From contig NZ_MAGO01000004.1 of NCBI RefSeq assembly GCF_001687335.1, positions 150,001-213,334 of the forward strand: DNA of 63,334 nucleotides. The letters are read 5' to 3'. Below, piece after piece: positions 1-63,334 of this stretch; the stretch's first letter is position 1; every line of letters begins with the position of its first letter. A program made the translations under genes and the position numbers. The DNA comes from Dissulfuribacter thermophilus. GTDB lineage: Bacteria; Desulfobacterota; Dissulfuribacteria; Dissulfuribacterales; Dissulfuribacteraceae. The notes under the pieces are model-generated. The model saw nothing but the letters and a program-made list of their open reading frames with translations. It ran no database searches and was not told the DNA's origin.

Positions 1-1813
1 ACCTTGAGCACGCTATAAATTCTCCGCTTTTACCATACCGTATCACAAGTAATGAGCCGCATTCCGGGCACTCAATATCTGTTTCGATGCCCTGAGCCTT
101 GAGGGATCTCATTTCCTTCTTAGCTCGAATCAAACTTTCCTTGAAAGGACCATAAAAACCCTTTAGTAGATCTAAATATGTAGCCTCACCTGTCTCGACT
201 TTATCGAGCCCTTCCTCCATCTCTGCGGTAAAGTCTATCTCAAAGACCTTTGGGAAATGCTTTACTAGAAGGTCCGTAACAATCATGCCCAATTCTGTTG
301 GCACAAAATGGCGCTTCTCCATGCGCACATAATCCCTTTGCCGTATATTTGAGAGGATAGTTGCGTAGGTACTCGGTCTTCCTATACCCTTTTCTTCAAG
401 GGCCTTTATAAGACTTGCTTCAGTATAACGGGGTGGAGGCTGAGTAAAATGTTGTTTGGGTTCAAGCTCCAATAGCTCGAGAATCTCTCCCTCTCTAAGC
501 ACAGGTAGCTGCTCTTCTGTACTCTGGTCTTCAGCCTCCTCTTTATAAAGGACTGTGAAACCTGGGAACTTCATTACAGTACCAGATGCCCTCAAAATAT
601 AATCTCCACCTGAAATTTTGATCTGTGTCTGGTCAAAGACGGCAGGGGCCATCTGAGAGGCCATAAATCGTTTCCATATGAGTTCATAGAGTTTTAACTC
701 ATCTTCTGTCAAATAGCCCTTCACAGCCTCAGGGCTACGCTCCACAGACGTTGGGCGAATGGCCTCATGGGCATCCTGAGCAAGCTTTCCCTTTTTGAAT
801 TTCCTCGCTCCCTGTACTACGAAATCCTTACCAAATTTGTGCTCAAGGTATGCCTTTGCTGAATTCACTGCCTCTTCAGATACCCGTGTCGAGTCCGTCC
901 TCATATACGTAATAAGTCCAACTGGACCTTCTTCTCCTATATCCACACCTTCGTAGAGCCTCTGTGCAATTTGCATGGTCTTTTTCGCAGGAAACTTAAG
1001 GCGTCTGGACGCTTCTTGTTGAAGTGTACTGGTAATAAAGGGAGGAGGTGAATTTTTCTTAATCTCTTTCTTTTTTACCTTTTCAACCTTAAAGGTTGCC
1101 CCCTTGAGATCACTGAGTACCTTTTGGCAGGCGGTCTCATCTTTAATCTTTAACTTCTCGCCCTTGTATTCAACTACGCGCCCTTGAACGACCTTCGAGG
1201 CATCAGAGGCCTTCAGATTTGCAGTTACGGTCCAATACTCTTCTGGAGTAAAGGCCCTAATCTCCTTTTCCCTTTCGCATATCAGCCTTAAAGCTACGGA
1301 CTGTACCCTTCCTGCAGACAGACCGCTCTTTACCTTTTGCCATAGGAGCGGAGAGACCTCATAGCCTACGAGTCTGTCCAGGACTCGTCTGGCCTTCTGG
1401 CTCTCATACTTTTTGTCATCTAGCTCTACAGGACTCGCCATTGCCTCTTTAATGCCCTTGGCTGTCAACTCCTTAAATAACACCCTGTGAAAACTCCTCT
1501 TTTCTCCCCTTGCCTTTTTCAGCTCCTCTGCAATATGCCAGGCAATAGCCTCTCCTTCCCTGTCTGGGTCTGGGGCCAGATAAATATCGGTGACCTTGGA
1601 GGCAGCTTGTTTTAATTCCTTGAGAATCTTCCCTTTTCCCCTGATTATTTCGTACTTTGGGGCAAAGCCGTTATCTATGTCTACGCCTAGTTCCTTTTTG
1701 GGAAGGTCCTTTATATGCCCCACCGATGCCTTTACCTCATAATCCTTCCCAAGATAACGTGATAAGGTCTTAGCCTTTGTGGGAGATTCAACTATGACGA
1801 GTCCTCTTTTCAT
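1..1813 (-). CDS. topA: DNA topoisomerase I (partial, C-terminal end beyond left edge)
   Basis: Type IA topoisomerase that relaxes negative supercoils by a single-strand break and a 5'-phosphotyrosine intermediate. About 604 codons are present. The Toprim domain is at the N-terminus (MKRGLVIVESPTKAKT, then DPDREGEAIAWH near residue 80). The active-site tyrosine lies in GLITYMRTDS near residue 303, and GRPSTYA occurs later. The first C-terminal zinc-finger half (CPECGSLL) begins just before the edge, so the missing part is probably further zinc fingers. The ATG at 1813 overlaps the TGA of dprA (ATGA), so the two are translationally coupled. The dprA-topA order is common in bacteria. Confidence 0.97.
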   Translation of the reverse strand, partial: MKRGLVIVESPTKAKTLSRYLGKDYEVKASVGHIKDLPKKELGVDIDNGFAPKYEIIRGKGKILKELKQAASKVTDIYLAPDPDREGEAIAWHIAEELKKARGEKRSFHRVLFKELTAKGIKEAMASPVELDDKKYESQKARRVLDRLVGYEVSPLLWQKVKSGLSAGRVQSVALRLICEREKEIRAFTPEEYWTVTANLKASDASKVVQGRVVEYKGEKLKIKDETACQKVLSDLKGATFKVEKVKKKEIKKNSPPPFITSTLQQEASRRLKFPAKKTMQIAQRLYEGVDIGEEGPVGLITYMRTDSTRVSEEAVNSAKAYLEHKFGKDFVVQGARKFKKGKLAQDAHEAIRPTSVERSPEAVKGYLTEDELKLYELIWKRFMASQMAPAVFDQTQIKISGGDYILRASGTVMKFPGFTVLYKEEAEDQSTEEQLPVLREGEILELLELEPKQHFTQPPPRYTEASLIKALEEKGIGRPSTYATILSNIRQRDYVRMEKRHFVPTELGMIVTDLLVKHFPKVFEIDFTAEMEEGLDKVETGEATYLDLLKGFYGPFKESLIRAKKEMRSLKAQGIETDIECPECGSLLVIRYGKSGEFIACSR

Positions 1814-2937
1814 GGATTTAGCTTCTCTCCTATCTGAAAATATTTTCCCGGCAGAGCCACAACAAAGCCATCAAGTTCAAGCTCAAGCAATATGGAGCCC
1901 AAGGGGCCAGGCCCTATACCAGTCTTTTGACAAATCTCATCAATGTGAATAGGATATGGCCCTATACAGTCTAAAACTCTTTGTTTTTGTATATCATCAA
2001 GATGGACCTTTATTTCACTCTTATTTTCAACACTATGTTTATCTAAACCCAAAGCCTCTAATACATCTTCGGCAGTCTCCACAAGAGTTGCACCCTGTTT
2101 TATCAACCAATGAGTACCCCGACTCACATTGGAACGTACACTACCTGGCACTGCCATGACCTCACGTCCCTGTTCAAGAGCAAGAGAAGCAGTTATTAGA
2201 GAGCCAGAACGAAGTCCTGCCTCAACAACCACTACCCCAAGAGATATCCCACTTATTATACGATTTCTCTGGGGGAAATTCTTGGGTTCTGGAGGAGTTC
2301 CAGGCAAAAACTCTGTTATAACTGCCCCATTTTTTACTATATCCTGCATAAGGCGCCTATTTCTCAGGGGATATGGAACGTCTATACCAGAGCCTAGGAC
2401 CGCTACGGTCTTGCCCCCGGCCTCTATGGCTCCTCTATGGGCAAAGGTATCAATCCCCATCGCCATTCCAGAAACAACAGTCACTCCGCTTTGGGCAAGT
2501 CCCCTTGCAATCTTCTGTGCCGCCTCTTGTCCATATCTAGTGGCCCTCCTTGAACCAACTATGGCAACGTTGGGCCCATTAAGAACTCGTTTTTCCCCAA
2601 TGCCAAACAACAGCACAGGGGGATTGTAGATCTCAGCAAGAAGATGAGGATATTCTCCTTCACCTTTGGCAAGGGTCCATGCCTTTACCTTTTCAAGGGC
2701 CTTTTCACACTCTAAAAGTCTTTCCCGATCTGGTCCTTTGATTAAGGCCTCTCTAGTGGAACTGTTAAGCCATGAAATAGCCTCCAACTCTGAGCTCCTG
2801 GCACTCAGAACCCTCTCAGCCCCTTTAAAATGGGCCATAAGCCGTCCAATAGTCACAGGCCCCATCCCTCTTATTGTCATTAAGGCCAATATGAATCTCT
2901 TAGATTCTTCCATAACAAATTTTGAGGGGTACTCCAC
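1810..2937 (-). CDS. dprA: DNA-processing protein DprA (Smf)
   Basis: Loads RecA onto incoming single-stranded DNA during natural transformation, by family knowledge. The protein is 375 aa with an N-terminal HhH-like region (residues 10-60), the Rossmann-like DprA core (AIVGSRRATRYGQEAA, VSGMAMGIDTFAH, AVLGSGIDVPYP, then QRNRIISG) and a C-terminal winged-helix domain of about 60 residues (IDEICQKTGIGPGPLGSILLE). The start is either GTG at 2937 or the internal ATG at 2913; neither has a clear ribosome binding site. The stop overlaps the topA start, and marC lies 25 bp upstream on the same strand. Confidence 0.95.
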   Translation of the reverse strand: MEYPSKFVMEESKRFILALMTIRGMGPVTIGRLMAHFKGAERVLSARSSELEAISWLNSSTREALIKGPDRERLLECEKALEKVKAWTLAKGEGEYPHLLAEIYNPPVLLFGIGEKRVLNGPNVAIVGSRRATRYGQEAAQKIARGLAQSGVTVVSGMAMGIDTFAHRGAIEAGGKTVAVLGSGIDVPYPLRNRRLMQDIVKNGAVITEFLPGTPPEPKNFPQRNRIISGISLGVVVVEAGLRSGSLITASLALEQGREVMAVPGSVRSNVSRGTHWLIKQGATLVETAEDVLEALGLDKHSVENKSEIKVHLDDIQKQRVLDCIGPYPIHIDEICQKTGIGPGPLGSILLELELDGFVVALPGKYFQIGEKLNP

Positions 2938-2962
2938 CTATTTATTAGATGTCAAGAGATTT

Positions 2963-3601
2963 TTAGGGTCCTTTTAATGTGGGGAAGAGATCCTGTAACC
3001 CCTTTGCCATAAATTCTACTGCTATACTTGCAAGAATAAGCCCCATGAGCCTTACAATAATGTTAATGCCTGTAGCCCCCAACCTCGCAGAGATAGGCTC
3101 TGAGAGCCTTAGAGCAATCCAAATGCTTAACCCCACCACGGCTATTATGACACATAAAATCAACTTTTGATGAAGTCCTGGGAGCTGATGTGCATAAAGT
3201 ATCACAGAACTTATGGCACCAGGGCCTGCTAGAAATGGAATGGCCAGGGGGACAACAGCGACGGATTCCTTTTGAACCGCCTCTTTTGCCTCTTCTGGGC
3301 TGTGTTTTGCATGACTTATACGTGCATGCATCATGGAAATGGCCATTAATAGAATTAATATGCCACCCCCAACCCTGAACGAAGCTATACTAATACCAAA
3401 GAAGGAAAGTATAGGCTCACCTAAGAAGGTCGACACCAACAACACCAAAAACGTGGTGAATGCAGTAATCTTTGCTATCTTTTTCCTGGAATCTGCTTTT
3501 TCGTCGACAGTGAGACTGACGAATACAGGGATGGCCCCGATTGGATTTACAATAGAGATAAGACCAGCAAAAACTTTGAAGTAGTCTACATAAGGCTCCA
3601 T
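2963..3601 (-). CDS. MarC family (UPF0056) integral membrane protein
   Basis: The 212-residue protein has six predicted hydrophobic segments and the MarC signatures SIVNPIGAIPVF near residue 17 and PLAIPFLAGPGAISSV near residue 118. It would sit in the inner membrane. The family was linked to multiple antibiotic resistance by name only and its transport substrate is unsettled, so no substrate is assigned. It precedes dprA-topA on the same strand, with a 62-bp gap from the upstream GGDEF gene. No strong ribosome binding site is visible before the ATG. Confidence 0.9.
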   Translation of the reverse strand: MEPYVDYFKVFAGLISIVNPIGAIPVFVSLTVDEKADSRKKIAKITAFTTFLVLLVSTFLGEPILSFFGISIASFRVGGGILILLMAISMMHARISHAKHSPEEAKEAVQKESVAVVPLAIPFLAGPGAISSVILYAHQLPGLHQKLILCVIIAVVGLSIWIALRLSEPISARLGATGINIIVRLMGLILASIAVEFMAKGLQDLFPTLKGP

Positions 3602-3663
3602 TTTTAAATTATAGTGACCAACTCCATCTCCCCCAATAGTAAATCAAAAAATTTCTCATTTAT

Positions 3664-4644
3664 TCACTCACTGGATGCAACCTGGTTTCGCCCGGCCTTT
3701 TTTGCATAATACAGTGCCTTATCCGCCCTATCCACTACCTCATTATATGAACTATCAGATTCTTTCCAAGAAGACACACCAAAAGATGATGTAATCCTAA
3801 TCTCTATACTTGGATCATCTTTTCTTCTCAGGATGTGTCTTTCAATCGTCTCTCTAATCCTTTCTGCTGCAATACAGGCGCCTTCAAGAGACGTATCCCT
3901 CAACAGGATCAAAAACTCCTCTCCTCCGTATCTATAAAGCGCATCTACATCCCTTATCTGACTCATTATCAACCTACTAAAACTTTTTAATACCTCGTCC
4001 CCAATCGCATGGCCGTAACTATCATTTATCTTCTTAAAGTGATCAATATCTGCCATTACAATGGAGAAAGGACGTTTGTATCTGCGACTCCTGGCAAATT
4101 CCAGTGGTAAGTCTTCCTCCATTGCACCGCGATTCAAGGCCCCTGTAAGGATATCGACCCTAGTCCTCTGTTTTAATTTATTAACCTGTTTTTCTCTCTC
4201 TCTTAACTGTTCTCTGGTCTTTTCGAGCTGAACGCTCATCTTCAGATTGGCCTTTAAAATTTCATCTAGGGCCACCTTTATGGTTTCAAGACTAGAGCCG
4301 TTTTTATCGAAGATTCTTCCCCTCCCTTCCTTTATTGCTGTTGTGTGAGAATCGAGATCTTTTCCAAAAGATTCAAGATCCCCATCGATCCTGTGCACCA
4401 TCTTCTCAAGACTGTGCACCAAAATAGTGGCAACTTGACCTGCTGGGATGCGGGCCATCAACCTTTCCACCAGGTCATTGAGCCCAAGGGCCTGAGCCTG
4501 ATTAAAGAATTCTTCTTCGTAAATTGGAGGGATAGGCGCTCTTCCTTGGCTGACTATATTTTTTAAGGCCTGCCTCGCCACCTCAGAGATGTCCTGATAG
4601 GAATAAAGGCAATCCTTTAATTCTAAAGGCCTACTTTTTGCCAT
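3664..4644 (-). CDS. Diguanylate cyclase (GGDEF domain, cytoplasmic)
   Basis: Predicted to make cyclic di-GMP from two GTP. It is 326 aa. Residues 1-130 are a helical module with the segment GRAPIPPIYEEEFF, followed by a coiled coil (EKTREQLREREKQVNKLKQR) that would dimerise it. The GGDEF domain starts at TRVDILTGALNRGAME. The active-site loop is GGEEF, a functional variant, and an RDVD inhibitory I-site sits exactly five residues before it, so product inhibition is likely. No transmembrane segment or signal peptide is present. It is apparently monocistronic, with a non-coding stretch of 236 bp on its upstream side. The input signal is unknown. Confidence 0.92.
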   Translation of the reverse strand: MAKSRPLELKDCLYSYQDISEVARQALKNIVSQGRAPIPPIYEEEFFNQAQALGLNDLVERLMARIPAGQVATILVHSLEKMVHRIDGDLESFGKDLDSHTTAIKEGRGRIFDKNGSSLETIKVALDEILKANLKMSVQLEKTREQLREREKQVNKLKQRTRVDILTGALNRGAMEEDLPLEFARSRRYKRPFSIVMADIDHFKKINDSYGHAIGDEVLKSFSRLIMSQIRDVDALYRYGGEEFLILLRDTSLEGACIAAERIRETIERHILRRKDDPSIEIRITSSFGVSSWKESDSSYNEVVDRADKALYYAKKAGRNQVASSE

Positions 4645-4880
4645 AAATATTCTCCTTTATGAAAGGTTTCATTTGAACGTATCGAAAAAATAGACCTTGG
4701 ACTTTAACATTGGGCCGAAATCCTGCAATTAATTAGTTTACAAAAGATGCAAACCAGAGGGGACGCAAACCTATCAATAACATGCATCATCCCTCCTACA
4801 ACAAAAGAATTCTTAAAAATTGCCAATCCAGCTAGACGCCGAATGCGACAATTCACCACACTCGGCGTCCAGCAATTAGA
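4645..4880. other. Intergenic region with a repeat-end remnant
   Basis: Holds the promoter side of the GGDEF gene and the 3' flank of the ThiC-like gene. The 13-mer AAATCCTGCAATT at 4718-4730 is identical to the end of the inverted-repeat element at 61093, suggesting a decayed copy. A hairpin at 4831-4873 is listed separately. No open reading frame or tRNA is apparent. Confidence 0.5.
4831..4873 (-). terminator. Candidate terminator of the ThiC-like gene
   Basis: The arms at 4831-4842 and 4862-4873 form a 12-bp stem with one wobble pair around GACGCCGA/TCGGCGTC, with a 19-base loop. It starts 8 bases past the stop codon. On the minus strand the U-rich stretch (ATTTTTAA) follows after about 15 bases, so it is a weak or non-canonical terminator. 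Confidence 0.5.
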
Positions 4881-6188
4881 TCAAATTTTATCCCCCTTCA
4901 AAAATTGATTCAGGGTTACTTCGGCATTTTTAAGGGCACATAGTTCTCCGCACATTGAGCATCCCTTTGAGGTAAGAGACCTTCTGGATTCAAGGATTTT
5001 CTTAGCGTCTTCTGGGAAAAGCATCTTGTCGAACTGATCCTTCCATTTAAATTGACGCCTGGCCTTACTTATCTCCTTATCAGGGATGTCTGCTCTGCCT
5101 TTGAGCTTGACGCAATCACCAATGTGTGCTGCAAGACGAGCCACCTTAACCCCTATCTCTACATCCTTTTCATCAGGGAGAGCTAGGTGTTCTGCAGGGG
5201 TGATGTAACATATGAGATCTGCCCCATACATAGATGATTGGGCCGCTCCAATAGCTGCTGTTACGTGATCCCACCCTGCTCCAATATCGCAGGGAAGGGG
5301 ACCAAGCATATAGTATGGAGCGTTATTAGACATCTTCTTTTGCAACACGATATTGGCCTCGATTTCATCCAGTGGCACATGCCCCGGCCCTTCAACCATG
5401 GCCTGACATCCTCGCTCCCTGGCACGTTCGGCTAATTCACAATTCAAAACCAGCTCTGCCATCTGGGCCCTATCAAGGGAATCGTGAATAGCACCGGCCC
5501 GAATACCATTTCCAAGACTTAACACCGTATCATATTTCTTTAATATATCGCAGACCCTTTCAAATTGCTCAAAAAGGGGATTTTCCCTGTTGTTTCTCAT
5601 CATCCACTGGATCATTAAGGTGCCACCTTTTGAACAGAGACCACCGTACCTATACCCCTGGTGTTTCATACGTTCTATGGTAAAGAGATTGATCCCACAG
5701 TGGATGGCCATAAAGGCGATACCGTCTTCACACTGCCTTTCAATGAGATCAAAAAGGTATTCAGGGTCCATTTTAGAAGGGTCTTTATACTTCTTTATGG
5801 TCTCACAAAAGGCCTGGTACAATGGGACGTTTCCAACAGGGATACTGACCTCGTTCAAAACAGCATTTCGAATTTCATCAAGATCCCCTGCAGCAGAAAG
5901 CTCCATCAAGGTGTCAGCCCCAGTCTTCTCTGCTACGCGTGCCTTGCGCTTTTCATGCTCTAAATCACAAATATCAGTTGAAGTACCTATGGACGCGTTG
6001 ATCTTGGTACGAAGGCCTAACCCGATTCCAACTACACGTTCATCATTTCGTCTACCTTTAAGTATTACTATCTGACCTTCTTTTACGCGCTCCAAAACTA
6101 CATCTGCTGAGATACCTTCCTGGCGGGCCACTTCCTCCATTTCAGGGGTTATGACTCCCTTTTCGGCCGCCTCTAGTTGATTGATCAA
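4881..6188 (-). CDS. thiC: Short-form ThiC-like radical SAM synthase (HMP-P synthase, or BzaF-type 5-hydroxybenzimidazole synthase)
   Basis: The ThiC family turns aminoimidazole ribotide into the pyrimidine of thiamin. The BzaF paralogue converts the same substrate into 5-hydroxybenzimidazole for cobamides. This 435-residue protein is the short form, with GLRTKINASIGTS, MVEGPGHVPLDEIEAN and YITPAEHLALP. The C-terminal cluster motif is CSMCGELC (CX2CX3C), one residue shorter than the CX2CX4C of long-form ThiC. Where classical ThiC has GDGLRPG this has GNGIRAG. The start is TTG at 6188, supported by a GAGGAGG ribosome binding site at about 6200. Divergence from thiDN favours thiamin, but no TPP riboswitch is visible upstream. 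The ThiC/BzaF family is certain; the choice between them is not. Confidence 0.85.
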   Translation of the reverse strand: MINQLEAAEKGVITPEMEEVARQEGISADVVLERVKEGQIVILKGRRNDERVVGIGLGLRTKINASIGTSTDICDLEHEKRKARVAEKTGADTLMELSAAGDLDEIRNAVLNEVSIPVGNVPLYQAFCETIKKYKDPSKMDPEYLFDLIERQCEDGIAFMAIHCGINLFTIERMKHQGYRYGGLCSKGGTLMIQWMMRNNRENPLFEQFERVCDILKKYDTVLSLGNGIRAGAIHDSLDRAQMAELVLNCELAERARERGCQAMVEGPGHVPLDEIEANIVLQKKMSNNAPYYMLGPLPCDIGAGWDHVTAAIGAAQSSMYGADLICYITPAEHLALPDEKDVEIGVKVARLAAHIGDCVKLKGRADIPDKEISKARRQFKWKDQFDKMLFPEDAKKILESRRSLTSKGCSMCGELCALKNAEVTLNQFLKGDKI

Positions 6189-6293
6189 TGGTCTTTTACC
6201 TCCTCATGATATAAACTTTAATAATCTTGTCTATTATAGAAGCTCCTCTAAACCTTGCAATAAAGGTGTAGTTAAATTAAATCTAAATTTACT
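6189..6293. promoter_or_regulatory. Divergent promoter region between thiC-like and thiDN
   Basis: This 105-bp AT-rich spacer serves both divergent genes. The only clear signal is the GGAGG ribosome binding site of the leftward gene. The conserved TPP riboswitch boxes (CUGAGA and the ACC-GAUC region) were sought and not found on either strand. Confidence 0.45.
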
Positions 6294-7700
6294 ATGAAAA
6301 CATTACACGATTGGTTTAGACATATTGTACACAATGACGTAAAGGTAATGGCCATCGGGGGATCAGATCCTGGAGGTGGTGCAGGGATTCAACAAGACAT
6401 CCGCACTGTCACTGTTCTGGGAGGATACGGTTCAGGCATACCCACAGCCCTTACGGTCCAAAATAGCCTTGGAGTGGAGGACGTAAGCCCTGTTGACAGT
6501 CTCTATCTGGAACGACAGTTGGAAAATTGCCTATCAGATATTCAATTCGATGCGATCAAGATCGGGATGATTCTAACCAAAGAAAATGTAGAGGCAATCT
6601 CAAAAGTTTTAACTCGATATGCCCAGGGCATACCCGTGGTCCTTGATCCAGTCCTAAGCTCCAAAAACGAAAAAGCCCTACTTAAAGAAGAGGCTTTAAA
6701 GGTTTTCTTTGATAAAATCTTACCTGTGGTTACAGTTATAACCCCCAACATTCCCGAGGCAAAGAGGCTTCTTGGCGACGAAGATGACCAGACAATAGAC
6801 CAAGAAGAACTAGGTAAGCGACTCTTCAAGCTAATTGATGGACTAACTCAAAGAGATATAGCCGTAATAATCAAAGGTGGACACGGAACAGAGGGAGAAA
6901 AGGTCAAAGATGTCTTGGTAGACAGAGACGGGAAAGTGGCAATCTACGGTCAAAGAATCGCTACTACTCACTCTCATGGAACTGGTTGTGCCTATGCCTC
7001 CAGTCTTGCCACCTTCCTAGGCGCCCACGTATCCCTTAGAGATGCAATGAGACTTGCCAGGGAATTTATAGAGATTTCTCTCAGGGAGAGTTCAAGTCTT
7101 GGGGCAGGCATTGGCCCTGTCAATACCCTAACAATACTCAAGCGAGCCTATGAAAGAGAAATCGTAATTGGGGCCTTAAAAGATGCATGTTCAAGGCTAG
7201 AGTCCCATCCCAAAGCCGGTTTGCTTTGCCCTGAAATTCAGATAAATCTTGGCTATGCCCTATCAGCTGCATCCCAAAAACACGACATAGCTGCATTTCC
7301 TGGGAGAATCGTGAGAATCGGGACACAGCTTACGCGGGTTAGAGAGCCAGAGTTTGGGGCCTCATCTCATGTTGCCAATATTATCTTGACTGCAATGAGA
7401 TTCGATCCATCTATTAGATCTGCAATGGACATCAAGATGTCTGACCAGTTCCTTGAAAAGGCCAATAGGGTTGGCCTTAAGGTTGCCTTTTTTTCAAGAA
7501 AGGATGAGCCCAAAAATATTAAAGAAATAGAGGGATCAAGCCTATCGTGGGGTGTAAAAACAGCAATAGAGGCCAATCAAGGCCTAGTACCCGATCTTAT
7601 TTGGGATGATGGTGATATTGGAAAAGAACCTGCTATTAGGGTGCTGGGCAAAGATCCACTCGACGTAGTAAAAAAGGCTCTGTCCCTTATTGAAGGATAG
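6294..7700 (+). CDS. thiDN: Bifunctional HMP/HMP-P kinase - ThiN-type thiamin-phosphate synthase fusion
   Basis: The N-terminal ThiD domain (about residues 17-275) phosphorylates hydroxymethylpyrimidine twice: IGGSDPGGGAGIQQDIRT at the start, PVVLDPVLSS in the middle, and the anion-hole motif HGTGCAYASSLA near residue 229. The C-terminal domain (about 290-468; FGASSHVANIILTAMRFDP, RSAMDIKMS) is ThiN, which in archaea and some bacteria replaces ThiE in joining the pyrimidine and thiazole halves. One gene thus covers two steps. ATG 6294 has no ribosome binding site; ATG 6348, preceded by AAAGG and followed directly by the ThiD fold, is a good alternative. The fumarase genes follow after 2 bp. 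Confidence 0.93.
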   Translation: MKTLHDWFRHIVHNDVKVMAIGGSDPGGGAGIQQDIRTVTVLGGYGSGIPTALTVQNSLGVEDVSPVDSLYLERQLENCLSDIQFDAIKIGMILTKENVEAISKVLTRYAQGIPVVLDPVLSSKNEKALLKEEALKVFFDKILPVVTVITPNIPEAKRLLGDEDDQTIDQEELGKRLFKLIDGLTQRDIAVIIKGGHGTEGEKVKDVLVDRDGKVAIYGQRIATTHSHGTGCAYASSLATFLGAHVSLRDAMRLAREFIEISLRESSSLGAGIGPVNTLTILKRAYEREIVIGALKDACSRLESHPKAGLLCPEIQINLGYALSAASQKHDIAAFPGRIVRIGTQLTRVREPEFGASSHVANIILTAMRFDPSIRSAMDIKMSDQFLEKANRVGLKVAFFSRKDEPKNIKEIEGSSLSWGVKTAIEANQGLVPDLIWDDGDIGKEPAIRVLGKDPLDVVKKALSLIEG

Positions 7701-7702
7701 CT

Positions 7703-8572
7703 ATGGTGGGAACCAATATTACCAGAGAAAAAATTGTTGAGACTGTTTCAAACCTTGTAATCAAAGCGGCGAAGATCTTGCCTGCAGGCGTTATCCATGC
7801 CCTTAAAAAGGCCAAAACAGAAGAGGAATCTCAGACAGCGAAAAAGGTCTTGGAAATCTTGATAAAAAATGCCGAGCTAGCTGAAAAAAACTCGCTCCCA
7901 ATCTGTCAAGATACGGGAATAGACTGCGTATTCGTAGATTTAGGGCGAGAACTTACCCTAGAATTTGACCTTGAAGAGGCCATCCAGGAAGGCATTCGCC
8001 AGGGAACCAAAAAAGGTTTTTTAAGGGCATCGGTTGCCGATCCGCTGAAAAGAAAAAATACAGGTGACAACACCCCTGGGATTATTCACCTCAACCTTGT
8101 CAGTGGAAGACAACTTGTGATCAAGGTCCTTCCCAAGGGATGCGGCAGTGAAAACATGAGCGCCCTTTATATGCTCCCTCCATCAGCAGGGGTTGACGGT
8201 ATTATAGAAAAAGTTGTGAACAGAGTGTTTGAAGCTGGCGCCAATCCGTGCCCCCCCGGAATCATAGGCATTGGTATAGGTGGAACAATGGAGATGGCTG
8301 CCCTCCTATCCAAAAAGGCCCTTTTGAGGCCCATTGGAGAACATAGCAAAAGTGATGATGTGAGGGAGCTTGAAAAGAAGATACTCCATAAAATCAATGA
8401 CCTTGGAATTGGTCCACTAGGCCTTGGAGGTAAGACCACAGCCCTGTGGGTTTCTATAGAGGTCTATCCGTGTCATATAGCAAGCCTTCCTGTGGCAATA
8501 AATTATCAATGTCATGCTGCACGGTGTGCAACTGCCACTCTAGTTGATGGTGAAATGGAGGTAGCCTTTTGA
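7703..8572 (+). CDS. Class I fumarate hydratase, alpha subunit
   Basis: N-terminal half of the oxygen-sensitive [4Fe-4S] fumarase, hydrating fumarate to malate together with the next gene. The protein is 289 aa. Cluster cysteines are recognisable in LPICQDTGIDC (near residue 70), PKGCGSEN (near 148) and NPCPPGIIGIGIGGT (near 183). Tartrate dehydratase alpha (TtdA) is homologous and cannot be excluded by sequence alone, but the central-metabolism role is the usual one in Desulfobacterota. An AAGGA ribosome binding site precedes ATG 7703. The stop overlaps the start of the beta subunit. Confidence 0.93.
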   Translation: MVGTNITREKIVETVSNLVIKAAKILPAGVIHALKKAKTEEESQTAKKVLEILIKNAELAEKNSLPICQDTGIDCVFVDLGRELTLEFDLEEAIQEGIRQGTKKGFLRASVADPLKRKNTGDNTPGIIHLNLVSGRQLVIKVLPKGCGSENMSALYMLPPSAGVDGIIEKVVNRVFEAGANPCPPGIIGIGIGGTMEMAALLSKKALLRPIGEHSKSDDVRELEKKILHKINDLGIGPLGLGGKTTALWVSIEVYPCHIASLPVAINYQCHAARCATATLVDGEMEVAF

Positions 8573-9108
8573 TAACACTTAATCCCCCTCTCAAAAAGGA
8601 TAGTTTAAAAGGGCTCAAGGCAGGTGAGTGGGTCTCGATAACAGGTGTCTTGTATACAGCCAGAGACCAAACGCACAGAAGGATTGTTGAACTCATGGAG
8701 AAGGGAGAAACCCTTCCCATAGACCTCACTGGGGCGATTCTCTACTATGTTGGCCCCACTCCTACTCCTCCAGACCGAATTTGTGGTGCAGTTGGTCCAA
8801 CTACCAGTTATCGGATGGATGCCTATACCCCAAAGATACTTGAACTTGGAGTTTTGGCCCTAATGGGCAAGGGCAAACGCTCACCACTTACCAAGGAGGC
8901 CCTAAAACAGCACGGAGCCATATACCTCGCCACATTGGGAGGCGCCGGGGCATACTTGTCTGAAAAGGTGAAGGCCATGGAACTTGTGGCATTTGCTGAC
9001 CTTGGTCCTGAGGCCCTCTATAAAATGGAAGTAGAGGATTTTCCCGCAATTGTTATAAATGACTTGGAGGGAAACGATTACTATGAGACTGTGTTGTCAG
9101 GGAAATAG
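8569..9108 (+). CDS. Class I fumarate hydratase, beta subunit
   Basis: C-terminal half of the two-subunit class I fumarase (Fumerase_C family), 179 aa. Family features are LKAGEWVSITGVLYTARDQTHRR-like N-terminus, YYVGPTPTPPDRICGAVGPTT near residue 60, and KHGAIYLATLGGAGAYLS-type segment near residue 115. The start is TTG at 8569, decided by GGAGG at 8557-8561 with 7-base spacing; it overlaps the TGA of alpha (TTGA), giving translational coupling. A strong hairpin terminator follows immediately at 9111. Confidence 0.93.
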   Translation: MITLNPPLKKDSLKGLKAGEWVSITGVLYTARDQTHRRIVELMEKGETLPIDLTGAILYYVGPTPTPPDRICGAVGPTTSYRMDAYTPKILELGVLALMGKGKRSPLTKEALKQHGAIYLATLGGAGAYLSEKVKAMELVAFADLGPEALYKMEVEDFPAIVINDLEGNDYYETVLSGK

Positions 9109-9110
9109 CC

Positions 9111-9153
9111 AATAACCCCAGTCATTTCCTTATGAACTGGGGTTATTTCTTTA
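9111..9153 (+). terminator. Rho-independent terminator after fumarase beta
   Basis: A perfect 12-bp stem (AATAACCCCAGT at 9111-9122, ACTGGGGTTATT at 9136-9147) with a 13-base loop is followed by TCTTT. It begins 2 bases after the fumarase stop. The candidate ATG of the next gene (9132) lies in the loop. Confidence 0.85.
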
Positions 9154-10412
9154 AAAAGTCCAGTCCTCTTTTATTATTTTCTACCTATTATTACTTACAC
9201 CACATAGACAATCTGCCATTAAAAATTATCCAACTGACTCTGATTACCGCTGTTCAAACAATTTTGATTTTAACCTATGTTTACTTTTCCCAGGCATCCA
9301 AGGATTCAAACAGTAGCCTAAAAGAGCTACTATTCTGGTCTTTTACTTTTAGGATATTGTTTGTATTTAATGAACCAGTTCTGTCTGATGATCTTTATCG
9401 ATACATATGGGACGGCTATATCAGCCATCTTGGGTTAAATCCCTATGGCTTTCCACCGGTTCACTTCTTAAACACCGCCCTACCAAATGAGGTGAGAGTA
9501 CTTTTATTTAAAATTAACCACCCGGATCTCATTACAATCTATCCACCTGGAGCCCAATTGATCTTCTTTATTGGTACCATTTTTACAGAGAAGGTTTGGG
9601 GGATAAAACTCTTCTTGATCGCGCTTGACATTTTTCTCATCTACATACTTTCCCTTTCTTTTAAAAAAAATCTTTCTGTCGTTACACTATATGCCTGGAA
9701 CCCCTTGCCAGTCTTAGAGATTGCGTATTCAGGCCACATTGATGGAGCTATGGGCCTTTTTCTTATCTTAGGGCTTCATCTTATTTGTAAAAAATATTTT
9801 TTTCTCTCTGGTCTATGTTTAGGCTCAGCAGTTTCCATTAAAATAATACCTGCAATCTTTTTTCCTGTGTTCTTACTAAAAGCTGAAAGATTCAGAGATA
9901 GGTATTGCTTTTGTCTAGGAACATTGTTGAGTCTGTTATTAACATTTGTCATCTACTTTAATGGTATTGAAAATATGTTCCATACCCTATGGATATACCT
10001 AACTCATTGGGAATTTTCAGGTTTTTTATACAACAAACTCAAACTTATATTCACAAACAGTGTGTCGAGACTGATTTTAGCCATTTTATTTTGCTTGGGA
10101 TATATGATCACCCTCTTTGCAGTTCAAGATTTCAAGCAAAAACTCGCAATAATTTCACTTTTATTTCTTATTACTCAACCAACACTCTATCCATGGTATG
10201 CCTTATCTTTTTTAGCCTTATTGACCTTTGTCCCATGTTATTTGTGCCAATCATTCATATGGGCCCTTGGCCTTTCTTATTGTGTATTAATTCCATATAA
10301 GCTCGCAGGAATATGGATAGAAAATGATACCATCACTTCCCTCATCTTTTTTACTGCCTTCATAAGTCTCATTCACATGGCCCTTTCCATTGCCCCTAGT
10401 CGACAAAATTGA
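9132..10412 (+). CDS. Multi-pass membrane glycosyltransferase, GT87/DUF2029-like
   Basis: The 426-residue protein is almost wholly hydrophobic, with about ten or more membrane segments. The motif DDLYRYIWDGYISHLGLNPY near residue 82 is typical of polyprenyl-phosphate-sugar-dependent membrane glycosyltransferases of the GT-C fold, with the acidic pair as likely catalytic site. The sugar and acceptor are unknown. ATG 9132 falls in the loop of the fumarase terminator and has no ribosome binding site, so the true start may lie downstream or the gene may need its own promoter. The gene is visibly more AT-rich than its neighbours, which may only reflect the membrane protein composition. Confidence 0.75.
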   Translation: MNWGYFFKKSSPLLLFSTYYYLHHIDNLPLKIIQLTLITAVQTILILTYVYFSQASKDSNSSLKELLFWSFTFRILFVFNEPVLSDDLYRYIWDGYISHLGLNPYGFPPVHFLNTALPNEVRVLLFKINHPDLITIYPPGAQLIFFIGTIFTEKVWGIKLFLIALDIFLIYILSLSFKKNLSVVTLYAWNPLPVLEIAYSGHIDGAMGLFLILGLHLICKKYFFLSGLCLGSAVSIKIIPAIFFPVFLLKAERFRDRYCFCLGTLLSLLLTFVIYFNGIENMFHTLWIYLTHWEFSGFLYNKLKLIFTNSVSRLILAILFCLGYMITLFAVQDFKQKLAIISLLFLITQPTLYPWYALSFLALLTFVPCYLCQSFIWALGLSYCVLIPYKLAGIWIENDTITSLIFFTAFISLIHMALSIAPSRQN

Positions 10413-10511
10413 CGACGAATCTATCAGTTGTCGAAATCATCAGATCACAAAAACTCTACAAGCATAGAGATAATATGCTGTTTTTATTGAATATTTTTTT
10501 CAAAACATTTC

Positions 10512-10526
10512 TGGCACAATAATTGA
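10512..10526 (+). promoter_or_regulatory. Candidate sigma-54 promoter
   Basis: TGGCAC at 10512-10517 and TTGAT at 10523-10527 have the fixed spacing of -24/-12 elements, with one departure (TTGA for TTGC). It lies 52 bp before the ATG at 10579. An NtrC-type activator is encoded at 20001, but no link is shown. Confidence 0.4.
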
Positions 10527-10540
10527 TTTTACTTATTTAC

Positions 10541-10554
10541 GAGTTGGCCAACTC
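10541..10554. promoter_or_regulatory. Perfect 14-bp palindrome GAGTTGGCCAACTC in a leader
   Basis: A perfect palindrome between the candidate sigma-54 promoter and the AGGAGG ribosome binding site of the gene at 10579. It could be a dimeric regulator site or a short RNA hairpin. No regulator is identified. Confidence 0.45.
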
Positions 10555-10578
10555 AAAAAACTAAAAGGAGGCATTAAA

Positions 10579-11020
10579 ATGAAGACTATTAAAAAGCTGG
10601 CATCAACCGCACTATTAATGTGTGCACTTATGGGCACTCCTGGAATTTCAATAGCAGGGCATGGTCTTGGACCAGGGAACGGAACAGGCCCTGTTGTTTC
10701 TATCTATGATGGCAGCCCAATTACCGTGTCAGGCGTTGTTACAAATGTTGGGACAATGGGACAGGGACTGAGCATTGACACAGGATCTGGGATTATCACC
10801 GTATATGGCATTGGTCCTATACGCTATTGGAATTCAATTGGCATTACAAGGCACACAGGTTGGGGAGACGGTTCAGATCAATGGATATGAAGTCACCTTT
10901 TCCGATGGAACTACGAAAATTATTGCCACAAGTATTGAGATCGACGGTAATGAAATTCAGCTTAGAGACCCAACAACTGGCTATCCTCTCTGGAGAGGAG
11001 GCATGGGAAGAGTCCGCTAG
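10579..11020 (+). pseudogene. Small secreted glycine-rich protein, interrupted by a frameshift
   Basis: An AGGAGG ribosome binding site and a clear signal peptide (KKLASTALLMCALMG, cleavage after SIAG) start the protein. It reads well to about residue 93 (GPIRYWNSIGITR) and then stops at 10890. The adjacent frame carries an equally protein-like continuation (VGETVQINGYEVTFSDGTTK, ending PLWRGGMGRVR at 11020). Skipping one base near 10855-10858 (AGGCACAC) joins both into about 146 residues. The small beta-rich fold with repeated VxGxV segments resembles an OB-like domain, but I do not recognise the family. It is either a recent mutation, a sequence error or a programmed shift. A second small secreted protein follows. 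Confidence 0.65.
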
Positions 11021-11046
11021 TTTTATGTAAGTTTTGATAACACTCA

Positions 11047-11079
11047 GCACAGCCCTAGACTACCTGAGTGGGGCTGTGC
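11047..11079 (+). other. Intercistronic hairpin before the second small secreted gene
   Basis: GCACAGCCC (11047-11055) pairs with GGGCTGTGC (11071-11079) around a 15-base loop. It is followed by a run of A rather than T, so it is not a plus-strand intrinsic terminator. It may protect or partition the message between the two small genes; a run of ten A/T-rich bases separates it from the ribosome binding site AAAGGAG. Confidence 0.5.
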
Positions 11080-11105
11080 AAAAAAAAATGAAAGGAGCAA
11101 GGATT

Positions 11106-11444
11106 ATGAAAGGAATCAAAATTGGTCTAATTCTAGGAAGCTTGATGATTGCTACTGGAGTGTATGCCGCAAGTGACTACAGCAACTATTCCATTGATGA
11201 ACTAGCAAACATGAGGGGCACCCTTAAAAATGCCACTCAAGAGGAACGAAATGCCTTCAGAGCAGCATGGCAGGAGAAAATTCGTGCTTTAAGTCCTGAA
11301 GAACGCCAGGCCTACACACGAGGTGGACAAGGATCAGGCCCAGGTAGAAGAGGAAGTAGTTACAATGCCGGTGGTGGTAACCATTGGAATGGCTATCATG
11401 ATTCAATGGCTGGTTCCCATGGACGTGGAAGGTGTGGACGCTAG
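11106..11444 (+). CDS. Small periplasmic protein with signal peptide, Gly/Arg/His-rich tail
   Basis: The start ATG 11106 is chosen because AAAGGAG lies just upstream and a signal peptide follows at once (MKGIKIGLILGSLMIATGVYA, cleaved before ASDYS). The mature part has YSIDELANMRGTLKNATQEE and RAAWQEKIRALSPEERQAY, a helical pattern resembling DUF1104 or Spy/CpxP-like small periplasmic proteins. The last 40 residues are low-complexity Gly, Arg, Ser, His and end in GRCGR, which might bind metal or nucleotides. Function unknown; 112 aa. It shares a transcript direction with the frameshifted secreted gene and ends at a strong terminator. Confidence 0.75.
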   Translation: MKGIKIGLILGSLMIATGVYAASDYSNYSIDELANMRGTLKNATQEERNAFRAAWQEKIRALSPEERQAYTRGGQGSGPGRRGSSYNAGGGNHWNGYHDSMAGSHGRGRCGR

Positions 11445-11459
11445 ATGACCATTTATACA

Positions 11460-11500
11460 GTCCCTTCACTCCATTTTAGAGTGAAGGGACCTTCTATTAT
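11460..11500 (+). terminator. Rho-independent terminator
   Basis: A perfect 12-bp stem (GTCCCTTCACTC at 11460-11471, GAGTGAAGGGAC at 11479-11490) with loop CATTTTA is followed by a U-rich tail CTTCTATTATT. It ends the small secreted gene pair and may also act for the convergent cytochrome gene. Confidence 0.85.
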
Positions 11501-11521
11501 TCCAAATTATGTACCAACTAC

Positions 11522-12751
11522 CTAGTCTTCACCATAAGACACCTTCTTGCTGATTGAACGGACCACATCGCATTTACTACCATTGATACAATAGTACACC
11601 TTTACGTCTACTAGGGCCTCTTCAGTCTCTTTGGGAAGGGTGAAGAGGAAGCGCTCATCGCGCTTTTGTAATGGAGGAAGTGTTAAATCTGCCAATTCCT
11701 TGATTTGCCAGGCCCCATAGCGCATACGACCTTCAATATCCAGACCAATCTCAAAATACTCTTTCTTTTCCTGATGTAATACTTTACCAGTTTCAGGATC
11801 TTCAGCGATCACTTCCAGGACCACCTTGCCTGACCAAAGTCAGCCATCTGGCACGCGGTGGCCTGCCTTATTGAACAACGTGGCCTCTACGTTTACAGCT
11901 GGGACCCACTTACCTACCCCATATCTAAAACCAAGGATTTCAGCATGAAGCTTAAGACCTTCTTTCACGATACTTGAATCGTGTCCTCCAGGGAAACGAT
12001 GTCCGCGACCTTTGGCATACATGTGGCATTCCTGACAGGTCTTGCGACCTCCCATGGAGATGTAGTTGTGGTAATAACTCTGTGAAAGGGTATTGCACAT
12101 GATAGACTCTCCATCAGGGGCCACATAAATTCCATGACACTGAGCACAAAAGGCTGCTCTCTTGAGTGTAGGACTGTATTCCGTTGAGTGGGCATCAGAC
12201 TCCACTTCCTGATTGGCTGTATATATAGTATCAGGATCAGGTTCACCAAACCAACTAGGAGCGGCCCTGTAGACAGCGATATTGTGACACCCATAACAAG
12301 TAATATTTAACTTTGAAAGCCTGTTCACTGCCTCTTTGAGTCGAGAATCATCTTTAATCTCCTTAGCCCTTTTAGCCTGTATCATGAGATTGGCAATTTC
12401 CTTAGTTAGACGTTCGGTGGCAAACTTAATCTGGGGAAGATGACAGTCGAGACACTTCATTATTTCGACTCTATCCAACTTTTTCTCCCATTCCTTTGGC
12501 ACTCCTACAGTAAAAAAATTTGAAATCCCCTTGATGGAAGATACCATTGACCGTGCATGATAGGATTCCTGCCACTCCTCAAATATGTCTTCATGACATT
12601 CCATACATTTCTTGGAACTAAAGGTCTCGACAAATTCATCAAAATCGTCGATGAACTTTCCACTAGGCAATTTGAGTTCTTCCTCCGATCCATAGAGAGG
12701 AAAGGCCATAAAAAAGAAAAAAAGGCCCATGAAACATACCAACCTTCTCAT
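11522..12751 (-). CDS. Pentahaem c-type cytochrome with in-frame UGA (probable selenocysteine)
   Basis: ATG 12751 is chosen for its AGGAGG ribosome binding site (12759-12764, spacing 7) and the signal peptide that follows (RRLVCFMGLFFFFMAFPLYG). Five haem motifs follow: CMECH near residue 49, CLDCH, CYGCH, CAQCH and CQECH. At codon 304 (11840-11842) the frame meets TGA inside AGHRVPDG-U-LWSGKVVLEV and continues for 105 well-formed codons to 11522, including a beta-rich domain and CINGSKC. The downstream part has no signal peptide, no ribosome binding site and only a GTG start, so independent expression is unlikely. Read-through would give a 409-residue periplasmic or exported cytochrome. It may relate to the ext-type selenocytochromes of Geobacter, from memory and unverified. 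Alternatives are a nonsense mutation or a sequence error. Confidence 0.75.
11815..11833 (-). promoter_or_regulatory. Weak SECIS-like stem after the UGA at 11840
   Basis: On the minus strand UCAGG and CCUGG pair around the loop CAAGGUGGU, starting six bases after the UGA. The loop contains GGU, as bacterial SECIS loops do, but the UGA-to-loop distance (11 bases) is shorter than the usual 16 or more, and the stem is short. Support is modest. Confidence 0.3.
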
Positions 12752-12778
12752 ACCAGCACCTCCTAAAAAGTCTTGTCG

Positions 12779-12799
12779 TTGCAAAGCATTGCTTGGCAA
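12779..12799. promoter_or_regulatory. 21-bp near-perfect palindrome in the cytochrome 5' region
   Basis: TTGCAAAGCA and TGCTTGGCAA flank a single T, with one mismatch between arms. It lies 15 bp before the cytochrome ribosome binding site and 5 bp from a second palindrome. It is a candidate operator for the divergent XRE regulator or an mRNA leader hairpin. Confidence 0.5.
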
Positions 12800-12803
12800 C
12801 TTG

Positions 12804-12822
12804 ACTACCACTATGTGGTAGT
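12804..12822. promoter_or_regulatory. Palindrome ACTACCAC-TAT-GTGGTAGT, candidate operator
   Basis: Perfect 8-bp arms with a 3-bp spacer. On the plus strand it fills the space between a -35-like TTGACT (12801-12806) and a -10-like TATCTT (12824-12829), 17 bp apart, reading toward the regulator gene. On the minus strand it lies downstream of a perfect -35 TTGACA (12855-12860) reading toward the cytochrome. This placement suits repression of both. Confidence 0.55.
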
Positions 12823-12942
12823 ATATCTTATCGCTTATATTAGCGTTAATATATTGTCAACTATTTTTTTATTGCATTCAATTTTATTTTTTAATCAATT
12901 CAAACTTCATAATAACAATCTTTTTCATTAGGGATATAACTC

Positions 12943-13344
12943 ATGAATAAGAAAGAATTTGTGAAAGCAAGGAAGATCCTTGGCAAAACCCAAAAACAAA
13001 TGGCTGAACTCTTGGGGACCTCTTTAAAAACAGTGTCGAGCTATGAACAGGGCTGGAGATCAATACCTCCTTATATTGAGCGTCAGATCTATTTCCTCCT
13101 TTCCAGAAGGGCAGGTATCTGTGAGATTATGCGTCCTTGCTGGGAATTAAAAAAATGCCCTGATGAGATCAAAAACATCTGTCCAGCCTGGGAATTTAAC
13201 GCTGGAAAGCTTTGTTGGTTCATAAATGGTACATTTTGTAAGTCTTGTTCAAAAAAAAGCTGGGAAGAGAAAATAAAACTATGCAAACAGTGTAGCGTTT
13301 TTACACCTATTGTAAAAATGATTGAATATAAACAAACTACTTAA
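12943..13344 (+). CDS. XRE-family regulator with C-terminal two-CW cysteine domain
   Basis: Residues 1-60 are a helix-turn-helix of the XRE type (KARKILGKTQKQMAELLGTS, KTVSSYEQGWRSIPPYIE). Residues 60-125 carry eleven cysteines, including the pattern CWELKKC and CPAWEFNAGKLCW, then FCKSC and CKQC, which is the two-CW arrangement and may bind zinc or a redox cofactor. It would be a cytoplasmic DNA-binding sensor of 133 aa. It diverges from the pentahaem selenocytochrome, and the shared 191-bp region carries two palindromes, so regulation of that cytochrome is the simplest inference. Ligand unknown. No typical ribosome binding site (ATTAGGG) precedes the ATG beyond a weak AGGG. Confidence 0.85.
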   Translation: MNKKEFVKARKILGKTQKQMAELLGTSLKTVSSYEQGWRSIPPYIERQIYFLLSRRAGICEIMRPCWELKKCPDEIKNICPAWEFNAGKLCWFINGTFCKSCSKKSWEEKIKLCKQCSVFTPIVKMIEYKQTT

Positions 13345-13356
13345 AAATATTGAAAA

Positions 13357-13429
13357 ACAGTCCCATTTAGCCACGGTAAGCACGGATCTTGCCACTCCAT
13401 TACTCAATACCATAGCCAAATGGAACTGT
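13357..13429. repeat. 73-bp imperfect inverted repeat
   Basis: ACAGTCCCATTTAGCC (13357-13372) matches the complement of AGCCAAATGGAACTGT (13414-13429) at 13 of 16 positions. The intervening 41 bp contain a smaller GGTAAG/CTTGCC stem. It lies between convergent genes and could be a terminator-like structure or a small dispersed palindromic element. No second copy was seen here. Confidence 0.45.
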
Positions 13430-13504
13430 CGTATGAAATGCTATTTCTTATCTTAGGATTGGCATTCGCATGGGATATTTTGATTTAATACTTTGACATT
13501 ATTA

Positions 13505-14639
13505 TTATTCCCCAGGGACTGAGGCCTTTAAAAAGGCCTCTATAAAACCATCTAAATTTCCATCAAGTACGTCTTTTACATTTCCCACCTCGTAATCCGT
13601 CCGATGATCCTTTATGAGTTGGTATGGCTGGAGCACATAGCTCCTTATCTGGCTTCCCCAGGCAATCTCTTTTTTCTCACTATGGAGCTTTTGTTTTTCT
13701 TCTTCACGCTTTTTTAATTCCCTCTCATATAGCCTTGCCTTTAATATCTTCATGGCTATAGCCCTATTTTTGTGCTGAGAACGCTCATTCTGGCACTGGA
13801 CTACGATTCCCGTAGGTATGTGAGTGATCCTTACTGCAGAGCTGGTCTTATTGACGTGTTGTCCCCCAGCACCACTTGCTCTGTATGTGTCAATGCGGAG
13901 ATCCTTCTCATTTATTTCAACATTAATAGTCTCATCCACCTCCGGGGCAACAAATACAGAGGCAAAGGATGTATGACGTCTCCCAGAGGCATCAAAAGGA
14001 GAAATACGCACAAGCCTGTGCACTCCGGCCTCTGCTTTCAAGTACCCGTATGCATAAGGTCCCTGTACGAGAAAAGTGGCTCCCTTTATGCCGGCTTCTT
14101 CCCCAGGCATAATGTCCAACATTTCCACTTCAAATCCCCTTCTCTCTGCCCAACGGAGATACATTCTGAGGAGCATGTCTGCCCAATCTTGAGCCTCTGT
14201 GCCCCCAGCACCAGCATGTATGGTGACCACCGCATTATTCTTGTCATGAGGACCTGACAGGAGTCTTTCGAGCTCTGCCTTGGCCACTTCCTTTTCGAGT
14301 TCTTCTCCAAGGCGTATGGCTTCTTTTAAGGTCTCGAGATCCTCCTCCTCTTCAGCCATATCGAGTAGTAGCTCAAGTTCCTCCAGTTTTTCTTTGAGAT
14401 CCTCTACTCTCTCCTTTTTTTCCATCAACATAGAGCGTTCCTGTAGAATCTCCTTGGACTCTTTAGAGTCCCAAAAGTCTGGAGAGAGCATTGCCTTTTC
14501 AATCTCTTCCAAGCGAGCTGTCACTTTGAGGTCATCAAAGATACCCCCTTAGATTATCTATTCGTCCACTAATATTGCGGATTCGAGAACGAATTTCCTG
14601 GGCCTCCAAGGAGGCCTCTTTAAAAGTCTTTGCTTCCAT
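13505..14639 (-). CDS. prfB: Peptide chain release factor 2 with programmed +1 frameshift
   Basis: RF2 releases peptides at UAA and UGA. The first frame starts at ATG 14639 (AGGAGA ribosome binding site, spacing 7; [18 protein letters not shown]) and runs into a TGA at 14535-14537. The site reads AGG GGG TAT CTT TGA, the classical shift signal with its internal Shine-Dalgarno-like AGGGGG. A +1 slip at CTT continues as [16 protein letters not shown], giving about 377 residues. The SPF anticodon-recognition motif is in [12 protein letters not shown] and the catalytic GGQ is in [15 protein letters not shown]. It lies 96 bp after lnt. The shift autoregulates RF2 level through UGA. Confidence 0.97.
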
Positions 14640-14735
14640 GCTCAATCTCCTTAGAAGAATCGATATTACCAATAAATTTGGTTGATTTCGAAAAGTCTGG
14701 AGTAAACGGCCAAGGTGTTGATGTGCCGTCACCCA

Positions 14736-16271
14736 TTAAAGGGTAAGTCCTTGCCTGCATGCTGTAAATGGCAGCACCGGCACACATAATAGCAGCACGA
14801 AAAGGAAAAATCCATAGTCCCCATACCTGACATATGGGCTCTTGTCCGTCAAAAGTCCTACTTTGGCCGTGATCACTGCAGGGACAAAAATTTCAGTGGT
14901 CTCTATACGCGTCCCATCTGGAGCGATTATGGAACTGACCCCTGTATTGGCGGAACGTATAACCCATCTTCTGGTCTCAACTGCCCTGAATACGCTCATG
15001 GCCTCATGCTGATATGGCGCAGGGGTCCTTCCAAACCATGCATCATTGGTCATCACAGCAAGAATATTAGCACCATGATTTACAGCATCCCGAGCAAGCC
15101 CTGGGAATATACTCTCAAAACATATAAGGATTCCCACAGTCAGACCATCTGTTGCCCGTATAGCAGCACCACGCACTCCAGTATCAAAATCACCAGCAGT
15201 AGGAAGATAGTGTTTTGCTAGCTCACTAAAGGGTCCTAGAGGCATATATTCGCCAAAAGGTACCAGGTGTCTTTTATCGTATCTTCCAAGCAAATCTCCA
15301 TTTGGGCCAATGAGATAAGCACTGTTAAAATATTGAGGTCTTGATCCTGGTGTTGAAAATTCATACGAAAGAGACCCAAACAAGAGAAATACCCCATTTT
15401 CCCTGGAAAATTCCTGCAATCTCTCCTGTACCACCGAATCGTCTTGATAATATGTAGTGACTGCAGTCTCTGGCCAAACAACAAGTCTGGTTTTGTTGTC
15501 ACAGTCCCTCTCAAAACAGCCCTCTTTCGTCAGGGAAAAATATTTGTTGAGAGTCTCCTCCATGACCCCTGGATCCCATTTTATGCTTTGGGGAACCGCT
15601 CCCTGCACAGCCACAGCACAAATATCAGGAGGGACGTCATATTCGTTCATCTTCACCTTTCCATAATAAACTGCTCCTAGGAACACGGTCCAAAAGCCAA
15701 GAAACAAGTAAAGGGATTCTTTCCAGCTTTTATTTCTCAAATGGATAATAAAACCCCATATCAAAAGGACGCTCAAAAAAAGGAGCGAGCTAATACCATA
15801 GATGCTCAGTAAATCTGCTAATTGTATTAACAGTGGAAAATCGTGAAGACTTGAGGCCAAAACCCCCCAGGGGAAACCTGTAAATAGAGTTCCACGCATC
15901 CACTCAGTAAGCCCCCACAGCCCTCCTCCTAGAGTAGCCAAAACTATGCGTGGTGTCTTTTTTAAAAAATACGTGTAAACACACGCCCATAATGCTGGGT
16001 AGAGCGAAAGATAGAGCGCAAGAAGGGCAACTACAGGAAAAGTTAAAGGGAGGGGGAGCCTTCCGTACTGGTTAATGGTTGGGGCCAACCACCAAAGTAA
16101 TAGAAAAAAATGCGACATACCAAAGGAAAAACCAGTGTAAAATCCCTGCCTTGGCCCCTTATCCTCTAGAGCATACAAAAAGAGGAGAAGGCCCAAGAAT
16201 AAACACGGCAGACAACCATAGCCCGGAAGGCCCAGGGTATAAAAAAGACCACCGAAAAGGGCAAAAAACAT
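14736..16271 (-). CDS. lnt: Apolipoprotein N-acyltransferase
   Basis: Adds the third acyl chain to lipoproteins in the inner membrane, a prerequisite for Lol sorting in Gram-negative cells. The 511-residue protein has about six N-terminal membrane segments, a nitrilase-like periplasmic domain (about 215-470) and a final membrane segment. Catalytic Glu, Lys and Cys are recognisable in VVWPETAV, YDKRHLVPFGEYMPL and ILICFESIFPG. TNDAWFGRTPAPYQHEAM and RSANTGVSSII are further family motifs. Substrates in this window would include the 12-haem lipoprotein at 32249. It precedes prfB and follows the HsdR-N gene on the same strand. Confidence 0.96.
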   Translation of the reverse strand: MFFALFGGLFYTLGLPGYGCLPCLFLGLLLFLYALEDKGPRQGFYTGFSFGMSHFFLLLWWLAPTINQYGRLPLPLTFPVVALLALYLSLYPALWACVYTYFLKKTPRIVLATLGGGLWGLTEWMRGTLFTGFPWGVLASSLHDFPLLIQLADLLSIYGISSLLFLSVLLIWGFIIHLRNKSWKESLYLFLGFWTVFLGAVYYGKVKMNEYDVPPDICAVAVQGAVPQSIKWDPGVMEETLNKYFSLTKEGCFERDCDNKTRLVVWPETAVTTYYQDDSVVQERLQEFSRENGVFLLFGSLSYEFSTPGSRPQYFNSAYLIGPNGDLLGRYDKRHLVPFGEYMPLGPFSELAKHYLPTAGDFDTGVRGAAIRATDGLTVGILICFESIFPGLARDAVNHGANILAVMTNDAWFGRTPAPYQHEAMSVFRAVETRRWVIRSANTGVSSIIAPDGTRIETTEIFVPAVITAKVGLLTDKSPYVRYGDYGFFLFVLLLCVPVLPFTACRQGLTL

Positions 16272-16316
16272 CTACCTGCAAATCAAGACGTCACCTGACG
16301 TCTCAAGCCTGTTCTT

Positions 16317-16847
16317 TCACCCGTGAGTATCATAGGAATACAGGATTTGACGTTCTACTGGAACCCTCTGTTCAGGTAGCTTAGGTGGTGGCCACTGTGA
16401 GGTCATGGAAATAAGTTCTTTTCTGGTGGGGATATTGTCCCATCCATAGGCCACTGCCTTTTTCTTCTTAACGTCTAGAATAGAGGCATCGAATAGGTTG
16501 GCCTGAACTGCCCAGGGCACAATATAATCTGTCTCAAGGAGCCTCGCAGCTGCCACTGTCCCAGATTCCCTGGTTACCACAGATCCCGGCCCACCTCTTA
16601 GGATCATGAGAGTCTTTCCATCTACCACCACGCTCAGATCTACAATTGCCTTTACCTTTACTCCTCCTACTTGAATAAGTATATCTCTGTCGACCACAAA
16701 ATCGTCTAAATAATATCCGAGTTCCTCTACCATGAAACGGGCAAGCTTCTGTTTAATCCTCTCACGGTCTGTATCATAAACCAGTCTACCTGTTATAAAA
16801 CAGGGGATCTTCTCATAGATTGAATAGTTCGAGTCTTGAAAACCCAT
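16317..16847 (-). CDS. Stand-alone HsdR N-terminal-type (HSDR_N_2) protein
   Basis: The 176-residue protein resembles the PD-(D/E)XK-like N-terminal domain of type I restriction HsdR subunits (YDTDRERIKQKLARFMVEEL near residue 25; VVDRDILIQVGGVKVKAIVDLSVV). No helicase domain and no hsdM or hsdS genes are nearby, so it is not a restriction system. Such orphan proteins occur in Desulfobacterota genomes; function unknown. The acid/lysine catalytic set is not complete in an obvious form (the D-x-S-V-V strand is followed by KTLMILRGG instead of an ExK), so nuclease activity is doubtful. Same strand as lnt-prfB, with 45 bp between. Confidence 0.75.
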   Translation of the reverse strand: MGFQDSNYSIYEKIPCFITGRLVYDTDRERIKQKLARFMVEELGYYLDDFVVDRDILIQVGGVKVKAIVDLSVVVDGKTLMILRGGPGSVVTRESGTVAAARLLETDYIVPWAVQANLFDASILDVKKKKAVAYGWDNIPTRKELISMTSQWPPPKLPEQRVPVERQILYSYDTHG

Positions 16848-16947
16848 CTTCTACCTCCTAAATTACGCAGTGTAACCAATCACAGGTACAGACGATATAC
16901 TTTTAAAAGCCCAAAGAGTACCGTAGAGCAAGGAAAAACATTTTTCT

Positions 16948-17670
16948 ATGAAGGTCAACCTAAAAAACTGCTACATTGTCCTAAATGAGCCAAGATACCC
17001 TGAAAACATAGGTGCCAGTGCCAGAGCCATTATGAATATGGGGCTGGGTGGGCTTATCGTTGTAAATCCATACAGATTTGACATGGATGCAATCAACAAG
17101 ATGGCAACCCACGAGGCTTCATCGATTGTGGAGGAAATGAAAGTATATGACGACATCTTAGAGGCCTTGGCACAGTTCAATTACTGCGTAGGCACCACTG
17201 CGAGAACAGGCCGTGGAAGACGCCCTACTCACACACCTAGGACCATTGGGCCACATGTTGCCCCCCTGTCTCAGGAAAATAAAATCGCATTTCTCTTTGG
17301 GTCAGAAAAATTCGGTCTCTCAAATCAGGTCCTCCGTCTCTGTCAGGCCATTGTTACCATACCAACAGCAGACTTTTCTTCCTTAAATCTTGCACAAAGT
17401 GTCATGATTATTTCATATGAACTATTTCAAACTGATCTACCCCAGACTGTTTTCACTCCCCAACTAGCTAATTTAAGGGAACTTGAGGGGATGTATGAAC
17501 ACCTCAAAGAGGTCTTTCTGGAGGTGGGATATATTAATCCAGAGAATCCAGATTATTTTATGCAAAACTTTAGGAAGCTCTTTTCTAGAATTCAACTCAG
17601 AAAAAAAGAAGTCAAGATGATTAGGGGATTTTGCAGGCAACTCTTGTGGAGGATCAATTCATTAAAGTGA
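16948..17670 (+). CDS. trmJ: TrmJ-like SPOUT RNA methyltransferase (tRNA 2'-O-methyltransferase)
   Basis: Likely methylates the 2'-O of residue 32 in tRNA anticodon loops. The 240-residue protein has the TrmH/SpoU core: NEPRYPENIGASARAIMNMG near residue 13, FLFGSEKFGLSN near 113 and PTADFSSLNLAQSVMIISYE near 140, which form the trefoil-knot SAM site. A C-terminal helical extension of about 80 residues is typical of TrmJ. The stop TGA overlaps a GTG that probably starts the next gene, so the housekeeping gene heads the sensory operon. Confidence 0.92.
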   Translation: MKVNLKNCYIVLNEPRYPENIGASARAIMNMGLGGLIVVNPYRFDMDAINKMATHEASSIVEEMKVYDDILEALAQFNYCVGTTARTGRGRRPTHTPRTIGPHVAPLSQENKIAFLFGSEKFGLSNQVLRLCQAIVTIPTADFSSLNLAQSVMIISYELFQTDLPQTVFTPQLANLRELEGMYEHLKEVFLEVGYINPENPDYFMQNFRKLFSRIQLRKKEVKMIRGFCRQLLWRINSLK

Positions 17671-18545
17671 AAGAGGCCATCTCAATATTTTTTTTTATTT
17701 TTTGGGCGATAATGGCCTTCTTTTTTTATAAGATACCAGTCTGCCTTGGCACTCAGGGCCCAACTATTACGGTGATTGTATCTTCAGAGATCCGCCCTTA
17801 TAAAGAAGCCCTTGGAGGCCTAAAGTCATCTCTAACTTTTCCGATTCAAGAGTACAACTATCGCTCAAATCCCAAACTTGTGGAACATGTCTTAAAGAGT
17901 GAATCCTCTGATTTTGTTGTGGCAATAGGCCCTGAGGCCGCTAAGGCAGCCAGAGCCTCATCCCCATTACCTCCTCACAAGAAACTGTACCTTATGGTAC
18001 TGGACCCAAAGAGTCTACTTAAACAACAAAAAATTTGTGGAGTAGATCTTAGGATCCCTGTGGAAAGGCAACTTGATGCAATATCGAAGAGGTTTCCACC
18101 GCCTGTTCGAATCGGAATTCTTTACAATGCTCTGGAAAATCAAAAGATCATCGATGAGTTTGTAAAAAAGGCAGAGTGGTTCAACGCCACGGTTACAGGG
18201 ATCCAGGTCAACACTCCAAAAGACTGTCCTGGGGCATTGATAAAAAACAGAAAAAATATAGACATACTCCTCTTCATACCAGACACCATAGTCATCAAAG
18301 AGGCCTTAGTTCAGTATCTCATAAAAGAAAGTATTTTCAGAGGCATCGCTGTTGTGGGTTACAACCACTTTTTTATAGAAAATGGCGCTGTTATGAGTCT
18401 CAGCATAGATTACGAAGAGGTTGGTAAACTTGGAGCCAATCTTTTAAAGCAGATATGGGATGGAGGCAAATGTAGTCTACTTCCTCCCCCATTTAAACTG
18501 GAGTGGAATCAAAGGGCATGGGATACCGTAAGGCAAAGGCGATAA
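17667..18545 (+). CDS. Periplasmic ABC-type substrate-binding protein (ABC_sub_bind family)
   Basis: The PF04392-like fold is indicated by TVIVSSEIRPYKEALGGL, VVAIGPEAAKAA, RIGILYNAL and GAVMSLSIDYEEVGKLGA. A hydrophobic N-terminus (ISIFFFIFWAIMAFFFY) would export it. The GTG at 17667, overlapping the trmJ stop, is preferred over TTG 17631; a GGAGG lies 14 bases before it, which is far. No ABC permease or ATPase adjoins it. Instead a histidine kinase, an NtrC-type regulator and a TonB receptor follow, so it may act as a periplasmic sensor partner rather than as a transporter component. The ligand is unknown. Confidence 0.75.
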   Translation: MKEAISIFFFIFWAIMAFFFYKIPVCLGTQGPTITVIVSSEIRPYKEALGGLKSSLTFPIQEYNYRSNPKLVEHVLKSESSDFVVAIGPEAAKAARASSPLPPHKKLYLMVLDPKSLLKQQKICGVDLRIPVERQLDAISKRFPPPVRIGILYNALENQKIIDEFVKKAEWFNATVTGIQVNTPKDCPGALIKNRKNIDILLFIPDTIVIKEALVQYLIKESIFRGIAVVGYNHFFIENGAVMSLSIDYEEVGKLGANLLKQIWDGGKCSLLPPPFKLEWNQRAWDTVRQRR

Positions 18546-19981
18546 GGAATCTGAGTCTCGGTAAAAGGCTGGCTCTTAGTATTGTGGCGCTCATAAGCGT
18601 GGCCACACTTCTTTTAGGTCTGTATGGCTCACGCCTTACAGAAAGGTTTATGAACGAGCGTTTTGAAGATAGGATGGCCTTTTTGGCAAGATATCTTGCA
18701 CTAAATTCAGAGCTTGGAATCCTCATCGGTGATCACAGGATGTTGGAAAAGCTTGCCAAAAATCTTTTGTCTGAAAAAGACGTCAAGGGGGTGGAGGTAA
18801 GAGATTCAAAGGGCCAAATCCTGGTGTCAGTGGGAGAAACAAAAAACCAAGGCTTAAATGAAACTGTATACCCAGTGATCCTGAGGCAGGAAGAAGAAGA
18901 ACTAGTATTCAGTAAAAATGAAAGGCTTAGAGAGACAAAGATCGGATCGATCCACCTATTTTATTCTGCGGAAAGTATAGAAGAGGTAGTGAAAGACTTT
19001 AAAGCAAAGACCCTCATAGCAGCTCTTTTCCTTTTGATAACCAGCGCTTTTATAGCGATCCTAATCTCCAGGGCATTGACATCTCCCTTAAAATCTCTTG
19101 CTGAGGCTGCCAGAGAAGTTGCAAAAGGGAGCCTAGACATTCGAGTCAAAGGTGGAACACTCCCCGAGACCAGAGAACTGGCCATGGCCTTTAATAACAT
19201 GTTAACTGCCCTTGAAGAGAGCAGACACACCCTCGAGGCTACATACCAAGAGATGATTCAGCAAAAGGCCCTGGCAGAGGTGGGCGAATTTGCATTCACT
19301 GTTGCCCATGAAATAAAAAATCCCTTGGGGATAATACAGGGGGCCTTAGATATCATACAAAAGCCTGAAGCAGGGGAAGATACAAAAAAGACAATGATTG
19401 AATACCTCAAAGAGGAACTCATACGTTTAAATAGAATTATCCAAGACTTCTTAGAATTTTCCAGGCCTAGAGAACCAAAACTATCAAGTCAGAATCTAGG
19501 AGATCTCATAGACTCTATAGTGAAAAAAGCTATAGTTGAGTGGGAGCCTAAGGGGGTTGAAATAAAATTTCAAAATACAACCCACGACATCTATGGACGA
19601 GTGGACGCAGATCTTCTAAACCAGGCCCTCTTAAATCTGATAAAGAACGCCTGCGAAGCTTGCGAAAAAGATATTTCACCGTGTGTGATAATCACTGCTG
19701 AATTAAAAGGTAAATTTTATGAAATCAGTATTGAAGATAATGGTCCTGGCATACCAGAAGATATCAAAGACAAGATCTTTGAGCCTTTCTTTACCACAAA
19801 AGCCAAGGGAACTGGCCTCGGACTGGCATTGGTAAAACGTGTAATAGAACTGCACGGTGGTTCAATTATAATCTCTGGCAAAGAAGGCCTTGGCACCATC
19901 GTTACTTTGAGGCTTCCCATCACCCAAACCCAATTGGGTGACTCAGGTGCCAGCCAGACATATATAATAGCAGGGGCATAG
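18518..19981 (+). CDS. Sensor histidine kinase with periplasmic domain and HAMP
   Basis: Membrane kinase of about 487 aa. A first membrane segment (ALSIVALISVATLLLGLYG), a periplasmic region of about 130 residues, and a second segment (TLIAALFLLITSAFIAILI) lead into HAMP (LTSPLKSLAEAAREVAKG). The phospho-acceptor is in FTVAHEIKNPLGIIQGAL. The ATPase boxes are NLIKNACEACE, EDNGPGIPE, FEPFFTTKAKGTGLGLALV. GTG 18503 is an alternative start; ATG 18518 is preferred, weakly. It overlaps the binding-protein gene by 28 bp, so they are co-translated, and the response regulator follows 19 bp later. Confidence 0.95.
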   Translation: MGYRKAKAIRNLSLGKRLALSIVALISVATLLLGLYGSRLTERFMNERFEDRMAFLARYLALNSELGILIGDHRMLEKLAKNLLSEKDVKGVEVRDSKGQILVSVGETKNQGLNETVYPVILRQEEEELVFSKNERLRETKIGSIHLFYSAESIEEVVKDFKAKTLIAALFLLITSAFIAILISRALTSPLKSLAEAAREVAKGSLDIRVKGGTLPETRELAMAFNNMLTALEESRHTLEATYQEMIQQKALAEVGEFAFTVAHEIKNPLGIIQGALDIIQKPEAGEDTKKTMIEYLKEELIRLNRIIQDFLEFSRPREPKLSSQNLGDLIDSIVKKAIVEWEPKGVEIKFQNTTHDIYGRVDADLLNQALLNLIKNACEACEKDISPCVIITAELKGKFYEISIEDNGPGIPEDIKDKIFEPFFTTKAKGTGLGLALVKRVIELHGGSIIISGKEGLGTIVTLRLPITQTQLGDSGASQTYIIAGA

Positions 19982-20000
19982 AGTAGGAGGGTAATGACCT

Positions 20001-21353
20001 ATGGCATACATCCTCGTAGTTGATGACGAATCAAAGATGCGACACATCCTGAGAATAATGCTTGAACTCAAGGGCCACAAGGTAAAAGAGGCCAGTAATG
20101 GTAGTATTGCCCTTAAACTCATTAAGGAAGAGCCATTCGATCTGGTGATATCCGACATAAAAATGCCCGAGCTCGACGGATTCGGCCTACTCGACGAACT
20201 CAAACGACTAGACCAGGGCCCACCAGTGGTCTTCATCACCGCCTTTGCCACCATTGATTCCGCAGTAGAGGCCATGAAAAGAGGGGCGGTCGACTATATT
20301 ACCAAGCCATTTGAAGAAGAACGCATACATCTTACCATAGAGAAGGCCCTAGGGATCTCAAAAATAATGGAGGAGAACCGTGAACTCAAGCGACAGCTCG
20401 ATGACGTTGCAGGGCCTAAAGATATTATATACGCCTCCCCTGCCATGAAAAAAGTGATAAAGATGGCAGAGCGAGTTGCAATAAAAGGCGATACTACCGT
20501 CCTTATTCTGGGGGAATCCGGGGTTGGAAAAGAAGTGATGGCTCACTACATCCACAAGATGAGTCCAAGGGCCCAAGGGAAATTCGTTCCTGTAAATTGC
20601 GCTGCTATAAATCAGGGCCTTGTTGAAAGTACTCTTTTCGGCCATGAACGCGGGGCCTTCACCGGGGCTGATAGGAGAAAAAAGGGCCTTTTTGAATATG
20701 CTCAAGGGGGAACACTCTTTTTGGATGAAATAGGAGATCTTCCCTTTGAGGCCCAGGCAAAACTTTTAAGGGCCCTTCAAGAAAAAGCGATTCAAAGAGT
20801 TGGCGGAAATGACGTTATAAAAATTGACGTGAGGGTATTGTGTGCAACCAATCAAAATCTTGAGGCCTTAGTAAAGAAAAACAAATTTCGACAGGATTTA
20901 TTCTATAGGATAAATGTATTCCCTATAGAAATTCCGCCTCTAAGATCTCGTACCGAAGATATCATTCCTCTTGCAAAACATTTTGTAAAAAAGGCCATGG
21001 GGAGGGATATTGACGGTCCAATTTTTACTCAGGGAGCAGAGAGGGTCTTATTGGAACACTCGTGGCCAGGAAATGTTAGAGAACTGGCCAATGCTATGGA
21101 ACGAGCTGTGATCATGGCGAGCTCAACTCCCATAACAGTAGAGCATTTGTCATTTTTAAAACCGAATAAGGCCACAGGCTCTTTAAAGGACTTTAAACTT
21201 CCTCCAGAAGGAATAAACCTTGAAGAGTTTGAAAAAGATATTATTCGACAGGCCTTGGAGATTGCAGACAATAATCAGAGCAAGGCCGCAAGACTCCTTG
21301 GTTTAACCAGATCCAAATTCAGGACAAGGGTGAAACAGCTCGAAAATGACTAA
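20001..21353 (+). CDS. NtrC-type sigma-54-dependent response regulator
   Basis: The 450-residue protein has a receiver domain (residues 1-118; VVDDESKMRH, phospho-acceptor in DLVISDIKMPELDGFG, Lys in DYITKPFEEE). It is followed by a AAA+ domain (about 140-375; Walker A GESGVGKE, sigma-54 contact loop GERGAFTGADRRKKG-type segment at ERGAFTGADR, Walker B GGTLFLDEIGDLP). A Fis-type HTH ends it (NNQSKAARLLGLTRSKFR). An AGGAGG lies 10 bases before the ATG. It is the partner of the upstream kinase. Targets are unknown; the downstream TonB receptor and the sigma-54-like site at 10512 are candidates. Confidence 0.96.
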   Translation: MAYILVVDDESKMRHILRIMLELKGHKVKEASNGSIALKLIKEEPFDLVISDIKMPELDGFGLLDELKRLDQGPPVVFITAFATIDSAVEAMKRGAVDYITKPFEEERIHLTIEKALGISKIMEENRELKRQLDDVAGPKDIIYASPAMKKVIKMAERVAIKGDTTVLILGESGVGKEVMAHYIHKMSPRAQGKFVPVNCAAINQGLVESTLFGHERGAFTGADRRKKGLFEYAQGGTLFLDEIGDLPFEAQAKLLRALQEKAIQRVGGNDVIKIDVRVLCATNQNLEALVKKNKFRQDLFYRINVFPIEIPPLRSRTEDIIPLAKHFVKKAMGRDIDGPIFTQGAERVLLEHSWPGNVRELANAMERAVIMASSTPITVEHLSFLKPNKATGSLKDFKLPPEGINLEEFEKDIIRQALEIADNNQSKAARLLGLTRSKFRTRVKQLEND

Positions 21354-23412
21354 TATGAAACAGGGCATTTCCATAACATTTGTCATCAATTTTATAATGA
21401 TCTTGGTCCATGTCTTTGGAGTTGATAATTCTTTAGCCAATGACAGGACAGAATTGGTCTTTGTCGGAGAAGACATCGATGTCATCACCATTGCCTCAAA
21501 AAGGGCAGAATCTGTCAAATCTGCTCCTGCAATTGCATCTGTAGAGACTGAGAATAGACTTAAAACTCTCGGCATCCAGACCCTTGGAGAAGCCCTTAGA
21601 CTCCACTCAGGCTTTTTCACCACAAAACGTGAATGGGGGACCCAACCCTTTCTTAGGGGGATTGAAGAGGGAATTCTGTTTCTATACGATTCCGTGCCTC
21701 TAACCTCAGACGCCACCAAAACCATTCATCCATTAGATGAAGACCTCAGTCTCTTTTTTGTAAAAAGGCTGGAACTCATTAAAGGACCTGGGTCTGTCAT
21801 ATGGGGCCCAGACGCATTTGCAGGCATTGTAAATGTAGTACCCAAGAGGGGAAGAGATGTAGAGGGCGTAGATGCCCAGATTGTCACAGGTGTCCCCTTT
21901 GGAAAGGCCCAGGTAGATTTCCTTTGGGGGAAAAACAAAGGTCTATGGGAGGCGCTGATTGGATTAAGTGCATCTGTTACCAGACCAAATAACAGGGATT
22001 TTACGATTGTACGATTCAGGGAGGCAGGTGACTCAAATCCAGTCCCTCCTGAACAGCGTATTGGCAAAAGCAATATAGACGACTCCAAAAATGTGGAGCT
22101 TATTTTCAATTTTACTTGGAAAGATTGGCTTAGCCTCTCTGGCAGATGGTCTGAGATGGAAAAAAACTACGTATTGAGCCAGACCAATAACGACCTTAGC
22201 TGGAACGGTCAGAGGAAAAGCCCATTTCGATTCCTAAAATTCGAGGCAAAACATCCATTGACCAACGGCTTCACATTGACAGTGAATGGATACGTCAACG
22301 AATTGAAATTTCATCAAAAGGAGATTGACATCTCATGGGAACAAACCAGTAGAGTGTATTATGGTGAAGTGCTATTTGAAAGGGAATTTTCCAAACACCT
22401 TGGTCTGATAACCCTAGGGGCAGGCATCAGGAAAAATTTCATCACTGGTGCTGTCATTGGCAAGAGCTTTATACCGGACTTTCTCCAGCCTGAAAATGAG
22501 CTATTCATACCAAAAATCGATCAGGAAGATTTCAATACCTCTTTAAAGAGTCTTTTTGTTCAAGTAAGACGTCACTGGTCCAAGATAGATGCATGGGCAG
22601 GACTCAGAGTAGACGATCACAATCAGTATAATATCACTTGGTCTCACAACATCGGTCTTTCATACCACCCTTCTTTCTCCTGGTACATGAAATTCCTGTA
22701 TGGCACAGCATTTAGGACCCCCTACAACCAGCAATTGCTTGGAAGAACAGAACTTGACCCAGAATCTGTGAACAATGTCTCCATAAACTTCCATCTGAGC
22801 CCAATGACAATTGGGCAAAGTGACCATACACAATTTGAAGGGGACCTGACCCTTTTTTGGAATAGGCTTCGCCATCATGTTAAGGAAGACCCTTATGCTG
22901 GTCTTTCAAATGCAGGTCATGGCGATATCTGGGGAATTGAGATTGGGATGAATCTCAAACCTTCATCTTGGTTCAAATTGTGGACAAACGCCACCTTGCA
23001 ACACTATACAGGAGATGACGATGCCTTTAAGGTACTAGACTTTGTATTTATTAGATCAGATGGTACTCAGATCCCCCACTACACTCGATGGAATAGCCCC
23101 TTTGAAAAAGGACCAGATGTCATGACCCGGTTGGGCATTACCATAGTACCAAAAGACGGAGTTGAACTTTCAACAGTATTGTCATATGACGGTCCATGGT
23201 GGGTCACCTATGACAAAGGAAAACTCAGGACTAAGATTGAAGATAAAACCACCGTGGATGTCACCCTCCATACAAAAGGACTGATCCCGCATTCAGATGC
23301 CTACATTGCAATCAAGAATCTCTTAGATGAAAGAAATGACGTGCCAGGGATATATAGCACCTATAGATCCCCTGGCATAACTGTATTCCTGGGCCTTGAA
23401 ACAAGGTTTTAG
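21346..23412 (+). CDS. TonB-dependent outer-membrane receptor
   Basis: Energy-coupled outer-membrane importer of 688 aa. A signal peptide (ISITFVINFIMILVHVFGVD) is followed by a TonB-box-like DVITIASKRAE, then the plug domain (TLGEALRLHSGFFTTKRE, VKRLELIKGPGSVIWGP, GIVNVVPKRG) and a beta-barrel ending in TVFLGLETRF, with the terminal phenylalanine typical of Bam substrates. Overlap by 8 bp with the regulator gene shows that it belongs to the same operon. Ligand unknown; the regulatory neighbours suggest induction by the substrate. Confidence 0.94.
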   Translation: MTNMKQGISITFVINFIMILVHVFGVDNSLANDRTELVFVGEDIDVITIASKRAESVKSAPAIASVETENRLKTLGIQTLGEALRLHSGFFTTKREWGTQPFLRGIEEGILFLYDSVPLTSDATKTIHPLDEDLSLFFVKRLELIKGPGSVIWGPDAFAGIVNVVPKRGRDVEGVDAQIVTGVPFGKAQVDFLWGKNKGLWEALIGLSASVTRPNNRDFTIVRFREAGDSNPVPPEQRIGKSNIDDSKNVELIFNFTWKDWLSLSGRWSEMEKNYVLSQTNNDLSWNGQRKSPFRFLKFEAKHPLTNGFTLTVNGYVNELKFHQKEIDISWEQTSRVYYGEVLFEREFSKHLGLITLGAGIRKNFITGAVIGKSFIPDFLQPENELFIPKIDQEDFNTSLKSLFVQVRRHWSKIDAWAGLRVDDHNQYNITWSHNIGLSYHPSFSWYMKFLYGTAFRTPYNQQLLGRTELDPESVNNVSINFHLSPMTIGQSDHTQFEGDLTLFWNRLRHHVKEDPYAGLSNAGHGDIWGIEIGMNLKPSSWFKLWTNATLQHYTGDDDAFKVLDFVFIRSDGTQIPHYTRWNSPFEKGPDVMTRLGITIVPKDGVELSTVLSYDGPWWVTYDKGKLRTKIEDKTTVDVTLHTKGLIPHSDAYIAIKNLLDERNDVPGIYSTYRSPGITVFLGLETRF

Positions 23413-23414
23413 GT

Positions 23415-23876
23415 TTAGAAGTCTACAATCTTACTCGCCTTGGTCTGTTCTTTTCTCAAGGCCATGGCGCGACTTAAATCGGCAGATGCACTCTCTTCGT
23501 CGCCTATCCTTTCATATAGCTGTCCTCTAAGCATATAGGCTGATGCATAAGATGGATCCAGATCTATAGCCCTTGAAAGGCTCTCGATGGCCTCGTCCAA
23601 TGCCTCTTGCTGAAACAGAATTGCTCCCTTGTGGTAATGAAATCGAGGATTTTGGGGATTACACTCTATTGCCTTATCAATATCATGCATGGCAGCCTCC
23701 TTATCTCCTTTCCTGAGATAGGCTACTGCCCTGGCCTGATAGACCTTTCCCTCGTCGTGATCATGCTCCAATACCTTGGTAAAAATTTCTATTGCCTCAT
23801 CAAATTCTTCATCCATCAACTTAAATTGTCCATCAGTAAAGAGATCTTCTAGATCATCGCGCATCCCTTCATTCAC
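23415..23876 (-). CDS. TPR repeat protein
   Basis: The 153-residue protein consists of about four tetratricopeptide repeats (EFDEAIEIFTKVLEHDHDEG, KGDKEAAMHDIDKAIECNPQ, EALDEAIESLSRAIDLDPSY, DEESASADLSRAMALRKEQ). There is no signal peptide, so it is a cytoplasmic scaffold. The partner is unknown. An AGGAGGT ribosome binding site precedes the ATG. It converges on the TonB receptor with only 2 bp between stops. Confidence 0.88.
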   Translation of the reverse strand: MNEGMRDDLEDLFTDGQFKLMDEEFDEAIEIFTKVLEHDHDEGKVYQARAVAYLRKGDKEAAMHDIDKAIECNPQNPRFHYHKGAILFQQEALDEAIESLSRAIDLDPSYASAYMLRGQLYERIGDEESASADLSRAMALRKEQTKASKIVDF

Positions 23877-24010
23877 CTCCTTATATTATTTCCAAACAGG
23901 ATACTGGACATCCTCCTCTCAGAATAGAGAAAATTATCTTTCCCCAAAAGAATAAATTCTGTCAACAAGTAACTTTTCTGATTGTCAATTTTTCAATGCA
24001 TTTTCTTTAG

Positions 24011-24045
24011 ACTAAAAGGGCCAGGCGTTGTTACCTGGCCCCAAC
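24011..24045 (-). terminator. Terminator of ppaC
   Basis: GGGCCAGG (24018-24025) and CCTGGCCC (24034-24041) form an 8-bp GC-rich stem with an 8-base loop, followed on the minus strand by TTTTAGTC. It lies 27 bp beyond the ppaC stop. Confidence 0.8.
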
Positions 24046-24067
24046 ATTTTAGTCTCGAGACTGTCAA

Positions 24068-24994
24068 TTAGCCTGCGAATGCCTTTTCAAGAGGTGGTAC
24101 CATCTGTTTCTTTCTGCTCATCACTCCAGGAAGCCATACAGTTCTTCCTTCCAGGGCCTTTCCAAAGGCCTTCTCCACCACACTTGGATCATCTGTAACG
24201 GCCATGAGCTCAGTACCCTCTTGCATGATATCTGTAAGCATCAAAAATACACTGTGACGATTTCCTTCTGCCTTCACCTTTTCAAGCTCTGCATAGAGGT
24301 CATCCATCATACCCTTCACGAGATCAAGGCTGACTAGTTCAAGCTGGCCGATTCCCACTGCCTTGCCGCTCATATTAAAGTCTTTGTAGTCTCTAAAGAT
24401 CAAATCTCTTGGAGCGACTCCTTCAACAGCGCTCTTGGCCTTTGCCATTTCCATACCCCAGGCCATCATATCGTCAACGCCTGCTATCTTGGCAAGGGCC
24501 TCTGCCGCCTCTTTATCTGCATCTGTGCATGTGGCAGACTTAAAGAGCACAGTATCACTCAAAATTGCAGACAACATAAGGCCTGCAACATTCTGTGGAA
24601 TGTCTTTTTTATACACGTCTTTATAAAGAGTATAAATTACAGTACCTGTACAGCCTACAGGCATGGCGCAGAAAAATATTGGATTGGGGGTTGTAATATC
24701 CCCTATCTTGTGGTGATCCACTACAGCCATTAACTCTCCGCTGTCCCAATTGTCAGGTGCCTGTTTGATGTCGCTGTGGTCTACCAGCATGTACTTTTCG
24801 CCACCAACGTCGGTCCTGAGTTCTGGCTCAGAAAATCCAAACTTTTCAAGAACAACCTTTGTCTCTGGGTTGAGTTCACCCTGTCTGCACGGCACAGCGT
24901 CCACACCAAGCATCTTTTGAAGTTCTGCAAAGGCGATAGCCGAGGCGACTGAATCGGTGTCCGGGCTCTTGTGCCCTAAGACATAAACTGCCAT
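24068..24994 (-). CDS. ppaC: Manganese-dependent (family II) inorganic pyrophosphatase
   Basis: Hydrolyses pyrophosphate in the cytoplasm and pulls biosynthetic reactions forward. The 308-residue DHH-superfamily protein has GHKSPDTDSVASAIAF (metal ligands His and two Asp), LVDHSD, VDHHKIGD and a C-terminal SRKKQMVPPLEKAF with the Arg-Lys-Lys substrate site. No CBS or DRTGG insert is present, so it is the unregulated core form. GGAGGATCAGATC precedes the ATG. A 120-base structured leader lies upstream, and a terminator follows. Confidence 0.96.
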   Translation of the reverse strand: MAVYVLGHKSPDTDSVASAIAFAELQKMLGVDAVPCRQGELNPETKVVLEKFGFSEPELRTDVGGEKYMLVDHSDIKQAPDNWDSGELMAVVDHHKIGDITTPNPIFFCAMPVGCTGTVIYTLYKDVYKKDIPQNVAGLMLSAILSDTVLFKSATCTDADKEAAEALAKIAGVDDMMAWGMEMAKAKSAVEGVAPRDLIFRDYKDFNMSGKAVGIGQLELVSLDLVKGMMDDLYAELEKVKAEGNRHSVFLMLTDIMQEGTELMAVTDDPSVVEKAFGKALEGRTVWLPGVMSRKKQMVPPLEKAFAG

Positions 24995-25329
24995 GATCTG
25001 ATCCTCCTTTTATTGTAAAATTAATGACTCCCTGTTTCAGACTCCGGGAATCTTCCCCAGTTTCTTATCCAGCTCCGAGCCCCTACAGGAGCACTCGTAA
25101 GACTGGCTTTGGTTCTCTTAGACTACAAAAACATGATGTAGCACACCCGCCATTTTTTTCAAGGTAAAAAAAAGCATATTTTGTTTTTTTCTGAATGATG
25201 CTTCAATCAACCAATATGGCTGGAAGTTTAAAAGCTAGATGAGTTTTTTTGCCGATTTCCAGCTATCCCTTTGAGGTAATGCGGAGAGAAGATATTGATC
25301 TCCTCAGATTCGACCAAAAGATTTTGACG
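24995..25329 (-). promoter_or_regulatory. 335-bp intergenic region with a structured RNA leader upstream of ppaC
   Basis: On the minus strand the segment 25105-25042 folds with CCAGTCTTA near its 5' end pairing to TAAGAAACTGG, and inside it CGAG-TG-CTCC-TGTA-GGGG-CTCG. Downstream, GGGGAAGATTCCC and the repeated GGAGTC (separated by TGAAACAG) could form alternative stems before the ribosome binding site. I could not match it to the fluoride, TPP, SAM, glycine, c-di-GMP or yybP consensus. The stretch 25219-25263 also holds a GCTGGAA/TTCCAGC inverted repeat with a 31-base loop near the end of the fapA gene. No open reading frame is supported. Confidence 0.45.
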
Positions 25330-26730
25330 TTAATTTTTATTCTGGAGTAATGGAGATACAGTGATTGTGCCTTGATCGAATTTGAATAATGTTGGACCAA
25401 GCTCCTCCTTTATCTCCAGCCTTGCATTTTCAATCCCGATTGTACAGTTTGGATAGACCCTTTCCCATACCTGGATCTTAGATGCCTGGAGCATGCCGAG
25501 TCTTTCCTCAATTTGCCTGAGTTCGTAGCGTATTCGCTCTAGTTCATCAATTAAATTCATCAACGCAGATGTCAGGCTTTCCTTCAACACCAATCCTTTG
25601 CCCTCAAGCTTTCCTCTGGTCTTTTCAAGCTTAATCAGTTTTGAAAGACCGTCTTTAACCTTGTGAATTTTGTCTGCAGTCTCTTCAACTTGGGCAACCC
25701 TTTCTTTATACATTTTATCCAACACCGGATCTCTTCCAGAAAGGACAATGGTTGGAACAAAGGCCTGACTACCCAATACCTTGACTGCAATGCTTCCACC
25801 TACCCTAATAGCACCTCCAGCAATTAACCCCTTGCCAGTTACAGCAAATAGGTGACCTTTAGCATTGCATTCTGCATCGAGCATATAGTCTCCTAGCTCA
25901 ACATCACCACCAACGGTCAAATTGGCATATTCCACAGCTCCACACGCCAGATCCTTGGATACAATAACACGTGTTAGTCCAGCCCTTATGATCCCTCGAA
26001 CCTTTAGGTTGCCACCCACAGTCACCTGTGCCTCATCCTCGATGTTACCACCGACCTCGAGATCCCCTTCTGTTCTCACCTCCATGCTTCCCATTATGGA
26101 TTGCCTAATTATGAGTCTCTCGCCCCAAAATACTATATTACCCGTGGAAAGATCTACTGAACCAGGTATTTCCCATTCCTTTAGTACAGTAATGGTCCCG
26201 TCTTTTAAGACTTCGAATTTGCCTGGCCAAATCGCCAATAACTCTCTGTCGTCTGAAGAGACTTCTACACCTTCACCTATCTTAAAGATTGGCCATCTTC
26301 CTGGTTCAGGCGGCACTTCTTCACCAAATATGTTGATTCCAGGGGTTCCAGTAGTAGGTGGCCTCTTCCTCGCAACCACTTGGCCTTTTTTGACATTTAT
26401 TATTGTCAAATTGGTCCTGTCATCTCTATAAATCCCCTCTAATATTTCATAGTCATCGTCCTTGAACGGATATACTTCTATTGATCCATCTTCTCCGTTA
26501 ACAGGATAGGTCCCACGAGCAACAATCCATCTGTCATCTTCAGGTTGAGGGAATTCCAAGATCCCATGTTTTATGTCATATTCAGCGAGTATTTCCTTTA
26601 TTCTGCTAGTCCACCCAATATCGGGCTCCTGCTCAAAAACTACGTAGGCCTCCATAAAATCCTTTGAGACCTTCAATTTTGCTTTGCCTTCAAATATTGA
26701 TATACCTTTTACGAGATCTTCCCTTGACAT
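25330..26730 (-). CDS. FapA/DUF342 family protein
   Basis: The 466-residue protein has an N-terminal region with the GTPVNGEDGSIEV-like segment (RGTYPVNGEDGSIEVYPF) and PTTGTPGINIFGEEVPPEPG. A right-handed beta-helix (about 170-320) is built from short G-rich turns such as VEVGGNIEDEAQVTVGGNLK-type repeats, followed by a coiled coil (about 345-415). This is the FapA (DUF342) architecture. It is cytoplasmic and its biochemical role is unsettled; it is common in Desulfobacterota and Clostridia. It diverges from the transaldolase gene across 85 bp. Confidence 0.88.
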   Translation of the reverse strand: MSREDLVKGISIFEGKAKLKVSKDFMEAYVVFEQEPDIGWTSRIKEILAEYDIKHGILEFPQPEDDRWIVARGTYPVNGEDGSIEVYPFKDDDYEILEGIYRDDRTNLTIINVKKGQVVARKRPPTTGTPGINIFGEEVPPEPGRWPIFKIGEGVEVSSDDRELLAIWPGKFEVLKDGTITVLKEWEIPGSVDLSTGNIVFWGERLIIRQSIMGSMEVRTEGDLEVGGNIEDEAQVTVGGNLKVRGIIRAGLTRVIVSKDLACGAVEYANLTVGGDVELGDYMLDAECNAKGHLFAVTGKGLIAGGAIRVGGSIAVKVLGSQAFVPTIVLSGRDPVLDKMYKERVAQVEETADKIHKVKDGLSKLIKLEKTRGKLEGKGLVLKESLTSALMNLIDELERIRYELRQIEERLGMLQASKIQVWERVYPNCTIGIENARLEIKEELGPTLFKFDQGTITVSPLLQNKN

Positions 26731-26815
26731 CCTTTGATCCCACTTTTTTATTCTATCGACTGTTAATGTTTAATTCATTAATTGAACCAAAAAAAATCTA
26801 TAAGAAGGGGGAATT

Positions 26816-27463
26816 ATGAAATTTTTCATTGATACTGCGAACCTTGATGAAATAAAAAAAGCAAAGGAATGGGGACTTGTCGATGGTGTAACCACAAATC
26901 CAAGCCTCATTGCAAAAGAAAATGTCTCCTTTAAAGAACGAATAAAGGAAATCTGTGAACTTGTAAACGGACCAGTTAGCGCTGAGGTAGTAAGCACTGA
27001 TGCTCAAGGCATGATAGAAGAAGCACGCGAACTCAGTTCCCTGGCTGACAACGTCGTAATAAAAATCCCAATGACAATGGAAGGCATAAAGGCCACCAAA
27101 ACCCTTTCTCAAGAAGGTATCCGCACAAATGTTACCCTCATCTTCTCACCACTTCAGGCCCTACTGGCAGCCAAGGCCGGTGCAACCTACGTTAGCCCGT
27201 TCGTAGGAAGGCTCGATGACATATCTCATGACGGTATGGCACTAATAGAACAGGTGGTTCAGATATTCGATAATTATGGCTTCGACACAGAAATTATCGT
27301 AGCCAGTATCAGAAATCCGATCCACGTACTCGATGCTGCAATAATGGGCGCCGATATTGCCACTATACCATTTAAGGTCATTAGCCAGCTCGCCAAACAT
27401 CCACTCACGGATATAGGGCTAGAGAAATTTTTAAAGGATTGGGAAAAGGTTCCCGAAAAATAA
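26816..27463 (+). CDS. tal: Transaldolase / fructose-6-phosphate aldolase (short TalC-type)
   Basis: Class I aldolase of the pentose phosphate branch, 215 aa, the size of the short decameric subfamily. It has [28 protein letters not shown] near residue 27, the Schiff-base lysine in [11 protein letters not shown] near residue 82, [19 protein letters not shown] and [12 protein letters not shown]. Transaldolase and F6P aldolase activity cannot be told apart by eye. An AGAAGGGGG ribosome binding site precedes the ATG. The lytic transglycosylase gene follows after 6 bp. Confidence 0.94.
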
Positions 27464-27469
27464 GGTAGG

Positions 27470-28024
27470 ATGCCCAAACTGTGTTGGATCTTTTTGGTCG
27501 CCCTATACGGTACGTTTCTAACTGTTGATACCCAAGCTCAGCTTTTCTTCTACAGGGATTCGGATGGGGTGCTACACATTTCAAATGTGGCGCCCCAAAC
27601 CCCATTCCATACTAACCTCGATTATATAGAGGAAGCTGCTTATTCCTTTGACATTGACCCACTCCTCCTTAGGGCCCTTGTATTGGTTGAATCCAACGGT
27701 AATCCCAAGGCAATTTCAAGAAAAGGCGCCATGGGACTCACCCAGCTCATGCCAGGGACTGCTAAAGACCTTGGAATTGAAAATCCCTTCGACCCAAGAG
27801 AAAATGTGCTGGGGGGTGCCCGATACCTCAAGGAAATGCTAAATAGATTCCGAGGGGATCTCATATTGGCATTAGCTGCTTATAATGCCGGTCGCAATGC
27901 AATTGAACGTCATAAAGGGCTTCCAGACTATCCTGAGACCATTAGTTTCGTTAAAAGGGTGCTTGAGACCTGGAGAGAGCTAATAAAGAAAAAAGGGCCT
28001 CAATCGCATGAGGCCCTTTTTTGA
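27470..28024 (+). CDS. Secreted lytic transglycosylase (SLT domain)
   Basis: Cleaves peptidoglycan glycan strands in the periplasm. The 184-residue protein has a signal peptide (CWIFLVALYGTFLTVDTQAQ), a short DUF4124-like strand pair (LFFYRDSDGVLHISN), and the Slt70-type domain with catalytic Glu in LRALVLVESNGNPKAIS, then GAMGLTQLMPGTAKDLG and ILALAAYNAGRNAIE. It is co-transcribed with the transaldolase gene. The last codons are part of the terminator stem. Confidence 0.93.
   Translation: MPKLCWIFLVALYGTFLTVDTQAQLFFYRDSDGVLHISNVAPQTPFHTNLDYIEEAAYSFDIDPLLLRALVLVESNGNPKAISRKGAMGLTQLMPGTAKDLGIENPFDPRENVLGGARYLKEMLNRFRGDLILALAAYNAGRNAIERHKGLPDYPETISFVKRVLETWRELIKKKGPQSHEALF
27989..28022. terminator. 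Bidirectional Rho-independent terminator
   Basis: AAAAAAGGGCCTCA and TGAGGCCCTTTTTT form a 14-bp perfect stem around ATCGCA. The T runs on both strands make it bidirectional, serving the transglycosylase gene (whose stop lies at its edge) and the convergent 8-haem cytochrome gene. Confidence 0.9.
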
Positions 28025-28050
28025 TGTTCCTTGTTATCTAAGCTCAGCTA

Positions 28051-31000
28051 CTAGCGGAGAAATGCACCCCACAATTTTTCAAACAATGGACTTCCGCCTT
28101 CGCTTCCCCTTTCTGCTGCAACATATTCACCTGGCTCATTGATCTTAACCCACACATATGCGCCTACATGGGAAAGTACTTCGGCACCTTCTGCAGGCCT
28201 GAAGGCATAATCTCCATGAGACTTGACGTATACCTCAGGGTCAGCACCCTGGAATGGTAACTTAACAAACATAGTCTCATGGCCTTCACCTTCAACTCCG
28301 ACCTTCAGTATGTATCCTTCTACAAAGCCCTTTCCAGCAACATACACGAATTCCTTTGCTGGCTGGAACCCAAGCTCTGTTATCTCAGGCCTGATCTCCT
28401 CTGGCACGTAGAAGTAGTGCTTATCAGACCAAGGACCATTCACCACCTGTTTGAGATAGGTCTTGTTCAACTCCTCTTCAGTTAACTTGGCACCTAGCTC
28501 AGCAGCAATCTCTGCCCCTGTAATATGGCCTTCAGCAGTCATGTAGAATAACTCTTCAGCATGGTGCCTGCTGTGAGCCAATATTTCATCCTGTCTTGCA
28601 CCGAGGATGCTGAGGCCATTTGCCTCGAATTTATCAATGTAGATAACCTCTCCATCCACTACGAAGAATGGATCTGGGCCTTTTCCAGCTAAGAAGTCAG
28701 CCATAGCAGGAGTCGGCACCATGCCGGTCTTTCTCATATACTCTGCAAGACCCTCTTTTGTCTTAGCTGCCTCTGGATCAAAGGTAAGGGCCCTGTTCTT
28801 CTCCTCAAACCATGGTGGTGCCCATGGCAAGAAGCCTACGATCCTATCGGTGATACGATGTGCACCAGGATCCTTTGTGTAATCGCCGTGGCAATCGAAA
28901 CAGGACTGTGCCCCGAGTGCCTTCTCTGCAGGCTGTACTCCATGGCTGTCAGAGAAGTAATGAGCAGCTATAAAGAGCATGGGCATTGGATTGGACTCGC
29001 CTTCAGCCTTTAACACCTTTACCAAGGCCTCCTGCATTGCCCTTACGTCTTCTTCCCACCAGAGCTCAGGGAAGCCATCGCCTGTGTGGTCGAAGATCAC
29101 ATAGCCAGAATCCTTGAGCACTACCTTACCTACATTTGGATCCTGTGCCCATGTAGGATCATTGGGTGGAATGTCTCTAAGCTGGTCTGGTGTATAGACG
29201 TAGAATGTCGCTGCAGGCAGGAACTTGTCTATAGCAGCGTTGATCTCTCTTAGATACAAGACCTTGGTTCCACCATATGCAAGAGGATTATCAGCTAGGG
29301 CGCTCATTCCTCCCTCTGGATACGGATTGGCATCGACCCAGGTAAGAATGGTTATCGGGTTACCAATCACAATCTGAGGATATCCATTCTTGGAATTTGC
29401 CCAATACAGAGGCGGATAGACCTCATTGTCATGGGCTGGATCATAGGTTATTGGCACTCCAAGGGATTTTTGCTTTTCAAGCATGATCTGATAGAAGCTC
29501 TTCCAGAAATCGAACTTGGGATTGGTCATGAGACCATTCACGAGCTGGCCTGGATCGGCCTCGCTGCTCATCCAGAAATAATCCACCATCTGTGACATGA
29601 AATCCATTGGCTGAATGCCATTACCATCAGCATCGATGTGCTGTGCCAGCATATGGAAGTGCGGGATCCCGTAGCCTGGTGAAGTTCCATATACCGGTGA
29701 AAGAGCATAGTATGGAGGAAATGCCATGGCTGGGAAGTTGGAAAGACCGCCCATCAAGGTGTAATAGCCGAATCTGTTATCGAAGTTTGAATAATAACCA
29801 AGGGTGTCGTCAAAGGCCCTGAAACGCCAGGTACGTTTATATGGAATATGACATGTTTCACATGCGATCTCGGCTATGTGCTTACCAGCCACTTCCCCGA
29901 ATTTTTCTTCATGCTTTCTGGTGGGATTAGGCGCATCTGGATCCTGTCCGCTTAGATGGCAGCCTTCGCATGTCCTTGGCTTTGGATTGTTGTCAAGGTC
30001 ATTTCTCACCATATGGGCAGTGTCTGTCCCCTTGAGGAAGTTGTGCTTTGCTTCAACGTCACCCGTATATCTCAGATGGCATGAACCACAGCCCATCTTC
30101 TTCCCTGACATGTGGACGTCATAGCCTGAGGCTTCTGGATCATCTGTGAAGTTTACATATTGACCATTCTTGACCCAGTCAGCTGGCATTCCAAGGGCAT
30201 AAAGTCTTGCTCTGGTCCACTCAGAGTTGCCATGGTCCTTTGTCATCACATGGCACTGGCCACAGACCTTGACCCATTTCCATGAATCGACATCATCGGA
30301 ACCGCCAAACATTTCAATGTCGAGAGCTCCGTCGTCACCAAGGTCGGCCACGTTGTAATATGACTTTGCCTCCCACTCATCTCCATTCTTCACGATCTGC
30401 ACATAGCTGAGTGGCATGCCGTCATTATTGAGATCTAGACCCATTAGCTGTGCAGTGGGCATCATGTAGAAGAAGCTTGGCAAGAAATCATGCCTTGCAG
30501 CCATATTCTTTAAGGTATCGTATGGGATAATCCCATTTTCCCAATCAGCTATGACTTTGGTGAGATTGATTCCAAAGAATGCCTTGGGATCGAAGTATGT
30601 CATGTCCCCCTGCATAATCAGGCCGTAGGCATACTGAAATGCAGCCCAGCCCAAGCCTACGAGACCGCTATACTGAATTCCCTGACCCTCTACAAGTGGG
30701 GCGCGGACGAAATCTCTCACAGACGCATTTGGGTCGTCCCAATCAGTATAGATCTTACCAGGCTCATAGGAACGAAGTGGGAAAGGAATTGGTAGGAGTT
30801 GCCCAGTTCCTGGATCTCTAATTTCATAGCCGTACACGAATGAATTAAAGAACATTGCATTTAGATCATCCATGGTGGCCTCAGCTGGCATTAGGCCATT
30901 TTGCTTCATATAGTCCAGGATTTGGGCAAAAATAGCCCCAATGGCCTCCTGATTTGCCATTAACTTGGCCATCTCATCTGCACCACCGTTTGGATTGTAG

Positions 31001-32166
31001 GTGTATGCATCCTTTATTCCATTTTGGGTATAGATGTGAGGAGTAATACTTGGTGGTCCGTATAGTGCATAGGGTAGTGATTCCCCAGAGGGATCAATAG
31101 CCTTTAATCCGTCTGTCCAGATCCTGAAGAGCTCTCCTACATGGTCTTTTGGTAACATGCTAAGCTTGAAGAACTTGCTGCCTATTGGGCGAGTCATGCG
31201 CTGAATGTCATTGGTGTAGGAAAGGGCGCTTTCATTCAATACGCCTTCCTTAAGTGGCATTCCAAGGGAAATCTTAACCACCTCTCCATTTTGGCGTTCA
31301 GCAAAGATCATGAGCCTTGGCCTGAAGGGCTGCACCTTAAGGCCATCTGCTGCCTCATAAACAAATGGATTTGATTCAAGGTCTGGATCAATATGGCAGA
31401 GAAGACAGTCTGCCTCCATGACCCCACTCTTTGACCAGTCATGGCGCTTTGGATCGCCGTGATCAGCAACTGTCTCTTGAATAGACTTTCCGCTAATCAG
31501 AGACTGTGTCGTAGCATTGGGGCCATAGGTGTAGAAATCTCTATCGTAAGAGTGTGAAAGTGTGGCTTCAGCCTCTGGGCTGTCGTAAGGGGCCACAGTC
31601 CCATCAGACTTTACAATTCCTTCTGCTGGACCGCCGCCTGGGTGACAGCTGTAGCATGTCCCCAACTGATCTGCCACGCCCTGATCAAAGAAAAATGGCT
31701 TGCCCTCAGTTGAGAAAGGATTGTCCAAGGTACCTCTTTCCCTCTTAGCCGCCAACTGGCGGTAAGAGGGGGGTCACCATGCACCAAACTGTCCAGAACT
31801 CAGAAGGTGACCGTAGGCATTTGCCAGATATTTATAAAGAGTTCCGTCATTGTGTTCATCGCTCCAATGATCACTCAAATTTTCACCATTTGGTCCTGCT
31901 CCCTCTCTAAAATGGTATGCACGGGTTATGGCATCATAATCATGACACCTACCACATGTCTTTTTTGGGCTATATGCAGGTCCCCTCATATAAACCGACC
32001 CGTTTGCCGCCCGAATTACATCGTTTGGGTCTAATTGGTCCTTAATCGGGTTGCCATTTCTGTCCAACAAGGTCACAGCAGGATGTGCCATGACCATATG
32101 TGGGGCCACTACTAGAAGTAGAGCTACAAAGGACACAATACAACTTCGTAGGACATTGGTTCTCAT
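28051..32166 (-). CDS. Large octahaem c-type cytochrome with in-frame UGA (probable selenocysteine)
   Basis: From ATG 32166 a signal peptide (CIVSFVALLLVVAPHMVMA) and one haem site (CGRCH) are read up to a TGA at codon 131 (31774-31776), in GQFGAW-U-PPSYRQLAAK. The same frame then continues for 1240 codons with seven more haem sites (CYSCH, CLLCH, CGQCH, CGSCH, CEGCH, CETCH, CFDCH). The downstream part has only a TTG start and no signal peptide, yet c-type haem is attached outside the cytoplasm, so the haem sites make sense only with read-through. A SECIS-like hairpin directly follows the TGA. The 1371-residue product would be periplasmic or on the cell surface, the terminal partner of the upstream 12-haem lipoprotein and porin. 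Its electron acceptor or substrate is unknown. A haem-proximal Sec might be a ligand or redox group. Nonsense mutation is the alternative. Confidence 0.85.
31740..31773 (-). promoter_or_regulatory. Bacterial SECIS-like stem-loop after the UGA at 31774
   Basis: Read on the minus strand: three C after the UGA, then CCCUCUUA-CCGCC, loop AGUU, GGCGG, a bulged C, UAAGAGGG. That is 13 base pairs with one bulge. The loop begins 16 bases after the UGA and has a G as its second base, both within the known geometry of bacterial SECIS elements recognised by SelB. In a coding region such a stem is not otherwise expected. Confidence 0.8.
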
Positions 32167-32248
32167 CCTTTTCCCTCCTGAATTTGATATTCTTTATTAA
32201 GAAAGGGGTAAGAGAACTCCCAAACTCTTACCCCAAATCTTCATTGTT

Positions 32249-33166
32249 TTACTTTTCCTGTCTCAGGATAATGTTGGAATGACACCTCAGACAATCAGCT
32301 GTCGTGTGGCATACATTACATGACCTAAAGTTCTTTATAGCCTCTTCAGCATGTCTGGGTTCTGGTATAAAAGCGATCCAATCAGCTGCCTTGTGGGATA
32401 TTGGCTTCTGGCTCCTATGACAATCAGAACAGAAGCTTGCAACGTGGCATGTTGCACACAGACGTCTATCGTGGGTTGCCTCTACACCATGTTGAGTGGT
32501 CTTCCAATTGAAGATGTGATCTTTTGGTTTCTTGGTCCTGTGACACTCTTGGCAGAATTTCTTGTCCTTACCATGACAATATTCACAGCTCTTATCGAAT
32601 CTCGACTCAAATCCGTGATGCATGGCCCAATCGCCATGGTGGCTCTCAGGTGGAACATCCTTCCTCACCTTCTCATGGCAGGTTGCACATGACTTAGGAG
32701 CCTCCTCTCCATTGTGGCACTGCTGGCAAGTGGTCATTCGAGGCCATTCAATGGAATTGAGTGACTCAGCCTCTCCAAGGCCCTTATGGCACGTTGTACA
32801 CTCTAGTCCATCGTGTACTTCATGGCTAAAAATTACGTCTTCAAAGCTCTTTGGCTTCTCCTTTGCAGCCCTCTCAACCGAATAGTCCTTTTTTGAGCTT
32901 TCAACAGTATGGCACACCAAACAGTCTTCGTTGGGATTATCCATGTTTATCTCATGACATTCACCACACGTGTCCATAGAGGGATTTTGCATCTTGCCTT
33001 CATCAGTGGCTGTGTGACACTGACTGCACTCGATTTCATTTTCCACCACATGTAGCTTGTGGTTAAACTTAAGATCCCCTTCCTTCTTACAACCAGAAAG
33101 GCTTAAGCTTGATAGCGTTAATATGGCCAAAAACAGTATTGTTTTACTTATTATCTGACTCTTCAT
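32249..33166 (-). CDS. Dodecahaem c-type cytochrome lipoprotein
   Basis: ATG 33166 is chosen since a lipoprotein signal follows (ILFLAILTLSSLSLSGC, lipobox LSGC) and GAGGGG lies upstream. The remaining 280 residues hold twelve CXXCH motifs, in order CSQCH, CGECH, CLVCH, CTTCH, CQQCH, CATCH, CEYCH, CQECH, CATCH, CSDCH, CNVCH, CLRCH. Many His pairs suit c3/c7-type bis-His ligation (FNHKLHV, FSHEVHD). It would be an outer-membrane-anchored electron wire between periplasm and porin or on the surface. It starts 13 bp after the beta-barrel gene and lies 82 bp before the octahaem gene, so the three form one operon. Confidence 0.93.
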   Translation of the reverse strand: MKSQIISKTILFLAILTLSSLSLSGCKKEGDLKFNHKLHVVENEIECSQCHTATDEGKMQNPSMDTCGECHEINMDNPNEDCLVCHTVESSKKDYSVERAAKEKPKSFEDVIFSHEVHDGLECTTCHKGLGEAESLNSIEWPRMTTCQQCHNGEEAPKSCATCHEKVRKDVPPESHHGDWAMHHGFESRFDKSCEYCHGKDKKFCQECHRTKKPKDHIFNWKTTQHGVEATHDRRLCATCHVASFCSDCHRSQKPISHKAADWIAFIPEPRHAEEAIKNFRSCNVCHTTADCLRCHSNIILRQEK

Positions 33167-33179
33167 GACCCGCACCCCT

Positions 33180-34586
33180 CTACCAACTAAAGTTAATGGT
33201 TGCGGTAAGGGCATTTATGCCCGATACCCCAAATTCTCTGTAATAATCGTCTCTCTCATATTCATATTTGAGCTCTGCCCATTTTTCTGGAGCAAGCTTG
33301 TAGCGGCAAAGGCCATAGTACTGCTGAGCTGCCTCGCCCTCTATGAGGCTGTTGACATCTTCAGTTTTATAGTAAAAGCCCGCCCCAAGAGTCATCTTTT
33401 CAGTGATTTCCTGAGAGAGATCACCGTAAACCGAAGAAGATTCGGCTTCATAAAATTCGTCCCTGTCCTCGTACCATTTGCTATAGCCAAGGGTCAGCTT
33501 TGTGCCTTTAAACAGCCACCAATCCTCCATTGAAAATCCTAAGGTCCATCTATAAAAATTGGTGTTATAGAGGTCTTCTTGTGACTCATGACTTAGACGC
33601 CTGGCAGTAAGCCTTACAAATGCTGTAAGTCCCTCCTGCCTTGGAATGGGCTGGGACAAAGAAATGGTATAGTCTATATATCCTATCTCCCTCGCAAGAT
33701 ACAGGCGCTTTATATCCTGAGCTAGATTGTCACTTACAGAAAAGGTATAGTCATAGATAAAATCGTCTTCTCTTTTTACCTTGAAGCGCTTATAGACATT
33801 TATTCCAATTGTTGTATTCGTTTTGGGACAGGTACCAACAAGGTCTATATTCCAGTCTCTGTTGTGTTCATCTATCAATGCCCATCTGGCCCTTACCTTA
33901 AGATCTTCCATAGGGCGCCAGAGGATTCTACCTTCAGTTGAAGTCTTTTGATAAAAGACACTCTCTAGATGGAGGGTGAGATCCCTGTTCGGCCTAAAGG
34001 CCAGGTTGATTCCACCAACACCATCTTTGTTAAGATCTGAATAGAGCTGAACAATCGCCCCGCCAAATACCTCGAAATCTAACCAATCCCTTCCTACTGC
34101 AGTACCTCTGACGTAAATTCCATCAAAGTGTACTGTCTCTGCGCTGTAGGCATATTGACGGCCAAGCCTTAAATCAATACCTTCAAGAACATCCTTTTTC
34201 TCAAAATAGGCATAAAAGGCGTCAAGCCTCTGCCTTTGGTCACTTGATACATCCACATAGTCCTGAAAGATGGATCCAAAGGCTGTTCCATCAAGATCCT
34301 TTTGATACTTTCCTAAAAAAGAGAAGGTGACCCCTGTATTTGAGTGTGACATGTCAACACCCAGGACCTCAATAAGATCCTGATCATTTGAATCATCACT
34401 CAAAAGGTCACCATTTGGACTGTCAGACCACTGGAGTTTATACTGGGTATTGCTTCGAATCTCTGCATTTCCCCAGCTAAACTCCCGGGCCCATGAAAGT
34501 TGCGCACAAAAAAAGACCCCTAACAAAAACATTAGGGGTCCTACCACTAATAAGGAATGTTTTTGGAACTCCCGTCTTGCACTCAT
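33180..34586 (-). CDS. Outer-membrane beta-barrel (porin-like) protein of a cytochrome operon
   Basis: A signal peptide (LLVVGPLMFLLGVFFCAQLSWA) leads a 440-residue mature protein made of alternating aromatic/polar strands (LRLGRQYAYSAETVHFDGIYV, FTLGFSMEDWW-type strands) and closing with TATINFSW, an aromatic C-terminus suited to Bam assembly. The haem motif CXXCH is absent. By position with two multihaem cytochromes it is the likely barrel of a porin-cytochrome conduit, as in Mtr/Pcc/Ext systems, but it shows no sequence feature by which I can assign it to one of those families. GAGGATAGGGAG precedes the ATG. Confidence 0.85.
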   Translation of the reverse strand: MSARREFQKHSLLVVGPLMFLLGVFFCAQLSWAREFSWGNAEIRSNTQYKLQWSDSPNGDLLSDDSNDQDLIEVLGVDMSHSNTGVTFSFLGKYQKDLDGTAFGSIFQDYVDVSSDQRQRLDAFYAYFEKKDVLEGIDLRLGRQYAYSAETVHFDGIYVRGTAVGRDWLDFEVFGGAIVQLYSDLNKDGVGGINLAFRPNRDLTLHLESVFYQKTSTEGRILWRPMEDLKVRARWALIDEHNRDWNIDLVGTCPKTNTTIGINVYKRFKVKREDDFIYDYTFSVSDNLAQDIKRLYLAREIGYIDYTISLSQPIPRQEGLTAFVRLTARRLSHESQEDLYNTNFYRWTLGFSMEDWWLFKGTKLTLGYSKWYEDRDEFYEAESSSVYGDLSQEITEKMTLGAGFYYKTEDVNSLIEGEAAQQYYGLCRYKLAPEKWAELKYEYERDDYYREFGVSGINALTATINFSW

Positions 34587-34611
34587 GGCTCCCTATCCTC
34601 TTTTTTTTATT

Positions 34612-34631
34612 TTCCCGTGACGACACGGGAA
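34612..34631 (-). promoter_or_regulatory. Leader hairpin of the porin-cytochrome operon
   Basis: Perfect 8-bp stem TTCCCGTG/CACGGGAA with loop TCGT (minus strand), 26 bases before the start codon and followed by AAAATAAAAAAAA. A TTGACT about 75 bases further upstream might be a -35 element. The hairpin could stabilise the message or regulate translation. Confidence 0.45.
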
Positions 34632-34740
34632 TCTTTACCTCCCTAATCTACCCATCCGCGTTGCACGAATGAGTCCCTAAATAGGATGTACCCTTGTTCA
34701 CTAAGTTAGTCAACATGGAAATTTAAATTTATAATTAGGG

Positions 34741-34770
34741 CAAAAATAGCTATTAATTTTTTTGATAGCT
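34741..34770 (-). terminator. Weak terminator after rodA
   Basis: AGCTAT/ATAGCT arms (34748-34753, 34765-34770) enclose an A-rich loop, with ATTTTTG following on the minus strand. It lies directly after the rodA stop. Confidence 0.5.
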
Positions 34771-34772
34771 AG

Positions 34773-35891
34773 CTACTTTCTGTGGAAAAAATATTTCCGC
34801 GACCCGACCCCCAAAAGGATGCCCATCCCCATCAAAGTCACTATTACAGAAGAGCCACCATAACTGAAAAGAGGAAGTGGTACCCCCACGACTGGCATGA
34901 GTCCGATAACCATATTTATATTCACTACTGCCTGCCAGAAAAACATGGCAGTTACTCCCACAGCCAAAAAAGATCCAAGGCGTTCATTTGATTCAAATGC
35001 AATCTTGAGGCCCCGATATACTACAATGGCATAAAGCAATACCAAAAAGAGTGCCCCAGCAAATCCCCACTCTTCACCCCAAAGACTAAAAGCAAAGTCC
35101 GTATGGACCTCAGGCAAAAAACTTAAATGGGCCTGTGTGCCTTTCATAAAACCCTTTCCCCACAAGCCACCTGAGCCAATAGCTACCTTTGACTGGATGA
35201 TGTGATAGCCTGAGCCGAATGGGTCATTTTCAGGGTCAAGGAAGGTCATTATTCTCCTTTTTTGATAGGGCTTGAGATACTTCCAGACCAAGGGAAGTGC
35301 TGAAGCAATGACAACAAATATGGTGACGAACGTAGACCATCTGATTTTGGCAACCAAAACCATGGTCCCAAGGACCATGAGTATCATAACCGCTGTGCCT
35401 AGATCCGGTTGTTTTAATATAAGCAAACATGGAATCGCTGCAAAAAAGGCAGGCTTAATTAAATCCTTGAATCCATATATTGGCTTGTCATTTTCATAAA
35501 AGTACTTTGAAAAGACAATAACCATTATAATTTTGGCGAATTCAGATGGTTGCAAGTTAAAAAAACCCAGATCAAGCCAACGTTGAGAACCTCCAGCAGA
35601 TCTCCCAACAAGGAGCACCAACATCAATAGGCCAGTAATAGACCAAAATTGAATATCTGCATAAAGGGCTATTGTTCTATAATCCACAAGACATATCATC
35701 AGCATTAAAAGTGTGCCCAATACGCACCAGATGATTTGTTTGAGATAAAATGGGCTATGGGCTACTACACTGGCGCTGTAAAGATTAAGAATGCCAAGAC
35801 CCATTATTAAAAAGAGAGCCCCCAACAGCACCCAATCAATGGATTTAATAATGCCAAATCTATTCAACATTGAATTCTGTCTTTCGATCAA
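34773..35891 (-). CDS. rodA: Rod-shape SEDS glycosyltransferase RodA (MrdB)
   Basis: Polymerises lipid II in the elongasome with PBP2. It is 372 aa with about ten membrane segments and SEDS motifs WLDLGFFNLQPSEFAKI near residue 108, LKQPDLGTAVMI near 160 and IIQSKVAIGSGGLWGKGF near 230. The C-terminus has GVPLPLFSYGGSSVI. The likely start is TTG 35891, 1 bp after the mrdA stop, or ATG 35870. It is last in the mreBCD-mrdA-rodA operon. Confidence 0.96.
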   Translation of the reverse strand: MIERQNSMLNRFGIIKSIDWVLLGALFLIMGLGILNLYSASVVAHSPFYLKQIIWCVLGTLLMLMICLVDYRTIALYADIQFWSITGLLMLVLLVGRSAGGSQRWLDLGFFNLQPSEFAKIIMVIVFSKYFYENDKPIYGFKDLIKPAFFAAIPCLLILKQPDLGTAVMILMVLGTMVLVAKIRWSTFVTIFVVIASALPLVWKYLKPYQKRRIMTFLDPENDPFGSGYHIIQSKVAIGSGGLWGKGFMKGTQAHLSFLPEVHTDFAFSLWGEEWGFAGALFLVLLYAIVVYRGLKIAFESNERLGSFLAVGVTAMFFWQAVVNINMVIGLMPVVGVPLPLFSYGGSSVIVTLMGMGILLGVGSRKYFFHRK

Positions 35892-35892
35892 A

Positions 35893-37794
35893 TCAGAGTG
35901 TCCTCCCAGGAAGAAGCATAGGATGCGGGGAACGGCTATTTAACCACGCCTCAATTACCTTTCGGGCTATAGGGGCAGCTACAGATCCACCATGGCCTCC
36001 ATGTTCCACAATTACAGCCACTGCTATACCAGGGTCTTCACTTGGGGCAAATGCCACAAACCAAGCATGATCTCGATATTCCCAAGGTAGCTTCTCACTC
36101 TTTATTCTTTTCTTCTGTTTTATTATCTGAGCAGTACCAGTCTTACCACCAACATTGACCCCTTCTATCCTACAGGCACGACCAGTACCTTTTTTATCTT
36201 CAACTACCCCTACTAGGGCCTTCTTTACTGTAGAGAAATACTTCTTTCGGATTGGTAGCCTTGCCTTTATTATGGGGTTAAACTTTTGCTTTACTTTCCC
36301 CCTTTGAGTTCTAATCTCCTCTAAATAGGTTGGTTGGAAAAGAGTCCCACCATTGGCTACAGCAGCAATTAAATTGGCTGCCTGAAGCGGTGTTACTGTC
36401 AAGAATCCCTGTCCAATACTTACATTTAATGTCTCACCCTTTTGCCATGGCTCTTTGAAGACCCTCTCCTTCCACTCCCGGGTAGGCACAAGCCCTGCCT
36501 TCTCTCCTGGCAAATTTATCCCCGTCTGCTCTCCTAACCCGAAGAGCCTTGCATAGTGTGAAATCTTATCTATACCCATTTTAAGGCTAACCTGATAGAA
36601 ATACACGTCACAGGATTCCACAATAGCCTTGTACAGATTGGTCTCTCCATGCCCCCTCCAGTCCCAACACCTGAATAGCCTTCTACCTAGTCTGAAATAG
36701 CCATTGCATCGATATGTGGTCCTGGGCGTAACCAGCCCCTCCTGTAATGCCCCTAAGGCCACTACTATCTTAAATATAGAACCAGGAGGATATGCCCCTT
36801 GAATAGCTTTATTCAGTAGAGGACGCGTAATCTTGTCGTTTAACTTCTTCCACTCTTCAGTTGAGAGCGATTTGATAAAAAGCCCGGGATCAAATCCAGG
36901 TGTACTTACAAGACACAAAACACGCCCTGTCTTTGGTTCCAGAGCGACAACTGCACCTATTTCATCACCCAGGGCCTTCAATGCCGCCTTTTGAAGGGTG
37001 GAATCAATTGTAAGGTAGAGCTCATCACCTGGTCTTGGAGGGACTGTATCGAGCACCCTGACAAGCCTTCCCTTGGCATCGATCTCCACGCGCTTTACAC
37101 CTGGGGTCCCTCTCAAGGCCTCCTCATACACGAATTCCACACCACTTTTACCCACGAAGTCCCCTGGACGGGCAAAGGGAAATCTCCCGTTTTTCAAGTC
37201 ATCAAGGCTCACCTCATCTATATATCCGATAAGGTGTGGAGCAATGTGGCCTTGAGGATATCGCCTCTTAGGTACGATCGTGACATCCAGTCCTGGAAGG
37301 CGATGGAGTTTTGCCTCTATCCTTGAGAGGAGATCCCAATCGATGTCTCTTAAAAGTACTACAGGCATGTACCTGGGGAGTCCCTTTTTATTGGCTTCAA
37401 GTACCTTTGCCTGTAGGACTGGAAGTTCTATCCCGGTAATATCAGACAATCTCGACAGGACCTCTATTTGCCTTTTGAATGGACCTTCTCTATAGAAGAC
37501 TAAATTGAACGCAGGTCTCACTGTAGCAAGGGGTCTCCCTGCATGATCTAGGATTGTACCCCGTAAAGGCTGGAGCTTAATGGATCGAAACCTATTGTTT
37601 TCGGCCTTTAGTTTATACTTTTCATATTCAATGACCTGCATCTTAAATAATCGAACGCCAATGAGGCTAAAGACCACCAGTGAAAAGAGGACCAGCGTTA
37701 AGAAAAACTTGGTCCGCTCTCTCTGACCTTTTTCATCAAACTTTTTTAGCTGAAGATACTCCTTTTTTCTCCGCAAGGATCGGAGTTCACTCAT
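35893..37794 (-). CDS. mrdA: Penicillin-binding protein 2 (elongation transpeptidase)
   Basis: Cross-links peptidoglycan in side-wall growth. About 633 aa from ATG 37794, which overlaps the mreD stop (ATGAGTGA). A single membrane anchor (FFLTLVLFSLVVFSLIGVRL) is followed by the PBP dimerisation domain (LRGTILDHAGRPLATVRPAF, LIGYIDEVS) and the transpeptidase domain with the catalytic Ser in GAYPPGSIFKIV, SXN in ESCDVYFYQ (S-C-D) and KTG in GGKTGTAQII. Operon position between mreD and rodA matches the standard elongasome cluster. Confidence 0.96.
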   Translation of the reverse strand: MSELRSLRRKKEYLQLKKFDEKGQRERTKFFLTLVLFSLVVFSLIGVRLFKMQVIEYEKYKLKAENNRFRSIKLQPLRGTILDHAGRPLATVRPAFNLVFYREGPFKRQIEVLSRLSDITGIELPVLQAKVLEANKKGLPRYMPVVLLRDIDWDLLSRIEAKLHRLPGLDVTIVPKRRYPQGHIAPHLIGYIDEVSLDDLKNGRFPFARPGDFVGKSGVEFVYEEALRGTPGVKRVEIDAKGRLVRVLDTVPPRPGDELYLTIDSTLQKAALKALGDEIGAVVALEPKTGRVLCLVSTPGFDPGLFIKSLSTEEWKKLNDKITRPLLNKAIQGAYPPGSIFKIVVALGALQEGLVTPRTTYRCNGYFRLGRRLFRCWDWRGHGETNLYKAIVESCDVYFYQVSLKMGIDKISHYARLFGLGEQTGINLPGEKAGLVPTREWKERVFKEPWQKGETLNVSIGQGFLTVTPLQAANLIAAVANGGTLFQPTYLEEIRTQRGKVKQKFNPIIKARLPIRKKYFSTVKKALVGVVEDKKGTGRACRIEGVNVGGKTGTAQIIKQKKRIKSEKLPWEYRDHAWFVAFAPSEDPGIAVAVIVEHGGHGGSVAAPIARKVIEAWLNSRSPHPMLLPGRTL

Positions 37795-38269
37795 TTTTCT
37801 CTGACTCCAACAGAGGAAGGACACTGGAAAACATCGGAAAGAGAATTATAGATAAAAGACCGTCTAAAATCGCCTGGATGGCACCCCAAGGCCAAACGGT
37901 CTCTATATAACCCGTAAAGGTCCTGATAGTTGCCTGAAATACGAATGAGGCAAGGATGACCAAAAGGGCCCTCTGCCACCAAAGCTCAGTCCTGGTATTG
38001 GAGGCGATATATCTTACGAAAAAATAGACTCCAGGGATCAGGAACAAATACGTACCCACTGCAACACCTGACATCAAATCAAAAAATAATCCCAAAAATA
38101 ACACAATGATTCCACCCCATAAATCAGACACTGTTACCGCATACCAACAAAGCGATGGAATTAGAAAATCTATACGAACGAGACCAAATTGTAACAAATT
38201 GGACCACGCACTCACCACAAGGGCGTTAACAATTAAAAAACACAGGAAAAAAACGTGGACTTTCGCCAT
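37787..38269 (-). CDS. mreD: Rod shape-determining membrane protein MreD
   Basis: Small inner-membrane elongasome component. The 160-residue protein has about five hydrophobic segments (VFFLCFLIVNALVVSAW, GGIIVLFLGLFFDLMSG, YLFLIPGVYFFVRYIA) and the characteristic GLFFDLMSGVAVGTYLFLI stretch. Its ATG overlaps the end of mreC, and its stop overlaps mrdA. Confidence 0.9.
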   Translation of the reverse strand: MAKVHVFFLCFLIVNALVVSAWSNLLQFGLVRIDFLIPSLCWYAVTVSDLWGGIIVLFLGLFFDLMSGVAVGTYLFLIPGVYFFVRYIASNTRTELWWQRALLVILASFVFQATIRTFTGYIETVWPWGAIQAILDGLLSIILFPMFSSVLPLLESEKNE

Positions 38270-39108
38270 TATTCTCCTAAAATAGCCTTCTTTCTCTTGA
38301 GAATCAAAAGCTCTTCTAGACGTCCAAGATCACTTGTGGGGTTCACCTCTATCAACTGAAACAGATCGTCGTGTTCAGTGTCTTTGTCCACTTTGGTCAC
38401 TGTTCCAAGGAGTAACCCTTTTGGGAAATAGCCGCCAATGCCGGATGTGATCACCTTATCTCCTACTATGACGTCAGCCCCCTTTTCTACATAAGAAAGC
38501 TGACAGCGTCCCTCACCCAGCCCTTCAAGAATCCCTCGAACTCTTGTCCTTTGTATAAGTGCAGGGATCCGGCTATTCCTATCAGATATAAGCATTACTC
38601 GACTGTAATGAAGGGACGAATTTAGAACTCGTCCAGCCACACCACCCCCTGACAGGACTACAGCATCAGGAAATACTCCGTCATTGACCCCTCGATTAAC
38701 AGTTACAATAGAGATCCATGGAGTCAAATCATAACCGACCACCTGACACACTAAAAAGTCATCCTGAATGGAATTCTTCATTCTGAGTAATGATTTTAGC
38801 CTTACATTTTCTAAAGAAGCCTCTCTGTACATGTTCAACTGCCGTCTCAGCTCTGCTATCTCTATCCTTAGCTTTCTATTCTCTGTCCGTAGCCGATTAA
38901 AGGAAGACAAGTCCCGAAAGAGTTCATGGAGATAGGTTGAGGGGCCATTTAGACGCTCTTTTACAGGCCCCGTTGGTTCCAAAACAAGATTAGAAATAAG
39001 GGTATAGAAATCGTGGTTCATCCGGGCCAGGATGACAAAGATGCCTATGAGAACAATAGCACCAATTACGAATTTAAATTGTCTTAAAGACCTCTTTTTT
39101 TCAGTCAA
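38269..39108 (-). CDS. mreC: Rod shape-determining protein MreC
   Basis: Periplasmic scaffold linking MreB to PBP2/RodA. It is 279 aa, with an N-terminal membrane anchor (FVIGAIVLIGIFVILA), a coiled coil (FNRLRTENRKLRIEIAELRR near residue 70) and a beta-rich MreC core (VVGYDLTPWISIVTVNRG, GVAGRVLNSSLHYSRVMLIS, DKVITSGIGGYFPKGLLLG). Stop and mreD start overlap. mreB is 27 bp upstream. Confidence 0.94.
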   Translation of the reverse strand: MTEKKRSLRQFKFVIGAIVLIGIFVILARMNHDFYTLISNLVLEPTGPVKERLNGPSTYLHELFRDLSSFNRLRTENRKLRIEIAELRRQLNMYREASLENVRLKSLLRMKNSIQDDFLVCQVVGYDLTPWISIVTVNRGVNDGVFPDAVVLSGGGVAGRVLNSSLHYSRVMLISDRNSRIPALIQRTRVRGILEGLGEGRCQLSYVEKGADVIVGDKVITSGIGGYFPKGLLLGTVTKVDKDTEHDDLFQLIEVNPTSDLGRLEELLILKRKKAILGE

Positions 39109-39135
39109 AGGGCAAAACCCAAAGGCAAAGTGGGA

Positions 39136-40529
<1,394 letters not shown>

Positions 40530-40591
40530 AGCCTCATCCCTATCGCCATTCAACTAATAAGCCACAACCATAACGACTGGATTGAATCTCG

Positions 40592-41212
40592 CTATCCCAA
40601 TTTAACCAATTCTAAGGCTTTTTTTAAGGCCTTTATGTGCACATCTCCTGCATAGTGCAGTTGGCTCTTTTGGCTGATGGGATCAAAATTTGAAGGATCT
40701 GCCACACATTCATATTGAATGATCCTTCCAAATGTGCTCAGTGCCTCATCAGGATCAAGTCCCACTAAGGACTTCGCCTTTTCCCATGTTATTCCACAAG
40801 GAGCACCCCTCAATACCTCCACATCCACTATCCTGTTTTGCTCCACCCTGACCTTTAACTTTGGGACCCCAAATAATCTTCCATATTGCCCTAGCGAGGA
40901 ATACTCTCCGAGCCCACAGCATGTAAAGGGTGTTATTGCCCCCTTTACCTTTTGCCCAGAGGCCACTACTGGGATCCCCTTCTCAGTATAAAGGTCTACT
41001 ATGTATTGGGATATATCAGGGTGTTTTACGAAGTTAAGACAAAGATCTACTGAAAAGTCCCCTTGCACAAGATCTTCAGGCTCTTCCACAAACTCAGGGA
41101 AAGGGCCTCCCACATCTATAACATCAATTATCTGAATGCCCTTACCATAGGTCTCAATACCCTGTATCTTTCGTCTACCAGAACCACGTTCTTCAAACAC
41201 TATAACCTTCAT
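40592..41212 (-). CDS. DUF166 family protein
   Basis: About 206 aa from ATG 41212, chosen for AAGGGA 8 bases before it. It has DFSVDLCLNFVKHPDISQYIV, the Cys-rich ITPFTCCGLGEYSSLGQYG and LRGAPCGITWEKAKSLVG, all with conserved-looking cysteines. DUF166 (PF02593) is mainly found in methanogens and sulfate reducers. Its function is unknown; the old label as thymidylate synthase-like is not supported here. It overlaps or abuts the alcohol dehydrogenase gene (29 bp) on the same strand. Confidence 0.8.
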   Translation of the reverse strand: MKVIVFEERGSGRRKIQGIETYGKGIQIIDVIDVGGPFPEFVEEPEDLVQGDFSVDLCLNFVKHPDISQYIVDLYTEKGIPVVASGQKVKGAITPFTCCGLGEYSSLGQYGRLFGVPKLKVRVEQNRIVDVEVLRGAPCGITWEKAKSLVGLDPDEALSTFGRIIQYECVADPSNFDPISQKSQLHYAGDVHIKALKKALELVKLG

Positions 41213-41241
41213 AAAAAAAATCCCTTCGGAATTTAATTTTT

Positions 41242-42414
41242 TCAAAGGGCGAAACTCAACACCTCCCTGATTGTATCCCTATCATAGACTTTTTCCATAC
41301 CCCAAATCTTCGACTGAACCAGAGCATTTTCTGCAATTGCGTCAATGGCATCTTCTCCAATATTTAAATCACCAAGGCAAATGGGTACATCTATGGATTT
41401 CAACCATGCGGAAAATGCCTCTATCCCCATCTCAATAGTTGCCATGCTGTCTGCCTGCTCTTCCACCCCCATTACATTGGTGGAGAATTTGATCAATCTC
41501 TCTGGCCTCTTTTGGGAAAAGTACCTCATCCACCCTGGCAAGAGTGCTGCCAAGCCTGCCCCATGAGGCACGTTATATATGGCACTTACGGCGTGTTCGA
41601 TGAGATGTACAGGGAAATGATGATCGCCTACACCTGCCTTTGTAAGACCATTTAAAGCAAGGGTCGCTCCCCACATCATTGCCCCCCTATGTTCATAGGA
41701 AGTAGGATCAGAAATACAGCCCTCAGTCGCTTCCATGATTGTCCTCATTAACCCTTCTGCCAAGGCATCCTGAACAGGAGTGAAAGGGGCAGGGCCATTA
41801 AAATAGGGTTCCATGAGATGACACACTGCATCCACACCGCCGTAGGCCGTGTAATCCTTTGACACAGAATATGTGAGTTCAGGATCCAATATGGATACCT
41901 TTGGATAGAGCAATATAGAAGCGGTGGCGAGCTTATGCCCGGATTGTTCGTCGGTAATAACCATGTAACCATTCATCTCAGAACCTGAAGCCGCTAGAGT
42001 CGGAATTGTAAAGACAGGCAGCGCACTTTTTATTTCGGCCTTTCCAAGAAAGGCGTCCCAGATGTCTCGATCATCCATTACAGCCCCAGCGGCTATGGCC
42101 TTGGCACTGTCCATTACGCTTCCCCCACCTAGGGCAAGAACTCCATCAAGTTTTTTTTCTCTCGCTATTTTTATCCCTTCTCTAACCTTTGAGAGCAGTG
42201 GATTCGACTTAACGCCTTCAAGTATTTCAAAACGGACACCAGAGCTCTCTAAAGAATCTTTTACCTTTTGAAATGCCCCTGTGTGCCTTGCACTACCGGA
42301 GCCCATGACCAAAAGGACTGTTTCCACAGTCCCTTTGAGCACATCCCCTATTTTTGTCACTTCTCCTCCACCAAATATTATCTTGGTTGGATTGTAAAAT
42401 TCAAACTTTTCCAT
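41242..42414 (-). CDS. Iron-containing alcohol dehydrogenase
   Basis: Group III NAD(P)-linked dehydrogenase or reductase, about 390 aa. ATG 42414 is chosen because AGGAGG lies 7 bases upstream and it starts EKFEFYNPTKIIFGGGEV. The nucleotide site is in GVLALGGGSVMDSAKAIAAG near residue 92. Iron ligands are in GVDAVCHLMEP (Asp/His), GVGDHHFPVHLIEHAVSA and NVPHGAGLAALLPG. Resembles YqhD/BDH-like enzymes; the substrate is not predictable. It is followed by DUF166. Confidence 0.93.
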   Translation of the reverse strand: MEKFEFYNPTKIIFGGGEVTKIGDVLKGTVETVLLVMGSGSARHTGAFQKVKDSLESSGVRFEILEGVKSNPLLSKVREGIKIAREKKLDGVLALGGGSVMDSAKAIAAGAVMDDRDIWDAFLGKAEIKSALPVFTIPTLAASGSEMNGYMVITDEQSGHKLATASILLYPKVSILDPELTYSVSKDYTAYGGVDAVCHLMEPYFNGPAPFTPVQDALAEGLMRTIMEATEGCISDPTSYEHRGAMMWGATLALNGLTKAGVGDHHFPVHLIEHAVSAIYNVPHGAGLAALLPGWMRYFSQKRPERLIKFSTNVMGVEEQADSMATIEMGIEAFSAWLKSIDVPICLGDLNIGEDAIDAIAENALVQSKIWGMEKVYDRDTIREVLSFAL

Positions 42415-42508
42415 TTTAGGCCTCCTTTTAGGTTCAAAGTTCAAGGTTCCTTCAACTCAAAACTCAAAACTCAAAACTTCTGAACTACTCAACACTTTAA
42501 AATAGCCT

Positions 42509-43207
42509 TTATTTCCCCAACTTCTCCAGATAGGTAATTATTGCCTTGGCTGACTCTGGAATGACTGATACACGACCTTCCAATATTTCCCTTGGCGTAT
42601 AAGGCTTCTTCCAAAAGGCCTCATCTGCATTGTAGTCATGGGCAATATATGTTCCTTCCAGTGAAATACCTGCAAAAAAGCCCTTACTCCTTGAATAAGA
42701 GTATATTTCCGACCTTAAGGTGATATCAGTGGATGCCTCTAACTCTCTCCCAACTGGGCCGGCTGATACTCCAACTTCACCGCCGAGAGTAAAGTTTCCT
42801 CTAAAGAAGGGGCGAAGTCCCCTATCATTCATCACGACCAATATTAGATCTGTGGATTTTACCCCTATCTGCCATCCAAAGCTCCCGCCACCAATCGTAA
42901 GAAATACCGGGCCAAACCACTTATTACTTTTGGGATCTCTGGCAAAAATAACACCTCTTCCAAAGCTCCCGCCAATAATAAAGCTACCTTTGTATACAGA
43001 TGGAAAAATTGCTATTGCCCTACATCTTTTAAAGAGCTCTTTTGGAATAGTCCTTTCCGGTATAGCTTGGGCTTCTTTGAGCACAGCAAGGGCATTTTGC
43101 AACCGTTGTTGTTCACCCCCTGCCAATACCATTTCAGTAGATAAAAAAAACATTGAAAAAAACACAATTAGACCCATTTTGATTGTCTTTGAAAATCCCA
43201 TCATCAT
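42509..43207 (-). CDS. Exported SYLF-domain (YSC84-like) lipid-binding protein
   Basis: The 232-residue protein has a signal peptide (MGLIVFFSMFFLSTEMVLAG) and then the SYLF domain: IAIFPSVYKGSFIIGGSFGR, RDPKSNKWFGPVFLTIGGGS, FGWQIGVKSTDLILVVMNDR and GKNFTLGGEVGVSAGP-like GNFTLGGEVGVSAGPVGRE. The family binds phosphoinositides in eukaryotes; the bacterial role is unclear. AGGAGG lies 10 bases before the first of three successive ATG codons. It stands alone, 94 bp upstream of the alcohol dehydrogenase start. Confidence 0.9.
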   Translation of the reverse strand: MMMGFSKTIKMGLIVFFSMFFLSTEMVLAGGEQQRLQNALAVLKEAQAIPERTIPKELFKRCRAIAIFPSVYKGSFIIGGSFGRGVIFARDPKSNKWFGPVFLTIGGGSFGWQIGVKSTDLILVVMNDRGLRPFFRGNFTLGGEVGVSAGPVGRELEASTDITLRSEIYSYSRSKGFFAGISLEGTYIAHDYNADEAFWKKPYTPREILEGRVSVIPESAKAIITYLEKLGK

Positions 43208-43361
43208 GACGTATAGTCCTCCTTTGATACTTTCTCCTAAATCCCATAAATTCTAATATAGTGAATGGAAGAAAAAACATATTTTTCAATTCATATTGAC
43301 AGGTTACAACTCTTTAACTCAGTATTAGAGGAACATTATTGTGAAAAATGTGCTCACGCCA

Positions 43362-43488
43362 GCTTAGGGATTAACAATTTCGCCCAATCTGCAGGGTTGT
43401 CAGTGGCTTGACATACCAAAGTACGCCTTTTTCCATCCACCTTAATCCAATGGCCCTCTTGCCTATTTTAAGGATTTAGGGATTAGGT
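43362..43488 (+). repeat. Decayed copy of the dispersed inverted-repeat element
   Basis: GACATACCAAAGTACGCCTT (about 43410-43429) matches GACGTACCAAAGTACGCCTT of the copy at 63298 with one difference. Preceding bases (GGGATTAACAATTTCGCCC) match GGGATTGGCGATTTTGCCC there with few changes. The end AGGATTTAGG corresponds to the terminal inverted repeat. The rest is diverged. Confidence 0.65.
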
Positions 43489-43535
43489 AATCTCTAGTCA
43501 TCATATCATAAAACCCTCTAAGATCTACTTTTCCC

Positions 43536-43564
43536 TTGACATTTTTCTACCATAACCTTATAAA
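43536..43564 (+). promoter_or_regulatory. Sigma-70 promoter of speD-speB
   Basis: TTGACA (43536-43541) and TATAAA (43559-43564) separated by exactly 17 bp, a near-perfect housekeeping promoter reading into speD with a leader of about 60 bases. Confidence 0.8.
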
Positions 43565-43591
43565 GTAGCGCCTCACCGTTAAATCTCTATA

Positions 43592-43631
43592 TCCCCTTTA
43601 GAAGTGGGATTAAAATTCATTTAAGGGGGGA
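43592..43631 (+). promoter_or_regulatory. Leader stem masking the speD ribosome binding site
   Basis: TCCCCTTTA (43592-43600) can pair with TAAGGGGGG (43622-43630), nine pairs including two wobbles. The right arm is the Shine-Dalgarno sequence itself, so translation may be limited by this stem. Regulation by polyamines is a guess only. Confidence 0.4.
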
Positions 43632-43636
43632 TGGCC

Positions 43637-44074
43637 ATGGACACAATCGAATACGGCTTTGGTCAGCACTTAATGTTGGACGGTTACGGCTGTGACAGGG
43701 AAAAACTTATGGATCTTAATGGTATCTACGATTTCTTAAGCAGATACCCAGATGAGATTAACATGACAAAGATAATGCCTCCTTACGTATTTAAATACTC
43801 AGGCAAAGTGCCAGAAGATTGGGGGATATCTGGTTTCGTTCTCATCGCAGAGAGTCATATCAGCATCCATACGTTCCCTGAAAAGCTATACTTGAGCCTT
43901 GACATCTTTTCCTGCAAGGCCTTTGACTCAGATGCAGCTATAGAGCACATTAAAAAGATCTTCGACATTAAAAAGGTAGAGATAAAGCTCCTCGACAGAG
44001 GACACGAATTCCCAAAAGTTATCAGGAAAGTACATCACTTCTTGAGAAACGAACGGGCCAATATGACTGTCTAA
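43637..44074 (+). CDS. speD: S-adenosylmethionine decarboxylase proenzyme
   Basis: Makes decarboxylated SAM for aminopropyl transfer in spermidine synthesis. About 145 aa. The self-cleavage site giving the pyruvoyl group is at Ser in AESHISIHTFPE; DIFSCKAF holds the conserved Cys. ATG 43637 is preferred over ATG 43631 since the GGGGGG ribosome binding site ends at 43630, giving a proper 6-base spacing. The agmatinase gene follows after 1 bp. A spermidine synthase gene is not in the window. Confidence 0.95.
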   Translation: MDTIEYGFGQHLMLDGYGCDREKLMDLNGIYDFLSRYPDEINMTKIMPPYVFKYSGKVPEDWGISGFVLIAESHISIHTFPEKLYLSLDIFSCKAFDSDAAIEHIKKIFDIKKVEIKLLDRGHEFPKVIRKVHHFLRNERANMTV

Positions 44075-44075
44075 G

Positions 44076-44945
44076 GTGCAGAACCAATTCCTCAACCTCA
44101 CACCTCCATATTCAAGCCGGGACCAAGCCAAATGGTTTTTGATCCCGGCACCTTTTGATGCATCTACGTGTTACAGACCTGGAGCACGTTTCGGGCCACA
44201 GGCCATCATTGAGGCCTCTACTCAAATGGAACTCCTGGACGAGGAATTGCTGTTTGAGCCCTACAAGATAGGTATACATACGACTCAGGCAATTGAACCT
44301 GTGCTAGACCCTGAAAAGATGGCTGAGTTGGTAAGAGAAGAGGTGTCAAAGGCCATTGACCAGGGGAAAATGGTATGTACCCTCGGGGGAGATCATTCAG
44401 TCAGCATTGGGGCAATAACTGCCTTTTTTAATGCCTTCGGACCGTTAAACATAATCCAGTTTGATGCCCATCTGGATCTAAGGGAAAGTTATCAGGGCTC
44501 TAGATTTAGCCATGCGTGTGTAATGAGAAGGGTCTGGGACCTAGGCAATCCCATTCAAGTTGGAATCAGATCATTTTCTGGAGAAGAGCTTACCTTTTTG
44601 AAAGAAACAGGGGCCAAGCCTATTTTTGCAAAGGATATATTTAGTGATCCGCAAGGTTCCATTGACTCAGTCATAAAAAGCCTGGACAAGAGCCTTCCCA
44701 CCTACATTACTATCGACCTTGATTGCCTCGACCCATCTGTTATGCCTGCAGTTGGTACGCCAGAACCAGGAGGCATGTTGTGGTATACCCTTCTCAACTT
44801 CCTGCAGACGATTATTTCTAATTCTAATATTGTTGGCTTTGATTGTGTTGAACTTTCTCCAGTACCGGGTATAAATTTCCCAGAATTTACAGCAGCTCGT
44901 CTCATTTATAAAGTCATCGGTTATTGTCAAAAGGACAAAATATAA
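44076..44945 (+). CDS. speB: Agmatinase (ureohydrolase family)
   Basis: Hydrolyses agmatine to putrescine and urea, feeding the same polyamine route as speD. The 289-residue protein has the binuclear Mn site motifs GGDHSVSIG near residue 105, FDAHLDLRE near 130 and TIDLDCLDPSVMPAVGTPEPGG-type segment (split as TIDLDCLDPS and GTPEPGG) near 212. The start is GTG 44076, 1 bp after the speD stop. Arginase or other ureohydrolase activity is possible, but the neighbour supports agmatinase. Confidence 0.93.
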   Translation: MQNQFLNLTPPYSSRDQAKWFLIPAPFDASTCYRPGARFGPQAIIEASTQMELLDEELLFEPYKIGIHTTQAIEPVLDPEKMAELVREEVSKAIDQGKMVCTLGGDHSVSIGAITAFFNAFGPLNIIQFDAHLDLRESYQGSRFSHACVMRRVWDLGNPIQVGIRSFSGEELTFLKETGAKPIFAKDIFSDPQGSIDSVIKSLDKSLPTYITIDLDCLDPSVMPAVGTPEPGGMLWYTLLNFLQTIISNSNIVGFDCVELSPVPGINFPEFTAARLIYKVIGYCQKDKI

Positions 44946-44947
44946 TT

Positions 44948-45715
44948 GTGACTTCTCCAACTAGAGTAAAAGGTAATCCAGTAGTAGAAGTAGAACATGT
45001 CGACTTTTTTTATGGGAAACACATGGTACTCGAAGACGTTACCTTCTCAATTATGCCAGGGGATTTTCTCGCGGTTATTGGCCCCAATGGTTCTGGGAAG
45101 AGTACACTACTTAAATTGATTTTAGGGCTTCTAAAACTCCAAAAGGGAAAAATCCACATAATAGGCAAGGACTTAGAACATTTTAATGAATGGTGGCGCA
45201 TAGGATATGTACCGCAAAAGGCTGTTCATGTAGATAAAATATTCCCAATCACTGTAGAAGAAGTAGTTGGCCTTGGAAGAGCATCAAAAAAAAACCATCT
45301 AAAATGGCTAAATAGAGAAGACAAAATAGCTGTAAAAAGGGCATTGAAAAAGGTCGGTATGGCCCAATTTTCTCAGAAAAAACTCTCTGATCTTTCTGGT
45401 GGACAGCAACAACGGGTCTTTATAGCAAGGGGTATCGTGAACGATCCAGAAATATTGTTTCTTGATGAACCAACTACAGGAGTAGACGTTAAGGCCCAAG
45501 ATGAATTTTACGAAATGCTCCAGGAATTCAATAAAAATGGCATCACCATCGTCATGGTTACCCACGACATAGCTGTAGTAAACAAGTATGTCAATAAAGT
45601 GGCATGTCTCAACAGACGACTGGTATTTCATGGAACCCACGAAGAATTTTGTTCTTCTAAAGAGGCACTGTCACTATTTTTAAGAGATCATCACCTTGTG
45701 GGACACCGACATTAG
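44948..45715 (+). CDS. ABC transporter ATP-binding protein, zinc/manganese (ZnuC) type, without permease partner
   Basis: About 255 aa. Walker A is GPNGSGKSTLLKLILG, the Q-loop is GYVPQKAV, the signature is LSGGQQQRVFIARG and Walker B is PEILFLDEPTTGVD, followed by VTHDI. VEVEHVDFFYGKHMVLEDV and the overall pattern are most like ZnuC/MntA-type ATPases. GTG 44948 follows the speB stop by 2 bp; TTG 44924 is an alternative. No permease or binding-protein gene lies nearby, so its partner must be elsewhere or was lost. dusB follows after 3 bp. Confidence 0.85.
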   Translation: MTSPTRVKGNPVVEVEHVDFFYGKHMVLEDVTFSIMPGDFLAVIGPNGSGKSTLLKLILGLLKLQKGKIHIIGKDLEHFNEWWRIGYVPQKAVHVDKIFPITVEEVVGLGRASKKNHLKWLNREDKIAVKRALKKVGMAQFSQKKLSDLSGGQQQRVFIARGIVNDPEILFLDEPTTGVDVKAQDEFYEMLQEFNKNGITIVMVTHDIAVVNKYVNKVACLNRRLVFHGTHEEFCSSKEALSLFLRDHHLVGHRH

Positions 45716-45718
45716 AAA

Positions 45719-46690
45719 ATGTCTGAAACTGGCTTGGATTATATCTTAAAAACAGTTCATTGCCGTCCCATAATTGCCTTGGCACCACTGGCTGGTCTTA
45801 CGGACCATCCCTTTAGAAAGATTTGCACGAGATTTGGGGCAGATTTTGCCGTCACTGAGATGATATCCTCTGAAGCCCTCATAAGACGAGTTCCCAAGAC
45901 ACTCCACATGTTAAAATATGTGGATGAGGAACCACGCACCTTGGTCCAGATTATGGGCTCTAGTCCCAAAGTCATGGCAGAGGCTGCAAAGATTGCAGAA
46001 GACCTCGGTGCCATGGCCATTGATATCAACATGGGGTGTCCTGAGAAGCGTATAGTGTCCCAAGGAGCAGGCTCAGCCCTTTTAAAGGATCCAGAACGAG
46101 CAGTACAAATTGTAAAAGAGGTAGTGAAGGCAGTCGATCTCCCTGTCACGGTGAAAATACGCCTTGGATGGGGCCATGGAGAATTTCAGGCAAAGGAGCT
46201 CGTAAAGGTATTTGAAAACCTTGGGATCAAGATGGTCGTCATTCATGCCAGGACGAGGAATCAGATGTTTAGAGGAACTCCTAATTGGCTGGCCTTGAGC
46301 TCTATTTCTCAGGATTTAAAGATCCCCTTAATCGCAAATGGTGATGTTGTCAATAGTGCCACATTCAAATCCTGCCTTTCTCAGGCAAAGGCCCAGGGTG
46401 TTATGATTGGTAGAGGGGCCCTTGGACGACCATGGATTTTTAGCCAATTAAATGCAACCTCTAATGAAGCCCCTAAGGAAGAAATGCTACATATGCACAA
46501 GGATCTAATTTTAGAGCATCTCCATTCCATCATATCCTTTTACGGTAGCCATAGGGCCATCACCCCCCTTAGGCTCCATCTTTCATGGTATTCCAAAGGC
46601 CTTAAGGGGAGTGCCAAATTTAGGGAGACGCTCACAAGGACTCAATCACCATCTAGTATGATCAATGAATTCGAAAAATTTATAGTGTGA
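45719..46690 (+). CDS. dusB: tRNA-dihydrouridine synthase (DusB-like)
   Basis: FMN enzyme reducing uridines in the tRNA D-loop. The 323-residue protein begins PIIALAPLAGLTDHPFRKIC, has the catalytic cysteine in DINMGCPEKRIVSQGAGSALL near residue 103, VKIRLGWG, VIHARTRNQMFRG, and VMIGRGALGRPWIF near 230. The C-terminal helical domain is complete. It ends the speD-speB-ABC-dus series and converges with, and overlaps by 11 bp, the GGDEF gene. Confidence 0.95.
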   Translation: MSETGLDYILKTVHCRPIIALAPLAGLTDHPFRKICTRFGADFAVTEMISSEALIRRVPKTLHMLKYVDEEPRTLVQIMGSSPKVMAEAAKIAEDLGAMAIDINMGCPEKRIVSQGAGSALLKDPERAVQIVKEVVKAVDLPVTVKIRLGWGHGEFQAKELVKVFENLGIKMVVIHARTRNQMFRGTPNWLALSSISQDLKIPLIANGDVVNSATFKSCLSQAKAQGVMIGRGALGRPWIFSQLNATSNEAPKEEMLHMHKDLILEHLHSIISFYGSHRAITPLRLHLSWYSKGLKGSAKFRETLTRTQSPSSMINEFEKFIV

Positions 46691-47658
46691 AATAACAGTT
46701 CCTACCAGCCCGTTTTGCAGCATAAAGTAAGTCATCTGTGAGTTTTATCCAGGCTTCTTTTCCCAATTTTCCATCCCACTGACTCACGCCTACACTAACT
46801 CCTAATTTTTTCCCAAAAGGCGTCTCAATGTCCAGCTTGTTTACGGCATTTATTATCCTCTCTACAAGTATTTTGGCCTCTTCAAGTCCTGTATTTGGTA
46901 ACAAAATGGCAAATTCATCTCCCCCCAGCCTGGCAACCAGGTCTGAGGCACGAATCATATCTTGAAATACCACTGCCACCTTTTTTAATATGCGGTCTCC
47001 TTCATCGTGACCAAGGCTGTCATTGATCTCTTTGAAATTGTCCAAGTCCAGTATGGCGAGACTGATTGGAAAACCATAACGGCTGCTACTTGTCATGAGT
47101 TCTTCAATCTTTTCCTCAAACACCCTTCTATTTGCCAACCCAGTGAGGGCATCCATTCTTGACTGTCTGTAGAGTATCTCAAAGTAAAATACCCTTTCGA
47201 GAGTATTGGTGAGGATCTTGACTCCGCGTTCAATAATGCCAAGCTCGTCAGCAGAAAACAGCTCTCTTTTTCGCAAAACAATAAGCTTGATAACCCCCAT
47301 CGAGGTCTTAATGGTCTCAATTTTAAAACCGCCTCTTTGTCTATTTCTTTCTACAATAGCCTTAGCGGTATCTATGAGGTGGGACTGTTCAGAACCATGG
47401 TGTGAGCACACAAAATGCCACTTGCCACTCAACTCATCCCTAATTCCCAAGGCACACAACTTCCTGACTTAACCACAGGGAAAATGCATCAACAGCCCCA
47501 TGTATATCAACTACCTTTGCAAGTCGCTCGTAGAGGGCATTTTCCAACTCTATATTCCGTATTTCAGAAAACAGTTTATTGACATCTATTCTGGAAAAAT
47601 CAGAAAACATCAATTGCATAACATCGGCTTGTTGTTCGACTTGTCTATATCTCAACAT
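46680..47658 (-). pseudogene. GGDEF diguanylate cyclase gene with a frameshift
   Basis: ATG 47658 has GGGGAGG 6 bases upstream and opens a frame of 72 codons ending LSQEVVCLGN at 47440. The adjacent frame carries the rest: LCALGIRDELSGKWHFV, a GAF-like segment, the linker, DALTGLANRRVFEEK and the active loop RLGGDEF, with an RASD I-site five residues before it. Dropping one base near 47460 (GAAGTTGTG) joins both parts into about 325 aa. A separate product from TTG 47459 has no proper ribosome binding site. A sequence error, recent inactivation or a programmed slip are all open. Confidence 0.7.
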
Positions 47659-47971
47659 ATATTTCCTCCCCAAAGGATCGGGAACAACCATGACTTGATG
47701 GATAGCCGCCTCCTGGCCTTACCTATTACTTAGTAATTTTAAAATGCAAAATACGTACCACCATCGAGTCCATAGAGGGATTACAAGAACAAAAAATATA
47801 ACTATACGCATAAGTTATTGTGGAATAGTCACTTTCCAGAAGTAGAGTTTTTGACGCCTGTGGCCGATTCAAATCTAATAATTCACCATTTTTTAAAGGC
47901 GTAAGGCGATTAAGTGGACAGTGGTAGGAAAATTAATGTAGGAGATGTTAATATTTCCTATCAATAGTGAC
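47659..47971. other. Intergenic region between the GGDEF gene and divIVA
   Basis: About 310 bp, AT-rich. It contains the 5' flank of the GGDEF gene and the 3' flank of divIVA (terminator listed separately). A short direct pair AGGCGTAAGGCG occurs at 47898-47909. No gene or tRNA is seen. Confidence 0.5.
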
Positions 47972-48014
47972 AAAAAATTGACATCATCAAAAACTATAAA
48001 AGATCAGATGTCAA
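47972..48014 (-). terminator. Terminator spanning the divIVA stop codon
   Basis: TTGACATC and GATGTCAA arms (48007-48014 and 47978-47985) flank a 21-base loop and are followed on the minus strand by TTTTTT. The 5' arm encodes the last residues (FDI) of DivIVA, so the stop codon is inside the hairpin. Confidence 0.75.
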
Positions 48015-48603
48015 ACTCATCGTCTTCAATGAGTTCCACCCCAGTGAGCCTTGAATCTGACAGATCCTTTGACGGCTCCTTTGGCTTGGGGGAGGAATCT
48101 TTGCTGGGCTCAGGCCCCTTCTGGGACTGGGGCTCTTGTAATTTATAGTTTTTTTCCAACTCAGCTTCCTTCTCTAATGCCTCTAAATAGCCCATTAACA
48201 TTGACTTGAGTTGGCTTATCAACTGGCTCTTTTTTCTCCTGAGTTCGTCTATAGATAGACTAAGACGCCTTTGCTCATCTCTTGCCTCGTCAAGGAGTCT
48301 TTCACTCTTTGCCTTGGCCTCTTTTATGATTAGGTCTGCCTCTTGTTTGGCCTGGGCCTTTAGCTCATCAATGACCTTTTGTGCAGAAACAAGGACCTTG
48401 TTTATCTCCCTTTCTTGTTCCTTGAAATTCTTTAATTCCTGTTCAAGTTCATGGACACGTTCTCTGAGTGCATTTCTCTCCTTGACGAGGCCTGTAAAGG
48501 TTTCGGCTATTTCTTCTAAAAAACTATCCACCTCATCCTTGTCATAGCCCCTTAGAGCCCTCTTAAACTCTTTTTCAAGTATGTCATTGGCTGTGATGGC
48601 CAT
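48004..48603 (-). CDS. DivIVA-domain coiled-coil protein
   Basis: The N-terminal DivIVA motif is ANDILEKEFKRALRGYDKDEVDSFL (quoted in two parts: ANDILEKEFKRALRGYD, KDEVDSFLEEI). It is followed by about 110 residues of coiled coil (ALRERVHELEQELKNFKEQE) and a Pro/Ser/Lys-rich tail (PQSQKGPEPSKDSSPKPKEP). DivIVA-type proteins bind curved membrane and recruit partners at poles or septa; in Desulfobacterota the role is not well defined. YggT, 18 bp upstream, is the usual neighbour in a cell-division context. Confidence 0.92.
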   Translation of the reverse strand: MAITANDILEKEFKRALRGYDKDEVDSFLEEIAETFTGLVKERNALRERVHELEQELKNFKEQEREINKVLVSAQKVIDELKAQAKQEADLIIKEAKAKSERLLDEARDEQRRLSLSIDELRRKKSQLISQLKSMLMGYLEALEKEAELEKNYKLQEPQSQKGPEPSKDSSPKPKEPSKDLSDSRLTGVELIEDDEFDI

Positions 48604-48621
48604 AGGGCAATCTCCTCATAT

Positions 48622-48921
48622 TTAGACAAGCCTATAAGCAAGCTGGTGAAGGGTGGTCACTAGAAAACTTTTAATAAACACAATGGCTATTATTACTACC
48701 ATTGGGGTTAAATCAATTCCCCCAAATTGCAAGGGAAGTATCCTCCTTACTCTATAAAATACTGGTTCAGTTACTTGATATAAAAATCTTACAATAGGAT
48801 TAAAGGGATCTGGGTTCACCCAGGAGATTAGAGCCTGTACTATGACGATCCAAATGTAGAGTGAAAGCACCATATCAATGACTGAGGCCAATGCATTTAA
48901 GAAATTGGCGAGAATAAACAT
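48622..48921 (-). CDS. YggT family membrane protein
   Basis: About 99 aa from ATG 48921, chosen for AGGAGGT 9 bases upstream. Two hydrophobic blocks (ALASVIDMVLSLYIWIVIVQ and LTPMVVIIAIVFIKSFLVT) flank the family signature ISWVNPDPFNPIVRFLYQVTEP (read as ISWVNPDPFNPIVRF). Related to YlmG/Ycf19, involved in division or cofactor assembly in other organisms. It overlaps no neighbour after this start and sits before divIVA. Confidence 0.92.
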   Translation of the reverse strand: MFILANFLNALASVIDMVLSLYIWIVIVQALISWVNPDPFNPIVRFLYQVTEPVFYRVRRILPLQFGGIDLTPMVVIIAIVFIKSFLVTTLHQLAYRLV

Positions 48922-48925
48922 TTTT

Positions 48926-49963
48926 CTATCCACCTCCTTTTCCAAAGGGACACACAGGGAACTTACAGGACTTACAGTTCAGACAAAGGCCACCATGGCC
49001 CAAAGCTGCAATCTTCTCCCTTGTAATACGCTCTCCAGCCACTACTCTAGGCAAGATTAGATCCAGGACCGTGACCTTGAAATACATGCCGCATGCAGGG
49101 ATTCCAAGTATAGGGATGTCATTGATATAGGATACTAAAAACATTGCTCCAGGAAGCACTGGTGAACCATATACCTCATCTGTTCCACCGGCAAGCCTTA
49201 TCCCATATCGTGTGACATCGTCAGGATCAACACTCATTCCTCCAGTACATAGGACCATTTCCGCTCCTCGGTCTATTGCTGCCCGAATCTCTTGAGCTAT
49301 CCTTTCCGGCTCATCTGGACAAAGTACTGTCGACACAACAATTATCCCCAGAGAGGACAATTTTTCAGCCATACGTTTTCCAAAGGCGTCCTTGACTCTT
49401 CCCTCAAACACCTCTCGGCCTGTAATCACTATGGCACCTCTTTTTATTTTCCACTGGGCAATGGATATTAACCCGCCTCGGCTCTCGCCTATGGATTCCA
49501 CCTCATCAATGATTGATTCCTTAATAATAAGGGGTATGGCCCGGCCTGCTGCCACCTGGTCTCCTGCTCTGACCACGGTGTTGTTGTGTATTGTAGAAAG
49601 CATGACTTCTCCAAGGAGATTCATTTTATAAAGCCCTTCTACGTCAACCTTGAAGAGGCCATCTACTTTTGCCCTGAACCCAACCTTACCCTCTTTTGGA
49701 TCTTCATCCCATAGAATATTCGGACCAGCCACTGCCCTTGCCAGCCGTAGTGCTGCGTCATCTTCATGGAGCTCTCCTTCCTCGAGTTCAAGGCAAAATA
49801 TGTGCTCCTTGCCCAGACGCTTGAGATGTTCCACATCCTCAGGCCGTATGACATGCCCCTTTCTAAAAGCGGGTCCTTTTTTCTTACCCGGCACAATCTC
49901 TGTAATGTCATGGGGAAGGATCATCCCCACAGCCTCTTCAACAGGGACCTTTTTAAGGCTCAT
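48926..49963 (-). CDS. Molybdopterin-binding (MoaB/MogA-fold) protein with C-terminal cysteine cluster
   Basis: About 345 aa from ATG 49963 (AGGAGG, spacing 8; ATGA overlap with the FmdE gene). Residues 1-170 resemble a MoeA-like N-terminal part (PVEEAVGMILPHDITEIVPG). Residues 175-320 are the MPT-binding fold (GAIVITGREVFEGRVKDAFG, VLCTGGMSVDPDDVTRYGIR, GSPVLPGAMFLVSY, GIPACGMYFKVTVLDLILPR). The tail CLNCKSCKFPVC could bind a metal cluster. Such proteins occur near molybdo- or tungsto-enzyme genes in sulfate reducers; the exact step is unknown. Confidence 0.88.
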   Translation of the reverse strand: MSLKKVPVEEAVGMILPHDITEIVPGKKKGPAFRKGHVIRPEDVEHLKRLGKEHIFCLELEEGELHEDDAALRLARAVAGPNILWDEDPKEGKVGFRAKVDGLFKVDVEGLYKMNLLGEVMLSTIHNNTVVRAGDQVAAGRAIPLIIKESIIDEVESIGESRGGLISIAQWKIKRGAIVITGREVFEGRVKDAFGKRMAEKLSSLGIIVVSTVLCPDEPERIAQEIRAAIDRGAEMVLCTGGMSVDPDDVTRYGIRLAGGTDEVYGSPVLPGAMFLVSYINDIPILGIPACGMYFKVTVLDLILPRVVAGERITREKIAALGHGGLCLNCKSCKFPVCPFGKGGG

Positions 49964-50556
49964 GAGTCTTTCCTCCTGTAGTATCCTCCGTAGGCACAGG
50001 CACGACACAAAATCTTTCCATCTTTTTCCACCTCACGACAATCTTGAACGTATTCCCCACACGATTCGCACTGGACTCTTCTCAGAGGACGTCCTGGAAG
50101 ATCACACTCAGGGATCTCTACCTCAACTTCCTGGACTTCAAACAATTCCTCATCTGGCATTACCTTATATGCCTCTAGCTGACGTTTATACTTGTCCTCG
50201 ATTTCTGGAAAATAGTTTTTGGAGAGCTCCCGTGCCTCTTCCCTGGCAACTACCCTATAGGATATCCCCTTTTTGAGATGGACAAATGTGGCTGCCATGA
50301 CTCCATAGTCCTTCCAGCGAAGGGACCTTTTTCCTAGGCTGCAGCCAGTTACTGACTGAATGGCATCGGTGGCACACCTATCTATTTCCACAAAGACCAT
50401 AAAGGCCTTCCTGTCCTTTCCCTTAGGATCCTCAATTCCTATCAGCTTTAGCCCAAGCATTGCAAGCCGCACTCCAAGGACTTGTCCTGGACAAAGATGG
50501 CCGTGGAGTTTAACAGACTCTTCCAAAAGCATTTCAAAGCGTGATCCTTCAACCAT
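49960..50556 (-). CDS. FmdE family protein with C-terminal zinc ribbon
   Basis: The 198-residue protein starts with the FmdE core (VKLHGHLCPGQVLGVRLAML, FVEIDRCATDAIQSVTGCSL, KRSLRWKDYGVMAATF). It ends with a Cys4 ribbon (CESCGEYVQDC and LCRACAYGGYY). FmdE is co-encoded with formylmethanofuran dehydrogenase in methanogens; in Desulfobacterota it is found with molybdopterin-binding proteins and formate-type enzymes, probably in metal or cofactor handling. It is coupled to the downstream molybdopterin-binding gene by ATGA. Confidence 0.9.
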   Translation of the reverse strand: MVEGSRFEMLLEESVKLHGHLCPGQVLGVRLAMLGLKLIGIEDPKGKDRKAFMVFVEIDRCATDAIQSVTGCSLGKRSLRWKDYGVMAATFVHLKKGISYRVVAREEARELSKNYFPEIEDKYKRQLEAYKVMPDEELFEVQEVEVEIPECDLPGRPLRRVQCESCGEYVQDCREVEKDGKILCRACAYGGYYRRKDS

Positions 50557-50594
50557 TTTATGCTATTCTCCTCACAAGAAATATGCATACATAA

Positions 50595-50675
50595 TGCCTG
50601 CGTTGGTCTGTGGCCGGCTTAACCAACCACACGTACACGTTTCGTTCGCTGACTTGCCACAGACGAACAAAGGCA
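50595..50675. repeat. 81-bp palindromic element
   Basis: The arms TGCCTGCGTTGGTCTGTGGC (50595-50614) and GCCACAGACGAACAAAGGCA (50656-50675) match as inverted repeats at 17 of 20 positions. The 41-bp centre contains ACGTACACGT. It lies between the divergent FmdE and methyltransferase genes. It looks like a small non-autonomous or REP-like element and is unrelated to the 61093 family. Confidence 0.55.
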
Positions 50676-50786
50676 GTGGTAATGCAAACATATTATACCA
50701 AAAATGCAATTTCTCACAGGGTAAGCAGTAGCTATACTTAAAAAAAGGGCACCCAGGGGGCTCAAACGGCGAAAGGAGAACTTGTC

Positions 50787-51623
50787 ATGAAAGGATTTCC
50801 AGGGCCAGATTTTTGGAGGGAGCGCCTAAGACCAAAGGGAGAAGGGGAAAACAGACGTGAACTAACAGGCCAATGTTGGGATAAAGCAGCCAAGACATAC
50901 GATGATCTTGAAAATGAACCTGACTACGCCAAACTCACCCAAGGGGTCTTTGAAAAGATGGCCCAAAAGGGCATCCTCACAAGAGATTTTAGCCTAATCG
51001 ATATTGCATGCGGTACTGGGAATTATGCCCTCGTCTTTGCCCCATATTTAAAGGAGATAACAGGCGTTGATATCTCTGCTGGAATGCTGGAGAGGTTTAG
51101 AGAAAAGGTTAAAGAGCGAGGGATCTCCAACTGCAAAATAATCCATCAGGACTGGCGCTCATTCGAAGCAAAAAAGGAATTTGACATCGTATTTTCCTCA
51201 ATGAATCCTCTTCTCGGATACCACAAAAATATCGATCAAATGCTAAATCTCTCTAAAAGATTCGTCGTCCTCATAGGTTGGGCAGGTGTCAGAAAGAATG
51301 TCTTTCTTGAAGAGATCAGTAAGAAAATTCTAGGACATCCCCCCCAGGCTCCAAAGAGCGACATAACAGTGGTATTCGGGTATCTTTATTCCCTGGGATA
51401 TGCTCCTGAGATTCAATATTTTACTGGAACATGGCACAGGACCTATGAGCTAAGTAAACAGATTGAAAGAATAATCTGGCGCCTTGAGTTTGAAAGGGAT
51501 CTTACAGCCAGGGAACGTGAGATTGTCAAGGATGAACTCATGGCCATCTCAAAAAACGGCATGGTCACCCTGGAGACGAAGGTCAGAATTGGTATGATAT
51601 TTTTGGACAAGGATCTCAATTAA
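50787..51623 (+). CDS. Class I SAM-dependent methyltransferase
   Basis: The 278-residue protein has the SAM motif I in SLIDIACGTGNYALVFAPYL near residue 72, a motif II acid in EITGVDISAGMLERF and motif IV in FDIVFSSMNPLL. The N-terminus (GFPGPDFWRERLRP, QCWDKAAKTYDDLEN) resembles methyltransferases near ABC cobalt/metal systems in sulfate reducers, but I assign no substrate. AAAGGAG is 12 bases upstream. It stands alone and converges with the phoU-like gene, 4-bp overlap. Confidence 0.85.
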   Translation: MKGFPGPDFWRERLRPKGEGENRRELTGQCWDKAAKTYDDLENEPDYAKLTQGVFEKMAQKGILTRDFSLIDIACGTGNYALVFAPYLKEITGVDISAGMLERFREKVKERGISNCKIIHQDWRSFEAKKEFDIVFSSMNPLLGYHKNIDQMLNLSKRFVVLIGWAGVRKNVFLEEISKKILGHPPQAPKSDITVVFGYLYSLGYAPEIQYFTGTWHRTYELSKQIERIIWRLEFERDLTAREREIVKDELMAISKNGMVTLETKVRIGMIFLDKDLN

Positions 51624-53005
51624 CGGGCTATCATAGACCTCAAAATATCAGCCGCGTTCTCAGCATGATCTGCTGCACGGCCTATGAGTTCTATTAGCCT
51701 CAACATGTACATTGCATCAATGGCTCCGTCTACCCTTTCAAAAATGAGCTTTTTTAGTCTATGCTCAAGGGTATCTGCCTCATGTTCTCTTGTCCTTAAG
51801 GCTAAAATCTTATCCTTAATGTGGACTCGAATGTCTTCGTCTCCTGTCTGAAAATACGTACGTGCTGCATGTATGATCGGTTTGAGATCTTGGCATATGG
51901 AAAGGCAAGTACCATAGAGTTCAAAAATCTTTTCTTTGACATCAGAGTCTAAAGAAACACTCCTATAACTCAACCACTCAACTATGTCTTCTGCGGTATC
52001 TGCTACGTTGTCTTCTTCTTGGAGGTACAAAAACAACTCAAACTTATCTATGGGCATTATTATGCCCTTTGGAAGGTGAGATCTAACATTTCTACTTATG
52101 AGATCTGCAGCATGTTCAAGCTCACTAACCTTTTCGCTTATTGCCTCAAAGAGCTTTTTCTCACCATTAAAGTAGGCATCAAGTGCGCTCCTTGCCTCCT
52201 CAAAACAATCTGCAACATATTTGGCATGATTCTCTAGGCATTCGAGTGGTTCCCTACGCCTTCCATCAGACTCTGGTGGGCATGGAAATGGTTCCTCTTT
52301 TTCCTCAGTCTTTGTTTTTATCTCTAGTTTTTTCCCAGGTTCCTTTGCCTCTTTGTGTCGAACGAGTCTACCCTCTACGAAAAATATTACGTCTTCAGCA
52401 ATATTAGTGGCAAGATCGGCAATTCTTTCTATATTTAATGCAAGGATAATATGATATATGCCGGCACGGATTTCCAGACGCGAGGCCTCAACCGCATCTA
52501 TCTCTTCCTTCATTACCTGGCTATATAATTCATCTACAATCTTATCTCGCTTTTTCACCTCCCACGCTAGATTAGTATCGCCGTATACGAAGGAATTAAT
52601 ACTGTCTCCGAGCATTGATATTGCATGATTTGCCATATCTTTTAGTCCAGGAGAGGCAATAGCAAGGGTTATTTGTCCCTCTGAAAGTTCATGGACCTTT
52701 TCAGAGATATTTACCGCATGATCCCCTACTCTTTCCAATTGCTCAGCAATCTGCATTGCAGAGGTGAGAAACCTTAAGTCCACTGCCATAGGCTGTTGAA
52801 GGACTAAGGTCTTGAGGACGAGGGAATCGATCTTGTTTTCCATTTCATCTATTTCCCAATCATGATCAATAACCCTTTGGGCAAGATCTGGATTTTTTTG
52901 CTGCCAGGCAAGTATGGACGTCCTAACTGCCTCTTCAACAAGGGCAGACATTTGAAGTAACAAATTTTTTATTTCTGCAATCTCTCTTTGGACCTTGGCA
53001 GTCAT
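51620..53005 (-). CDS. PhoU - DUF47 fusion protein
   Basis: Residues 1-215 are a PhoU domain (two three-helix bundles; NLLLQMSALVEEAVRTSI, DHDWEIDEMENKIDSLVLKT, AEQLERVGDHAVNISEKVHE). After a charged linker (EIKTKTEEKEEPFPCPPES), residues 245-461 are a DUF47/PhoU-like domain (FELFLYLQEEDNVADTAEDI, KIFELYGTCLSICQDLKPII, LIELIGRAADHAENAADI). PhoU damps phosphate signalling through PstB and PhoR; DUF47 proteins accompany Pit-type phosphate carriers. No pst or pit gene is in the window, so it stands apart from its usual partners. Confidence 0.9.
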   Translation of the reverse strand: MTAKVQREIAEIKNLLLQMSALVEEAVRTSILAWQQKNPDLAQRVIDHDWEIDEMENKIDSLVLKTLVLQQPMAVDLRFLTSAMQIAEQLERVGDHAVNISEKVHELSEGQITLAIASPGLKDMANHAISMLGDSINSFVYGDTNLAWEVKKRDKIVDELYSQVMKEEIDAVEASRLEIRAGIYHIILALNIERIADLATNIAEDVIFFVEGRLVRHKEAKEPGKKLEIKTKTEEKEEPFPCPPESDGRRREPLECLENHAKYVADCFEEARSALDAYFNGEKKLFEAISEKVSELEHAADLISRNVRSHLPKGIIMPIDKFELFLYLQEEDNVADTAEDIVEWLSYRSVSLDSDVKEKIFELYGTCLSICQDLKPIIHAARTYFQTGDEDIRVHIKDKILALRTREHEADTLEHRLKKLIFERVDGAIDAMYMLRLIELIGRAADHAENAADILRSMIAR

Positions 53006-53026
53006 TTGCTCTCCTACCCCTTTCTC

Positions 53027-53389
53027 TCATGCCTCAAAGGCAGAGACAATATGGTGAATCTTAGTATTTTCCTTTTCCCCTATAAAGAAAACACAGTCAA
53101 ACCGAAAATTAAATTTTTCAACTCCCTTTTCCATAATATACCATTTAGCGGCCTTTAAAATCCTGTCTTTCTTCCAGTCAGTAATGGCCTCTTCTGGTCC
53201 GCCGTATCTATCGCTCGTCCTGGCCTTTACCTCCACAAATACAATATAATTTCCCTGCCTAATTATAAGGTCTATCTCTCCAAGAGGAGTTCTGTAATTT
53301 TTTTCGAGTATATCATACCCCCTTTTTTGAAAAAAGGCGCATGCAGCCTCTTCCGCCCATTTGCCAAAGCACTTCCTTGAAGGATTCAT
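53027..53389 (-). CDS. YraN/UPF0102 family endonuclease-like protein
   Basis: The 120-residue protein has the restriction-endonuclease-like fold of YraN: KWAEEAACAFFQKRGYDILE, NYRTPLGEIDLIIRQGNYIV and FVEVKARTSDRYGGPEEAIT, with the D-ExK catalytic-type pattern (EIDLI...FVEVK). The cellular role is not established. It overlaps rnhB by 4 bp at the end of the ribosomal/tRNA modification operon. Confidence 0.93.
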   Translation of the reverse strand: MNPSRKCFGKWAEEAACAFFQKRGYDILEKNYRTPLGEIDLIIRQGNYIVFVEVKARTSDRYGGPEEAITDWKKDRILKAAKWYIMEKGVEKFNFRFDCVFFIGEKENTKIHHIVSAFEA

Positions 53390-54009
53390 TGGACTACCCC
53401 ACGAAAAGACCTCCTATGAATGGGACAAGGCCCAAAACGTCTTAGAGCTTCCCTGTGTTCCTTAGTAGGATAGCCCTTATTTTTAAAAAAATTGTAGTGC
53501 GGATACAAATTATGGAGCCTTTCCATTATCTGATCCCGGTGAACCTTTGCAATAATAGAAGCAGCACTTACTGATTGAGAAAGAGAATCTCCTTTTGGGA
53601 TGGTCCTAAGGGGAAGTTGACAGGGGAATGGCTGATTCCCATCCACCAATACAGCGTGTGGGGTTGGTTTGAGGGCCTCCACTGCAAGGCTCATGGCCTT
53701 TAGGGAGGCCTGAAGGATGTTTAATGAATCTATATCATCTGGCCCGATTTCTTTAACAGACCACGCAACTGCTCTTTTCTTTATCTCAACACTAAGATGC
53801 TCACGGGCCTTAGCACTCAGGGCCTTAGAATCGTCAATTCCCTCAATAATTTCACCTTTAGGTAGGACAACAGCACAGGCAACAACAGGTCCCGCGAGAC
53901 ATCCTCTTCCTACCTCATCAACTCCTGCCACTAATTCCAGGCCCTGGTCCCAAAAAAGCCTTTCAAACCGTAGCCTGTCTGGACATTGGGACTTGGCCTC
54001 GAAAAGCAT
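53386..54009 (-). CDS. rnhB: Ribonuclease HII
   Basis: Removes ribonucleotides from DNA:RNA hybrids and excises single misincorporated ribonucleotides. The 207-residue protein has the signature GVDEVGRGCLAGPVVACAVV with the GRG substrate-recognition motif, DDSKALSAKARE, ILVDGN-type AVLVDGNQPFP and SVSAASIIAKVHRDQIM, giving the four catalytic acids. The ATG overlaps the rplS stop. yraN is coupled downstream. Confidence 0.96.
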   Translation of the reverse strand: MLFEAKSQCPDRLRFERLFWDQGLELVAGVDEVGRGCLAGPVVACAVVLPKGEIIEGIDDSKALSAKAREHLSVEIKKRAVAWSVKEIGPDDIDSLNILQASLKAMSLAVEALKPTPHAVLVDGNQPFPCQLPLRTIPKGDSLSQSVSAASIIAKVHRDQIMERLHNLYPHYNFFKNKGYPTKEHREALRRFGPCPIHRRSFRGVVQ

Positions 54010-54356
54010 TACTTAGTACGAATCTTCTGCTTAGCTGCTTTGCCCCTAAGATTTCTGAGATAGTAAAGGCGTGCCCTTTTTCTCCTACCAACAGTAACGA
54101 GTTCAATCTTATCGATCATCGGAGAATGGACAGGGAAGGTCTTCTCTACACCTACTCCATATGAGACCTTTCTTACGGTAAAGGTCTCAGAAAGCCCACC
54201 ACCTCTGCGCTTAATAACAACACCTTCGAAAACCTGAATCCTCTCTTTTTCTTCACCTTCTCTGATCTTAGTATAGACCTTGACTGTATCCCCAGGCCTA
54301 AAATCTGGGATGTCCATACGCATCTGTTCAAAGGCAAGTTTTTTGAATATATCCAT
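54009..54356 (-). CDS. rplS: 50S ribosomal protein L19
   Basis: The 115-residue protein has [40 protein letters not shown] and [20 protein letters not shown]-type segments in the canonical order; L19 sits at the 30S-50S interface. AGGAGG lies 8 bases upstream of the ATG. Part of the trmD-rplS-rnhB block conserved in bacteria. Confidence 0.98.
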
Positions 54357-54358
54357 CT

Positions 54359-54928
54359 TTAAATCCTCCTTGACAAGAGTCTATCTAAGGTTATGGCGAC
54401 TGCACTCCTTACAGACAAATGATTGTAGCAATTTTTACCCTTAATTGGCTCAATAATAAAGTCTGAAATTGAAAAAACTTCTTCTGAAAGGCCTCCTGCT
54501 GTACCAAACAGGATCAACACTGGCTGCTCGCCTGACTCATCTATGCGTCTTCTGGCATCCTGCCAACAAAGCCTATTTTCTCCGTCCCTAGCGCTTGTTG
54601 TCCAGATTTCTGGCCTCATCCCAGTCTCCTCCTCTATAGAGGAAATGGCCATTTCCACACTTTCTAGCCCCTTTACAACTGAGAAGGCCTCTTTCCTCTC
54701 AGGGTTCGACTTCCCACCAGCCCCTTTTTTCCAATGTGCCATTATATCGTTTAGAAGCATAAGTTGGGTCTCTGAAGGATTTATCACAAAAAATGAGTTG
54801 ACCCCAAAGGTCCTGCAGGTTCTCGCTATATCATGAATATCCAGATTGGTAATTGCGGATATAACTGGCTCACCCCTTCTATTGACCACAGGATGATGCA
54901 CAAGCCCAACATAAATTGGCTTTTTCAT
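54359..54928 (-). CDS. SPOUT-fold RNA methyltransferase (PF09936-type)
   Basis: The 189-residue protein starts [20 protein letters not shown], continues [20 protein letters not shown], and ends [13 protein letters not shown] with [20 protein letters not shown]. These form a SAM-binding trefoil knot. Family members are consistently placed between trmD and rplS in Desulfobacterota and Thermotogae-like genomes, so a tRNA or rRNA target is likely, but which nucleotide is unknown. It overlaps trmD by 4 bp. Confidence 0.88.
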
Positions 54929-55656
54929 GGCGTGGACCCCAATTCATCTAAAAGATTCATGTCCTGCTCTGAAAGTTCTATCTTCTCCAGGAGATCAGGG
55001 CGCCTAATAAGCGTAGTCCGTAAGGCCTCTTTTCTTCTCCATTTGGCGATCTTCTTGTGGTCGCCAGACAAAAGGACTTCAGGCACCTTCCATCCCAAGA
55101 ATTCCCTGGGCCTTGTGTATTGTGGGTACTCCAAGATCCCCGTAGAAAAAGACTCATTTTCAGGAGATTCTGCACAGCCAAGCACCCCAGGCAATAGCCT
55201 CATTACGGCATCCATAACCACAAGGGCTGCTGGTTCGCCTCCGCTAAGGACATAGTCTCCAATTGAGAGTTCAAGGTCCACAAGGTGCTCTGAAACTCGC
55301 TCATCTACCCCTTCATAACGTCCGCAGATGAGAATGAGTCGCTTCTTTTGAGCAAGCTCTTCACAAAGTGATTGATCAAGTAGTCTTCCTCTGGGGCTCA
55401 ATAGTACAACAAATGGACTGGGGCCTAGGGGAGTAACGTGCTTGAGGCAATGATAAATGGGCTCCACCTTCATTACCATGCCCTCTCCTCCCCCATAGGG
55501 CCTATCATCAGTTGTCTTGTGTTTATCCTGGGCAAAATCCCGTATATCCCAGGTCCTGACATCAAAGGCCCCCTTCTCACGACCACGCCTAAGAATACTC
55601 ACATTTAAGGGAGAAACAAAAAATTCTGGAAATATTGTCAGTATGTCAAAGAGCAT
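54925..55656 (-). CDS. trmD: tRNA (guanine-N1)-methyltransferase
   Basis: Makes m1G37 in tRNAs and prevents frameshifting. The 243-residue protein has MLFDILTIFPEFFVSPL, DDRPYGGGEGMVMKVEPIY near residue 56, LICGRYEGVDERV near 110 and the knot segment IGDYVLSGGEPAALVVMDAV near 132. The short C-terminal helical domain is present. It overlaps rimM by 11 bp. Confidence 0.98.
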   Translation of the reverse strand: MLFDILTIFPEFFVSPLNVSILRRGREKGAFDVRTWDIRDFAQDKHKTTDDRPYGGGEGMVMKVEPIYHCLKHVTPLGPSPFVVLLSPRGRLLDQSLCEELAQKKRLILICGRYEGVDERVSEHLVDLELSIGDYVLSGGEPAALVVMDAVMRLLPGVLGCAESPENESFSTGILEYPQYTRPREFLGWKVPEVLLSGDHKKIAKWRRKEALRTTLIRRPDLLEKIELSEQDMNLLDELGSTP

Positions 55657-56191
55657 TTGCCTCTATAAGACCAGGAGGAGGGTCAACAACTATGACTTCT
55701 TCCTCCTTCCTAATCTCCTTTACAATATCAGCTACTAAAGGGACGAGAAATTCCCCAGTCTCACCCTCACACACTATTAAATCATGTCCTCCTGTTTCCA
55801 GGCAGCCCTTGACTACTCCAAGAGAGTTGCCCGACAGGTCTACAACTGCAAAGCCCTCTATCTCAAACCAGTAAAACTCGTCTGGCTCTAATTCGGGAAG
55901 ATCATCAACCCTACATAAAACTTCACACCCCTTCAGGAGTTCAGCAGAGGTCCTGTCTTCCAATCCAACGAGTTCAAGGATTAATCTCTTTTCTCTCTTT
56001 GGCCTAACCCGCTTAACTTCGTATTCTTTATCAGCCCCGGCCTTTCCAGCGCCCCCGAGCACAACAACCTGCACGCTCGACAGCACCTCGGGGTTTCCTG
56101 AATACAAAAAAATTTCGAGAGCACCACGCACCCCATGGGCTCTCGACACCCTTCCAATGGGCAAAAGGCCCCTATTTCGAGCCTTCCTCAC
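55646..56191 (-). CDS. rimM: Ribosome maturation factor RimM
   Basis: Assists 16S rRNA processing and 30S head assembly. The 181-residue protein has the N-terminal GRVSRAHGVRGALEIFLYSG, the linker and the PRC-barrel (EPDEFYWFEIEGFAVVDLSG, FLVPLVADIVKEI). khpA lies 19 bp upstream and trmD overlaps its 3' end. Confidence 0.96.
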   Translation of the reverse strand: MRKARNRGLLPIGRVSRAHGVRGALEIFLYSGNPEVLSSVQVVVLGGAGKAGADKEYEVKRVRPKREKRLILELVGLEDRTSAELLKGCEVLCRVDDLPELEPDEFYWFEIEGFAVVDLSGNSLGVVKGCLETGGHDLIVCEGETGEFLVPLVADIVKEIRKEEEVIVVDPPPGLIEANAL

Positions 56192-56210
56192 TATTGTTTA
56201 GTGATAAAAA

Positions 56211-56441
56211 TTACTCAAGAATCTCTAGCACAGCTCTCTTCTTGAGCTTTGTTGAGGCTGCGCTCAAAATAGTTCTCATGGCCCGGGCTGTTCTGCCTTG
56301 ACGACCAATAACTTTACCGAGGTCTTCCTTGGCCACCTTGAGCTCGATGACCGATGTCTGCTCACCCTCGATCTCATTTACCTCCACTGCATCTGGATTA
56401 TCTACCAGAGCCTTTGCAATGTATTCAATCAACTCCTTCAT
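56211..56441 (-). CDS. khpA: KH-domain RNA-binding protein KhpA
   Basis: Small single-KH-domain protein of about 76 aa ([19 protein letters not shown], then [20 protein letters not shown] with the GXXG loop as GRQG). ATG 56441 is favoured by GGAGG 5 bases upstream; GTG 56447 is in frame. KhpA proteins bind RNA with KhpB in some bacteria. Position between rpsP and rimM is standard. Confidence 0.95.
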
Positions 56442-56461
56442 GAACACCTCCAGGGATTGGG

Positions 56462-56719
56462 TTATGCAGCCTGATCTTTATAAAAACCGGCCTTTTTTAA
56501 TAAACTGTGTACTGTTTCTGTGGGCTTTGCACCTTTTGCAAGCCACTTCTTCACCTTTTCAGCATCTACTTTAAACTCGTAGGGATCCTTTAGCGGATCA
56601 TACGTCCCGAGGATCTCCAAAAAACGGCCATCTCTAGGCGCTTGAGATTCCGCAGCCACTACCCTGTAAAAAGGACGCTTTTTCCGTCCGCCCCTTGAAA
56701 GCCTAATGCGAATCGCCAT
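56462..56719 (-). CDS. rpsP: 30S ribosomal protein S16
   Basis: The 85-residue protein reads [40 protein letters not shown] and [20 protein letters not shown], the whole S16 fold. AGGAGGT precedes the ATG. Second gene after ffh, 87 bp apart. Confidence 0.98.
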
Positions 56720-56806
56720 TAAAACCTCCTACACTAGATCACAAAGTATTTCCCAAACAGGAGCGCTAAAAAATAATTTAAAAAAAGGGCAAGCGCAAGA
56801 TCAAAA

Positions 56807-58135
56807 TCAACCAAATAATCCCTGCGGAAAACCACGAAACTTCCCCTTTTTAAACTTTTTTATCATTTTATGCATTTCTGCATAATTTTTTAAGAGCTTA
56901 TTAACGTCCTGGACCGTTGTACCACTGCCCTTGGCAATCCTCCTTCTCCTACTGGCATTAATAATCTTGTAGTCAGCTCTCTCCTCAGGAGTCATGGAAT
57001 TTATTATTGCCTCTATATGAATGAGCTCTTTTTCGTCTGGCACAAGGCCCTTCATCTTTTTTAATTTATTGAAGCCAGGGATCATGCTAAGTATCTGTTC
57101 CAGACTTCCTAGGCGCCGTATCTGACGAAGCTGATCCCTAAAGTCCTCCAATGTAAAGGCATCCTTTTTGATCTTCTCCTGGAGCTTGAGGGCCTTTTCT
57201 CGATCAATGGTCTCCTGAGCCTTTTCAATAAAGCTCAAGACATCGCCCATTCCCAAGATTCTATTTGCAACACGGTCAGGATGAAAGGCCTCCAGTTCGT
57301 CCAGTTTTTCTCCTATACCGACAAATTTGATTGGCTTACCAGTTACTGCCAGGATACTTAGAGCAGCACCACCACGGGCATCACCCTCGAGCTTGGTAAG
57401 GATTACACCTGTTATTCCAAGGGCATCATCAAAGGCCTTGGCCATATTCACTGCATCCTGTCCTGTCATGGCATCTGCCACAAGGAGGATCTCTTGAGGC
57501 GCCACCTTTTCTTTCATGGCCTTCAATTCGCCCATAAGCGCTTCATCAATATGAAGCCGGCCAGCAGTATCAATGATGACCGTATCAAGATTCATTAAAG
57601 GCGCCTTGAGCACAGCCTTTCTTGCAATCTCTACAGGAGGCTCCTTTGGATCACTAGGGTAACACTCTACCCCCACTTGTTTTGAAAGGACCTGAAGCTG
57701 TTTTATTGCAGCTGGCCTCTGTACGTCTGCAGGCACCAAATATGGTCGCCTTCCTTTTTTCTTTAAAAAACGAGCAAGCTTCGCACTGGTAGTAGTCTTA
57801 CCAGAACCCTGAAGTCCAACTAACATAATTACTGCAGGGCTTTTCCCTGCAAGGGATAGCGATGACGTCTTCCCACCAAGGAGCTCAATGAGCTCCTGAT
57901 GCACTATCTTGACCACCTGTTGCCCTGGGGTGAGGCTCTCCATCACCTCTTGGCCCAAGGCCCGCTCTTTTACCTTAGCAATAAAGTCCTTTACAACCTT
58001 ATAGTTTACATCTGCCTCAAGTAGGGCAAGCCGTACCTCTCTCAGTCCTTCCTGGATATTTTCCTCAGTTAGACGGCCGTATCCTTTGAGCTTTTTGAAT
58101 ACAGAATCAAGCCTCTTTTGGAGATTATCAAACAC
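56807..58135 (-). CDS. ffh: Signal recognition particle protein Ffh
   Basis: SRP GTPase targeting membrane proteins co-translationally. The 442-residue protein has the N domain (1-90), the G domain with MLVGLQGSGKTTTSAKLARF, DVQRPAAIKQL, IIDTAGRLHIDE and ILTKLEGDARGGAALSI, and a methionine-rich M domain (310-442; LEQILSMIPGFNKLKKMKG, SRRRRIAKGSGTTVQDVNKL). Head of the translation operon and 15 bp after lon. Confidence 0.98.
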   Translation of the reverse strand: MFDNLQKRLDSVFKKLKGYGRLTEENIQEGLREVRLALLEADVNYKVVKDFIAKVKERALGQEVMESLTPGQQVVKIVHQELIELLGGKTSSLSLAGKSPAVIMLVGLQGSGKTTTSAKLARFLKKKGRRPYLVPADVQRPAAIKQLQVLSKQVGVECYPSDPKEPPVEIARKAVLKAPLMNLDTVIIDTAGRLHIDEALMGELKAMKEKVAPQEILLVADAMTGQDAVNMAKAFDDALGITGVILTKLEGDARGGAALSILAVTGKPIKFVGIGEKLDELEAFHPDRVANRILGMGDVLSFIEKAQETIDREKALKLQEKIKKDAFTLEDFRDQLRQIRRLGSLEQILSMIPGFNKLKKMKGLVPDEKELIHIEAIINSMTPEERADYKIINASRRRRIAKGSGTTVQDVNKLLKNYAEMHKMIKKFKKGKFRGFPQGLFG

Positions 58136-58150
58136 AGTTTTAAACCCCTT

Positions 58151-60514
58151 TTACTTCTTTTTTCTCTTTCCATTTGAAAACACTATATTGATAGCCTCAT
58201 CCAGGGTTTGAATAAAGTGGAATTTTAATACCTCTTTTACCTCTTCTGGCACATCAACAAGGTCTTTTTTATTCCGTTTTGGAAGTATTACCTCTTTGAT
58301 GCCTGCCCTATGTGCTGCAAGGACCTTCTCTTTTATTCCACCGACTGGAAGGACCTGGCCCCTCAATGTAATCTCCCCGGTGACTGCAACCTTTGGATTT
58401 GCCGGCCTTTCCGTGAGAAGAGAAATAAGGGCAAGGGCCGTAGCCACTCCAGCAGAAGGACCATCTTTTGGCACAGCACCGGCTGGTACGTGGATATGAA
58501 TATCTGTGGTCTGAAATAGTTCAGAATCAATCTTCAAATCCTTGGCCTTCGACCTAACAAGGCTAAGGGCAGTTTGAGCTGACTCTTTCATCACATCACC
58601 AAGCTTGCCTGTAAGGATCAGCTTTCCATTGCCATCCATTTTGGTGGCTTCTATAAAGAGAATTTCCCCACCTGTTGGGGTCCAGGCAAGCCCTGTAACG
58701 ACACCTGGGACCCTGGTCCTTTCCGCTACTTCTGATTCAAAACGTGGTGGCCCTAAAAATTCGTGTAGATTACTTATACTGACTACGATCTTCTCAGTTT
58801 CGCCCATTGCAATGCGCTTTGCAACACCGCGAAGGACTCCAGCGATTTCTCTTTCTAAATTCCTGACCCCAGCCTCTCTTGTATAGTCAGTAATGATCCT
58901 AGATACCACCTTCTTGGGAATGCTCACATTTCGACGGGTGAGACCATGTGCCTTAAGCTGCCTGGGGATTAGGTATTTTCGTGCAATCTCTAGCTTTTCC
59001 TGCAATGTGTAACCAGAAAGTTCGAGGATCTCCATACGGTCAAGGAGTGGAGCTGGTATGGTCTCCAAGACGTTAGCCGTTGCAATAAATATTATCTTCG
59101 ACAGATCAAACTCCACACCGAGGTAGTGATCTGTAAATGTGGCATTCTGTTCTGGATCTAATACTTCAAGAAGTGCAGAGGCAGGATCTCCTCTAAAATC
59201 CGTTCCGATCTTATCGATCTCATCTAACATAAAAATAGGGTTCTTTACCCCGACGCGCCTCAGGCCTTGAATGATCCTACCTGGCATAGCCCCCACGTAG
59301 GTCCTTCTGTGCCCTCTAATCTCTGCCTCATCCCTAACACCACCAAGGGCAATCCTGTAGAATTTCCTGCCCAAGGCCTTTGCAATGGACCGTCCAAGGC
59401 TTGTCTTACCAGTGCCCGGTGGGCCTGCAAAGCACAGTATTGGGCCTTTGGCATCTGGCTTCAACTTCCTCACCGCAAGATATTCAATAATGCGATTCTT
59501 TACCTTTTCGAGGTCATAATGATCCTGATTGAGGATCTCTTCTGCCTTTTCAAGGTCCAAATGATCCTCTGTCTCCTCATGCCATGGAAGTGCCAATATC
59601 CAATCTATGTAGTCCCTGCTTACTGTATATTCAGCAGACGACGGATGCATCTTAGAAAGACGCTCCAACTCCCTTTCCACCTCTTTTTTAGCGGATTCAG
59701 GGAGTTTTTTGGCCTCTATGGCCGCCTTCAACTCTTCTATCTCTTCTGGAGCGCCTTCTGATTCTCCCAGCTCTTTCTTAATGGCCTTGAGCTGCTCTCT
59801 GAGATAAAATTCTCTCTGAGTCTTGTCCATCTGGTCCTTAACCCTGGACTGTATCTTGTGACCGAGTTCCAGGATCTCAAGCTGTTTTGTCAGGATCTCA
59901 ATGGCAATCTCAAGCCTCTTCTTAATGTCCAGGGCCTCAAGGACTACCTGTTTTTCTTCTGGAGGGATGTTGAGATGGCTCACAACCACGTCTGCGAGCA
60001 TACCCGGATCTGTGATATTCAGGACGATTGCTCCAAGCTCATTGGGGAGATTTGGGGAAAGCTCCAAAACCTTTGAAAATGATTGCCTTATATTGACCAT
60101 GAGGGCCTGCACTTCAAGGTCATCCTCAGAGACCACCTCCTTAGCAGGCTGGACCTTTGCCTTCAAATAGGGCTCTTTTTCAGTAAGCTCGAGGAGATGG
60201 ACCCTTGCAACCCCCTGTATTATGAGTTTGGCGTGCCCTTCGTCATCCTTTGCCATACGCAGGATGAGACCAATGGTGCCAACACGTTTGAGATCCATCT
60301 TGCCCTGCTCACGCTCTTTGGAAAAGACTACGGCAATAGTCCTGTCAGAGCCTAGGGCATCGTCTATCAATTTTACAAGATTAGGGGGCTCCACAATCCA
60401 TGGGACCACCATGTGTGGGAACAGCACCAGGTCTTTACTAGGCAAGACCGGAAGCTCCCTGATCGTATCCTCTGAAAACTCTCCGTTTGTAGTTACTTGG
60501 TATTCGTCACTCAT
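58151..60514 (-). CDS. lon: ATP-dependent protease Lon (LonA)
   Basis: Degrades misfolded and regulatory proteins in the cytoplasm. About 787 aa from ATG 60514, chosen because AAAGGGG lies upstream; TTG 60538 is in frame. N-terminal LAN domain (LPVLPSKDLVLFPHMVVPWI), AAA+ module (Walker A CFAGPPGTGKTSLGRSIAKA, Walker B PIFMLDEIDKIG) and protease domain with the Ser of KDGPSAGVATALALISLL and the Lys of GGIKEKVLAAHRAGIKEVIL. It lies between hsp20 and ffh, and the hsp20 gene ends 13 bp before its start, so the two may share a heat-shock transcript. Confidence 0.98.
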   Translation of the reverse strand: MSDEYQVTTNGEFSEDTIRELPVLPSKDLVLFPHMVVPWIVEPPNLVKLIDDALGSDRTIAVVFSKEREQGKMDLKRVGTIGLILRMAKDDEGHAKLIIQGVARVHLLELTEKEPYLKAKVQPAKEVVSEDDLEVQALMVNIRQSFSKVLELSPNLPNELGAIVLNITDPGMLADVVVSHLNIPPEEKQVVLEALDIKKRLEIAIEILTKQLEILELGHKIQSRVKDQMDKTQREFYLREQLKAIKKELGESEGAPEEIEELKAAIEAKKLPESAKKEVERELERLSKMHPSSAEYTVSRDYIDWILALPWHEETEDHLDLEKAEEILNQDHYDLEKVKNRIIEYLAVRKLKPDAKGPILCFAGPPGTGKTSLGRSIAKALGRKFYRIALGGVRDEAEIRGHRRTYVGAMPGRIIQGLRRVGVKNPIFMLDEIDKIGTDFRGDPASALLEVLDPEQNATFTDHYLGVEFDLSKIIFIATANVLETIPAPLLDRMEILELSGYTLQEKLEIARKYLIPRQLKAHGLTRRNVSIPKKVVSRIITDYTREAGVRNLEREIAGVLRGVAKRIAMGETEKIVVSISNLHEFLGPPRFESEVAERTRVPGVVTGLAWTPTGGEILFIEATKMDGNGKLILTGKLGDVMKESAQTALSLVRSKAKDLKIDSELFQTTDIHIHVPAGAVPKDGPSAGVATALALISLLTERPANPKVAVTGEITLRGQVLPVGGIKEKVLAAHRAGIKEVILPKRNKKDLVDVPEEVKEVLKFHFIQTLDEAINIVFSNGKRKKK

Positions 60515-60527
60515 TGAAACCCCTTTT

Positions 60528-60968
60528 TTATTCTTCAACCTCGATTTTTCGCCCTGATCCCTCTATCCTTTTTGGTAACTTAATTATTAAAAGGCCATTT
60601 TCAAATTGTGCCGTTGTATTTTCCGCATCTACTTCACAGGGTATTTTCACTATGCGTTCACCGTCTCCATAAACAACTTCCATAAAATGGAATCTCCTGC
60701 TTCCTGGGCCAAGGGGTGACGTACGCTTTCCCCTTATGCGTACGAATTGTCCCTCTACCGTCACACTACAATGTTCTTTTGGAACGCCAGCCATATCTGC
60801 CATTATGTACAGAAAATCGTCGTCTTCACACACATTTAGAGGAGGTTGCCAACCTCTGGGAAGTCTTCCTGTAGAAACTCCCATTTGAAAAAAGTCATCT
60901 ACCATCCTTTTAAAATGTTCTGATAACCTATCAGCTTCATTACCAAATTTAATCTTAATAACGGGCAT
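60528..60968 (-). CDS. Hsp20/alpha-crystallin small heat-shock protein
   Basis: ATP-independent holdase, 146 aa. The alpha-crystallin domain is about residues 40-135 (PLNVCEDDDFLYIMADMAGV, VEGQFVRIRGKRTSPLGPGS, KIPCEVDAENTTAQFENGLL) and the C-terminal LIIKLPKR supplies the I-X-I/L anchor. The N-terminal arm is short. A possible promoter lies at 61048-61075 (TTGCAT, 16 bp, TATAAC, minus strand). lon follows directly. Confidence 0.94.
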   Translation of the reverse strand: MPVIKIKFGNEADRLSEHFKRMVDDFFQMGVSTGRLPRGWQPPLNVCEDDDFLYIMADMAGVPKEHCSVTVEGQFVRIRGKRTSPLGPGSRRFHFMEVVYGDGERIVKIPCEVDAENTTAQFENGLLIIKLPKRIEGSGRKIEVEE

Positions 60969-61092
60969 GGGACATCACCCCAAAGAATTTATTTTTTGTA
61001 TAGCCTAAAGCCTACGGCCATGGCATAAATTAAGTATCATTATTTTAGTTATAAGCCAGGAAAATAGACATGCAACAAAATTTTTAATGAGA

Positions 61093-61246
61093 ACCTAAAT
61101 CCTGCAATTGGCGAGTTTGCCCAAGATTTGAGGCGCGAGGGGCGAAGACGTACTTAGGTACTTCGAGCCCCGAGCAACAAAGAAGATTGGGTAAAATCGC
61201 CAATCCCGAAGGGCGGCTGCCCCCTTTTGCCGTGCAGGATTTAGGT
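61093..61246. repeat. 154-bp element with 14-bp perfect terminal inverted repeats (MITE-like)
   Basis: The ends ACCTAAATCCTGCA and TGCAGGATTTAGGT are exact inverted repeats. The interior holds a strong hairpin (GGGGCGAAG, then ACGTACTTAGGTAC, then CTTCGAGCCCC) and CGGCAAAAGGGGGCAG on the reverse strand. It has no coding capacity. Its reverse complement matches 63110-63334 over nearly its whole length, apart from an insertion there. Confidence 0.85.
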
Positions 61247-61295
61247 GAGACCTAAATCTCTACATAGCGAAACCCTGGAAAATCAATTAGATTGC

Positions 61296-61408
61296 ACCTA
61301 ATTCTGTAACTGCCAAATTTGTTGAAGCTGCAAGACAAAGGATGCGACTTTATCCCAGATTACAAATTATGGCATTGACTATGCCAAATCGAATTCCAGG
61401 ATTTAACC
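61296..61408. repeat. Decayed relative of the inverted-repeat element
   Basis: Begins ACCTAATTCTGTA and ends CCAGGATTTAACC, both recognisable but altered versions of the terminal repeat of the 61093 element. The interior is diverged and AT-richer. It starts 50 bp after the intact copy. Confidence 0.5.
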
Positions 61409-61421
61409 AGAGGAAGCCACT

Positions 61422-62330
61422 ATGAATGAAATATGGATTGAAGTATCTATACACATTAACTCTAAACGCAATTTAAGGGAAGATCCCGATCGTAACCAGC
61501 TAATAGATGTTATTAGCGACTTTCTTGTCTCTAATCTAAATCGAGGGGTAATAGTAGACGATCATACAATTATTAAGGCCTTTTTTACCCCCCAGGAATT
61601 TGAAGGGGAGCTATTCTCAGAACTTCAACATTTCCTAAATGATCTCAAAAAACTACACGGTGATTATTTAGAATTTCAGGTAAGTACCCGCCACATTTTA
61701 GAGGAAGACTGGAAAGACGGCTGGAAGGCATTTTTTAAACCTTTAAAAGTTGCAGATAGACTCGTCATAAAACCCACTTGGGAGGACTATATACCCGACA
61801 AAGGCGAGATGATCATTGAAATCGACCCTGGGCAGGCCTTTGGAACAGGGACCCATGCCTCTACAAGACTTTGCCTTGAATTCCTGCAGGAGCTTATCAA
61901 AGAAAACAAGGCCCAAAAGATACTTGATTGCGGTACAGGCACTGGAATATTGGGTATTGCTGCTGCAAAACTCGGGGCCAAGTCCGTCCTTATGATTGAT
62001 GTAGACCCAGTTGCAGTAGATGTCGCACGGGAAAACTGTGAACTGAACCGAGTTCACCACCTTTGTAGCGTTAGTACAACACCAATTTGGGAGATAGAAG
62101 ACACTTTTAACATAGTTTTGGCCAACCTCGACAAAAACACCTTGATCCTTCTATCAAAAGACCTCGTACGAGTCCTAGCCCCCAAGGGTTCACTCATCTG
62201 TTCAGGGATCATTAGAGGGCAAGAACGTGACCTAATAGAGCGCTTCACTGACCTGGGGCTCAGTTTAAGTCAATCAAAGGAAGACAAAGAAGACCCAGAG
62301 TGGTTGGGGCTCGTCTTTCACAGGGACTAG
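61422..62330 (+). CDS. prmA: Ribosomal protein L11 methyltransferase
   Basis: Trimethylates L11. The 302-residue protein has an N-terminal L11-recognition region (1-130), the linker DPGQAFGTGTHASTRLCLEF typical of PrmA, SAM motif I in ILDCGTGTGILGIAAAKLGA near residue 168 and the NPPY-like catalytic-loop equivalent in FNIVLANLDKNTLI. AGAGGAAG lies 6 bases before the ATG. rsmE follows and overlaps or abuts it. Confidence 0.95.
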   Translation: MNEIWIEVSIHINSKRNLREDPDRNQLIDVISDFLVSNLNRGVIVDDHTIIKAFFTPQEFEGELFSELQHFLNDLKKLHGDYLEFQVSTRHILEEDWKDGWKAFFKPLKVADRLVIKPTWEDYIPDKGEMIIEIDPGQAFGTGTHASTRLCLEFLQELIKENKAQKILDCGTGTGILGIAAAKLGAKSVLMIDVDPVAVDVARENCELNRVHHLCSVSTTPIWEIEDTFNIVLANLDKNTLILLSKDLVRVLAPKGSLICSGIIRGQERDLIERFTDLGLSLSQSKEDKEDPEWLGLVFHRD

Positions 62331-62353
62331 ATTGGACAGAAGGCAGGCGAGCG

Positions 62354-63097
62354 GTGCGTGACAGAAGGTTTCTGGTCTCCACTGAGGCAATCTTAGGTGA
62401 AGGACCAATAAGGCTATCAGAAAAAGAGGCAAGACACCTCGCTGTTGTGTTGAGGTTGGGGGTAAAAGACACGGTTGAACTAATTGATGGAAAAGGCCAT
62501 CTCCTAAAGGGCGAAATCCAGGAAATCAATGCAAAAAAGAATTTGGTATTAGTAAAGCCAGTTGCCCCACCCATATTCCAGGACGACAGACTCCCCATCA
62601 TATTATTTGCGGGACTTTTGAGATCTGAAAAAATGGACCTCGTGGTTCAAAAGGCCTCCGAAATGGGAATAGAAAAGATCATCCCAGTTATCACTCAAAG
62701 GTCAGTGGCACGTCCTGGAAAAGAAAAGACAAAGAGGTGGGAGGCTGTTGCACTTCAAGCCCTAAAACAATGCAAAGGGCTCATGGCCCCAGATATTAGC
62801 CCCCCAACTGCCTTTGAAGCGATCCCAGAGGTTGTAAAAGATCTTAAAGTGAGCTTTGCTACAGTACTAGCCCCTGAGCCAGGACTTCCTTCACTGCTTC
62901 ACTGCCTCATTAAAAAATCTACTCCCTACGCAATATTTGTGGGTCCTGAAGGAGGATTTACAGAACACGAGTTACGGTTTTTAACAGATGTAGGCTTCAC
63001 TCCCTCTAGCCTCGCCCCAAGGGTCTTAAGGGCAGAGACTGCTTGTATTGCATCCATTGGAATAGCAGTGAATATTGCAGCAATGGCAAAGGCATGA
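62354..63097 (+). CDS. rsmE: 16S rRNA (uracil(1498)-N3)-methyltransferase
   Basis: SPOUT methyltransferase of helix 44. About 247 aa from GTG 62354 (RDRRFLVS, the usual RsmE N-terminus; AGGCAGG 6 bases upstream). A start at 62300 would overlap prmA by 31 bp and add residues untypical of the family. PUA-like N-domain (LSEKEARHLAVVLRLGVKDT), SVARPGKEKTKRWEAVALQA, and the knot (FVGPEGGFTEHELRFL, LRAETACIASIGIAV). Together with prmA it forms the common prmA-rsmE pair. Confidence 0.95.
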   Translation: MRDRRFLVSTEAILGEGPIRLSEKEARHLAVVLRLGVKDTVELIDGKGHLLKGEIQEINAKKNLVLVKPVAPPIFQDDRLPIILFAGLLRSEKMDLVVQKASEMGIEKIIPVITQRSVARPGKEKTKRWEAVALQALKQCKGLMAPDISPPTAFEAIPEVVKDLKVSFATVLAPEPGLPSLLHCLIKKSTPYAIFVGPEGGFTEHELRFLTDVGFTPSSLAPRVLRAETACIASIGIAVNIAAMAKA

Positions 63098-63109
63098 ATT
63101 GTCGGTTTT

Positions 63110-63334
63110 ACCTAAATCCTGCACGGCAAAAGGGGGCAAAATTGTTTTTTAAACATTATATCAGCCAGTTGCTTGACAAAAATCATAGCTTTAACCTTCA
63201 CTGTTTTAGTGAGTATGGAACCCATTTGATTTTGCCACCTTTTGCCGCCCTTCGGGATTGGCGATTTTGCCCGGGTCTCTTTGTTGCTCGGGGCTCGACG
63301 TACCAAAGTACGCCTTCGCCCCTCGCGCCTCAAA
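63110..63334. repeat. Longer copy of the inverted-repeat element, cut by the right edge
   Basis: Starts ACCTAAATCCTGCACGGCAA, the same terminus as the 61093 element in reverse orientation. After GGGGGCA an insertion of about 110 bp occurs, bounded by inverted GGCAAAAGGGGGCAAAAT / ATTTTGCCACCTTTTGCC. The shared sequence then resumes (GCCGCCCTTCGGGATTGGCG, ACGTACCAAAGTACGCCTTC) to the edge. No protein-coding feature is believable within it. Confidence 0.8.

Follow-up and report, generated by a model that had tools for sequence, protein, structure and literature searches.

The gene on the minus strand at positions 11522-12751 of the stretch analysed here (the window: 63,334 nt of Dissulfuribacter thermophilus contig NZ_MAGO01000004.1, contig positions 150,001 to 213,334) encodes a pentahaem c-type cytochrome of the ExtKL/MccSep family, in which an in-frame UGA is almost certainly read as selenocysteine (Sec). 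Sec had been proposed at this codon in a sequence-only reading of the DNA, and the proposal is now supported by a family model that spans the codon, Cys as the alternative residue in homologues, the Sec machinery of the genome, a conserved SECIS hairpin and a homologous Sec protein of solved structure. The cytochrome belongs to an already known selenoprotein family, ExtKL, and its novelty is low; what is mildly new is that the gene is solitary, lies outside any ext cluster and comes from a less described clade, with LWS(G)KVV after the Sec.

The reading frame continues through the UGA

The frame opens with an ATG (12751-12749), reaches the in-frame TGA at 11842-11840 and runs for 105 further codons to a TAG (11524-11522). 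All five CXXCH motifs precede the Sec codon (Table 1). For comparison we collected the stop-to-stop frames of the whole window that have at least 150 codons and end in TGA, 25 in number. The 105 codons of the cytochrome were the longest readthrough among them, followed by 104 codons at 59759 that are not cytochrome-like and look like chance, so that readthrough length alone is not decisive for Sec. Where frame length could not make the case, conservation across the TGA did. Identity to relatives is about equal 5' and 3' of the TGA, and 3' of it the closest relatives give, in the same frame, a pN of about 0.26-0.29 and a pS of 0.6-0.8, a substitution pattern that shows purifying selection continuing past the codon. 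Together with the single domain predicted across the site (see below), these results uphold the earlier description of the 105 codons as credible protein, and the accompanying statement that the downstream frame has no ribosome binding site and no signal peptide also held, since neither was read ahead of it.

Table 1. Features of the cytochrome gene and its surroundings (positions in the window).
Feature	Position	Strand	Basis or remark
ExtKL/MccSep-family pentahaem c-type cytochrome CDS, complete, 409 aa with Sec304	11522..12751	-	frame, NCBIfam and PDB matches, homologue alignment
Shine-Dalgarno AGGAGG	12759..12764	-	7 nt 5' of ATG, read directly from sequence
CXXCH haem motif 1 (C49-H53)	12593..12607	-	
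CXXCH haem motif 2 (C100-H104)	12440..12454	-	
CXXCH haem motif 3 (C152-H156)	12284..12298	-	
CXXCH haem motif 4 (C202-H206)	12134..12148	-	
CXXCH haem motif 5 (C239-H243)	12023..12037	-	
Cys219, invariant, not part of haem motifs	12095..12097	-	
His298, invariant, in GHR(V/I)PDG-U loop; likely distal haem ligand	11858..11860	-	
UGA codon, selenocysteine 304	11840..11842	-	frame, homologue column, PDB alignment
SECIS hairpin, stem GUGGUC/GAUCGC, loop CUGGAAGU (apical GGA), start 15 nt past UGA	11805..11824	-	comparative pairing
Inverted repeat, 12 bp perfect, terminator-like on + strand	11460..11490	+	between cytochrome gene and convergent gene ending at 11444

The residue at the UGA column

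A sample of 297 genomes of the phylum contained 30 with a match above the cut-off of the NCBIfam model NF040886; these matches and neighbouring hits made up a first alignment of 41 rows. In 33 of the 41 a UGA stands in one and the same column; Cys occupies it in three rows, and Val or Ile in two paralogues, of which the Val one is represented by two overlapping loci. A second alignment of 90 rows, mostly from named genomes, has in this column UGA in 71, Cys in 15 (two of these rows being one gene) and Ile in one. The sequence-only reading had proposed alignment over the HRVPDGxLW segment, to see whether Cys stands at the Sec position, and Cys is indeed the main alternative residue in both alignments. 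Homologues ending at the stop, or a variety of unrelated residues opposite it, would have spoken against Sec; the homologues run past the position, and where they align with it they have Sec or Cys, two odd paralogues excepted. The Cys homologues are one uninterrupted protein through the UGA position, and at several points of an IQ-TREE tree Cys genes branch from within Sec clades.

Among ExtKL paralogues, one copy has Cys at the Sec position and others have Val or Ile (PDS-V-SSN, PDS-I-SSN). The latter are possibly non-catalytic copies, and their existence indicates that the scaffold can be maintained with no redox residue at this position.

A conserved hairpin follows the UGA

The weak 5-bp stem first pointed out after the UGA (11833-11815; alignment columns 10-14/24-28) proved to be the wrong hairpin: 46% of its cells are paired, no better than in shuffles. 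The conserved hairpin, GUGGUC-CUGGAAGU-GAUCGC, lies further downstream, at 11824-11805. In 29 UGA genes, 91.4% of the cells of its six pairs are paired, three of the six have changed in both partners, and its covariation score was reached by none of 500 shuffles. When the partner strand was slid by 1-3 columns, pairing dropped to 25-67%, and RNAalifold unaided recovered five of the six pairs. All six are intact in 46 of 71 Sec genes, against 6.5 expected from random synonymous codons for the same amino acids, and, counted from the UGA, codons +5 to +11 form the peak of synonymous conservation among 347 seven-codon windows along the gene. In the Cys homologues the hairpin is mostly degraded, with 2-6 of the six pairs kept, usually 3-5.

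The bSECIS model describes an apical loop of 3-9 nt with a G in its first two positions, 16-37 nt past the UGA, on a stem of 4-16 bp, with a free energy of -7.5 kcal/mol or below (PMC13188914). Here a GGA loop lies 23 nt past the UGA on a 9-bp stem with one bulged U, within the ranges of the model for loop, stem and spacing. Folded alone, the hairpin gives -6.5 (22 nt) or -7.0 (30 nt) kcal/mol, slightly short of the threshold, and 60 nt give -15.6; of six close and distant relatives given the same folding, five lie at -8.2 to -10.8 kcal/mol. Folding of the single sequence at the site was uninformative (z about 0 to -1), so that only comparison revealed the conserved hairpin. An Rfam search at the site gave no meaningful match.

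Family identity and solved homologues

The read-through protein scores 443.6 bits (cut-off 250) against NF040886, "multiheme c-type cytochrome (seleno)protein ExtKL", and the match spans the UGA (residues 5-403; positions 4-419 of the 423 of the profile). A search of PDB sequences matched the "Multiheme cytochrome c selenoprotein (MccSep)" (9wt8, 9wta, 9wtb) and its U325A mutant (9wt9, 9wtc); 9wt8 and 9wt9 align over residues 21-378 with E about 1e-48, and position 325, X in 9wt8 and A in 9wt9, falls exactly opposite residue 304. MccSep thus gives a multihaem cytochrome with Sec whose structure is solved, in which a single chain runs through the site and Sec325 takes the column of Sec304. It is, however, a distant homologue and carries a PTPNR-type motif after its Sec. 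Sequence search alone found it; MccSep was absent among the matches listed from a Foldseek library reaching to April 2026, and no paper on MccSep turned up in the literature library searched.

In Geobacter, GSU2937 and GSU2936 were first proposed to form a selenoprotein in 2007 (PMC1914089) and GSU2937-2936 was later described as ExtKL (PMC5877670, PMC6148476); the family is now among the listed prokaryotic selenoproteins (PMC13188914). G. sulfurreducens ExtKL has, like the D. thermophilus protein, five haems and, at the corresponding place in its C-terminal region, Sec after PDG. It differs in that the D. thermophilus gene stands alone, outside an extHIJKLMNOPQS cluster, and falls in a separate clade, with LWSGKVV in place of PTPNR after the Sec. 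A link to the Geobacter ext cluster, raised in the sequence-only reading, was correct as to the family and not as to the cluster.

Predicted structure

AlphaFold2, run with 59 sequences, gave a model with a pLDDT of 90.3 in which a single domain is predicted across the UGA site and residue 304 is flanked by strands on either side. A mostly helical five-haem N-terminal domain is followed from about residue 266 by a C-terminal beta-sandwich, and Sec304 lies in the loop that joins strand 283-294 to strand 309-317. Among the Foldseek matches listed, the best solved fold was the pentahaem cytochrome c552 of Thermochromatium tepidum (5ze8; Z 22.7, rmsd 3.2, 304 residues, range 42-404). The match is continuous across the Sec site, although identity is 21%, and to our knowledge this cytochrome is not known as a selenoprotein.

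Outside the haem motifs, His188, His251, His298 and Cys219 are invariant in the homologue alignment and His65 is 92% conserved; His188 aligned less cleanly in a second comparison that included paralogues. The conserved His residues are putative distal haem ligands, and one of the five haems may have no conserved distal His. If His298 is such a ligand, Sec304 would sit beside a haem. Cys219 was considered as a partner of Sec304, but the paralogues that have Val or Ile in place of the Sec retain this Cys as well, which weakens the idea.

Selenocysteine machinery and other readings of the UGA

The D. thermophilus genome encodes selA (578.8 bits), selB (366.8 bits) and selD (381.0 bits) and has a tRNA-Sec with UCA anticodon. 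The selD gene (contig 10) itself contains an in-frame UGA, in the context VKASG-U-AAKIG, so that SelD is probably a selenoprotein too. A second SelB (285 bits), encoded on contig 11 (about 18380-23257), directly adjoins a tRNA that scores as tRNA-Sec (58.8 bits) and has a GCA (Cys) anticodon. The two resemble the selC*/SelB* pair of related groups; selC* tRNA-Cys is known in Thermodesulfobacteria, and elsewhere the anticodon of some members is UCA (PMC7609411).

In the original Geobacter annotation, with extK and extL as separate genes (PMC6148476), the UGA is a true stop. The D. thermophilus cytochrome would then end at Gly303 with a separate small gene after it, for which a frame of 100 codons opening with GTG is available. 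That frame, however, is the one without Shine-Dalgarno sequence or signal peptide, and a protein ended at the UGA would keep two strands of the beta-sandwich, cut off after the second in the AlphaFold2 model. Purifying selection extends past the codon, the Cys homologues are uninterrupted and the solved homologue is a single chain across the site, all of which makes a true stop highly improbable. We give similarly little credence to a route in which the second SelB and its selC*-like tRNA-Cys insert Cys at the UGA. A tRNA-Cys of tRNA-Sec shape does stand beside a SelB in this genome, some selC* tRNAs elsewhere carry UCA, and homologues do have Cys at the site; but the anticodon here is GCA, which makes this tRNA an unlikely reader of UGA, a true tRNA-Sec(UCA) is present with selA and selD, and MccSep, whose structure is solved, is described as a selenoprotein. 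TGA is also one base from both TGT and TGC, and a Cys codon could have mutated in a pseudogene or been misread in sequencing. Dozens of independent genomes from different phyla, however, share this TGA and the hairpin downstream of it, which makes an error or decay at this codon vanishingly improbable.

In the Sec reading, which we hold to be near certain, the ribosome decodes the UGA by means of tRNA-Sec(UCA), SelA, SelD and SelB, the last recruited by the conserved hairpin. The product is a periplasmic pentahaem c-type cytochrome that presents Sec304 in the GHRVPDG-U loop between two strands of the beta-sandwich. Sec304 could serve as the redox or catalytic residue, supplied with electrons by the haem chain, a role to which we would give about an even chance. 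The acceptor reduced by the enzyme might be a small molecule of the periplasm. One candidate, taken from work on Geobacter, is selenite: ExtKL has been proposed there to act in its reduction (PMC5877670). With a solved homologue, the role of Sec in a multihaem cytochrome is directly testable.

Genomic setting and clades

None of the ext-like neighbours (extH rhodanese, extI porin, extM, extN) was found at window positions 9000-15000, and the LW-type loci compared have no widely conserved neighbours; the gene is thus a member of the protein family and not of the ext cluster. A divergently oriented gene for an HTH protein with a two-CW domain (12943-13344, plus strand) adjoins it and is not kept beside its relatives. 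In the tree a well-supported "PDG-U-LWS(G)KVV" clade stands apart from the classical "PDG-U-PTPNR" clade. The LW clade holds the D. thermophilus gene together with genes of Thermodesulfatator, Nitrospirota, Desulfobulbaceae and Candidatus Electrothrix. Solitary LWS(G)KVV genes occur in Thermodesulfobacteriota, including cable bacteria, and in Nitrospirota, and some organisms carry both types, Thermodesulfatator autotrophicus among them. It is conceivable, though we lean slightly against it, that these genes encode a selenoenzyme distinct from its paralogue ExtKL, one that catalyses its own reaction and does so independently of an outer-membrane ext conduit.

The ExtKL family extends well beyond Geobacter as a solitary gene, cable bacteria included. 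Small pentahaem cytochromes (sPHC) of cable bacteria have been reported as structural homologues of ExtKL outside an ext context, one of them with an extKL-like two-gene structure (PMC11976967). The word selenocysteine is absent from that paper, so that a split gene has been reported in cable bacteria with no mention of Sec. The Candidatus Electrothrix gene of the LW clade has both the UGA and the hairpin, and our data suggest that the two-gene sPHC case may likewise be a Sec gene.

A companion UGA cytochrome

The sequence-only reading had set this gene beside a stronger UGA case at 31774, and that UGA, too, is conserved in homologues. The companion gene (window 28051-32166, minus strand; UGA 31774-31776) encodes a multihaem cytochrome of ~1371 aa with the context GAW-U-PPSYRQ. 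Within the phylum, about ten homologues at 84-56% identity share the UGA, which is followed by a strong conserved hairpin (CCGCCAGUUGGCGG). Searched against NCBIfam, the protein reached no cut-off, so that it may represent an uncatalogued family of Sec cytochromes; the best match was TIGR04315 (45.8 bits against a cut-off of 375), which is listed as a GenBank-annotated Sec family (PMC13188914). Just upstream of the 31774 cytochrome, at 32249-34586 on the minus strand, lie genes for a multihaem cytochrome with a weak QrcA-like match and for a putative outer-membrane beta-barrel of 468 aa without a family match, which are possibly a porin-cytochrome conduit.

Follow-up and report, generated by a model that had tools for sequence, protein, structure and literature searches.

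The window is a 63,334-nucleotide stretch of the Dissulfuribacter thermophilus genome (contig NZ_MAGO01000004.1, positions 150,001 to 213,334). A multihaem cytochrome gene delimited by translation and orthologue comparison occupies 28051..32166 on the minus strand. The frame opens with ATG at 32166, runs through a signal peptide and a CGRCH motif to a TGA at 31776-31774, stays open in the same frame for 1240 codons with seven further CXXCH motifs, and closes with TAG at 28053-28051. This re-reading of the minus strand bears out the sequence-only reading of an octahaem gene interrupted by a UGA. Read through, the gene encodes 1371 residues including a predicted selenocysteine at position 131 (Sec131; codon 31774..31776), assigned from codon conservation and Sec/Cys interchange. 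The signal peptide, recognised by inspection, covers residues 1-27 (ending MVMA-HPA; 32086..32166). Orthologues likewise have a hydrophobic amino terminus followed by HP, and the window protein has no lipobox. One of the eight CXXCH motifs precedes the UGA (haem 1, CGRCH, residues 71-75, 31942..31956) and is invariant in the orthologue alignment. The seven that follow were located by translation and are CYSCH (haem 2, 171-175, 31642..31656), CLLCH (haem 3, 254-258, 31393..31407), CGQCH (haem 4, 635-639, 30250..30264), CGSCH (haem 5, 693-697, 30076..30090), CEGCH (haem 6, 733-737, 29956..29970), CETCH (haem 7, 769-773, 29848..29862) and CFDCH (haem 8, 1089-1093, 28888..28902), all on the minus strand. 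A strong two-way intrinsic terminator, read on both strands, lies 3′ of the gene at 27989..28022.

The Sec gene is the third gene of a barrel/12-haem/8-haem cluster, with the other two directly upstream on the same strand. The 12-haem cytochrome (32249..33214) carries a lipoprotein signal (LSGC) and is conserved beside the Sec gene; its true start is probably an internal ATG near 33166. The first gene (33180..34586) encodes 468 residues ending in a carboxyl-terminal Trp. This protein has no match in Pfam and no sequence match in the PDB, so its identification as a probable outer-membrane β-barrel is drawn from its signal peptide, strand-like sequence and synteny. The order barrel, 12-haem lipoprotein, octahaem protein is kept beside the giant relatives wherever the contig extends, and down to the intermediate forms. 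Judged by gene content, this arrangement is the layout of a predicted porin-cytochrome conduit. A terminator-like hairpin followed by a T run is present on the minus strand at window positions 34513-34542, close to where the barrel gene begins, and could possibly reflect attenuation or a wrongly chosen start codon.

Conservation of the UGA codon was followed in two genome sets. In 395 genomes of the phylum, each near-full orthologue has a single in-frame stop, which is TGA at the same residue, and the UGA is present in every orthologue that covers the site, at 53-84% identity and across many genera. From a scan of 84,980 species, 80 relatives were retained, with UGA in 27/27 giants that cover the site, which overlap in part with the genomes of the 395-genome search, and in 7/7 intermediates. 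The scan found no giant with Cys at this site, although one of its two search patterns had Cys there. A DNA pattern that left the Sec-site codon free matched 10 genomes, all with TGA; the pattern lacked a Trp codon and caught only compact forms with Phe or Tyr preceding the site. A lone in-frame stop is the usual sign of a decayed gene or a sequencing error. Dozens of independent assemblies, with identities as low as 53%, have this codon at this position and no further stop, and this explanation is refuted, its remaining probability being negligible. Recurrence of the UGA in independently sequenced genomes likewise means that it is not a sequencing error.

The residue that replaces Sec was read from more distant octahaem loci. 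The site is Cys in 33 of 46 such loci, UGA in 11, Leu in 1 and Tyr in 1, so that Cys accounts for 33/35 of those with a sense codon; one further relative (L043) has Ser. At least four Sec/Cys changes are required on a tree of the octahaem relatives in which the Sec column was treated as a gap. These replacements bear on the idea that a changed code or suppression inserts tryptophan or another ordinary amino acid at the UGA. Nothing specific favours it, Trp130 being merely adjacent, and it is opposed by the preference of the sense-codon homologues for Cys rather than Trp and by the presence of both a SECIS-type hairpin and sel genes. Decoding as an ordinary amino acid is extremely improbable.

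The hairpin (31740..31770, minus strand) had been noted from the letters alone and was confirmed by folding. A stem of 13 pairs, interrupted by one bulged C, starts 3 nt past the UGA, and the AGUU loop (31757-31754) begins 16 nt past the UGA. The folding energy is -23.6 kcal/mol, whereas shuffled sequences average -12.0 (z = -4.4), and none of 200 shuffles was equally stable. Published criteria for bacterial SECIS elements specify a loop of 3-9 nt with G among its first two bases, a stem of 4-16 bp, a distance of 16-37 nt from the UGA and a minimum free energy of -7.5 kcal/mol or lower (PMC13188914), and the loop, stem, spacing and energy of the window hairpin all lie within these ranges. An Rfam search of 28000-34700 with E values up to 1 returned no match. 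Many bacterial SECIS elements are dissimilar to one another.

Codon usage after the UGA points to constraint at the RNA level. The RQ(L/V)A segment is spelled CGC CAG TTG GCG in 52 of 63 distinct UGA genes, CGC CAG GTG GCG in 9 and CGT CAG TTG GCG in 2. The same region has 15 different spellings in 17 Cys genes, and the spelling of the hairpin core is gone from nearly all Cys genes. The five apical pairs of the conserved core (CCGCC-AGUU-GGCGG) are intact in 29/29 giants tested; the other 26 UGA genes all retain four of them, and 24 retain the fifth. Variants UCGACAGUUGUCGA, GCAGCCAGUUGGCUGC and UCGAGCCAGUUGGCUCGA have different bases but preserve the loop and stem through compensatory pairs. 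The lower stem of the window hairpin is unconserved across the family, and the full 13 bp are therefore partly particular to the window gene. Recurrence of the UGA together with this hairpin is far beyond chance expectation.

A two-protein arrangement, with the UGA as a true stop and the 3′ part translated from an internal start as a second operon gene, was also considered; a two-gene operon was once proposed for the Geobacter cytochrome ExtKL as well. The 3′ frame does contain a TTG start, but its product would have seven haem motifs and no signal peptide. The residues flanking the UGA on both sides are nearly invariant among orthologues, the Cys homologues are single proteins without interruption, and the hairpin is under constraint, all of which makes two proteins highly improbable.

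The machinery for selenocysteine insertion is present in the Dissulfuribacter genome (99.97% complete), which contains selA, selB, selD and a tRNA-Sec with anticodon UCA; selD carries an in-frame TGA of its own. The Sec-containing, 1371-residue multihaem cytochrome proposed in the sequence-only reading is supported by conservation of the UGA, by the Sec or Cys found at residue 131 in homologues, by the hairpin and by these genes. The reading of the UGA at 31774-31776 as Sec is strongly supported and is as secure as sequence permits.

The same genome encodes a second SelB outside the window (L185:4788-6770, genome G000 contig C11; above the TIGR00475 cut-off), immediately adjacent to a tRNA that scores above the Rfam tRNA-Sec threshold and has anticodon GCA (L061:1500-1589). 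Genes for a 1372-residue redox protein and a 204-residue MvhD-like protein, both named by eye, lie downstream, and a tRNA similar to the GCA-anticodon tRNA-Sec occurs in genome G310 (L160). Recoding of UGU/UGC as Sec has been reported in Aeromonas (PMC10778597), and by analogy the GCA tRNA and second SelB may recode UGU/UGC as Sec alongside the normal system. Three octahaem relatives (L104, L105, L106) have UGU (Cys) at the Sec site, and letter-by-letter comparison showed the SECIS-type hairpin to be intact in L105 and L106. Reading of UGU as Sec in these relatives was considered and rejected: a UCA tRNA-Sec of the ordinary kind is present in the L105 genome, where no tRNA-Sec with anticodon GCA scores above the cut-off. 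This makes it likelier that the intact hairpin is a relic, and it probably marks a recent change from Sec to Cys.

The relationship of the window protein to known cytochromes was assigned from profiles and fold models. Against Pfam and NCBIfam, no curated family reached its cut-off and only weak matches to haem regions were returned. The nearest NCBIfam model is TIGR04315 (octahaem tetrathionate reductase, OTR), with E = 4e-12 across haems 5-7 and a score of 45.8 bits that is below the family cut-off of 375. The OmcA/MtrC model TIGR03507 gave 19.1 bits against a cut-off of 209.3, and the ExtKL model NF040886 did not match. An AlphaFold model of a compact Sec relative (L100, from the isolate Ammonifex thiophilus; pLDDT 78, pTM 0.80) had a single significant Foldseek match in the whole PDB, the OTR structure 1sp3 (E = 6.8e-9), to which it aligns with Z = 11.0 over 340 residues at 22% identity. 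The model of the window protein is poor (pLDDT 56), and its top match, again 1sp3, has a Z of 7.1 that is too weak to count alone. In PDB sequence searches, neither the window protein nor compact profiles retrieved 1sp3, which was reached through the fold search and through true OTR members. Profile-profile comparison by hhalign with the true OTR family gave E = 2.9e-18 for the compact set and E = 3.4e-16 for the window set. Lys666 (30169..30171, minus strand) is invariant in the orthologues and falls on OTR Lys153 in the window-versus-OTR profile alignment. OTR has eight CXXCH motifs, and the lysine ligand of its active-site haem comes from elsewhere (PMC12285233). This ligand is reported to be Lys153 in the 2004 OTR structure paper. 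Taken together, the profiles and models place the window protein as a giant, distant member of an OTR superfamily wider than TIGR04315. This refines the sequence-only reading: the evidence supports a distant OTR relative encoded by the third gene of a conserved cluster rather than a stray cytochrome.

Selenocysteine also occurs in the true OTR family. One in-frame TGA was found in 19 of 48 above-threshold OTR genes of this phylum, and the site that is NNF-U or NNFC in OTR genes aligns with residue 64 of 1sp3. This residue, Cys64, is an active-site residue of OTR. The four TGA-bearing OTR genes that were read (L174, L177, L178, L182) all have Sec at the Cys64 position, in the motif NNF-U-IN(I) or NSF-U-ITP just ahead of haem 2; others have NNFC there. 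Sec131, too, falls in the interval from haem 1 to haem 2 that holds Cys64, and the spacing from haem 1 to the site is similar in the compact forms (43 versus 41 residues). The global hhalign alignment did not place Sec131 on Cys64, and the alignment of the haem 1-2 loop is ambiguous. Because the loop alignment is unreliable, equivalence of Sec131 with OTR Cys64 is only plausible. Elsewhere the same genome encodes an OTR-like multihaem protein whose corresponding motif, NSYCINI, has an ordinary Cys (L184:54-2060, G000 contig C5), and thus Sec and Cys versions of this kind coexist there.

Two further architectures were seen among the relatives. The 16-haem proteins L040:2068-6495 and L044:826-5250 have about 1475 residues and one Sec; they seemingly consist of a doubled octahaem unit with Sec in the first half only. 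The compact Sec octahaem proteins L100, L103 and L123 extend into a membrane cytochrome b region, which in L100 scores above the formate dehydrogenase gamma cut-off (TIGR01583) and in L103 and L123 was seen by eye. Compact Sec forms with this extension occur in Bacillota and Chloroflexota. The fusion to a formate dehydrogenase gamma-type cytochrome b speaks for the compact Sec relatives being respiratory reductases.

The reading that we favour with good confidence is that the gene encodes one secreted, 1371-residue Sec octahaem cytochrome of the OTR superfamily that acts as a conduit-fed terminal reductase. SelB and tRNA-Sec would insert selenocysteine 131 at the UGA by means of the downstream hairpin. 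Electron supply across the outer membrane is most likely because the gene is third in the barrel/12-haem lipoprotein/octahaem cluster; the 12-haem protein would carry electrons from the periplasm through the barrel to the Sec octahaem protein, a putative terminal reductase located at the outer membrane or beyond it. The substrate would be reduced at the lysine-ligated haem, as in OTR, while the adjacent selenol could attack a chalcogen substrate or bind it transiently until electrons from the haem chain released it; polythionates, polysulfides and selenium oxyanions would be examples of such substrates. Surface location, catalysis and selenol chemistry are the parts of this scheme that we infer. 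Judging from OTR and the Ext cluster, the most probable substrates are compounds of sulfur or selenium.

The protein could instead be an electron-storage or electron-transfer cytochrome with a genuine Sec, its selenol serving only to tune a haem, to ligate one or to shield the protein, with no enzymatic role. The conduit-like cluster, the ability of a selenol to ligate iron and the indirect nature of the case for catalysis are compatible with such a carrier. At near 19 kDa per haem, the window protein falls in the mass range of cytochromes that catalyse reactions rather than carry electrons (PMC7096707). Kinship with OTR, the conserved counterpart of the OTR lysine ligand and the quinone-linked cytochrome b to which relatives are fused also argue against a carrier, and a purely electron-carrying role is unlikely. 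A bolder extension of the terminal-reductase reading is put forward tentatively, at somewhat less than even chances. The window protein would be a surface selenoenzyme that ends the conduit, with the selenol and the Lys-ligated haem sharing a single active site for the extracellular reduction of a sulfur or selenium compound, and the compact Sec and Cys versions of this site would constitute a large unrecognised family of respiratory reductases in many phyla.

Standard gene callers split the Sec octahaem gene, and the larger part loses its signal peptide; a widespread group of respiratory cytochromes is therefore miscounted and misannotated. The natural Sec/Cys pair at a multihaem site provides matched variants for probing the role of selenium beside haem. 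The cluster further suggests that uncultured bacteria of the Desulfobacterota type carry out a reduction, possibly of sulfur or selenium compounds, at the outer membrane or outside it. Octahaem cytochromes with Sec have some precedent in the literature, as a 2026 review has one such entry, the GenBank-annotated Sec protein WP_331457571.1, named "tetrathionate reductase family octaheme c-type cytochrome" and listed with no motif given (PMC13188914). No above-threshold NCBIfam model covers the octahaem parts of the giant conduit-linked and compact UPPS/Cys proteins, and no description of either group was found in the full-text literature searched, a limited collection of papers. Sec in the OTR family proper and the Sec candidate ExtKL are thus already on record, and for the giant conduit-linked subfamily no description was found in that literature.

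The window protein resembles OTR (1sp3, Shewanella oneidensis; TIGR04315) in its eight CXXCH motifs, the fold of its compact relative, its counterpart of Lys153 and the presence of a residue with a thiol or selenol in the haem 1-2 interval. It differs in being about three times as long, with large insertions separating haem 3 from haem 4 and haem 7 from haem 8, in its Sec motif (GAW-U-PPSYRQLA compared with NNF-U-IN in OTR), in scoring far under the family cut-off and in belonging to a barrel/12-haem cluster. ExtKL (Geobacter GSU2937-2936, NF040886) is a five-haem Sec candidate that was found in 2007 without a SECIS element (PMC1914089) and received its name in 2018, with the porin ExtI alongside (PMC5877670). 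ExtKL and the window protein are both predicted Sec multihaem cytochromes with a UGA-split gene near the gene of an outer-membrane porin, a probable one in the window, but ExtKL is a 49.5-kDa protein with all five haems before the UGA, whereas the window protein has one before and seven after. Porin-cytochrome conduits include the MtrCAB, Ext and OmbB-OmaB-OmcB types. In gene order the window cluster resembles them, grouping a barrel-like protein, a lipoprotein multihaem cytochrome and a large secreted cytochrome. In contrast to these conduits, the probable barrel of the window has no sequence relation to any solved one, and the final cytochrome is a predicted Sec octahaem protein of the OTR superfamily rather than a protein of the MtrC or OmcB type.
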